Shown: one piece after another, positions 1 through 35,120 of the stretch
Position numbering within the stretch: the first letter of the stretch is position 1
How the letters are laid out: every line of letters starts with the position of its first letter
Assembly: GCA_031277295.1 (NCBI GenBank)
Contig: JAITMV010000137.1
Location: 1 to 35,120, forward strand
Direction of reading: 5' to 3'
Source of the DNA: Burkholderiaceae bacterium
GTDB taxonomy: Bacteria > Pseudomonadota > Gammaproteobacteria > Burkholderiales > Burkholderiaceae_C
DNA length: 35,120 nucleotides
The notes under the pieces: model-generated
The model's database searches: none
What the model saw: the letters and a program-made list of their open reading frames with translations, nothing else
Told to the model about the DNA's origin: nothing
Program-made: the position numbers and the translations under genes

Positions 1-396
1 GAATGGATCCAGAAGCTGCACCGCGATCAGAAGCTGCGCGGCTATTCGCAGGAGGCGGTGACCGACACCATCCTGCGCCGCATGCCCGACTACGTGAACC
101 ACATCTGCCCGCAGTTCGCGCGCACGCAGGTCAATTTCCAGCGCGTGCCGACGGTTGATACGTCCAACCCCTTCGTCGCGCGCGACATCCCGTCGGCCGA
201 CGAGAGCTTTCTGGTGATCCGTTTCGCCGATCCGAAGGGCATTGATTTTCCGTACCTGCTGAGCATGTTGCACGACTCCTTCATGAGCCGGCCCAACACC
301 ATCGTCGCACCCGGCGGAAAAATGGGCTTGGCGATGCAGTTGATCTTCACGCCGATGGTCTGGCAGTTGATGGACCGCAAACGCCGCGCGGGGTGA
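1..396 (+). CDS. cbbP: Phosphoribulokinase, C-terminal part (cut by window edge)
   Basis: Open from base 1 in frame 1 to a TGA at 394-396; 131 residues are visible and the start lies outside the window. The product phosphorylates ribulose 5-phosphate to ribulose 1,5-bisphosphate, the CO2 acceptor of the Calvin cycle, in the cytoplasm. The visible part matches what I recall of the C-terminal half of proteobacterial phosphoribulokinase: EWIQKLHRD at the edge, then RRMPDYVNHICPQF, NFQRVPTVDTSNPF, GIDFPYLLSMLHDSFMSR and GGKMGLAMQLIFTPM. The nucleotide-binding P-loop lies upstream and cannot be checked. The gene is followed by transketolase and class II aldolase on the same strand, as in cbb operons of autotrophic betaproteobacteria. 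No frameshift is seen in the visible part. The identification rests on recognised motifs and context, not on an alignment. Confidence 0.93.
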   Translation, partial: EWIQKLHRDQKLRGYSQEAVTDTILRRMPDYVNHICPQFARTQVNFQRVPTVDTSNPFVARDIPSADESFLVIRFADPKGIDFPYLLSMLHDSFMSRPNTIVAPGGKMGLAMQLIFTPMVWQLMDRKRRAG

Positions 397-402
397 AATC
401 TT

Positions 403-517
403 CCTTCCCTCACTGGGGGAAGGCCAGGATGGGGGTCAGCGGCGTATCCCAATAGCCGTGCGCTCATCGCAATGCCACAGGCTCCCACCCTAATCCTCCC
501 CCATCGGAGGAGGGGGC
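403..517. repeat. Palindromic intergenic repeat (two GC-rich hairpins)
   Basis: The gap between cbbP and cbbT holds a left hairpin CCTTCCC-7 nt-GGGAAGG (403-423) followed by a GGATGGGGG block. On the right, CCCACCCTAATCC is followed by a second hairpin, CCTCC-CCCATC-GGAGG. The two ends are roughly inverted relative to each other, like a small miniature element. A near-identical left hairpin occurs inside purL at 31589-31609 (19 of 21 bases). It could also attenuate transcription between cbbP and cbbT, but no U-tract follows. Confidence 0.6.
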
Positions 518-542
518 CAATACACCGACGAAAACGCAAACC

Positions 543-2573
543 ATGAACGCCGAAATCTCAACCCACCCCGTCACCCAGCGCGACCTGACCAACGCGATCC
601 GCTTTCTCTCCGCCGATGCCGTGCAGGCGGCCAATTCCGGCCATCCGGGCGCGCCGATGGGCATGGCCGAAATCGCGTTGGCGCTTTGGCACAGAAACCT
701 CAAGCACAACCCCGCCAATCCGCATTGGCCCGACCGCGACCGCTTCGTGCTGTCCAACGGCCACGGCTCAATGCTTTTGTACGCGCTGCTGCACCTGAGC
801 GGCTACGACTTGCCAATCGATGAACTCAAACGGTTTCGGCAGTTGCACAGCAAGACCCCCGGCCACCCTGAATATGGCCTGACGCCCGGCGTCGAAACCA
901 CCACCGGCCCGCTCGGCCAGGGCCTGGCCAACGCCGTCGGCATGGCGCTGGCCGAAGCGCTGCTGGCGCGCGAATTCAACCGCGAAGGCCATACCATCGT
1001 CGATCATCACACCTACGTGTTTTTGGGCGACGGCTGCCTGATGGAAGGCATCAGCCACGAGGCCGCATCGCTGGCCGGCACGCTCAAGCTCGGCAAGCTG
1101 ATCTGTTTTTACGACGACAACGGCATTTCCATTGACGGCCACGTCGAGCACTGGTTCGCCGACGACACGCCGGCCCGCTTCGAGGCCTGCGGCTGGCACG
1201 TGGTGCGCCGGGTCGAAGGCCATGATCCCGCCGCTATCGAGCGCGCGCTGCGCAAAGCCCAGGCCGTGTCCGACCAGCCCAGCCTGATCTGCTGCAAGAC
1301 CGTCATTGGCAAGGGCGCGCCGACCAAGGCCGGCACGCACGACGTGCATGGCGCGGCGCTGGGCGCCGATGAAATCGCCGCGGCGCGCGCCAGACTGAAT
1401 TGGCCGTATCCACCCTTCGTCATTCCACCGGCGGTCCAGGCCAGTTGGGACGCGCGCGAACAAGGCGCGCAGCGTGAGGCGCAGTGGCAGCGCGCCTTCG
1501 ACGCCTATGCCACTGCTTATCCTGATCTGGCTGCCGAATTTCGCCGCCGTATCGCCGGTGAATTGCCGGCGGACTGGGCGGCCTACGCGCAAGGCAAGCT
1601 CGATCAAGTCCAGCAAGCCGCCGCCGCCATCGCCACCCGCAAGGCTTCGCAAAACGCGCTCGACCTGCTGCAACCCAGGCTGCCGGAATTGCTGGGCGGA
1701 TCGGCCGATCTGACCGGCTCCAACCTGACCAATTTCAAGGGCGCGGTGGCCGTGCGTGCTGGCGCGACTGGCCCCGGTCTTGGCAACCACATCAACTACG
1801 GCGTGCGCGAGTTCGGCATGAGCGCCGTCATGAACGGCATCGCGCTGCACGGCGGCTACATCCCCTACGGCGGTACTTTTCTGACCTTTTCGGACTACAG
1901 CCGCAACGCCATCCGCATGGCCGCGTTGATGGGACTGCGCGTGATCTTCGTGCTGACCCACGATTCCATCGGCCTGGGCGAGGACGGCCCGACGCACCAA
2001 CCCATCGAGCACATCGCCAGCCTGCGCCTGATTCCCAACTTGCGCGTGCAACGCCCCTGCGACGCCACCGAAACGCTGGCTGCCTGGATCGCCGCGCTCG
2101 ACCGCCGCGATGGGCCGACCTGCCTGATCCTATCGCGCCAGAACCTGCCCACGCAGCCACGCACGCCCGAACAAATCGCCCTGATCGCGCGCGGCGGCTA
2201 CGTGCTGGCCGATGCGGAAAACGGCAAACCCGACGTGGTGGCCATCGCTACCGGCTCCGAAGTGGATATCGCCATGCAAGCGCGCGCGACGCTGGCGGGC
2301 GTTGGCATCGGCCTGCGCGTGGTGTCGATGCCCTCGCTCGAAACCTTTGAACAGCAATCGGCTGACTACCGCGCCGCCGTGCTGCCCGAAGGCGTGCCGC
2401 GCATCGCCATCGAGGCCGGCGTGACCGCGATCTGGCGCGGCGTGGTCGGCTTGCAGGGCCGCGTCATCGGCATCGACCGCTTTGGCGAATCAGCCCCGGC
2501 TGGCCAATTGTTCGAGCTGTTCGGCATCACCGCGGCCAACCTTGCCCAGCAGGCGCGTGAATTGGCGGTTTGA
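543..2573 (+). CDS. cbbT: Transketolase (Calvin cycle / pentose phosphate)
   Basis: Encodes 676 residues, the usual length for bacterial transketolase. The enzyme moves two-carbon ketol units between sugar phosphates and uses thiamine diphosphate and a divalent metal. Visible motifs: [10 protein letters not shown] near residue 31 (substrate-binding His), the ThDP/metal motif GDG at 162-164 running to DDN at 191-193, [10 protein letters not shown] in the middle domain, and REFGMS followed by [15 protein letters not shown], which line the cofactor and substrate site. The C-terminal domain has ATGSEV and GESAPAG. The ATG at 543 places MNAEISTH at the N-terminus and starts 146 bp after cbbP. Position after cbbP and before aldolase argues for the autotrophic cbbT role. 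The same gene could also serve as the housekeeping tkt if no other copy exists; that cannot be told from the window. Confidence 0.95.
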
Positions 2574-2706
2574 ACCGCCGTGACGTGACATGAGCCGTAA
2601 TTCCTTGCGTATGCCTGCCCCCGCTTCGTAGGAGAAGGAGTAGAGACAGATTCACTTCAGTTGTCCACCGTGCTTCGCGTGACCCGCGACGCATGAAACC
2701 GTTTGC

Positions 2707-2792
2707 GTAGGGGCAACCCTTGTGGTTGCCCTCGTATCCACTGAACACCATTGTTGCCAGGCACACAGGGCAACCACAAGGGTTGCCCCTAC
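2707..2792. repeat. Perfect 26-bp inverted repeat pair in the cbbT-cbbA gap
   Basis: The arms at 2707-2732 and 2767-2792 are exact reverse complements (26 of 26), separated by 34 bp. Each arm reads GTAGGGGCAACCC, then TTGTGGTTGCCCT or the reverse complement. Arms of this type occur as scattered intergenic repeats in many bacterial genomes. In RNA this would be a very stable stem between cbbT and cbbA. The element ends 47 bp before the cbbA start codon and leaves the ribosome binding site free. No transposase is present. Confidence 0.85.
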
Positions 2793-2839
2793 AGCGCCAC
2801 ACCAAACGAATCGGGTTTTTTATCTCAGGAGATTCTCAA

Positions 2840-3877
2840 ATGGCCTTCATCAGCCTTCGTCAGTTACTCGATCACGCCGCCGACCACGGCTACGGCGTGC
2901 CCGCTTTCAACATCAACAACCTGGAACAAATCCAGGCCATCATGCAGGCCGCGCAAGAGACCGACAGCCCGGTCATCCTGCAAGCTTCGGCGGGGGCGCG
3001 CAAATACGCTGGCGAAACCTATCTGCGCCACATGGTGCTGGCGGCGGTTGAAGCACACCCCGACATTCCGCTGGTGCTGCACCAGGACCACGGCGCCTCG
3101 CCGGGCGTGTGCCAGGCTTCGCTGGTCTCCGGCTTCACCTCGGTGATGATGGACGGATCGCTGCTGGAAGACCAGAAGACGCCCGCCAGCTACGACTACA
3201 ACGTCGAAGTCACCCGCTTCGTGACCCGCATGGCGCATCCCGTAGGGGCGTCTGTAGAGGGCGAACTGGGCTGCCTCGGCTCGCTCGAAACCGGTCTGGC
3301 CGGCGAGGAAGACGGCGTCGGCGCGGCCGGCAAGCTGGACCACTCGATGCTGCTGACCGACCCCGATCAGGCCAAGGACTTCGTTGAAAAAACCCAGGTC
3401 GATGCGCTGGCAATTGCCATTGGCACCTCGCACGGCGCCTACAAGTTCACGCGCCAGCCCACCGGCGAAATTCTTGCCATCGACCGCATCCGCGCCATTC
3501 ACGAAAAAATTCCCAACACCCACCTGGTCATGCACGGCTCCAGCTCGGTGCCGCAGGAATGGCTGGCGATCATTCGCGAATACGGCGGCGACATCAAGGA
3601 AACCTACGGCGTGCCGGTGGAAGAAATCCAGCGCGGCATCAAAAACGGCGTGCGCAAGGTCAACATCGACACCGACATCCGCCTGGCCATGACCGGCGCC
3701 ATGCGTCGGGCGTTTGCCCAGGATCGCGGCGAGTTCGATCCGCGCAAGGCGCTCAAGGCCGCCACCGCCGCCGCCAAGGACATCTGCAAGGCGCGCTTCG
3801 TGGCGTTCGGTTGCGCAGGGCAGGCCGCCCGGATCAAGCCCCTGCCGCTGGAAAAAATGGCCCAGCGGTATCACTGA
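2840..3877 (+). CDS. cbbA: Fructose-1,6-bisphosphate aldolase, class II
   Basis: Encodes 345 residues. The enzyme condenses or cleaves fructose 1,6-bisphosphate, and in the Calvin cycle also forms sedoheptulose 1,7-bisphosphate. It is a zinc-dependent TIM-barrel protein. Visible residues: HQDHG at 81-85 (catalytic Asp83, zinc ligand His84), GTSHGAYK with His198, and MHGSSSVP with His232, the expected zinc set; NIDTD lies near the C-terminus. I chose ATG 2840 because it follows CAGGAGATT with good spacing and gives the normal N-terminus [13 protein letters not shown]. An upstream in-frame start would translate the inverted repeat and is not credible. The gene sits downstream of cbbT as in cbb operons. 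The usual intervening cbbZ, gap, pgk and pyk genes are absent here. No clear terminator follows. Confidence 0.95.
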
Positions 3878-4072
3878 AAGCCTGTAAATAAATTCAGCGT
3901 GTCCAAGCAGGTTGCGGGAACGTGTCCAGTTCTTTAGGGAATCGGCCTTTGCAAAACCTCTCTAACCCGCATGGGCGCCGGCGTTTCAAGGTCATCACGG
4001 GTGGCAAAAACTCCCAGGTTTTGATCCGATCCATATCACTCCGGGAGGTGAGCGCTGAAAGCTCGCATCGCC

Positions 4073-4112
4073 CCCCTTCGTCATTCCCGCAAAGGCGGAA
4101 ATGACGAAGGGG
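4073..4112. repeat. REP-like hairpin
   Basis: Arms 4073-4090 and 4095-4112 (18 bases each, one mismatch) enclose the loop AAAG. The arm core TCGTCATTCCCGC and its partner resemble the abundant CATTCCCGCNNNNGCGGGAATG palindromes found between genes in many proteobacteria. It lies about 200 bp after cbbA and could act as a transcript-end stabiliser. It is not an intrinsic terminator because no T-run follows. Confidence 0.75.
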
Positions 4113-4343
4113 TGAGGCGGCGCCGGTTTCATGCGTCACGGGCGACGCGCCATTGACATGGAGCGCCGGGACGAATTTTGCAGGGCGCCTCTTGAATCTT
4201 GACATGCATGGCTGTGTTCATCCGTCAATACGGCGGTAGTGGCCTTCTCATTCGACTCAATTGCATGTGTTAACTCACTTGTTCGGATTGTTTGTTCACG
4301 TTGGGTCACAATATGTTTGTAAAAAATACTATTACAAATAAAT

Positions 4344-4391
4344 GAATTTGTAAACAGCAGAATTTTCAAACAGTCGAATTTGCAAACAACC
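4344..4391. repeat. Three tandem 16-bp repeats
   Basis: Consecutive units at exact 16-bp spacing: GAATTTGTAAACAGCA (4344), GAATTTTCAAACAGTC (4360) and GAATTTGCAAACAACC (4376). The consensus is GAATTTNNAAACANNN. The 16 bases before the first unit match only weakly. The repeats lie in the most AT-rich part of the intergenic region. Spacing of about one and a half helical turns would fit repeated protein binding, or the repeats may be a decayed iteron-like or phage-derived array. No replication gene is nearby. Confidence 0.75.
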
Positions 4392-4840
4392 TTCCATTTC
4401 ATAGGCGTATTGAAATTTATTTTTATTTCTCCTATGAGACGGGATGTGTCTCAGGGGCTGCCTTGCTACAATGTTGTAACGAATGCGGGTGGACGCACGC
4501 TTGACGCGGAAATGATGCAAAGCAGAGACGCGATTCCGCTGGGGGCGCGGATAAGAGCGAATCTGAGCGACTCATGGGGTTTCGAGTAGGTGCTCTCATG
4601 GTTGCTCATCAGGGTGTGGCTTCCAATCTCTGTGCGGCACTTGAATCTGTGACTCAATGAGTGAGTGTGCTCACCCTCATGATATACCGCATATATACGA
4701 TAAAAACCACTTTCGTCCGCCCACTGACACGAAGACGGGAATTCGAGGGGCGGATACTGGGCTTTAAATAGACGTCCTTGGATTCCTGCTTGATGCAGGA
4801 ACAACGGTCGAAGGCGGATAGGAGCATACAGCAGCCCCAG

Positions 4841-4877
4841 GGTGAAGGGTGTTCCCTCTTGAATTCACGGATTCAGG
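4841..4877 (+). repeat. 37-bp dispersed element, copy 1
   Basis: Reads GGTGAAGGGTGTTCCC, then TCTTGAATTCACGGATTCAGG. It matches the copy at 8300-8336 at 30 of 37 positions and the copy at 12001-12037 at 28 of 37, without gaps. The right half contains an imperfect dyad TGAA-N8-TTCA. It lies 453 bp upstream of the Ig-like repeat protein and is the only copy outside the 7.6-14 kb cassette. Confidence 0.7.
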
Positions 4878-5013
4878 AAAAAATCAAGATGATACATGTG
4901 TATTTCTCCGCCATCATCCTGTGAAAAAAATCACGAAGAAGGCGATTAATACAGACCGGGTTGTCGCGTTGAGATGAGTTGTGATAGAGTCGCACTGCTC
5001 AGGGAAGTTACAT

Positions 5014-5044
5014 TAGAATGCATATTTTACACAGTGTAAGGAGG
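5014..5044 (+). promoter_or_regulatory. Promoter-like patch with palindrome and orphan Shine-Dalgarno
   Basis: TAGAAT at 5014-5019 resembles a -10 box; no good -35 is seen. Downstream is a perfect palindrome TTACAC-A-GTGTAA (5027-5039), which overlaps a strong ribosome binding sequence AAGGAGG (5038-5044). No ATG, GTG or TTG follows at a normal distance. It may be the leader of the repeat-protein gene 290 bp downstream with an operator at the transcript start, or a decayed gene start. Confidence 0.35.
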
Positions 5045-5329
5045 AAAAAACAATACGGATTTTCAAAAACTTTAAATCAATTTTCAATATAGCGCTAGAG
5101 CCGCGGTCTTGCGGCGCTGGATAACGTATAGCGCCACACAAATTTGCCGATTGACTGGCTGCCGGTAACGTTTGCTCCGGCAGTGCCTGAGCGTGACAGG
5201 GCGCCAGGCGGCGCAGGGCCGGATGGGTGACGTGCTGCCGGCTTCAGACGCAAACGGTTGGATCCCGGCCTCGGGCAAGCGAAGCGGGTGTTGTGTGGTG
5301 CAAGTAATTTACTGAGGAAGACTGAAAAA

Positions 5330-7342
5330 ATGACTGTACGAAAACTAATAGATGATTCAGACGGATTGGCTTTTACCCCCATGTCGATGCTTTGGGGTAG
5401 TGCAATGACCTTCGGCGCCGACACTTGGGCGTCCGCGCCGATGATGCTGGCCTCCGCACCGACCGTCGCCAACGTAGCCGCCGCCAACGCCGCCGCTGCC
5501 AATGCAACCGCTGTCAACGCCGCCGCTGCCGCCAATGCCCCCGGCCCTGGTGACGGCATTGCGCTTGATCTCAAATTTTTCTCGAATCCGATCGATCAGA
5601 TGACTCTGATCAGTCAGCTTAAGCTAGACGTGGACTTCTTTACCACTGTCAACACCCAACTGCGGGTTAGCGGTACCCTGGATAGGGTGCTGGGGCCAGG
5701 CGACACGGCGCAAGTCCACATCGACAAGGACGTGGGCTGGATCGATTTGTCGAGCGCCCAGGCGCCCGTGGGTGGCAGTAGTTGGGTATATAGCACGCCC
5801 GCGGGCCGGGTATTCAGCGACGGCCTGCATACCTTTGACGCACGCATTGAGAACGCGGCCGGCAACGTCAGTTCCGCTCAGACGGTGAGCGTGGTGATCG
5901 ATACCGAGCGACCAGACATCGTGGTGGACATCACCGGCATTTCCACTGACAGCGGAAAGGAGGGTGACTTCATCACCAACGACAAGAACGGCCTGACTGT
6001 CAACGCCAGTTTGACGCATGCGCTGGATGAGACCGAGCGCTTGACCTACTCGCGCGACGGCGGCATGACCTGGGCTGACATCACCGATGCGGTCAAGGGC
6101 ACGACGGTCAGTCTGTTTGATGGTGATTTGACAGCGACCTCCACCCTCAGGATGCGCGTGGTGGACTTGGCCGGCAACGCTGGCGCCACCGACACCCAGA
6201 AGGTGGTTATCGATACGGCTACGCCGACAACGCAGGTGGAGATCGAATCGATCAGCGTGGACAGCGGCTCGCCGAATGATTTCATTACCAACGACAACGA
6301 CGGCTTGACGATCACTGCCAAGCTTACGAGTGCCCTGGGGCCGGACGAGCGGCTGGAATATTCGCGCGCCGGTTCCCCCTGGATCGACATCACCAGTTCG
6401 GTGAAGGGCACCGTGGTCAACTATGCCGACGCTGGGCTGACGAGCACGGGCGTGATCCAGATGCGGGTCGTCAATGGTGCAGGCAACCCAGGCGTGGCCG
6501 ACAGCCAACTGATCACTATCGATACTTTGCGGGGCGTGGCCGATGCCGATGAAGCGGCGGTGGGTCTTGTCACTGTGATCGATAGCACCCCCAAAATACT
6601 TGGGGAGGAGAGCGTATCGATTGGCAGGGGAGGCGTCGCCGGCAATGCCAAAGCCTACGATAAAGGCGTCTGGACTGACGCCATCACCTTCAAGGTGGAA
6701 GACGGGGCGCAGATGAAAGTGGCGATAGAAGGTTCGATCAAGACTGAAGTCCCGCTGCTTGAGCAGCATCTGACCATTTACGTCACGAATCAAGAAACGC
6801 ACAAGATCGTGGCGACCATTGAGTACAAGGACCCCTTGTGGGAAGGCGGCAGTTGGTACAACGGTCTACCCATAGGGCCAGGCGCCAAATCCGTAACCCT
6901 GGGAGAAGGCACCTATTCGATTCAAGGGGTTTACACCGATGGCTGGCTGTTGGACATCGGCGCACCGGCCAACACTGCGCGCATCGCCGTGACGCAGACG
7001 TCGCTCACCTATAAAGAAGTTGATGTCAATACGGCCGAGGGCAACATATTGGCGAACGATTCGACTGGGGTGAGCTTTGCGTCTCTGGAGGTCGATGGCG
7101 CGGGCACTCCCAACTTCGTGAAGGTGACAGGCCAAGGCGTCGACGTGCGCGGCGCATATGGCACGTTGCATGTCGAGACCGATGGCGACTATCTGTACAC
7201 GCCCGATAAAACCCTTGCCGCCGCCGGCAAGGTCGATGAGTTCGACTACCACTTGATGCGCGCCGACGGGTCGTATGAAAGCGCCACCCTGTCGATTGAC
7301 ATCCTGGATCAATTGGCTCAACAGGTGGTGTTCATTCCATAA
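5330..7342 (+). CDS. Large Ig-like / cadherin-like repeat protein, probably surface or secreted
   Basis: Encodes 670 residues. I chose ATG 5330 because GAGGAAG at 5314-5320 precedes it; an upstream in-frame ATG at 5258 has no such site. No classical signal peptide is seen. Residues 44-70 are a low-complexity Ala/Asn stretch. Then come about three Ig-like units: one near 110-187, then two closely related units of just over 100 residues starting at 188 and 292. Each of the latter begins VVIDT and contains DFITND, GLT, YSR and MRVV. Residues about 562-660 resemble VCBS/cadherin-like domains of large adhesins (AEGNILANDSTG, GAYGTLHVETDGDYLYTPD). This composition suits a biofilm or adhesion protein exported by a type I system, but no RTX repeats or transporter genes are visible. 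Precise function is unknown. The gene stands alone between the long intergenic region and an oppositely oriented cassette. Confidence 0.85.
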   Translation: MTVRKLIDDSDGLAFTPMSMLWGSAMTFGADTWASAPMMLASAPTVANVAAANAAAANATAVNAAAAANAPGPGDGIALDLKFFSNPIDQMTLISQLKLDVDFFTTVNTQLRVSGTLDRVLGPGDTAQVHIDKDVGWIDLSSAQAPVGGSSWVYSTPAGRVFSDGLHTFDARIENAAGNVSSAQTVSVVIDTERPDIVVDITGISTDSGKEGDFITNDKNGLTVNASLTHALDETERLTYSRDGGMTWADITDAVKGTTVSLFDGDLTATSTLRMRVVDLAGNAGATDTQKVVIDTATPTTQVEIESISVDSGSPNDFITNDNDGLTITAKLTSALGPDERLEYSRAGSPWIDITSSVKGTVVNYADAGLTSTGVIQMRVVNGAGNPGVADSQLITIDTLRGVADADEAAVGLVTVIDSTPKILGEESVSIGRGGVAGNAKAYDKGVWTDAITFKVEDGAQMKVAIEGSIKTEVPLLEQHLTIYVTNQETHKIVATIEYKDPLWEGGSWYNGLPIGPGAKSVTLGEGTYSIQGVYTDGWLLDIGAPANTARIAVTQTSLTYKEVDVNTAEGNILANDSTGVSFASLEVDGAGTPNFVKVTGQGVDVRGAYGTLHVETDGDYLYTPDKTLAAAGKVDEFDYHLMRADGSYESATLSIDILDQLAQQVVFIP

Positions 7343-7344
7343 AG

Positions 7345-7378
7345 ACAAAAACAGCCTTGCCGCCGAAACCCGGCGGCA
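7345..7378 (-). terminator. Probable intrinsic terminator for the minus-strand cassette
   Basis: An 8-bp GC stem (7358-7365 with 7371-7378, loop AAACC) is followed on the minus strand, four bases on, by TGTTTTTGTC. For plus-strand transcripts of the repeat protein it is a hairpin without a U-tract. It lies about 200 bp beyond the last cassette gene. Confidence 0.55.
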
Positions 7379-7543
7379 CTACTCCTCCAGCCTAAAGCGC
7401 TGAGGTTTTGGTGGGCGCGGTGGTGTTGAAAATTGGTGCAATGCCTTTTTTGATGCACTGCCGCGCTCACGTTTTTTTCGTGCCGCCAAGGGGGGCCTGA
7501 GCTTTCCCCTGGTTTCCGTGCCCCGTGGCTGGGGCCATTGTGC

Positions 7544-7569
7544 GGCTTGCTACGGCTGAGCAGCAAGCC
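7544..7569 (-). other. Hairpin just after the channel gene
   Basis: GGCTTGCT (7544-7551) pairs perfectly with AGCAAGCC (7562-7569) around a 10-base loop. The stem starts 10 bases beyond the stop codon of the AqpS-like channel. No T-run follows, so it may protect the transcript's 3' end rather than terminate it. Confidence 0.4.
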
Positions 7570-7578
7570 CAAGCCCGT

Positions 7579-8283
7579 TCAAGGTGCCTGAGTCACACCA
7601 GATGATTCAATCACATTGGGATGGTCATGCCGCATCGGACGGAACTCCAGCAGCTTGTGAAGTGCCAATCCAACGGCGCCTCCCGCAAATTCGGCCAATA
7701 TGAAATTAGGAACACTGGCTGGCGCGATGCCAGCAAAAGTGTCGCTGAACATTCGGCCAAACGCTGCCGCCGGGTTCGCAAACGACGTCGATGCGGTAAA
7801 CCAGTAGGCCGCACCAATGTAGGTTGCCACCATAGCCGCAACGCGTCCACTCGGCGCTCGCAGTATCACGAGAACAAGTCCCGCTGTGGCAACACCTTCG
7901 GCAATCCACTGACCAGGCCCACCGCGCATCTTTGTGGATAACTGTAAAATCGCCGCATCAAACATGGCGTGCGCTAGCCAAGCACCCAATATGGCTCCCA
8001 CAAGTTGTGCTGCAGCATAGGGAATAAATTCCACTCCCGGCAGATCTTTCTGCACTGCCATAATTCCGCTGACGACTGGATTGAAGTGCGCTCCGCTAAT
8101 CGGTCCAAATACCTCAATCAAAATATATAATCCACCAACTGTGGCTGCTGTGTTGGCAAGAAGAGCAATGGCCACATTACCGCCCGCAAGCTTTTCTGCC
8201 ATGATGCCAGAGCCAATAACAGTAGTCAATAATAACGCAGTCCCTAATATTTCAGCGCTTAATTTATGCCATAAATGATACAT
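7579..8283 (-). CDS. Aquaporin-family channel, AqpS-like (metalloid or glycerol facilitator)
   Basis: Encodes 234 residues with six hydrophobic segments. The two half-helix signatures of the MIP family are present: SGAHFNPV (Asn68-Pro69-Val70, NPV in place of NPA) and SFANPA (Asn170-Pro171-Ala172) followed by GRMFSDTFAGI. That second block is typical of the short bacterial aquaporins found in arsenic operons (AqpS type), which pass arsenite or methylarsenite down a gradient; this is family knowledge, not shown here. ATG 8283 follows AAGGA at good spacing. It is the last gene of the minus-strand cassette, with an upstream gap of 56 bp filled by a 37-bp element. Membrane location is expected. 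Uncharged solutes such as glycerol or boric acid are alternatives. Confidence 0.85.
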   Translation of the reverse strand: MYHLWHKLSAEILGTALLLTTVIGSGIMAEKLAGGNVAIALLANTAATVGGLYILIEVFGPISGAHFNPVVSGIMAVQKDLPGVEFIPYAAAQLVGAILGAWLAHAMFDAAILQLSTKMRGGPGQWIAEGVATAGLVLVILRAPSGRVAAMVATYIGAAYWFTASTSFANPAAAFGRMFSDTFAGIAPASVPNFILAEFAGGAVGLALHKLLEFRPMRHDHPNVIESSGVTQAP

Positions 8284-8299
8284 GGTGGGTAATCCTTGG

Positions 8300-8336
8300 G
8301 GTGAAAAGGTTTCTCTCTTGAACTCGCGGATTCAGG
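8300..8336 (+). repeat. 37-bp dispersed element, copy 2
   Basis: Thirty of 37 bases match copy 1 (4841). It fills most of the gap between the LuxR-type gene and the channel gene, starting 17 bp upstream of the channel's start codon and just ahead of its ribosome binding site. It could act as an operator or an RNA processing site within the operon. The dyad here is TGAACTCGCGGATTCA with two imperfect positions. Confidence 0.7.
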
Positions 8337-8339
8337 CAA

Positions 8340-9035
8340 CTACATTGATGCGGATGCGTCTGCCAACACTTGCATGGCTAACTCTGTTCTATTGATGCTT
8401 CCGGTTTTACGAAGTATGGTAGAAACTTGGTTTCGAACGGTGTTGGGGCTTGTGCCGAGCAAACGAGCAATTTTTTTATTGCTTAGCCCTTTTGTTAATA
8501 ACTTGAGTACATCAATCTCCCTCGGTGCTAGCGGCTGACAGGAAGAATCAGTAAAATTTGAGTTATTATGTGATAGGCAATTTAAACAATGTGGTGAAAC
8601 GATTCGATGGCATTGCTTAACCAAATCAGTTACAAATGATTTTATCTGGTTATCGCTGCTATTGCGGCAGTTGGTGCTGGCGATAGCGAATAACATCAAA
8701 TCTGCTCTCAGAGGGATCCCGTGGATTGAAAATCGACGTCCACAATTTTTTGCTTTAGTCGGAGGTATTTTCCCCACACAGGTGCAATTATCAAAATTAA
8801 TTAGTGTTGGCGTATGCGTCGCCGACCAAATTGTGACAAGAGATGCGCACTGATGGCGCAGATTTTTTGAAGGCTCATGAAAGTCACCATTCCGATATAT
8901 GATGTCATGAATTTTTGCGGCTGCAGGACTCGGTGTGGTTATTCCAACAACCGCCCAGTCAATTTCTAATAATTGAGATGCTGGTCCCGATAGCATGGCT
9001 TCAATTTGATGCCAATTGTAGTCTCCAGTTTTCAT
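8340..9035 (-). CDS. LuxR-type transcriptional regulator, cysteine-rich N-terminal domain
   Basis: Encodes 231 residues. Residues about 168-227 form a LuxR/GerE helix-turn-helix: LAPREIDVLKLLTKGLSNKK, then IARLLGTSPNTVRNQVSTIL. The N-terminal 160 residues show no phosphoacceptor receiver domain. The layout recalls EpsA-like LuxR regulators of betaproteobacteria, with an SIHG segment before a hydrophobic strand, but I cannot name the ligand. Nine cysteines are present (63, 84, 86, 98, 123, 142, 150, 153, 166), including Cys-Thr-Cys and HCLNC, which is unusual for the family and could bind a metal(loid) or sense redox. ATG 9035 follows GAGG. A 101-bp AT-rich gap to the upstream methyltransferase-like gene could hold a local promoter. 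It probably regulates this cassette. Confidence 0.85.
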   Translation of the reverse strand: MKTGDYNWHQIEAMLSGPASQLLEIDWAVVGITTPSPAAAKIHDIIYRNGDFHEPSKNLRHQCASLVTIWSATHTPTLINFDNCTCVGKIPPTKAKNCGRRFSIHGIPLRADLMLFAIASTNCRNSSDNQIKSFVTDLVKQCHRIVSPHCLNCLSHNNSNFTDSSCQPLAPREIDVLKLLTKGLSNKKIARLLGTSPNTVRNQVSTILRKTGSINRTELAMQVLADASASM

Positions 9036-9136
9036 TGTCTACCTCATTAATGCATAGTGCTAGGATGGTTGGGTGCTCTCAAAATTATCAAGTTGCACGG
9101 ATGGACGGCTGGTTTAATTTAAAATACAGTTGATTT

Positions 9137-10225
9137 CTAGCAACAACCACTACCAGGCGCACAGAGGGCAGCGGCAGGAGGTTGTGCGCCAGTGAAAGGA
9201 ATGAAGCCCTTTGTTACACGAGGATCTCGCAATGCGGGTGTGTTGCAGTCGAATAGTGCCGCTTGTTCGAGCGGGGGTTCGTTCACGCTTCGCAGCCCGG
9301 TGAGTGCACCTCGGTAAGGAGCGCGCATCAGGAGATCATAAGTTTTGGAACAAACAGCAACCCGCTGACCACGGCGGTAAATGTGCCCATCGTCATCATG
9401 CACCTCTTTCCAAGGGCCATTATAAATAACAGCCTGGCCTAACTCGAAGCATGAACCGTGTTTGCCTTTATACCCTTCAATGACGCACATTCGAATGTCG
9501 GCATCACCAATTCGATCAATAAATTCTGGATTTTCAGTAGATTCTATTGGCCAGCGTAAACTCGCGCCATGAAATCCCGCTTGTTCAATAGCGTTCAGTA
9601 AATTTTCTTCAGTCGGTATCCAAAGAGGTTGTCTTATCGGTGATCCCTTGATTACTGATGCTGAGGGTAATGCTGTATCCGATACAAGTACCGCACATAA
9701 AAATCGGCCTTGGCGGTGTAAGACCCTGAAAGCCTCGGACAGCATACCAGACTGAGCCGAGGGCGGAACGCGGTTCAGTGTAAAATCCATTACAATGCAC
9801 TGCGCCCACTCGTCATCAAAGGCTGGAAGTGAATCAAAATGCTGGGAGAGCTTATCGGAGAAAGCAAGGTAGCTATCTACATCTCGCAGTGACAGTCCCG
9901 ACAAGGCTGATTTGAGCCCAAGTGCATCGCGCCGCAGGTCGTCGATGGATAATAGCCGAACCGATGGAGCCTGATTGCCCATCAACGCTTTCCCGCGCTG
10001 TAAAAAGCGTGGATCACTTTCAGCAAGGCTAATTTCATACGCTACGCCCGCTTGCACACATTTTGCTAAAATTTCTGAATAGCCCACGCCCCACCACAGC
10101 ATGTGCTTGTGTGTGGCTGTTGATGGCTCAGCCTGAAGAGAATCAGTGATGAGATCAGAAAGGATCGGAATTGAGCGATCCCAGGCGTTCAATTTGGAAG
10201 TGATCGCGATGTTTGGCGTATTCAA
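9137..10225 (-). CDS. ArsM-like methyltransferase-related protein with degenerate SAM loop
   Basis: Encodes 362 residues from a TTG start, two bases after the stop of the SDR gene, so it is translationally coupled. Residues about 140-185 keep the late part of a class I methyltransferase fold: MLSEAFRVLHRQGRF then VSDTALP, as in arsenite methyltransferases. The glycine-rich SAM motif expected near residue 45 is replaced by HMLWWGVGYS, so cofactor binding is doubtful. Residues about 250-362 match what I recall of a C-terminal extension in some ArsM-type proteins: GYKGKHGSC, VIYNGPWKEVHDDDGHIYRR, VAVC, PLEQAALFDC and DPRVTKG. The last residues carry Cys355 and CC at 361-362, typical metalloid-binding placement. 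It may methylate or merely bind a thiolated arsenical. Activity is uncertain. Confidence 0.7.
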   Translation of the reverse strand: MNTPNIAITSKLNAWDRSIPILSDLITDSLQAEPSTATHKHMLWWGVGYSEILAKCVQAGVAYEISLAESDPRFLQRGKALMGNQAPSVRLLSIDDLRRDALGLKSALSGLSLRDVDSYLAFSDKLSQHFDSLPAFDDEWAQCIVMDFTLNRVPPSAQSGMLSEAFRVLHRQGRFLCAVLVSDTALPSASVIKGSPIRQPLWIPTEENLLNAIEQAGFHGASLRWPIESTENPEFIDRIGDADIRMCVIEGYKGKHGSCFELGQAVIYNGPWKEVHDDDGHIYRRGQRVAVCSKTYDLLMRAPYRGALTGLRSVNEPPLEQAALFDCNTPALRDPRVTKGFIPFTGAQPPAAALCAPGSGCC

Positions 10226-10227
10226 GC

Positions 10228-11445
10228 TTAGGTACCCCTAGTATTTGCTGCGAGTGGAATTCTCGCGTTGTGGATGGAATCCCGATATACGATATGATCG
10301 GCAAACTCGGAATGAAAACACTCGTGATATTTTTGCATCACAGTTGAGGAGCGCACGAATCTATCAAGACATGTCTGCACCGTTGTCACCGATGCCTCCG
10401 CAAACTGTAAGCCACGCTGCTGAAGCAGAGGCAGCCACTGCCGTTCGAACTGCCATGGATACGCGGCAATCTCGAGGTTAGTGCGAGCGAAGGTCAGATA
10501 GCTACGCTGCCGGATGTCTAGCGTCTTGAGATTAATTTGCTTCAAATTGTCATAAAATGTTATGGAGCGCGGGTGTAACATGACTTCGCCGACCAGACGC
10601 CAAAGAGCTTTCATTGAAGGTACCGAGGCATTATCCGATACTAGATTGACATAGGCAGATATCGGTATCCAGCGCAGCAGGTATGCTATTGAGGCTTGAA
10701 AAGTGTCTTGATGCAGAAGATTCACCGGCTCATCAGTGCCAACCAAGTGCAAGTTTGAGTGATAGCGATCGCATAGAAGTCGTTCGATACCCATCCACTG
10801 CTGGTACAGACCATACCGTTTTCCACTGTATCGCCCGGTCGCAGAATCGCCGATGACAATGGATGGTCGAACGACGATGAAAGGCACTTCATAATTCTGA
10901 ATAAGATGCTCGGCAGCGCGCTTGGTGCGTGTGTAGCTCGTAGGATCGGCGCATGGCTCACTAAGCGCCGTTTCTGGAACCATGCGGCCAGCATAGCCTG
11001 CCGAGTAGGCAGTGGAGATATAGGCAAAGAACTCAACGCCAGCCATCTTCGCGGCCACCGTGAGCCGCATAGTGAATTCGATGTTGATGGCATTCAGCGC
11101 ATCATCATTATAGTAATCCAAGCATCCCGCGCAGTGAATAATTGAGTTGATGCCAAAATTTTTAATCATTGCATACAAATCCTGTATCTCAGTGAGTTCA
11201 GCATTCTGCCACTGAACGGTTTGAATGCAACTAAAAAAATCTTCAGGAATGCTGCCCAGTGCCTGCAATTCATTGCAGATATCATCTGGCATACTTTTTT
11301 CAATTAACTTTCGGGTAGGGATTAATAGATAATCGGCCCAGCCATCGTGGAGAATTTGCGCGGCAATTAGCGCCCCAAGATAGCCGGTACCTCCGGTCAG
11401 TAAAACACGCTTTCCACAGCGTGGTCTATCAAGCAGTGTGTTCAT
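10228..11445 (-). CDS. NAD(P)-dependent extended SDR of the acyl/thioester-reductase type
   Basis: Encodes 405 residues. The Rossmann nucleotide loop is TGGTGYLG at 17-24. The catalytic set is visible: AYISTAYSAG (Ser144/Thr145) and Tyr171-x3-Lys175 in SYTRTKRAAE. The STAY block and VRPSIVIGD match the NAD-binding-4 group, which contains fatty acyl-CoA reductases and thioester reductases that make aldehydes or alcohols from acyl thioesters. A general epimerase-type SDR is an alternative. ATG 11445 lies 6 bases after the stop of the CC thioredoxin-like gene and the next gene follows after 2 bases, so these three are coupled. Nearby lies a diiron protein resembling aldehyde-deformylating oxygenase, which suggests an aldehyde intermediate. 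No acyl carrier protein gene is seen here. Confidence 0.75.
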   Translation of the reverse strand: MNTLLDRPRCGKRVLLTGGTGYLGALIAAQILHDGWADYLLIPTRKLIEKSMPDDICNELQALGSIPEDFFSCIQTVQWQNAELTEIQDLYAMIKNFGINSIIHCAGCLDYYNDDALNAINIEFTMRLTVAAKMAGVEFFAYISTAYSAGYAGRMVPETALSEPCADPTSYTRTKRAAEHLIQNYEVPFIVVRPSIVIGDSATGRYSGKRYGLYQQWMGIERLLCDRYHSNLHLVGTDEPVNLLHQDTFQASIAYLLRWIPISAYVNLVSDNASVPSMKALWRLVGEVMLHPRSITFYDNLKQINLKTLDIRQRSYLTFARTNLEIAAYPWQFERQWLPLLQQRGLQFAEASVTTVQTCLDRFVRSSTVMQKYHECFHSEFADHIVYRDSIHNARIPLAANTRGT

Positions 11446-11451
11446 GGCGAC

Positions 11452-11871
11452 TTAGTATGCCGTCGGTGTGCTCATGGCTGGCAGTGCTGCCAGAATGAGT
11501 GAGCTGTTTGGCGCTCCACCATATGAAATCAATTTCTGATTCACTAATACCATCGGAAAGGCTGCGGGTCCATGCGACATGAATAGCTCTCTCACTTGGG
11601 TCGCAAGTTCGTTTTGCATAGCATCAAGTTGGCCGGAAATTCTGCCCAATGCGCTCTGCGCCTGTGTCACTGTTACTATTAATACCGGCCAATCTAGATC
11701 GACATTTTTCAAGGCTTCGAGTGCTGAAGTTTTGGCTTGCAGATCCACACTTTCAGTGCCCTTCATGCAGCAACTTGCCGAGATTACAGCAACCACCTTT
11801 GGGCTGAGTGCCTGCTTGATGGCTGCATCAGCCTCATCAAGGGATTTCTTGCTTTTCAAAAAATCAAACAT
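11452..11871 (-). CDS. Small thioredoxin-fold-like protein with vicinal cysteines (ArsD-like?)
   Basis: Encodes 139 residues. A hydrophobic strand VVAVI leads to SASCCMKGTE with Cys34-Cys35. A FPMVLVNQ segment with Pro106 follows, in the position of the thioredoxin cis-proline, then LISYGGAP. The plan recalls ArsD, the arsenic metallochaperone with a CC near the N-terminus and a PLLLVDG strand, but the CC has no nearby third cysteine and overall similarity looks weak. A redox-active thioredoxin-like role is possible, but CxxC is absent. It is likely a metalloid chaperone or thiol carrier for the cassette. ATG 11871 has only a weak ribosome binding site; the upstream gap to the permease holds two inverted element copies. 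Confidence 0.6.
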   Translation of the reverse strand: MFDFLKSKKSLDEADAAIKQALSPKVVAVISASCCMKGTESVDLQAKTSALEALKNVDLDWPVLIVTVTQAQSALGRISGQLDAMQNELATQVRELFMSHGPAAFPMVLVNQKLISYGGAPNSSLILAALPAMSTPTAY

Positions 11872-11960
11872 GATATATCTTTCGATGTAAAAATTGCAAA
11901 GACACTGAATAATTCAAGAATCGCAAAGACATCTCTTTGAAAGCCAATGAATTATAAATG

Positions 11961-12037
11961 TCTGAATCCGTAACCTCAAGAAGGAGAGTCTCGCCTGCAG
12001 GGTGATGTGTTATGCCCCTTCAACTCACGGATTCAGA
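11961..12037. repeat. Two inverted copies of the 37-bp element
   Basis: Copy 4 is at 12001-12037 (+ orientation, 28 of 37 to copy 1). Copy 3 is at 11961-11997 in reverse orientation (22 of 37, mainly its right half). Their outer ends form a perfect 11-bp inverted repeat: TCTGAATCCGT at 11961-11971 and its complement at 12027-12037. The pair lies between the permease and the CC-protein gene, and could fold in RNA or bind a dimeric protein. Confidence 0.65.
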
Positions 12038-12077
12038 AAATGTTTAGTAAACTGGAATCTAAATTTCCGGCGCTCCC

Positions 12078-12998
12078 TCATAGCGCTAGTGCAGTCACCC
12101 ATCCTAAAATAAGTGCTGAAATCATGACAACCAGGATGTGCACAAGTACTAATGGTATTCGGAACATGCGCAACAGGAGCACGATTTCCGGAGGGCTTGT
12201 GCCAATCGCTGCGACGAGAAATGTCACCAGGGGGCCAATTGGAAACCCCCGCTCAATCAGTGCCAATCCAATAGGAATGACTGGAATTGGTGAAATGTAT
12301 AGTGGCAGTCCGATGAGCGCGCAAAGAAGATAGAGCAGGGGAAGGGGAACCCGGTCGGTGAGGTTGGCAAGTATCTCACTTGGCACCGCGCTATAAATCG
12401 CTCCACCGATCAGAAGTGCAATCACCAGATGCGGCGCTATGCCACGCAACTCTTGTTTGGCAGCCAACCACGCAAATCGGTTGGCTGGTCGCCAGCCAGG
12501 CCACTTCGACGTCTCAGTGCTGCTGCCAACATATTGTGCAGTGGCTCCCGCTGCTTGTGGAGTCGTACTTAAATATCTGCCAAATCCAGTGCGGTCCACC
12601 AAGACTCCTGCTGCCGATGTTAATACCAGCCCAACCGCTATGAAAATTAGACCAGCTGTAGGGTAACCTGCTATGAACAGTAGAATAAATACCCCCTCAT
12701 TTACAACAGGTGAAGCGACAAGAAAGGCGAAGCTTGGCGCGAAACCGACCCCAGCCTTCAGCATACCGCTGAGAACTGGAATCGTTGAGCAGGAACAGAA
12801 AGGTGTGAGAACGCCGCCAACACTCGCAACGAATGATGTTATCCAATCGGACGAGCCAAGCAACCCTTTTGAAGTGTTTTGTAGAGAAAACCGTTGCTGC
12901 AGTAGCATGATAATCCAAGTTACAGCAAGGAAGAGTGTTATTAAAACACTCCCATCCATTGCTAGAAACTTGAAAAATTCTAGAAATTCTTCTTTCAC
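12078..12998 (-). CDS. UPF0718/ArsP-type membrane permease
   Basis: Encodes 306 residues from a GTG start; no in-frame ATG lies upstream. About eight hydrophobic segments are visible. The signature of the family is present near residues 65-84: TPFCSCSTIPVLSGMLKAGV, with Cys68 and Cys70. A related proline-rich block, SPIPVIPIG, occurs in the second half, in keeping with an internally duplicated permease. ArsP members expel trivalent organoarsenicals such as methylarsenite or roxarsone(III); other UPF0718 members have unknown substrates. A hydrophilic loop of about 40 residues separates the halves. Position between a diiron protein and a CC thioredoxin-like gene, in a cassette with an AqpS-like channel and an ArsM-like protein, favours a metalloid-linked substrate, but this is inference. 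Confidence 0.8.
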   Translation of the reverse strand: MKEEFLEFFKFLAMDGSVLITLFLAVTWIIMLLQQRFSLQNTSKGLLGSSDWITSFVASVGGVLTPFCSCSTIPVLSGMLKAGVGFAPSFAFLVASPVVNEGVFILLFIAGYPTAGLIFIAVGLVLTSAAGVLVDRTGFGRYLSTTPQAAGATAQYVGSSTETSKWPGWRPANRFAWLAAKQELRGIAPHLVIALLIGGAIYSAVPSEILANLTDRVPLPLLYLLCALIGLPLYISPIPVIPIGLALIERGFPIGPLVTFLVAAIGTSPPEIVLLLRMFRIPLVLVHILVVMISALILGWVTALAL

Positions 12999-13053
12999 TG
13001 ACTGCTCACTGTCATGGGTTGCATGTACACGATTATGAGTGTGAGATCATTAA

Positions 13054-13908
13054 TTAGTGCACTGCTGCGCTTAACCCGGCGTGCGCTGATGGTGTGCCAG
13101 CATAGGATTGCATTGATTCAATCAGTGCGGCCGTGATGTTCGGGTCAAAGTTTGCCTTATCAAGAGTTTCAATGTAGGTGTCAAGTGCTTCGACGCGAAT
13201 CTCGTCAATATCCGTCTGCAGATCGGTGAGCGTGAGTGATCCACAATCGACACCAAGTCGGCCACAAAGGAAATGGCAACTGGTGCTTATTAGGCTAAAT
13301 AATTCCGGCATCACACGATGGTGCGCCCATTTTAGGCTTTCATGTGTTCCTTCCGAATCTTCAGCCAACATTTTTTGAATACGGCTTAGCCCAAAGTCAA
13401 GATGCCCTAACTCATCATCTAAAATTTTTGCAGCGAGACTTGCGGTGTCAGGATCGCCTTTCCTCTTTAGAATGCGGTAAAGGACAATCGCCAGCGTCTC
13501 GCCCATGAGATCCTGAATAATGAAGCATGTCGCTAAATCCTTATTGGCGACTGCGGTGCTGAAGTATCGCCTGATATTGAACCATTGTGGTTCAATCATT
13601 TCTCGCATTACTTCGTAATCGTGGCGCTTTCCAAGACTGGCAAGCATTAGAATGTGCTTGGCCTCTTCGTAGCCAAGTTTTGATGTTTCAATTTTACTAT
13701 CCGTGTCAGGCATAAGTGGCACCATTTCAGAATAGTTTTCAACTGCCATAATTTCGCCTGCAACGGCATTTGATATTATAAATGCCAGTAAATCGAAGTA
13801 GCCATCGCCCTTCTTGTGCTGTGTTTTTATCTCGCTGCGTCGATTTGCTGGACGCAAGTCGGTAGGCATTTTATCAATTGGTGTATCAATGGTCGAAGCG
13901 CTGTTCAT
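13054..13908 (-). CDS. Ferritin-like diiron protein resembling aldehyde-deformylating oxygenase
   Basis: Encodes 284 residues if ATG 13908 is used. I prefer that start because AAAAGG precedes it; an in-frame ATG at 14055 would add 49 residues with no conserved look. A four-helix diiron site is complete: Glu52, Glu82-x2-His85, Glu137 and Glu166-x2-His169. The spacing from His85 to Glu137 (52) and from Glu137 to Glu166 (29) equals that in cyanobacterial aldehyde-deformylating oxygenase as I remember it, and DLATCFIIQDLMGETLAI resembles the helix around the third ligand there. That family turns fatty aldehydes into alkanes. Other ferritin-like hydroxylases such as MiaE share the ligand plan. It is the first gene of the cassette; the SDR four genes on could supply an aldehyde. 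Confidence 0.7.
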   Translation of the reverse strand: MNSASTIDTPIDKMPTDLRPANRRSEIKTQHKKGDGYFDLLAFIISNAVAGEIMAVENYSEMVPLMPDTDSKIETSKLGYEEAKHILMLASLGKRHDYEVMREMIEPQWFNIRRYFSTAVANKDLATCFIIQDLMGETLAIVLYRILKRKGDPDTASLAAKILDDELGHLDFGLSRIQKMLAEDSEGTHESLKWAHHRVMPELFSLISTSCHFLCGRLGVDCGSLTLTDLQTDIDEIRVEALDTYIETLDKANFDPNITAALIESMQSYAGTPSAHAGLSAAVH

Positions 13909-14013
13909 TTTGAGCCTTTTCAATAATTCAAAGTGGTTACGAGGGCCTGCCAAGTTCTTGACAAGTTGCGTTGTGCCTGCCCGATCAAGATTCTCTTGAC
14001 AGTCAGTCCTTGC

Positions 14014-14042
14014 ATTGTGGCCACATTTTTTTTCATGGTCAA
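14014..14042 (-). promoter_or_regulatory. Possible sigma-70 promoter of the minus-strand cassette
   Basis: On the minus strand TTGACC (14037-14042) and CACAAT (14014-14019) are 17 bp apart, about 106 bp ahead of the chosen start of the diiron gene. The -35 match is good and the -10 match is moderate. It lies in the gap beyond the RND operon's last gene, where a promoter for the cassette is needed. Confidence 0.35.
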
Positions 14043-14187
14043 TAGTACAAAACACCCAGCGCTGTTGTGTTGCGCTGAGCGTTGGCGCAAGGTCGCCGCG
14101 CGGTCGGCTTTGGTGCGTATTGCCTGCTGCGCCCGGCGTGTTGTGCTGCGGGCATTGGGGTTTTGACTGCGGTGGTGGTCACAGTCG

Positions 14188-15741
14188 CTACGGTTGCACC
14201 AGTGGTGGTTGCCCATGCAATGGCTGCGTACCTATGGCGGTGAACAGCGCCGCCGTGTTGCTCAGCCGAGCTTCGGCGTAAGTCAAGGCATTGAGCTGAG
14301 CGTCGATGGAAAGCTGCTCGCGCGCGCGTGCAGCGGCGGGCGCAAGCGCACCCAGTCGCACCTGGGCCCGAACATCGGCCAGAGCTTGTTTGGCTGCCTC
14401 CTGCGCCATATCCGCGGCAAGCAACGCATCTGCGTCTTGCTGCAATGTCAGCAGTAGATCAGCCACCTTGCCAAAGGCCGCCAAAACCGTCTGCTTGTAA
14501 TCTTGCACCGCGGCTTGATAATTGTTTCGGGCAGCGCGGGCTTCAGCGCGCAATGCTCCGCCATGAAACAGCGGCGCCGTGAGCGATGCGCCGATGCTCC
14601 AGATACTGCCTGCCGCACCCATCGCCGAGGACCAGTCAAAGCCGCCTTTGCCCATTGCGGCGCTCAAAGTTAGGCTCGGATACATTTGGGCGGTGGCGGC
14701 GCCCACTTCAGCAGCGGCGGACTTCAAGGCGGCGTCGGCTGCCTGGATGTCTGGTCGAATCTTGAGCAATTCTGAGGGCACCGTTACGGGGATGCGCTGA
14801 GGCACTGCCAACCGGTCAAATTCCAAATCCTGCGGCGCCTGCTGCGGCGCCACTCCCAAGAGCAGCGCCAGCCCATGGCGCGCGACAAGATGCTGAGCGT
14901 GCAATCCGGGCAGTATGGCGGCAACAGCCATGGCGCTGCGATTGGCCTCCATCAAATCATGGGGTGCCACGGCGCCAAGCTCCTGACGCCGTTGCATTTC
15001 ACGGGCATCTTCTTGGGCCAGCCGGAGCAGTCGCTCGGTGGCGTCAATCCTGACCCGTAGCGCCGCCACGCGAATTGCGGTTGTGACGATGTTGGCCGCA
15101 AGTGCTTGACGTGCAGCCTGTAACTGCCAAAACTGCCGCCGCGTCTGCCAAGCCAAACGCTTATTGGCGTAGCGCGTGGCGCCGAACAGATCGAAGGTGT
15201 ACTTTGCTTGCACCTGGCCCAAAAAGATGTCGTACACGGCAGTGGGAGGAACGGGCGGCAGCGGCAGGGTCAACTGGCGAGCGCGGTTTGCTTGTCCGCC
15301 AACATCAATTTGCGGCACGGTGGTGCTCGCATTCAGGGCAGTCAACTGTTCGCGCGCGGCCGAGAGTCGATGGTTGGCGGCTTGCAGATCCGGGCTGTTG
15401 AGCAGCCCCCGCGTCACCAACGCATCAAGCTTGGGATAAGCATAAGCGCGCCACCACTGATTCCGAGCCTGAGCGTTCCAAACGAACTCCTGCGCCACTC
15501 CACGCGCCGACGCGGAGCGTGCGGGCCAAGCTTTCACGTCGTAGCGCTCGACTTTGGATATCGCTGGCGGCGTACCTGTTGGGATGTCAGCGCAAGCGCC
15601 CAGCATTAACGCCAAGAACCATGCCGACGCCAGAAGCCGGGTTCGAGCATGGGGCCATGCGGTACGCACCAGCCGGCCGGCTCGATCAGGCCGCGCGAGC
15701 GAGCGGCCCGTCATCCGAAATGACTGCCTAGGCGGACTCAT
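14188..15741 (-). CDS. Outer-membrane factor lipoprotein of RND efflux (NodT/TolC type)
   Basis: Encodes 517 residues from ATG 15741, which overlaps the pump's stop codon as TGATG. The lipobox LMLGAC places the lipidated cysteine at residue 50. The N-terminal region ahead of it is long and arginine-rich, so a later start such as Met10 is possible. Two outer-membrane-efflux repeats follow, with long helical stretches (for example NHRLSAAREQLTAL and RNNYQAAVQDYKQT), and LKIRPDIQAADAALKSAAAE, a hallmark segment of NodT-type factors. It forms the trimeric exit duct linked to the pump and fusion protein encoded upstream. The last of three coupled genes. About 280 bases separate it from the AT-rich cassette; I see no strong terminator there. 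Confidence 0.9.
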   Translation of the reverse strand: MSPPRQSFRMTGRSLARPDRAGRLVRTAWPHARTRLLASAWFLALMLGACADIPTGTPPAISKVERYDVKAWPARSASARGVAQEFVWNAQARNQWWRAYAYPKLDALVTRGLLNSPDLQAANHRLSAAREQLTALNASTTVPQIDVGGQANRARQLTLPLPPVPPTAVYDIFLGQVQAKYTFDLFGATRYANKRLAWQTRRQFWQLQAARQALAANIVTTAIRVAALRVRIDATERLLRLAQEDAREMQRRQELGAVAPHDLMEANRSAMAVAAILPGLHAQHLVARHGLALLLGVAPQQAPQDLEFDRLAVPQRIPVTVPSELLKIRPDIQAADAALKSAAAEVGAATAQMYPSLTLSAAMGKGGFDWSSAMGAAGSIWSIGASLTAPLFHGGALRAEARAARNNYQAAVQDYKQTVLAAFGKVADLLLTLQQDADALLAADMAQEAAKQALADVRAQVRLGALAPAAARAREQLSIDAQLNALTYAEARLSNTAALFTAIGTQPLHGQPPLVQP

Positions 15742-18700
15742 CAAAGAGCCTCCTGGATGTCCATGGCCTCAGGCTTGCCCAAGTCACCGCCATGCACGTC
15801 AAACCACACCGCATATAGCGCGGGCAGATACAACAGCGTCAAGATGGTCGCCCCGGTGATGCCTCCCATGAGGGCGGTAGCCATGGGGCCGAAAAAATTG
15901 TTTCTCACCAGCGGGATAAGTGCCAGCACCGCCGCCGCGGCGGTTAGCGTGATAGGCCGGAAGCGCCGTACCGTGGCGCCGACGATAGCTTCCAAGCGAG
16001 AGCGGCCAGCGGCTACATCCTGATCAATCTGATCGACCAGAATGACTGAGTTGCGCATGATGATGCCAAACATCGCAATCACGCCCAGCAAGGCGACAAA
16101 TCCAAAAGGCTGTCTTAACAGCAGCAACGCGGCCACCACGCCAATGAGGCCCAGAGGCGCTGTGAGCACGACCATCATCACGCGCGCAAAACTTTGCAAC
16201 TGGATCATGAGCAGGCTCAATACGGCAATGACCATGAACGGCATCTGCGCGCTGATCGAGTTTTGCGCCTTGGCGTTTTCTTCGATCGGCCCTCCCGCGA
16301 CAATCCGGTAGCCTGGAGGAAGGGCAGTTTGAATGTCCTTTAGTTTCTCGTCTAGCGCGGCTGCGACGTCAATGCCTTGAATGCCTGCAATCACGTCGGC
16401 CTGCGCCACGATGGTCGGCTGGCTGTCGCGCTCCCAGATGACCGAATAGCCCAACTCATGGCGCATACGGCCAACGGCAGTGAGCGGCACCGGGCCTTGG
16501 GCCGAAGGTAGCGTCAATGCGTCCAGACGCGATGGATCCATGCGCTCGTTTTTGGGCGCTCTAAGATCGATGCCGATGAGCCGGTCGCTCTCACGATATT
16601 GCGAAACGGTAAAGCCGCTCAGCGACATCGCCAAAAAACTGGCTATATCCTGCGCCGAAAGTCCCAGTGCATTGGCTTTCTTGTCGTCAATCTCAAAGCG
16701 CACTTGGCGCGCTGCAGGCTCGTCCCAATCCAACTGTACGTCGAGAGTGCGAGGATCGCCGCGCATGACTTGAACCACCTGCTGGGCAATGCCGTGCACG
16801 GTCTCGATATCCTCGCCACTGACCCGGAACTGCAGTGGATAGCCCGCGGGCGGACCGGTTTCCAGGCGCACAATGCGCGTGCGCACATCGGAGAACTGCT
16901 CTCGCAGCACTTGGCCTAGCCATTGCGCCAGGCGCTCGCGATCTTTGAGCGACTTGGCCGTAACAATCATCTGAGCGAAATTGGGCGCGGGCAACTGTTG
17001 GTCAAGCGGCAGATAAAAGCGCGGCGCGCCGCTGCCCACAAAACTTACCTCATGGTCAATTTCCGCACGCTCCTTGAGTACGCGCTCCAGCCGCTGCGTG
17101 ACGCGTAACGTCGCCTCGAACGAGGCGTTTTCCTGCAACCGAATATCCACCAGTAATTCGGGGCGCTCCGAGCTTGGGAAAAATTGCTTGGGCACAAGCG
17201 TAAAGCCCGCCAATGACAGCACAAAAAGTGCCGTCGCGATGCCCAACACGATAAAACGCCGCCGCACGCACCATAGGATTAGGCGATTCAGGCGTTTGTA
17301 AAAGCGGCTGTCATAGACATCGTGCTCCACGTCAACTGAGCCATGCCCTTCGTGCTCAGCACTCGCCTTATGTTCAGGCAACAACCAATAGCCCAGTAGT
17401 GGAATGAGTGTCACCGCCGCTAGCCATGAGGCGATGAGCGCGATGGCCGAAACCTCGAAAATCGCGCGCGTGTATTCGCCCGTGGCGGACTTGGCCAGGG
17501 CAATGGGCAAAAATCCGCTGACCGTTACCAGCGTGCCGGTCAGCATGGGAAATGCCGTGCTCGTGTAGGCAAATGCGGCCGCGCGGGCGCGCGGCCAGCC
17601 CTGTGCGAGTTTTACCGCCATCATCTCTATGGCAATGATGGCGTCGTCCACCAGCAAGCCCAGCGCCAGCACCAAGGTGCCAAGCGATACTTTGTTCAAG
17701 CCGATGTCAAACATGTGCATCAGCAGCGTGGTGATGGCCAGCACCACCGGTATGGAAATCACCACCACCATGCCCATGCGCACACCCAGTGAAAACAAAC
17801 TTACCAGCAGCACGATAACGACGGCCTCGGCGACCGAGCGGGTGAATTCATCGACCGATTTCGACACGGCCCGTGGCATGCTAGAGACCTCTTTCAATAC
17901 AAGCCCTACAGGCAGTTGTGTGCGCAACTGCTCCAAGCGCTGCGAAAGCGCTTTGCCTAAAGCGACTACATTGATATCTGGCTGCATGGTGATGCCGATG
18001 CCCACTACGGGTTGTTCTTCTTGGCGCATCTGCATGACCTGTGGATCGACGTAGCCGCGCCGGATTGCGGCAATATCACCGAGGCGCACGTTGCGGTCGT
18101 CAATGACAAGGAGCGTTTGCGCGAGCTCGGTCAGGCTTTGAAACTGACCCGTTACGCGCATTTGCACTATGTCGTCCGCGCTGGCCACCTCGCCTGCGGC
18201 GGTTACGGCGTTGCGCGCGGCCAACTGATGGGCGATTTGTTGTGGCGAGATGCCTAGAGCGCTCAGGCGCGTGTTGGGAATCTCGACGGTGATGCGTTCC
18301 TCTTGCTTGCCAAAGTAGTTGACCTTGGCCACGCCTGGCACGCGCAGCAACTCGGTGCGCAGCATTTCGGCGTAAGCATGCACCTGGGCAGGCTCGAATC
18401 CGTCGCCTTGCAGTGTAAGGATGCTGATGAAGACGTCGCCAAACTCGTCGTTAAAGCCCAGCGGCAACACGCCCGTGGGCAGGGTATGCGCGATGTCGCC
18501 CAGCCTCTTGCGTACCTCGTACCACTGCGCGGCGACCTTTTTGGCAGGCACCGAATCCTTCATCGTGTAGAAGATCATCGATTGGCCGGGCCGGGAGTAG
18601 CTGCGGATGAAGTCCGTGTGAGGAATTTCCTGAAGCTTGCGCGTGAGGCGATCAGTGACCTGCAACTGCATCTGGCGCGCGTCGGCGCCGGGCCAGCGGG

Positions 18701-18908
18701 CCTCGATGACCATGACGCGAAACGTGAAAGGCGGGTCTTCAGACTGTGCGAGTTGTGTCGCTGACAGGATGCCCCAGACAGTGACCAAGACAAAGAAAAA
18801 CGTGACGAGCGCTTTGTGGTGCAGCGTCCAAACCGAGAGGTTGAACTTAGGGCGTGCGCTGACAGGCTCATGGTTTAACGCCTGCGCAAATGCTTGTTTG
18901 AGCTTCAT
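15741..18908 (-). CDS. RND efflux pump, inner-membrane transporter
   Basis: Encodes 1055 residues. A first transmembrane helix near 34-53 is followed by a large periplasmic loop, a block of membrane helices from about 356, a second loop and a final helix block: the duplicated AcrB-type plan. The proton-relay Asp pair is at 421-422 in LGLLVDDAIIAIEM. The sequence resembles the drug-type (HAE-1-like) branch more than metal-type CusA, but I cannot assign a substrate. Uptake of substrate from periplasm or inner leaflet and proton-driven export are family knowledge. The start overlaps the fusion protein's stop as ATGA, so translation is coupled. Control probably comes from the divergent ArsR-family gene. 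Confidence 0.93.
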   Translation of the reverse strand: MKLKQAFAQALNHEPVSARPKFNLSVWTLHHKALVTFFFVLVTVWGILSATQLAQSEDPPFTFRVMVIEARWPGADARQMQLQVTDRLTRKLQEIPHTDFIRSYSRPGQSMIFYTMKDSVPAKKVAAQWYEVRKRLGDIAHTLPTGVLPLGFNDEFGDVFISILTLQGDGFEPAQVHAYAEMLRTELLRVPGVAKVNYFGKQEERITVEIPNTRLSALGISPQQIAHQLAARNAVTAAGEVASADDIVQMRVTGQFQSLTELAQTLLVIDDRNVRLGDIAAIRRGYVDPQVMQMRQEEQPVVGIGITMQPDINVVALGKALSQRLEQLRTQLPVGLVLKEVSSMPRAVSKSVDEFTRSVAEAVVIVLLVSLFSLGVRMGMVVVISIPVVLAITTLLMHMFDIGLNKVSLGTLVLALGLLVDDAIIAIEMMAVKLAQGWPRARAAAFAYTSTAFPMLTGTLVTVSGFLPIALAKSATGEYTRAIFEVSAIALIASWLAAVTLIPLLGYWLLPEHKASAEHEGHGSVDVEHDVYDSRFYKRLNRLILWCVRRRFIVLGIATALFVLSLAGFTLVPKQFFPSSERPELLVDIRLQENASFEATLRVTQRLERVLKERAEIDHEVSFVGSGAPRFYLPLDQQLPAPNFAQMIVTAKSLKDRERLAQWLGQVLREQFSDVRTRIVRLETGPPAGYPLQFRVSGEDIETVHGIAQQVVQVMRGDPRTLDVQLDWDEPAARQVRFEIDDKKANALGLSAQDIASFLAMSLSGFTVSQYRESDRLIGIDLRAPKNERMDPSRLDALTLPSAQGPVPLTAVGRMRHELGYSVIWERDSQPTIVAQADVIAGIQGIDVAAALDEKLKDIQTALPPGYRIVAGGPIEENAKAQNSISAQMPFMVIAVLSLLMIQLQSFARVMMVVLTAPLGLIGVVAALLLLRQPFGFVALLGVIAMFGIIMRNSVILVDQIDQDVAAGRSRLEAIVGATVRRFRPITLTAAAAVLALIPLVRNNFFGPMATALMGGITGATILTLLYLPALYAVWFDVHGGDLGKPEAMDIQEAL

Positions 18909-20041
18909 TCAGAAAAAAGCTCCGGACGCAAAGGCGCTACAACGCGGACTTTCTGGCCCGCTGTCACGGTATGCACGCCCTGCCAGACCACCCGCTCGCC
19001 TGCCTGAATGCCCGCCGCCACTGTGACGCTGCGCTCACCGTAATGGTCAATGCGCACCCGGCGCAACTCCAGGGTATCGTCGGCGGGCTTGACGATCCAC
19101 AGCGCAGGATCGGCGCCGTCGTGAAACAAGGCCGTCGCCGGCAGCATAAACGTCGGTGTCCGCGCCGCGTCGTGGGCGTCAAAGGCAATATCGACCGTCA
19201 TACCCAGCTTCAACTCGGGCAGCGGCTGTGCAATGCTCAGCTTGACACGAAAAGTGCGGCTGCCGCTTTGTGTTGCCGGGGCGATTTCCCGCACATGAGC
19301 ATTCAAATACCGTCCTGGCAGCGCTGCTAACGTGAGGCTGGCGTGCTGATCGCGGGCAAGCTGTGACACAACCGTCTCGGGCGCATCGCAAATGGCGTCA
19401 AGCTGGCCGCTCCAGGCGATCTCATAAACGACCTGACCGGCAGCGACGTTCTGATCGGTATCTGCTCGCTCAGCAGTGATCACGCCATCGTGATCGGCTT
19501 TGAGTGTCGTGTACTGTGCCTGGTTGTCCGCCAGCGCTAGTTGCTGCTTGGCTTGATCGCGCTGCGCCAACGCCGCGGCATGGGCGTTGCGCGTGGCCTC
19601 AAACTGTGCTGGCGCAATGAGGCGCTCATGGATTTGCGCCTGATCGCGTTGCAACTGCTCCAACGCATACCGCAATTGATGTTCAGCCGCATCCAACTGC
19701 GCGCGCGCTGTCGCCAGTGTTCTGTTTAGATCGCTCGGGTCAAGCTGGGCAAGAACCTGACCGGCCTGAACTTTGTCACCCAAACGAGCCTTGCGCTCAA
19801 TAATTTTTCCTGCCACGCGAAACGACAACGCCGCACCGTGGCGCGATGCGATCTGGCCGGGTAGCCGTACTTGGTCAATGCGCGCATTGGCCTGGGCCGC
19901 AACGGCTACGACGGGTTTGACTTGGAGTGCGCTAGGGACGCCGCGATGGCATCCCGCCAGCACAAGTACCAGCCATGACAGCGCCGCCGTCCACCTTAGC
20001 AAGCGCACTGAAGACAAGCGGTAATTGTGAGCCGTCAACAT
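18905..20041 (-). CDS. RND membrane fusion protein (periplasmic adaptor lipoprotein)
   Basis: Encodes 378 residues. The lipobox LVLAGC puts the lipidated cysteine at residue 31. A biotinyl-lipoyl-like half follows (KIIERKARLGDKVQAGQVLA), then a coiled-coil hairpin over roughly 105-170 rich in Ala/Gln, the second lipoyl half with DGVITAERADTDQNVAAGQVV, and beta-barrel and membrane-proximal domains to the end. It joins the pump to the outer-membrane factor. First gene of the operon, with ATG 20041 about 177 bp from the palindromic operator. A housekeeping-type adaptor for drugs, metals or solvents; the sequence gives no substrate. Confidence 0.92.
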   Translation of the reverse strand: MLTAHNYRLSSVRLLRWTAALSWLVLVLAGCHRGVPSALQVKPVVAVAAQANARIDQVRLPGQIASRHGAALSFRVAGKIIERKARLGDKVQAGQVLAQLDPSDLNRTLATARAQLDAAEHQLRYALEQLQRDQAQIHERLIAPAQFEATRNAHAAALAQRDQAKQQLALADNQAQYTTLKADHDGVITAERADTDQNVAAGQVVYEIAWSGQLDAICDAPETVVSQLARDQHASLTLAALPGRYLNAHVREIAPATQSGSRTFRVKLSIAQPLPELKLGMTVDIAFDAHDAARTPTFMLPATALFHDGADPALWIVKPADDTLELRRVRIDHYGERSVTVAAGIQAGERVVWQGVHTVTAGQKVRVVAPLRPELFSE

Positions 20042-20217
20042 GGATATTTCATCATGGCGACACCAAAAGCGCCCGGCAACGGGATGTCTAGGTGCATGGC
20101 ATGCAACGGCGGGGCTTGCGTCCGAAGTGAGACAGGCCGTGCGCCCAGGCGCTCATCCGCAGGGACTGCATGAAACGCCGCTCCAATCATGATCGAGTCT
20201 TGGGTAGTCATATTCCA

Positions 20218-20251
20218 ATCATATCGTAATTTAACGAAATTACGATATGAT
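20218..20251. promoter_or_regulatory. Perfect palindromic operator, likely for the ArsR-family repressor
   Basis: Arms ATCATATCGTAATTT (20218-20232) and its exact complement (20237-20251) enclose AACG. Long AT-rich dyads of this kind are typical sites for ArsR/SmtB dimers. It sits in the divergent gap between the RND operon and the regulator gene, so binding could silence both directions. The final base starts the -10-like TATAAA. Confidence 0.75.
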
Positions 20252-20256
20252 ATAAA
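20251..20256 (+). promoter_or_regulatory. -10 box very close to the arsR start codon
   Basis: TATAAA ends 8 bases before the GTG start of the regulator and no ribosome binding site lies between. Normal initiation 6-7 bases after the box would give a leaderless or nearly leaderless message. An in-frame TAA at 20253-20255 excludes a longer protein. The -35 region is weak and buried in the palindrome. Confidence 0.45.
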
Positions 20257-20264
20257 CTCGTGCT

Positions 20265-20576
20265 GTGCAAAAAGCTTTACTCAGCAAACATACGCAGGCG
20301 TTTTTGCGGGCATTGGCAAGCCCAACGCGGCAGGCTTTGCTCATGCAGCTTGCCGGGGGCGAGACGCTTACGGTGGGCCAGATTGCCGAACAATGCAAGA
20401 TTGGCCAGTCCACCGCTTCCGAACAACTTGCCTTGCTGCGACAAGGCGGGCTTGTTGCTGCCAGCCGCGCAGGTAAACAGCGCCTGTATTACGCTGATGC
20501 CGCCAGCATTCGGGCGCAACTGAACCTTCTCATCGAGGCGCTTGAGCAGTGCTGTCCGCCAAGCTCAAAGCGGTGA
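20265..20576 (+). CDS. ArsR/SmtB-family transcriptional repressor
   Basis: Encodes 103 residues from GTG 20265. The winged helix-turn-helix is clear: LRALASPTRQALLMQL, then LTVGQIAEQCKIGQSTASEQ with the recognition helix, and a wing at SRAGKQRLYYA. Cysteines are 44, 96 and 97; the CC pair near the C-terminus recalls the C-terminal arsenite site of the Acidithiobacillus ferrooxidans type ArsR, while the classical CxC in the DNA-binding helix is absent. So a metal(loid) or thiol-reactive inducer is plausible but unproven. It is divergent from the RND operon with a perfect dyad between. I infer repression of that operon and itself. Confidence 0.88.
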   Translation: MQKALLSKHTQAFLRALASPTRQALLMQLAGGETLTVGQIAEQCKIGQSTASEQLALLRQGGLVAASRAGKQRLYYADAASIRAQLNLLIEALEQCCPPSSKR

Positions 20577-20995
20577 TACCCGATGGTATAGACCGGGTGA
20601 GGCATTGTGCTTAAGCGCACAGCGAGAGTTTGGCGTCCAGCGTGAGCACCTCTTTCGGCGCGGATGCATCATCCTAGAAACCGCAGCCCGCCGCTTGTTA
20701 TCTTCAGGAGAGCCGTATGGATGTTGACTTTCGGGCCTTGGCTCCCCTTAACCTCTTGGGTGAGCGCGCTACGCACCCGATGATCAGGCCGCGAAAACCT
20801 AGGCATTCTGGCGCGCTGGCGGCGAAAGCTCCTCGCCCACGCACACGAGTGCGCGGCCTTGGTCGCTCTTGCCAGCCCGCCCGATGACGACTCAGCTCGG
20901 GCGCGTCCAACTACGGTGTCTAGGATCATCGCAACCCGGACCACGCTCACCGCCAATTCACGTAACGCGCCCCATCTTTCGGCGGCGACGTTCGT
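20577..20995. other. Gap between arsR-type gene and glnD
   Basis: Some 420 GC-rich bases lie between the convergent arsR-type gene and glnD. Short open frames occur on both strands (for example 20669-20956, minus) but carry no motif I recognise. A strong ribosome-binding-like CAGGAG at 20705 precedes ATG 20717, yet the frame that follows is short and looks non-coding. I see no intrinsic terminator with a T-run. Confidence 0.5.
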
Positions 20996-23614
20996 TTACT
21001 GCGTCTCCAGCACCTGCATCAGTTCCTGCTCGATCTCCAGCTGCGTGCGGCTGTCTTGCAGGCGTGCGCCTTGCAGCAAGAACACGTCTTCAACGCGTTC
21101 GCCCAAGGTGGTGATCTTGGCCAGTTCAACGTCGATCTGGTAGCGGCCCAGGACGCGGGCGATGCTGTAGAGCAGGCCGACGCGGTCGCTGGCGGTGACG
21201 GCCAGCAGCCAGTGCTGCGCTTTTTCGTCCGGGCGCAGGTCAACGCGCGGGGCGATTGGAAAACTCTTGACGCGGCGCGAGACGCGACCCATGCGCGGCG
21301 CGGGCAGGTCGGTGCGGCTTTGAATGGCGACGGGCAACTCGGTCTCGATGACGCTGATCAATTCGCGGTAATCCTCGGTCTCGAATGAACGCACGACCTG
21401 GAAGGTGTCCAGCGCGCAGCCGTCGCGCGTGGTGTGGATCTTGGCGTCCAGAATCGAAAAACCCGCGCGGTCGAAGTGGCCGCAAATGCGGGCAAACAAA
21501 TCGGGCCGGTCCTGGGCGTAGACCAGCACCTGTAGGCCTTCACCCACGGGCGACAGGCGAGCGCGCACGATGGTTGCGGCGTTTGCGTCTGCGCCCGCGC
21601 GCAGGTGATGCGCGAGGTGCAGCGTATGCCAAGCGATGTCGCCAGCGTCGTGGCGCATGAAATAGCTGACTTGCAAGGTGTCCCACAATGCCTGGCGCGC
21701 TTGGCTCGATATGCCGGAAGACTCCAGTTGCGCGACGGCCTGGCGCTTGCGCGATTCAATTACGGCGTCGGCGTCCGGCGCGCGGCCGCCTAGGGCGCGC
21801 ACCGTGAGCCGGTACAGGTCTTCCAGTAGCTTGCCTTTCCAGGCGTTCCAGACCTTGGGGCTGGTGCCGCGCACGTCGGCCACGGTCAGCAGGTACAGCG
21901 CGGTCAGGTTGCGCTCGTTGCCGACGCGTTGGGCGAAAGCCTGAATCACGTCGGGATCGCTCAAGTCTTTCTTTTGCGCGATGCTGCTCATGCTCAGGTG
22001 CTCGCGGACCAAAAATTCGATCAAACAGGCGTCGTGCTGCTGGACGCCGTGCCGGGCGCAAAAGCGCCTCGCTTCGGCGGCGCCCAGTTCGGAATGGTCG
22101 CCGCCGCGGCCCTTGGCGATGTCGTGAAACAGCGCGGCGGTAAACAGAATCCACGGTTTGTCCCAGCCGGCTGCCAGTTGCGAGCAAAACGGGTATTCGT
22201 GCGCGTGCTCGGCAACGAAAAAGCGCCGCATGTTGCGCAGCACCATCAGGATGTGCTGATCGACCGTGTAGACGTGAAACAAGTCGTGCTGCATCTGCCC
22301 GACGATGTGGCGGAACACCCATAGATAGCGCCCGAGTACCGAGGTCTGGTTCATCAGCCGGAAGGCGTGCGTGATACCACGCGGCTGTTGCAAGATGGCC
22401 AAAAAGGCGGCGCGGTTGGCAGGGTCGTTGCGGAACGCCCGACTCATTACCGGTCGCGCGTTGTAAAGCGCCCGCAAGGTGCGCGCCGCCAGGCCCGTGA
22501 TGCCGGGCGTTTGCTCGAACAGCAAAAAGGTTTCCAAAATGGCGTGCGGCTGGCGCTGATATATATCGTCGCCGGCCACTTCGATCAGGCCGTCCTTGTC
22601 CAGAAAACGCTCGTTGATGCGGCGCGGCGCGGGCGCTTGCTCGCCACGCGCGGCGCGCAGGTATTCCTCAATGCCTTGCAGCAGCACCTGATTGAGTTGC
22701 GTCACCGCCTTGGCGGCCCAGTAGTAGCGGCGCATCAGCACCTCGCCAGCGTGCATCAGCATGTGGCCATCGGCGGCGAAGCGGTGCGCGTAGCCGAACG
22801 ATTCGGCCACCGTGTTTTGCAAATCGAACACCAGCCGGTCCTCGCGCCGTCCGGCGACGATGTGCAACCGCGCGCGAATGGCGGAGATTACCGCCTCGTT
22901 ATGGCGCAGTTCGCGCAATTCGTGCGGCGTCACCAAACCGGCGGCGGCCAGACCCTTCCAGTGGTTGCCGATGCCCGCGGCTCGCGCCGTCCACAGGATG
23001 ATCTGCAAATCGCGCAAGCCGCCGGGAGACTCCTTGCAGTTCGGCTCCAGCGCATAGGGTGTGTCTTCGTACTTGGCGTGGCGCTGGCGCATTTCCAGCC
23101 ACTTGGCGGTGAAAAAGTCCAGCGCGTCCAGTTGGTCCGCAAAGCGCTGTCGAAATTGACGCAGCAGCGCGTGTGAGCCGGTCACCAAACGCGACTCCAG
23201 CAGTGCTGTCTGCACGGTGATGTCGGCGTGCGCTTCGTCCAAGCACTGGCGGGTGGTGCGCACGCTGGAGCCGATCTCCAGTCCGGCGTCCCAACAGCGG
23301 GTGATGAAACCTTCGATGCGTCCGCGCAGCGCCGCGTCGGTGGAGGGATCGACATCGGGCGGCAGCAACAGCACCACATCGACGTCGGAATAGGGAAACA
23401 ACTCGCCGCGGCCGTAGCCGCCCACCGCCAGCAACGCCATGCCGGGGCCGAAGCCGGTGTCGTGCCACAGGGCGCTCAGTGCGTCATCGGTCAAAGCGGC
23501 TAGTCGCTTGAGCGCCCAACGCACGCCGCGCATCGACGCGCCGTTTTGGGTGCGCATATCGCTCAGCAGCGCCTGCTTGCGTTGGCGGTAATCGGTGGCC
23601 GGCACAAGCTGCAT
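20996..23614 (-). CDS. glnD: Bifunctional PII uridylyltransferase / uridylyl-removing enzyme
   Basis: Encodes 872 residues. It attaches UMP to PII proteins when glutamine is low and removes it when high, so it sets nitrogen regulation. Domains in order: nucleotidyltransferase with [16 protein letters not shown] at 65-80 (Asp77 and Asp79 bind metal); a helical linker with [15 protein letters not shown]; an HD hydrolase domain with [12 protein letters not shown] (His497-Asp498); and two C-terminal ACT domains that sense glutamine. I chose ATG 23614, 8 bases after the map stop; an upstream start at 23734 would overlap map by 112 bases and adds an unconserved tail. The order map-glnD is common in betaproteobacteria. 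It is intact. Confidence 0.95.
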
Positions 23615-23622
23615 CGCGCGGA

Positions 23623-24444
23623 TCAGGCAATCACGGACCCCATGTCCTTGACGAAGCTCGGCACGGGCGGCATACCGGGCGACAGCGTCAGCACCTCGCG
23701 GCCCGTCGGCGTGACCAGCACTGTATGCTCCCATTGCGCCGACAGACAGCGGTCACGCGTGACGATGGTCCAGCCGTCGTTCAACTCTTTGATGTCGCGC
23801 TTGCCGATGTTGATCATCGGTTCAATAGTGAAGATCATCCCAGGCGTCAACTCCTCGCCCGTGCCCGGCTGGCCGTAGTGCAGCACTTGCGGCTCTTCAT
23901 GAAACTTCTGGCCGATGCCGTGACCGCAGAACTCGCGCACTACCGACAGACCGTGCCCCTCGGCGAACTTTTGAATCGCGTGGCCGATGTCGCCCAGCCG
24001 CGCGCCGGGCTTTACTTGCTCGATACCCAGCCACATGGCTTCGTAAGTCAGCCGGCACAGCCGCCGCGCGGCAATGGAGCAGGCGCCGACCTCGAACATG
24101 CGGCTGGAGTCCCCGAACCAACCGTCCGGCGTAACCACGGTCACGTCCACGTTCACGATGTCGCCTTTTTTAAGCGGCTTGCTGTTTGGGATGCCGTGAC
24201 ACACCACCTGATTGACCGAGGTACAGACATGGCCGGGGTAGGGCGGATAACCCGGCGGCTGATAGCCGATGGTGGCCGAGCGCGTGTCGCGCGCGGTCAT
24301 GGCCTCGGCGCACACACGGTCGATTTCCAGCGTGGTTACACCGGGCCTGATATGCGGGCCGATCTCGTCCAGCACTTCGGCGGCAATGCGGCAGGCCTCG
24401 CGCATGCGGGCGATGCCAGTCTCGTCCTTGATGATGAAGCTCAT
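23623..24444 (-). CDS. map: Methionine aminopeptidase, type I
   Basis: Encodes 273 residues. It removes the initiator methionine from nascent proteins. The five metal ligands and substrate histidine are all present: His83, Asp100 (NVDVT), Asp112 (FGDSS), His175 (CGHGIG), Glu208 (TIEPM) and Glu239 (QWEHT), with the expected spacing relative to the E. coli enzyme. ATG 24444 gives the normal start [19 protein letters not shown]; an in-frame start at 24528 would add 28 residues without similarity. It is followed directly by glnD on the same strand, which suggests one transcript. The upstream 190 bp to livF hold a small hairpin and the presumed promoter. Confidence 0.96.
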
Positions 24445-24577
24445 CCAAAAATTATCCCATTGCCTCCGCCAAACCCGGACATTGCCGCACGCAATACCGG
24501 CGTACTGACCACTGAGCGCGGGCAGCACGGACGGCGATTTGGCCTGGCAGTCGGTTGCAAATCCCTTTGACGGCTAC

Positions 24578-24592
24578 GCGGTTCGAAACCGC
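24578..24592. other. Short perfect hairpin in the livF-map gap
   Basis: GCGGTT pairs with AACCGC around CGA. The loop region resembles a tRNA T-arm (GGTTCGAAACC), but no other tRNA arm folds. It sits between the end of livF and the start of map. Without a T-run it is at best a weak transcript-end structure. Confidence 0.35.
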
Positions 24593-24634
24593 TGCATGGC
24601 GTGGACCAACAGCGCATCAGGGTCGGTCCCAATA

Positions 24635-25378
24635 CTATTCAGGCTCAGCGTGGGTATCCCCGCCAAGGTAGGTGTGCCGCACACGCGGGTCGTCAGCCAA
24701 CGCCCACGAAGCCCCCGAGAGCGCGATTTCCCCCGTTTCCAGCACGTAGCCGTGGTCGGAACTCTCCAGCGCGGCGCGCGCGTTTTGTTCCACCAGCAGG
24801 ATCGACACACCGTCGTCGCGTAGCGCGCGCACGATTGACAGGATTTCTTGCACAATCAGCGGCGCCAAGCCCAGGCTAGGCTCGTCGAGCATCAACAGAC
24901 GCGGCGCGGACATCAGTGCCCGGCCAACGGCGAGCATCTGGCGTTCGCCGCCCGAAAGCGTATCGGCGCGCTGAGTGCGGCGCTCGGTCAAACGCGGAAA
25001 CCGTGCATAGACCGATTCCAGCCGCTGGCGCAAGGCGCCGGCCCGCAAGCGACCCGAATAAGCCCCCAGGCGCAGGTTATCGAGCACCGACAATTCGCCG
25101 AACAATTCACGCTTCTCGGGCACCAGAACGAGACCGCGTTCGACACGCGCTTCGACATCCAGGTGGTGCAAATCCTCGCCTTCGAAACGCAGCACGCCGC
25201 GTGAGGGCAGCAGACCCATCACGGCGGCCAGCAGCGTCGTCTTGCCAGCGCCATTGGGGCCTATCACCGAAATGATTTGCCCGGCTCGCAGCGACAGTGA
25301 CACGCCGCGCACCGCTTCGACTTGACCGTAGACTACATGCAGGTCGCCGATCTCCAGCATCGCATCCGCCGCGGTCAT
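24635..25378 (-). CDS. livF: Branched-chain amino-acid type ABC importer, ATPase LivF
   Basis: Encodes 247 residues, one complete ABC ATPase: Walker [10 protein letters not shown], a [13 protein letters not shown] segment in the Q-loop/LivF region, signature LSGGERQ, Walker [14 protein letters not shown] and the switch histidine position VEQN, which is typical of LivF. ATG 25378 overlaps the stop of the livM-livG fusion as ATGA. Together with LivG it powers import of branched-chain amino acids or related small amides and aromatic compounds; the substrate is set by the binding protein. Last gene of the operon. Confidence 0.93.
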
Positions 25379-27159
25379 GCTGCGCTGCCCAAATAGGCCG
25401 CTTGAACCTGCGCATCGGCGCGTACCGCGGCCGGCGCGCCTTCCACCAGCTTGGCGCCGAAGTTCATTACCACGAGGCGATCAACCAGCTTCATCACGAA
25501 ATCCATGTCATGCTCCACGATCAGGATCGTCACACCTTCGTCGCGCAGCTTGCGCAGCAGATCGCTGAGCGCTATTTTTTCCTGACGGCGCAGGCCGGCG
25601 GCCGGCTCATCGAGCACCAGCAAGATCGGGTCTGCCGCCAGCGCGCGGGCTATTTCCAGGATGCGCTGCGTGCCCAGCGGCAGGCTGCCGGCCAATTCGT
25701 GTGCGCGGCCGCTCAAGCCGATGCGATCAAGCTGGCGGCGCGCCTCTTGCATGATCCGCCGCTCCTCGCTCCTGTTCAGCCGCAAGCCCGCGCGCAGCAC
25801 GCCGACGTGGGTGCGGGCGTAAGCGCCCAGTGCCACGTTATCCAGCAGGCTCATGTGCGGGCGCAACTTGACATGCTGGAAAGTGCGCGCCAAACCCAGC
25901 CGCGCCACCTGACGCTGGGACATGCCGGAAATGTCGCGGCCCATGAAACGCACCTGTCCGGCAGTCATCCGCAGCGTGCGGGTCAGCAGATTGAATAGGG
26001 TGGATTTACCGGCGCCGTTGGGGCCGATCAAGCCGACGATCTCGCCAGCCTTGACATCGAAGCTGACGTCACTGACCGCCACCAATCCGCCAAAACGCTT
26101 GACGGCGCCTTGCACCGACAAAACAATCTCACCACCCGTTGGCATATCCCGCCGCGGCAGCGGCGCCGCAAGCAATTCAACGTCAGGCGGCATGGCCGCC
26201 AAAGGCGCGCCAAGGCGGCGGCGCCAGCGGAGCGCCGAGCCCATGACCCCTCCGCGGGCGAAGTGCATCAGGGCGATAAACAGCGCCGCGAAGACGACCG
26301 ACTCAATCTGCCCGGCACGCTGTGTGAACAAAGGCAGCACATCTTGAATACCGTTTTTGAGCGCCAGCACCACTCCCGATCCGGCCAGGGCGCCGATCAA
26401 ATGGCCGACGCCGCCGGCCACGGCCATCAGCAGATATTCGATACTGGCTCGCATGTCAAACGGTGCCGGGCTGACGAAGCGGTTCATGTGCGCATACAGC
26501 CAGCCCGCCAGACCGGCCAGCAGTGCGGCGATGATGAACAGCGTTAACCGTACGCGCAAGGCATCGGCGCCCACGCTGGCCAGCAAAACCGAGCCTCCTC
26601 GCAGACTGCGTATCGCTCGTCCGGGACGCGAACGCAACAAGTTGTAGCAAAACAGCAGCGCCAAACCGACCAGCACCCAGATCAGGTAATACATGGCGCG
26701 CGGATCAGCCAGCGACCAGGCGCCCACATGTAGCGGTGGAATGTTCGACAGCCCGGTATGTCGTCCCAACTCCTCCACGTTGCCGAACAAGATCGCAATC
26801 GACAATCCCCAGGCGATGGTCGACAGCGGCAAGAAATGCCCGCCCAGATGCAGCGTCAACATGCCGATTGCCAGCGCCGAGACTCCGGTCAGCAGCAACG
26901 CGAACAGCAGGCCCAGCCACGGCGACAGCCCCTGCGTGGTCGTAAGCCAGGCGCTGGCATAAGCGGCGATACCGACAAAGGCGGCCTGCCCGAACGAAGT
27001 CGCGCCACCCACGCCGGTCAGCAACACCAGCCCCATCGCCACCAGCGCGCCAATGCCAATGTCGTTGAGCAGCGAAACCACGAAACTGCCCGCCAGCCAT
27101 GGCGCCAGTGCCAGAAGCGTCACAGCGGCGCCGAGGATCGGCAGATGTAAGCGTCTCAT
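25375..27159 (-). CDS. livMG: Fused LivM permease and LivG ATPase
   Basis: Encodes 594 residues in a single frame. The first part (about 1-310) is a LivM-like permease with multiple hydrophobic helices and a [13 protein letters not shown] segment near the end. After a short linker the second part is a LivG ATPase: Walker A GPNGAGKS at 379-386, [18 protein letters not shown], a signature written SLPLGTQR instead of LSGGQ, Walker [12 protein letters not shown] and switch histidine VEHDMDFVM. Such fusions are known in proteobacteria; the sequence around the junction shows no frameshift. Starts and stops overlap with livH and livF as ATGA, so the operon is translationally coupled. Confidence 0.92.
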
Positions 27160-28211
27160 TGCTCGACCTCTTCCTGATCCTCCTCGGCATGTGTGCTCAG
27201 AAAAGAGCGCAGCATCAGCGCCGGAATCAGCAAGCTGAACACAATCGCGTCTTTGAGAACACCGTGCCAGAACGAAGCAAAACTCTCCACCATGCCAACC
27301 GCCAGCGCGCCGAGCGCGGTCATTGGATAACTCACCAAGCCGCCGATGATCGCCGCCACGAAAGCCTTCAGGCCGATGATGAAACCCGAGTCGTAGTACA
27401 TGGTGGTCACCGGCGCGATCAGCACGCCGATCAACCCAGCCAGCAGCGAGGCGCAGCCGTAAGCCAGCAACGCGGTACGTGCCGGGCGGATGCCTACCAG
27501 ACGCGCGCCCACCCGGTTGACCGCGGTGGCACGCAGCGCCTTACCCGCCACCGTGCGCTCGAACGCCAGGAAAAACAAGCCACTGAGCGCAATGGCCGCA
27601 GCCACCATCAACGCCGCCTGCCCGCTTACCATGAAACCTTCGCCCAGCGAAAACGCCCCCTCCACCAGCGCGCCGGTGCGCACCCCCTCCGGGCCGAAAA
27701 ACAAAAGCCCCAACCCAGAAAGCAGAAAATGCAGCGCCAGCGAAACGATCAGCAGCGTCAGCACCGAAGCATCGGCAATCGGCTGAAACACCACGCGCGC
27801 CAGCAGCGGCGCAACCGGCACTACCAGCAACACCGCCGCCGCGATACGCAACGCCATCGGCACATCCGCACGCGCCACCAGCCAGGCCAGCAGGCAAGGC
27901 AGCAGTGGCAGCGCACCCCACAGCACAACGGCCCTTGGGATGCGACGCCCCTCGCCACGCCGCAACAAGCTACCCATTTCGGTCAACAACGCCAGCGCCG
28001 TCAGCGCCACCACCAAGCCGATAGTGGCGGGCAGTCGGCCAGTCTCGAAGGCAGCCAGGGAAAGCGCCGCAAAGGCGGCGATATCGCCGAACGGTATGAA
28101 CACCACGCGAGTGACCGAAAAAATCAGCACCAGCCCAAGCCCGGCCAACAGATAAATAGAGCCGTTGGCTAGACCATCGGCAATCAGGATCGAGGCCACA
28201 TCCCAGGTCAT
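27156..28211 (-). CDS. livH: Branched-chain amino-acid type ABC importer, permease LivH
   Basis: Encodes 351 residues, longer than the roughly 300 of typical LivH. Early helices contain LANGSIYLLAGLGLVLIFSV, the family's usual start. A stretch of about 40-50 residues after helix three (RRGEGRRIPRAVVLWGALPL onward) appears extra. The cytoplasmic loop NRVGARLVGI contacts the ATPase in related transporters. Two further blocks, GLKAFVAAIIGGL and GALAVGMVES, are standard. It lies 65 bp after the binding-protein gene and overlaps the next gene by 4 bases. It pairs with the LivM half of the fusion to form the channel. Confidence 0.93.
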   Translation of the reverse strand: MTWDVASILIADGLANGSIYLLAGLGLVLIFSVTRVVFIPFGDIAAFAALSLAAFETGRLPATIGLVVALTALALLTEMGSLLRRGEGRRIPRAVVLWGALPLLPCLLAWLVARADVPMALRIAAAVLLVVPVAPLLARVVFQPIADASVLTLLIVSLALHFLLSGLGLLFFGPEGVRTGALVEGAFSLGEGFMVSGQAALMVAAAIALSGLFFLAFERTVAGKALRATAVNRVGARLVGIRPARTALLAYGCASLLAGLIGVLIAPVTTMYYDSGFIIGLKAFVAAIIGGLVSYPMTALGALAVGMVESFASFWHGVLKDAIVFSLLIPALMLRSFLSTHAEEDQEEVEQ

Positions 28212-28276
28212 GAACCCCTCCGGCGTGGCGAAATAAAGTCGTCATGCATGACGCACAACCGCGGGCATCGGAGCCG

Positions 28277-29434
28277 TCAGGGCGCCAACTTCCATTGGCC
28301 CTTTTCGAGCTGGACGATAACCCGCGCCCGCTCGTCAACCCCGTAGGGGCGAGTACCCGAGCGGAAGTTGTAAACGCCATGCGTGCCGACCAGGTCCTTG
28401 GTATCGATGATCGCATCGCGCAGCACCGTGCGAAACTGTGGCGTACCCGGTTCAGCCTTGGTCAGAGCGCGTTGCGCCGCGTCGGCGAAGATCAACCAGG
28501 CATCGAAGGCGTAGCCGGAAAAAGTGTCGGTGGGCAGTGCGCCGTTAAGCTTTTGGTAGGCAGCGCGAAAATCCAGCGCCACCTTGCGGATCGGATTATC
28601 CGCAGGCAACTGTTCGGCGACCACCGCCGGACCGGTGGACAACAGCAAACCCTCGACCGCGTTGCCGCCCACCCGGATGAAATCGGGACTGACCAACGCC
28701 GTTGTGCCATAGATTTGCCCTTTATAGCCGCGCTCGGCCAGCGCCAGATAAGGCAATGCGCCGGGTGTTCCCGCCGTGCCGGTAATCACGGCATCAGGCC
28801 GCAAGGCAACGATCTTGAGCGCCTGCCCGGTAACCGAAGCGTCGGTGCGCGCGTAGCGTTCGTTGGCCACCACCTTGATACCCGCGGCGTCGGCGCTTTT
28901 TTGCAATGAGCTATACACCAAATCGCCCCAAGCGTCGGAAAAGCCGATGTAGCCCACCGTCTTCACGCCAGACTTCTGCATACGCTCGACCAAGGCGCTA
29001 GTCATCAGCGGCGCCGGCTGCGGTATCGTGACCATCCAGGCGCCCTCGTCGCCCGGCAGGTTGGCGTTGGTGAACGAGACAAACGGCGTTTGCCCCTCGC
29101 GCGCCACGGCAGCAATGGCCAGCGCGCCGGGTGAACCGCCGGTACCCATCAGCACATCAACTTTATCTTCGTCAATCAGCTTACGTGCGTTGCGCGCGGC
29201 GGTCGAAGGGTTGGAAGCATCGTCAAGCCAAACCAGTTGCACCTTGCGGCCACTGATTTCGCCCTTATAAGTAACCCCAGTCTCAATTCCCTTTTGATAG
29301 GGGATGCCGGCCGACGATACCGGCCCCGACAGCGAGGTGATGACGCCAACCTTCAAGTCGTTGGCGAAGGCGCTGGCGGCCAGCACACCAAAGGCGATGC
29401 CAGCCGCGACGCGAAAACGGTTCAAAACTTTCAT
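28277..29434 (-). CDS. livK: Periplasmic substrate-binding protein of the Liv-type importer
   Basis: Encodes 385 residues. A Sec signal peptide with a basic start and hydrophobic core is followed by AFA at 22-24 and mature NDLKVGVITSLSGP, the usual N-terminus of type I periplasmic binding proteins. Two-lobed LIVBP features include PYQKGIETG, RKLIDEDKVDVLMGTGG and YLALAERGYKGQIYG. I chose ATG 29434 over the upstream in-frame ATG at 29509 because it opens with a proper signal peptide and has GGAG ahead. The substrate could be a branched-chain amino acid, an aromatic acid or urea-like amide; binding-site residues cannot be read reliably. First gene of the operon; its AT-rich upstream region probably holds the promoter. 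Confidence 0.92.
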   Translation of the reverse strand: MKVLNRFRVAAGIAFGVLAASAFANDLKVGVITSLSGPVSSAGIPYQKGIETGVTYKGEISGRKVQLVWLDDASNPSTAARNARKLIDEDKVDVLMGTGGSPGALAIAAVAREGQTPFVSFTNANLPGDEGAWMVTIPQPAPLMTSALVERMQKSGVKTVGYIGFSDAWGDLVYSSLQKSADAAGIKVVANERYARTDASVTGQALKIVALRPDAVITGTAGTPGALPYLALAERGYKGQIYGTTALVSPDFIRVGGNAVEGLLLSTGPAVVAEQLPADNPIRKVALDFRAAYQKLNGALPTDTFSGYAFDAWLIFADAAQRALTKAEPGTPQFRTVLRDAIIDTKDLVGTHGVYNFRSGTRPYGVDERARVIVQLEKGQWKLAP

Positions 29435-29804
29435 AGCGCTTGTTGTCTCCTTGTGTAATTGGAAAATCGAAAAACACCGAATACGGCAACCGGCCCAAAC
29501 GCGGAACATTGGAGGCGACGGTAAATTTATTTACTACTAAACTAATTCTACTGGCCGGCTTGATAAACGGCAAGCGTGCGGCCTACGGGATTACCCCTGT
29601 CCGAGCGCTCGCCCAATTGGATTGCGGCATGGAATGCCGCGTCGTCATTCTTGCCGCCGGTAAAATTCATCATGTCCATCAGGGGGCTGCGGGGCTGCCT
29701 TAAACCACCCTCTTCGTGCTCCCGTATTTCCACGCAGACTGCGGCATGTGGTCCTTTCGGCCTACTCGATAGTCATGAAACGAGTGCAAACTCCCTGATC
29801 CATC
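29435..29804. other. Divergent promoter region between livK and purL
   Basis: The segment 29520-29560 is AT-rich and likely contains the livK promoter on the minus strand; I could not fix -35/-10 boxes with confidence. A perfect 7-bp hairpin GCGGCAT-GGA-ATGCCGC occurs at 29624-29640. A minus-strand frame (29548-29733) has no recognisable motif. No clear ribosome binding site precedes purL's GTG. Confidence 0.5.
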
Positions 29805-32800
29805 GTGACCCCACACATCCACTTTTTTGACGGCGGCAACGCGCTTAGCGACTTTCGCGCGCGCCAATTGCTACCTCGGTTGCAAGCCATTGAACCCGCC
29901 GTGCGGACGCTGACCGCGCGTCATGTGCACCTGGCGGGATTCGACGCGCCGCCGGATACCGACACGTTGGCGCGGTTGGCGGCATTGCTGATCTACGGCG
30001 AACCGTACCAGAAAGCGGACGGCGAGTTGATCGTCGTCACTCCGCGCCTGGGCACGGTATCGCCGTGGGCCAGCAAAGCAACCGACATCGCGCGCAATTG
30101 CGGGATTGCGCTACGCCGGATCGAGCGCATGGTTGAATATCGCATCGGAGTCAAAAACGGCACGGCGCTGACCGCCGCCACGCGCGACGGTTTGGCGGCG
30201 CTGCTGCACGACCGCATGACCGAAAGCGTGCTGGACTCGCGCCAGGCGGCCGGCGCGCTATTCACCGCCCTGCGCCCCGAGCCACTGGCGCAAGTCGATG
30301 TACTGGGCGGCGGCCAGGCGGCGCTGGAACGTGCCAACGTGCAATGGGGGCTGGCACTGGCGCCGGACGAAATCAGTTACCTGCTGGACGCCTTCACCCG
30401 GCTGGGCCGCAACCCAACCGATGTCGAACTGATGATGTTCGCCCAAGCCAACAGCGAACACTGTCGACACAAAATTTTCAACGCTGGTTTCACTATCGAC
30501 GGCGTGCGACAAGACATGAGCTTGTTCGCCATGATTCGCCACACCCACGCCGCCAGTCCTCAGCATACGGTCATCGCCTACAGCGACAACGCGGCGGCAA
30601 TGGAAGGCGGCCAGGTACAGGACTTCGTGCCCCGGTCGATCTTTGGTCCTGAATCAGGCGCGGGCAGCTATCAGGCCACGAATGAACGGCGGCACGTACT
30701 CATGAAAGTGGAAACCCACAACCACCCGACCGCGATCAGCCCATTTGCTGGCGCCAGCACCGGCGCCGGCGGCGAAATCCGCGACGAAGGCGCGACCGGG
30801 CGCGGCGCGCGCCCCAAGGCGGGGCTGACGGGTTTTACCGTCAGCAAACTGTGGGACAGCCCGCACGGGCGGCCCGGCCACATCGCCAGCGCACTGCAGA
30901 TCATGACCGAAGGACCGTTGGGCGGCGCGGCATTCAACAACGAATTTGGCCGTCCCAACCTGCTTGGCTATTTCCGCGAATACGAACTCGCCGTGGGCGA
31001 AGGCGACAGCGCGCTGCTGCGTGGCTACCACAAGCCAATCATGATCGCTGGCGGCTTAGGCAGCATTGACGCGCGGCTGACCGGCAAGATGGCTTTTGCG
31101 CCCGGCAGCCTGCTCATTCAATTGGGCGGGCCAGGCATGCGCATCGGCATGGGCGGCGGTGCGGCCTCATCGCTGGCCAGCGGGACAAACGCAGCGCAAC
31201 TGGACTTCGACTCAGTGCAACGCGGCAACCCCGAAATGCAACGTCGCGCGCAGGAAGTCATCACCCAGTGCCAATCCCTGGGGCCGGATAACCCGATTCT
31301 GGCGATCCACGACGTCGGCGCAGGCGGGCTATCCAACGCCTTTCCCGAACTGACGCACGACGCCGGACGCGGCGCGCGCTTCGACCTACGCGCAGTACCA
31401 CTAGAAGAATCGGGTCTGGCGCCGAAAGAAATCTGGTGCAACGAAAGCCAGGAACGCTACGTACTGGCCATCGCGCCCGAATCGCTGCAACAATTTGAGC
31501 AACTGTGCGCGCGCGAGCGCTGCCCGTTCGCCGTGGTAGGCGTGGCGACGGGGGAAAAGCAGCTTTTTGTCGGCGATGTGGATTTGCCCCTTCCCTCAGC
31601 GGGGGAAGGAGTAACAGCCCCCAGCGAAAGAGGGAGCCATGCCGTCGACATGCCCATGGACGTACTGCTCGGCAAGCCCCCCAAAATGCACCGCGACGTG
31701 CGCACCGTGCAGCGCCGCTTCAAGCCGCTCAATCTATATGGTCTCAACCTGCAAGACGCCGTCGTCAAGGTATTAAGCCACCCCACGGTGGCCAGCAAGC
31801 GATTTCTCATCACCATCGGCGACCGCACCGTCGGCGGCCTAACGTACCGCGATCAGATGATCGGCCCGTGGCAGATACCGGTGGCCGACTGCGCCGTCAC
31901 GCTGGCCGACTACGCCGGTTTTGCCGGCGAGGCCATGAGTATGGGCGAGCGCACGCCGCTAGCAGCGCTAGACGCCCCGGCCTCGGGCCGCATGGCGGTG
32001 GCCGAGGCCATCACCAACCTATTGGCCGCGCCGATCGATCTGGCGCGCGTCAAACTCAGCGCCAACTGGATGGCCGCCTGCGGCGAGCCGGGCGAGGACG
32101 CCGATCTATACGCCGCCGTCAAAGCCGTGGCGCTGGAACTATGTCCCGCGCTCGGCGTAGCCATTCCGGTCGGTAAAGACAGCTTGTCGATGCGCACCCA
32201 GTGGCAAGACAGTGCAGGCAGTGCGTGCAAAGTAGTGTCGCCAGTCAGTCTGATCGTCAGCGCTTTTTCTCGCATCGACGACGTGCGCGCCAGTCTGACG
32301 CCGCAGTTGCAGGCCACGGGTGACGCCACCCTGATCCTGATCGATTTGGGCCAGGCTCGCCACCGTATGGCCGGCAGCGTGCTGGCGCAGGCATTAGGCC
32401 AGACCGGCTGCCCGCAAAAAGATGGCGTGCCCGACCTGAGCGATCCGCAAGACCTGAAAAACCTCGTCGCCGCCATCAGTCAATTACGCGCCGAAGGCAG
32501 GCTGCTGGCCTACCACGACCGCAGCGACGGTGGCCTGCTGGCCTGCGTGGCCGAGATGGCGTTTGCTGGCCAGGTTGGTGTGACGCTCAACGTCGACCTG
32601 CTGGTGACCGAAGGAGATGGCATCAGCGACAGCCGCATGGAAGTCGGCGACGCCAAGAACTGGGCGCAACAAATCAGCGCCCGGCGCGAAAAACTCACCC
32701 TGTGTGCCCTGTTCGCCGAAGAACTGGGCGTGGTGTTGCAAGTACACAGCGCCGAGCGCGACGCCGTTATGCAAGTCTTGCGCATGCACGGTTTGAGTAA

Positions 32801-33851
32801 ATTCAGCCACGTCATCGGCAAAACACGACCGGCCGACTCAGCCATTGATACAGGCAAAGGGCAGCTTTCGATCTGGCGCGATGCAAAAGAAATCTTCAAC
32901 GCCAGCCTGCATGAGCTGATGCAGGTGTGGGACAGCGTCAGTTGGAAAATCGCCCGCGAGCGCGATCACCCCGACTGCGCCGACGCCGAGCACGCCGCCG
33001 CCGGAATGCCCGGCGATCCTGGCCTGCACGTGCATTTACCCGAAGCCGCGCAACGGCTACTGGCCGCGGCGCCTACCATCGGCGGCGCCAAGCCAAAGGT
33101 TGCCATTTTGCGCGAGCAGGGCGTCAACTCGCACGTCGAAATGGCCTACGCCTTCACGGCAGCCGGCTTCGAGGCATTCGACGTACACATGACCGACTTG
33201 CAGACCGGACGCGCAAATTTGGCCGGCTACACCGGCTTGATCGCCTGCGGTGGCTTCAGCTACGGCGACACGTTGGGCGCGGGCATCGGCTGGGCGCGCT
33301 CCATCGTCTTTAATACCCGGCTGGCCGATCAGTTCAAGGCGTTTTTTAATCGTCCTGATACTTTTGGTCTCGGCGTATGCAATGGCTGTCAGATGTTTGC
33401 CGAGTTGGCCGACATCATTCCTGGCGCCCGGCATTGGCCGCGCTTTACCGCCAACCGCAGCCAGCGCTACGAAGCGCGCCTATCGCAAGTTGAAGTGCTG
33501 CCTTCCCCCAGCCTTTTCTTCGACGGTATGGCCGGCAGCCGCTTGCCGATTGCGGTTGCTCATGGCGAAGGCTTTGCCGACTTCAGCAAACGCGGCGACG
33601 CAGCCCAAGTCATCGCCGCCATGCGCTATGTTGACCACCACGGCCAACCCACCGAACGCTATCCCTACAACCCCAACGGAAGTCCCGATGGCCTGACGGC
33701 AGTCACCACTGCCGACGGGCGTTTTACAGCCATGATGCCGCACCCCGAGCGCGTGTTTCGCAACATCCAATTCAGTTGGATACCCCTGCCCAAGAGCGAA
33801 TGCAGTCCATGGATGCAAATCTGGCGCAATGCGCGCAAGTGGGTGGGGTAG
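29805..33851 (+). CDS. purL: Phosphoribosylformylglycinamidine synthase (large, single-chain type)
   Basis: Encodes 1348 residues from GTG 29805. It makes FGAM from FGAR, ATP and glutamine in purine synthesis. Order: N-terminal PurS-like domain, linker with [13 protein letters not shown], two ATP-grasp-free synthase halves (motifs [37 protein letters not shown], then [30 protein letters not shown]), and a class I glutamine amidotransferase domain from about 1098 with CGGFSYGD. The nucleophile is Cys1192 in GVCNGCQ, with His1313 and Glu1315 in PHPER. The sequence is slightly longer than usual because residues about 595-613 look like a translated palindromic repeat. The gene converges on pncA, with 4 bases between the two stops. 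Confidence 0.96.
31589..31609. repeat. Palindromic repeat copy inside purL
   Basis: CCTTCCC (31589-31595), 7-base loop, GGGAAGG (31603-31609). It differs from 403-423 at two loop positions only. Translation gives PLPSAGEG, the usual product of such repeats, and the following AGTAACAGCCCCCAG to about 31640 looks like the rest of the element. It lies in a surface loop between VGDVDL and [15 protein letters not shown], so the reading frame is kept. Confidence 0.7.
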
Positions 33852-33855
33852 GGGT

Positions 33856-34473
33856 TCAAAAAGACGCCGACACAATACGCCGCACGCCCACCTCGGACAT
33901 TTCCCGCCAGGCCTTGGCAAGCGATCCATTCCGGTCGATGGCGCGGCAGGCGTCGTCGATCACCGTGACCTTGAAGCCAGCCGCGCGCGCGTCCAGCGCG
34001 CTCCAGGCCACGCAGTAATCGGTCGCCAGACCGCACAGATACAGGCTGTCTATGCTGCGCGCCCGCAGATACGCCGCCAAGCCGGTGCTAGTCTGGCGAT
34101 CAGCTTCGACGAAGGCGGAATAGCTGTCCACGTCGCGGTGAAAACCTTTGCGAATCACCAGTTGCGCTTGCGGCACGTTCAGTCTGTCGTGCAGCGCCGC
34201 GTCGCGCGTGCCCTGCACGCAGTGCGTTGGCCACAGCACCTGCGTGCCGTAGGGCAATGCGATGGTGTCGAACGGCTGATGGCCCGGATGGTTGGCTGCA
34301 AACGAAACGTGGTTGGCCGGATGCCAGTCCTGCGTCAGCACGGCATTGACGAAACGCGGCGCGACGCGGTTGATGACCGGTACGATGGCATCAGCCCCCG
34401 CCACCGGCAAGCCGCCGCCAGGCATGAAGCCGTATTGCGCGTCAATGATGAGCAAGGCGGATTGATCGTTCAT
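33856..34473 (-). CDS. pncA: Nicotinamidase / pyrazinamidase
   Basis: Encodes 205 residues. It hydrolyses nicotinamide to nicotinic acid for NAD salvage in the cytoplasm. The catalytic triad of the isochorismatase-like fold is present: Asp11 (LLIIDAQ), Lys109 (RKGF) and Cys154 (GLATDYCV). The metal site is Asp49 and His51 (QDWHPANH) with His84 (WPTHCVQGT). I chose ATG 34473 because it opens with MNDQSALLIIDAQYGF, the normal family start; the in-frame upstream ATG at 34620 would add 49 residues with no similarity. It converges with purL. No odd features. Confidence 0.95.
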   Translation of the reverse strand: MNDQSALLIIDAQYGFMPGGGLPVAGADAIVPVINRVAPRFVNAVLTQDWHPANHVSFAANHPGHQPFDTIALPYGTQVLWPTHCVQGTRDAALHDRLNVPQAQLVIRKGFHRDVDSYSAFVEADRQTSTGLAAYLRARSIDSLYLCGLATDYCVAWSALDARAAGFKVTVIDDACRAIDRNGSLAKAWREMSEVGVRRIVSASF

Positions 34474-34703
34474 GTTATCTCTGAAACTCGCATTCTTGCC
34501 GGAGTCCGATGGCGTGGAAGAAGAGCCTTGGATGTTAAGGCAGCGTCGAGCGCACGTCTGTGCGGATGGAATGCGGCTCAAAGCGACGCCTCTTTGCACG
34601 CCAAGACGAAGTTTGAGCATGACGCGTTGCGGGCGGCGAGTGCATGAGCGCCATCAGCCACTGAAGCAACGTCGGCTCGCTTTTTCGCCGGTTGCTTTTG
34701 AAT

Positions 34704-34733
34704 TTGCCCAAACATCCAAAATCATGCTAGAAT
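34704..34733 (+). promoter_or_regulatory. rRNA operon promoter P1 (upstream)
   Basis: TTGCCC (34704-34709), 18-bp spacer, TAGAAT (34728-34733). The 30 bases from 34721 match those from 34870 at 24 positions, so it shares ancestry with the downstream promoter. Confidence 0.6.
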
Positions 34734-34852
34734 TCAAGGCTTCGTTGATTCTTCATGGTGGGTGTCGGTCGTTCGAGGCCGGCCCTCTGTAGAAGACACA
34801 AGGGAGCCAGGGGGCCGGTCAGTGATTGACAGGTTGCTAAAAACCCTAGTGG

Positions 34853-34882
34853 TTGACAGGTTTTTCGAAATCATGTCATAAT
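34853..34882 (+). promoter_or_regulatory. rRNA operon promoter P2 (downstream)
   Basis: Consensus -35 TTGACA (34853-34858), 18-bp spacer, CATAAT (34877-34882). A second TTGACAGG copy lies 27 bases upstream (from 34826). Strong sigma-70 promoter about 200 bp ahead of mature 16S. Confidence 0.75.
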
Positions 34883-34972
34883 TCAAGGCTCGGTTGATCG
34901 CAGCCGAGTTCAGCGCTGAACCGTATGGTCAGCGTTGGTTCATTAACAACATACAGCCGATAAGCGTGGGCG

Positions 34973-35043
34973 TTTGATGGCAATTGCCAGGTTCTTTTTC
35001 AGAACCATCAAATGCTCATGCAAACAGAAGTGAAGTTCACTTC
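34973..35043 (+). other. Structured rRNA leader
   Basis: TTTGAT (34973-34978) pairs with ATCAAA (35007-35012) and encloses the palindrome GGCAATTGCC and the hairpin GGTTCT-TTTTC-AGAACC, a possible three-way junction. A perfect palindrome GAAGTGAA-G-TTCACTTC follows (35027-35043) and may belong to the 16S processing stem. Confidence 0.5.
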
Positions 35044-35090
35044 AATTCCGTTTAAATGAGTCAACTCGCAAGAGTATAAATTTCAAGATC

Positions 35091-35120
35091 GAACTGTAGA
35101 GTTTGATCCTGGCTCAGATT
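35091..35120 (+). rRNA. rrs: 16S ribosomal RNA, first 30 bases (cut by window edge)
   Basis: AGAGTTTGATCCTGGCTCAG, the conserved sequence at E. coli positions 8-27, starts at 35098, so the mature end is near 35091. Too little is present for taxonomic use. The operon reads out of the window to the right, following two tandem promoters. Confidence 0.95.

Follow-up and report, generated by a model that had tools for sequence, protein, structure and literature searches.

A conserved bacterial gene set with a probable role in making or transforming an organic, perhaps lipid-like, arsenic compound

Introduction

When genes of arsenic-linked families share one strand with enzymes of the types that handle fatty aldehydes, do they build an organic arsenic compound, break one down or repair the cell? 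The biosynthesis of arsenic lipids and arsenic-containing hydrocarbons is an open question, and passages of a 2024 algal arsenolipid study point to several unknown pathways in algal arsenic cycling (PMC11009773). Here we analyse a window of 35,120 nucleotides from a Burkholderiaceae bacterium (contig JAITMV010000137.1), in which a sequence-only reading had proposed a seven-gene cassette that makes or handles an organoarsenical with a lipid or aldehyde-derived part. Our analysis indicates that the gene set probably serves to make or modify an organoarsenical, which may be lipid-like.

Results

Locus, base composition and distribution

Seven open reading frames span positions 7579–13908 on the minus strand, with intergenic gaps of 2–206 bases, as the earlier description of closely spaced, same-strand genes had it. 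From the first gene to the last they are:

13054..13908, minus strand: diiron ferritin-like protein, aldehyde-deformylating-oxygenase (ADO)-like, 284 aa (Pfam Ald_deCOase)
12078..12998, minus strand: ArsP/UPF0718 permease, 306 aa (Pfam ArsP_1)
11452..11871, minus strand: CC thioredoxin-like or ArsD-like protein, 139 aa (invariant SASCC; profile comparison with ArsD)
10228..11445, minus strand: extended SDR, fatty-acyl/thioester-reductase type, 405 aa (NAD_binding_4)
9137..10225, minus strand: pseudo-ArsM, 362 aa, TTG start (NF040538; without SAM motif I and the canonical cysteine motifs)
8340..9035, minus strand: LuxR/GerE-type regulator, 231 aa (GerE; invariant C63, C84 and C86)
7579..8283, minus strand: AqpS-like MIP channel, accessory, 234 aa (Pfam MIP)

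The diiron gene starts with the ATG at 13908, and its frame is also open from an upstream GTG at 14055. GC content is 47.9% across the patch versus 61.3% in the remaining contig, and GC3 is 38–51% in the seven genes versus 66–82% in the 11 other genes measured, which bears out the AT-richness first noticed by eye; outside the patch, kilobase 4001–5000 is likewise low in GC (49%). Promoter and terminator scans returned 14 sites (8.3 expected) and 10 sites (7.4 expected), respectively.

The cluster is a bacterial gene set that is rarely seen. With the window's own genome counted each time, the diiron gene was found in 4 of 299 genomes of the family, 2 of 300 of the order and 1 of 398 in a phylum sample, and it was absent from the three congeners sampled. 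A tree of the pseudo-ArsM was built from 25 rows, namely the eight pseudo-ArsM, 14 of the 29 matched non-own genomes and three members (L026, L037 and L039) of a 14-locus set; here the window groups with Pseudomonas and Chitinolyticbacter, not with the own-family genome Roseateles. Base composition, the diiron gene's absence from congeners and this tree together support the horizontal transfer that AT-richness had suggested. No empty insertion site was shown, the RND flank of the window matching congeners just in pieces (67–92% identity), and spread of the diiron gene by plasmid was rejected, the plasmid collection giving no match.

Conservation of gene order

A search for the same arrangement in other genomes showed that the order of six genes is conserved beyond chance. 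The order diiron, ArsP, CC protein, SDR, ArsM-like, LuxR recurs on one strand in 7/7 other loci of what we call type I, in gamma- and betaproteobacterial hosts (Pseudomonas, Roseateles, Chitinolyticbacter and others), and two genomes retain the first four genes as type II loci. The seven type I loci represent about four or five lineages, because L007 and L008 have near-identical matches and L003 has a close counterpart in L009; the identity matrices, alignments and tree were made without L008. L014, one of the four genomes of the family survey, is the Roseateles contig L006 with the same matches and was counted once, while L022 (ArsH, genome G958) lies on a different contig from L005 and was excluded. 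The AqpS-like channel, which had been counted in the cassette, accompanies the cluster in none of the seven type I relatives and was rejected as a core gene. A published description of the cluster was not among the matches listed from open-access PubMed Central, and a subscription paper may hold one.

The diiron protein and the SDR

The diiron protein matches Pfam Ald_deCOase (1.1e-16), with MiaE_2 second (2.5e-5, under its cut-off), and each of the 20 PDB profile matches within E 0.01 is an aldehyde decarbonylase, the best reaching 1.8e-11, and the six E/H positions align with them. These residues (E52, E82, H85, E137, E166 and H169), which we take to be the ADO metal ligands, are invariant in 7/7 alignment rows and retained in both type II proteins, consistent with membership of the ferritin-like family with an E/E-H/E/E-H ligand set. 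Judged by these profiles the protein is related to ADO, and by the NCBIfam equivalog standard it is not an ADO, scoring 59.6 bits, far under the cut-off of 222.65. Type II diiron proteins end in a Cys-rich tail, and no pseudo-ArsM was detected in the type II sequence stretches examined, as if the thiol carrier had shifted onto the diiron enzyme.

For the SDR, the Pfam match to NAD_binding_4 (1.2e-19, 70.9 bits; cut-off 20.1) is nearly equalled by Epimerase (1.4e-17, 64.4 bits; cut-off 20.9), and the thioester-reductase model TIGR01746 gives 46.2 bits (3.7e-12), far under its cut-off of 213.35. The best PDB profile match is MxaA (4u7w, 1.1e-8), the remaining nine of ten being UDP-galactose/glucose 4-epimerases; no acyl-ACP reductase model was among the matches listed (20 families). 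Y171 and K175 of the YxxxK motif are invariant. With reductase and epimerase matches so close, the substrate class is uncertain.

The pseudo-ArsM

The best-scoring model for the ArsM-like protein is the arsinothricin ArsM NF040538 (4.3e-17, residues 93–293 of 362); Pfam gave nothing at E values up to 1. Alignment of its profile with that of true ArsM by hhalign (99.1%, E 4.4e-19, 186 columns) shows homology with ArsM across the C-terminal half. Nonetheless, SAM motif I and the cysteine motifs GCG, SNC and GC..GA are lost in 8/8 members of the pseudo-ArsM clade, whereas all four are kept in 17/17 other relatives compared; the N-terminal CC pair is missing from the alignment too. The protein was therefore rejected as a working methylase, the role first assigned to it. 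Six C-terminal cysteines (C259, C292, C327, C355, C361 and C362) are invariant in 8/8. A search pattern for the C-terminal domain hit 14 of the 25 tree rows, among them all eight pseudo-ArsM; some ArsM relatives therefore do not show this domain.

In an arsinothricin-type cluster, one homologue (L048) has as neighbours an ATP-grasp-type gene, a transporter, ArsL and a real ArsM. Since it shares that cluster with a real ArsM and ArsL, the family occurs in organoarsenical biosynthesis and is not required for methylation there. Whatever the product, the clade represents an arsenic enzyme that has lost its catalytic motifs and is still retained in arsenic clusters, and could serve as a marker for new ones. 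PDB profile searches with the pseudo-ArsM, the CC protein and ArsP returned no credible relative.

The permease, the CC protein, the regulator and the channel

ArsP, present in 7/7 type I and 2/2 type II loci, is matched in the window by ArsP_1 (2.6e-34; 119.2 bits versus a gathering score of 32.3). Its top NCBIfam matches are to the SaoE and Cu/Zn efflux models, both under cut-off, and the ArsP family also includes exporters of other metals. The CC protein has SASCC invariant in 7/7 rows, and SASCC or SAACC in type II. It gave no significant single-sequence match (ArsD model, 0.083), and against the ArsD model NF033727 (cut-off 90 bits) it scored 13.4 bits and the P. farris protein 17.4; an hhalign comparison with ArsD covers 36 columns (75.5%, E 2.4e-5) and leaves the CC pair outside the alignment.

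The regulator (GerE, 5.1e-13) closes the core as last gene in 7/7 type I loci and fits its earlier description as Cys-rich, having 9 cysteines in 231 residues, of which C63, C84 and C86 are invariant in 7/7 rows. The channel (MIP, 5.8e-16) shares 74% identity across 210 aa with the MIP protein of the ars operon that adjoins one type II cluster (L016).

Arsenic and transport neighbours

Arsenic genes lie within or adjoin six of the nine loci (type I and type II, window excluded); at the other three none was found in the sequence stretches examined. In Roseateles, aioBA sits inside the cluster, inserted ahead of luxR, and elsewhere the adjoining sets are arsB-arsC-arsH, arsR-arsI-arsC-acr3, arsN and arsR-arsC-arsC-aqpS-arsH (the comparison with ars-operon queries rests on four queries, the second ArsC excluded). 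Divergent pstSCAB, MMPL-LolA and a putative outer-membrane gene accompany 6/6 type I loci with an upstream flank, and an acyl-CoA ligase is linked in five of these six; type II loci carry an importer, a LolCE-like ABC, a LolA-like protein and a putative outer-membrane protein. Flank genes were picked by simple ORF scripts, some in wrong frames, and some were named by eye. The linked ABC importers are of phosphate and amino-acid type, and the lipid-type transport genes are either MMPL/HAE3 plus LolA-like or LolCE-like ABC plus LolA-like, which suggests a hydrophobic cargo. Neither the acyl-CoA ligase nor PstSCAB nor the LolA-type set is present at the window site, and searches of the window genome (90.8% complete) for RND and PstS, run without a positive control, gave no match. 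Of the first interpretation, then, the conserved unit tied to arsenic stood, as did a lipid connection through the relatives' transport genes; the methylating ArsM and the channel as a core gene did not.

Discussion

The explanation we put forward, tentatively and as quite possible, is a biosynthetic or tailoring operon, inducible by arsenic, whose proteins would convert trivalent arsenic inside the cell to an organoarsenical of acyl or aldehyde origin and export it. Gene content and order, the arsenic neighbours and the conservation and loss of motifs are observed; from these we infer the induction, the chemistry at each step, the transport direction and the product as follows. The LuxR-type protein would sense arsenic via its conserved cysteines, and the ArsD-like CC protein and the pseudo-ArsM, the latter an ArsM that lost catalysis and kept a thiol-rich C-terminal domain, would be carriers holding the arsenical. 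An acyl thioester, which in relatives the linked acyl-CoA ligase would supply, would be reduced by the SDR to an aldehyde, and the diiron protein would attack oxidatively either this aldehyde or the arsenic adduct. ArsP would export a trivalent organoarsenical, and in relatives the MMPL/LolA or LolCE/LolA set would carry a hydrophobic product outward. The conserved order, the arsenic and transport neighbours, the L048 cluster and the Cys-rich tail of the type II diiron proteins speak for this reading. Against it weigh the lack among the seven genes of any enzyme known to form C–As bonds, the near-equal epimerase match of the SDR, the low ADO score of the diiron protein, the ligase and transport genes missing at the window site and the three loci where no arsenic gene was found in the stretches examined.

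Somewhat unlikely, in our estimate, is that the cluster detoxifies organoarsenicals from the environment (methylarsenite, arsinothricin-like or lipid-like), with the diiron protein and SDR oxidising or reducing the organic part, ArsP finishing the task and neighbouring ArsH, ArsI and ArsN helping in some hosts. The arsenic neighbours are compatible with this equally well: ArsN1b (arsinothricin acetyltransferase), ArsN2, ArsI/CadI and ArsH adjoin relatives. The linked importers would also suit it, and no enzyme known to form C–As bonds (radical SAM, mutase or intact ArsM) is evident among the seven genes. However, an acyl-type reductase with an acyl-CoA ligase is, in our judgement, unusual for breakdown, a pseudo-ArsM is found in an ArsL/ArsM biosynthetic cluster, and the LolA-type sets speak for hydrophobic cargo.

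Less probable still is membrane or thiol repair under arsenic stress, where the SDR and diiron protein, as enzyme types that handle fatty aldehydes, would clear damaged acyl chains or lipid aldehydes, and thiol repair would fall to the CC protein. Arsenic regulators surround the cluster and type II has an OsmC-like protein (score below cut-off), as such a role might predict, but general repair has no need of a linked importer, and the arsenic-linked ArsP, ArsD-like protein and (in type I) pseudo-ArsM stay with the enzymes. An ordinary arsenic island assembled by chance is very improbable and was rejected: such islands are mosaics, in which pst genes are known according to passages of PMC3834237, yet here the six-gene order holds across gamma- and betaproteobacterial hosts, the four-gene core persists in divergent type II, and divergence of the six proteins is correlated (r 0.69–0.96, 21 locus pairs), to which the hosts' shared ancestry contributes.

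Known systems offer partial parallels. The arsinothricin cluster arsQML of Burkholderia gladioli is likewise an arsenic operon that combines an exporter with a protein of the ArsM family, and its position near pitA and aioAB, as given in passages of PMC8552651, resembles pstSCAB or aioBA at the window's relatives. Unlike arsQML, the seven window genes include neither the radical SAM ArsL nor an intact ArsM, and have the diiron protein, SDR, CC protein and ArsP instead. The passages available on bisenarsan (bsn) of Streptomyces describe an arsenic-regulated organoarsenical with an acyl (polyketide) part, whose C–As bond forms without a SAM enzyme (PMC12159101); the bsn genes named there (EPSP-synthase-like, mutase, decarboxylase and PKS) are not among the seven. 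Passages on aio/ars/pst islands, where aioBA, ars and pst genes lie together, make no mention of diiron, SDR or pseudo-ArsM genes (PMC3834237).

With its acyl-type reductase next to an ADO-like diiron protein, the window also resembles the cyanobacterial pair of acyl-ACP reductase and aldehyde deformylating oxygenase. The window's SDR matches fatty-acyl/thioester reductase models, with no acyl-ACP reductase model among the matches listed, and its pair sits among arsenic genes. Hydrocarbon synthesis follows the logic of pairing ADO with an acyl-thioester reductase. A dedicated route to an arsenic fatty aldehyde or arsenic-containing hydrocarbon, in which the SDR would reduce an acyl thioester and the diiron protein would deformylate or oxidise it while the dead ArsM (in type II the diiron enzyme's tail) held the arsenic, with export through ArsP and a LolA-type set, is unlikely in our view. 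For the origin of arsenic lipids, the conserved, arsenic-linked operon, in which an SDR of acyl-reductase type accompanies an ADO-like diiron protein, is a candidate open to genetic work in isolates of Pseudomonas and Chitinolyticbacter.

Gene order and composition of the cluster

The window, contig C36, comes from a genome of 2.89 Mb that is assembled in 279 contigs and 90.8% complete. The sequence-only reading had described seven genes lying on one strand with small gaps, and the coordinates bear this out:

7579-13908, minus strand, seven-gene cluster (diiron, arsP, CC protein, SDR, ArsM-like, LuxR and AqpS-like genes), intergenic gaps of 2-206 bases

Its family calls agree with ours, with two qualifications: models of ArsM cover the ArsM-like protein only in part (best model, residues 93-293 of 362, by profile search), and the CC protein gave no significant match in a profile search of the single sequence. 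The region was also said to be more AT-rich than its surroundings, as confirmed by a GC content of 47.9% against 61.3% across the remainder of the contig, and by a GC3 of 38-51% in the cluster against 66-82% in 11 other measured genes. A separate low-GC kilobase (4001-5000, 49%), inside which no open frame of at least 150 aa is listed, lies beyond the cluster. Next to the AT-rich cluster region is an open frame (5258-7342) whose product has a Big_13 domain, of the bacterial Ig-like type. Immediately upstream of the diiron gene lies an RND tripartite efflux set (14188-20041) with GC like the rest of the contig, pieces of which match congeners at 67-92% identity.

A diiron scan of one genome per species returned six loci, and 300 genomes of the order one more (G238). 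The order diiron-arsP-CC protein-SDR-ArsM-like-LuxR is identical, strand included, in all seven of these type I loci, so that the gene order does recur in other genomes as the earlier reading had proposed to check; AqpS, counted there as a cassette member, is present in none of the seven. Hosts of the six scan loci are Pseudomonas farris, P. huaxiensis, P. putida GM4FR, a gammaproteobacterial MAG, Roseateles subflavus and Chitinolyticbacter albus. Identity of the relatives to the window proteins is 70-74% for the diiron protein and 33-37% for LuxR, and the six proteins have diverged in a correlated way (r 0.69-0.96, 21 locus pairs). The diiron gene is rare: with the window's own genome counted each time, it occurs in 2 of 300 genomes from the order, 1 of 398 sampled across the phylum and 4 of 299 from the family. 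It is absent from three of three congeners, and a plasmid collection gave no match.

A second type of locus, in genomes G904 (L015) and G896 (L016), retains diiron-arsP-CC protein-SDR, with a diiron protein identity of 61%. Queries with the ArsM-like and LuxR proteins gave no match within the stretches compared. Both type II diiron proteins (L015, complement of 9280-10491; L016, 4709-5725) have a C-terminal Cys-rich tail that the window protein lacks.

An importer and a LolA-type set extend the cluster in its relatives

In all six type I loci whose upstream side is covered (L003-L008; L009 begins near a contig end), a divergent gene set adjoins the diiron gene. It comprises pstS, pstC, pstA and pstB, a gene for an MMPL transporter with a fused LolA-like domain, and one for a putative outer-membrane protein that matched no family. 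Five of the six also have an AMP-forming acyl-CoA ligase, which L003 lacks. In type II, L016 continues with a binding protein of amino-acid type, one ATPase and two permeases; then follow an OsmC-like protein, a LolD-like ATPase and a LolCE-like permease, and last a LolA-like and a putative outer-membrane protein. Profile matches, all under curated cut-offs, underlie the names of the binding protein, the OsmC-like protein and the LolCE-like permease; the outer-membrane protein, the ATPases and the two permeases were identified by eye. The LolA-like protein of type II and the MMPL fusion's C-terminal domain are homologous (27%, 2e-26), and the putative outer-membrane proteins of the two types show weak likeness (22.6%, 5e-4). 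Given the pst genes with MMPL-LolA in type I, the binding-protein importer with LolCE/LolA-like proteins in type II, and the LolA homology, both versions join an importer with a LolA-type route. At the window's cluster site pstSCAB, MMPL-LolA, the outer-membrane gene and the acyl-CoA ligase are all absent, and the MMPL protein and PstS had no match in its genome (90.8% complete) in a search run without a positive control.

The cluster is linked to arsenic

That the cluster is connected to arsenic, as the sequence-only reading had suggested, is near certain: arsenic genes lie inside or near it in six of the nine loci other than the window. In Roseateles (L006), aioB (160 bits, cut-off 96) and aioA (1173 bits, cut-off 359) stand between the ArsM-like and luxR genes. 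In four further stretches of type I loci, arsenic genes are placed beyond the putative outer-membrane gene: ArsN2, ArsB and ArsH above cut-off and ArsC under it in P. farris (L019); ArsR, ArsO and ArsN1b above cut-off, ArsC and ArsH by homology and ArsB by eye in P. huaxiensis (L020); ArsC and ArsH by homology in P. putida GM4FR (L021); and ACR3, ArsI/CadI and ArsR above cut-off with ArsC under it in G238 (L023). In type II L016, an arsR-arsC-arsC-aqpS-arsH run stops ~0.9 kb ahead of the diiron gene; its ArsH is above cut-off and its AqpS 74% identical to that of the window. L005, L009 and L015 gave no match to ArsR, ArsC, AqpS and ArsH queries, L005 and L009 ending early on one side. That such neighbours respond to arsenic agrees with the arsenite induction of an arsP gene and PstA in P. 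pseudoalcaligenes (PMC10138600).

Enzymes and cysteine-rich proteins

All 20 PDB matches of the diiron profile at E up to 0.01 are aldehyde decarbonylases, with six E/H positions aligned; these residues are invariant in seven of seven rows, and both type II proteins have them too. The protein scores far under the ADO equivalog cut-off, and we therefore regard it as an ADO relative. The SDR retains YxxxK and has the fatty-acyl-reductase domain NAD_binding_4 as best Pfam match, Epimerase being a close second; its best PDB match is MxaA 4u7w, a thioester reductase domain, and the other nine of ten are epimerases. Likeness of the CC protein to ArsD is weak, and the LuxR protein has three invariant cysteines.

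Alignment with true ArsM shows that the C-terminal domain and an arsinothricin-type Cys-rich tail persist in the ArsM-like protein, but that it has lost SAM motif I and the canonical cysteine motifs. Across 25 sequences, the four motifs tested are all absent in eight of eight members of this pseudo-ArsM clade and all kept in the 17 others. Clade support is 100/99, with L048 on a long branch and its placement unsure. C259, C292, C327, C355, C361 and C362 are invariant in all eight.

L048 (G223:C62, 58-6764, on an 8.7 kb contig) belongs to one of the genomes sampled from the order; in that sample the diiron search had no match beyond the window's own genome and G238. The genes run in the order 100-aa protein, ATP-grasp-type gene similar to peptide ligases, pseudo-ArsM, an MFS transporter, ArsM of arsinothricin type (353 bits, cut-off 240), ArsL (683 bits, cut-off 450) and a PitA-like permease, the MFS and PitA-like genes being named by eye; the product is possibly a peptide form of arsinothricin. 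Because a real ArsM lies close to pseudo-ArsM here, methylation is an unlikely role for the latter. From the pseudo-ArsM cysteines and the type II diiron tail we infer an arsenic-thiol carrier function. Elsewhere, in L049 (G132:C22, ~7344-9542), a cyclopropane-fatty-acid-synthase-like gene, named by eye, comes after an ArsM of arsinothricin type that is intact.

Proposed function

The best-supported scheme is an arsenic-responsive operon in which pseudo-ArsM and the CC protein would hold arsenic, the SDR and diiron enzyme would make or modify an acyl- or aldehyde-derived organoarsenical, and ArsP would export it. The main weakness of this biosynthetic scheme is that it has no known C-As bond-forming enzyme, a gap that may be filled by host metabolism supplying the arsenical, or by an unprecedented action of the diiron enzyme. 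Detoxification instead of biosynthesis is slightly the less likely reading. Among the nearest known systems are the aio/ars/pst islands (PMC3834237) and the arsinothricin (PMC8552651) and bisenarsan (PMC12159101) clusters, which the accessible parts of their reports describe without a diiron-SDR core. Ours is an organoarsenical-type arsenic cluster; searches of the open-access literature gave no account of it or of its combination of enzymes. Near the P. putida GM4FR locus (L021, ~4612-8224), a thermostable-hemolysin-type protein, an AMP-binding enzyme, a heme-oxygenase-like diiron protein and an SDR, named by eye, possibly form another small biosynthetic set.
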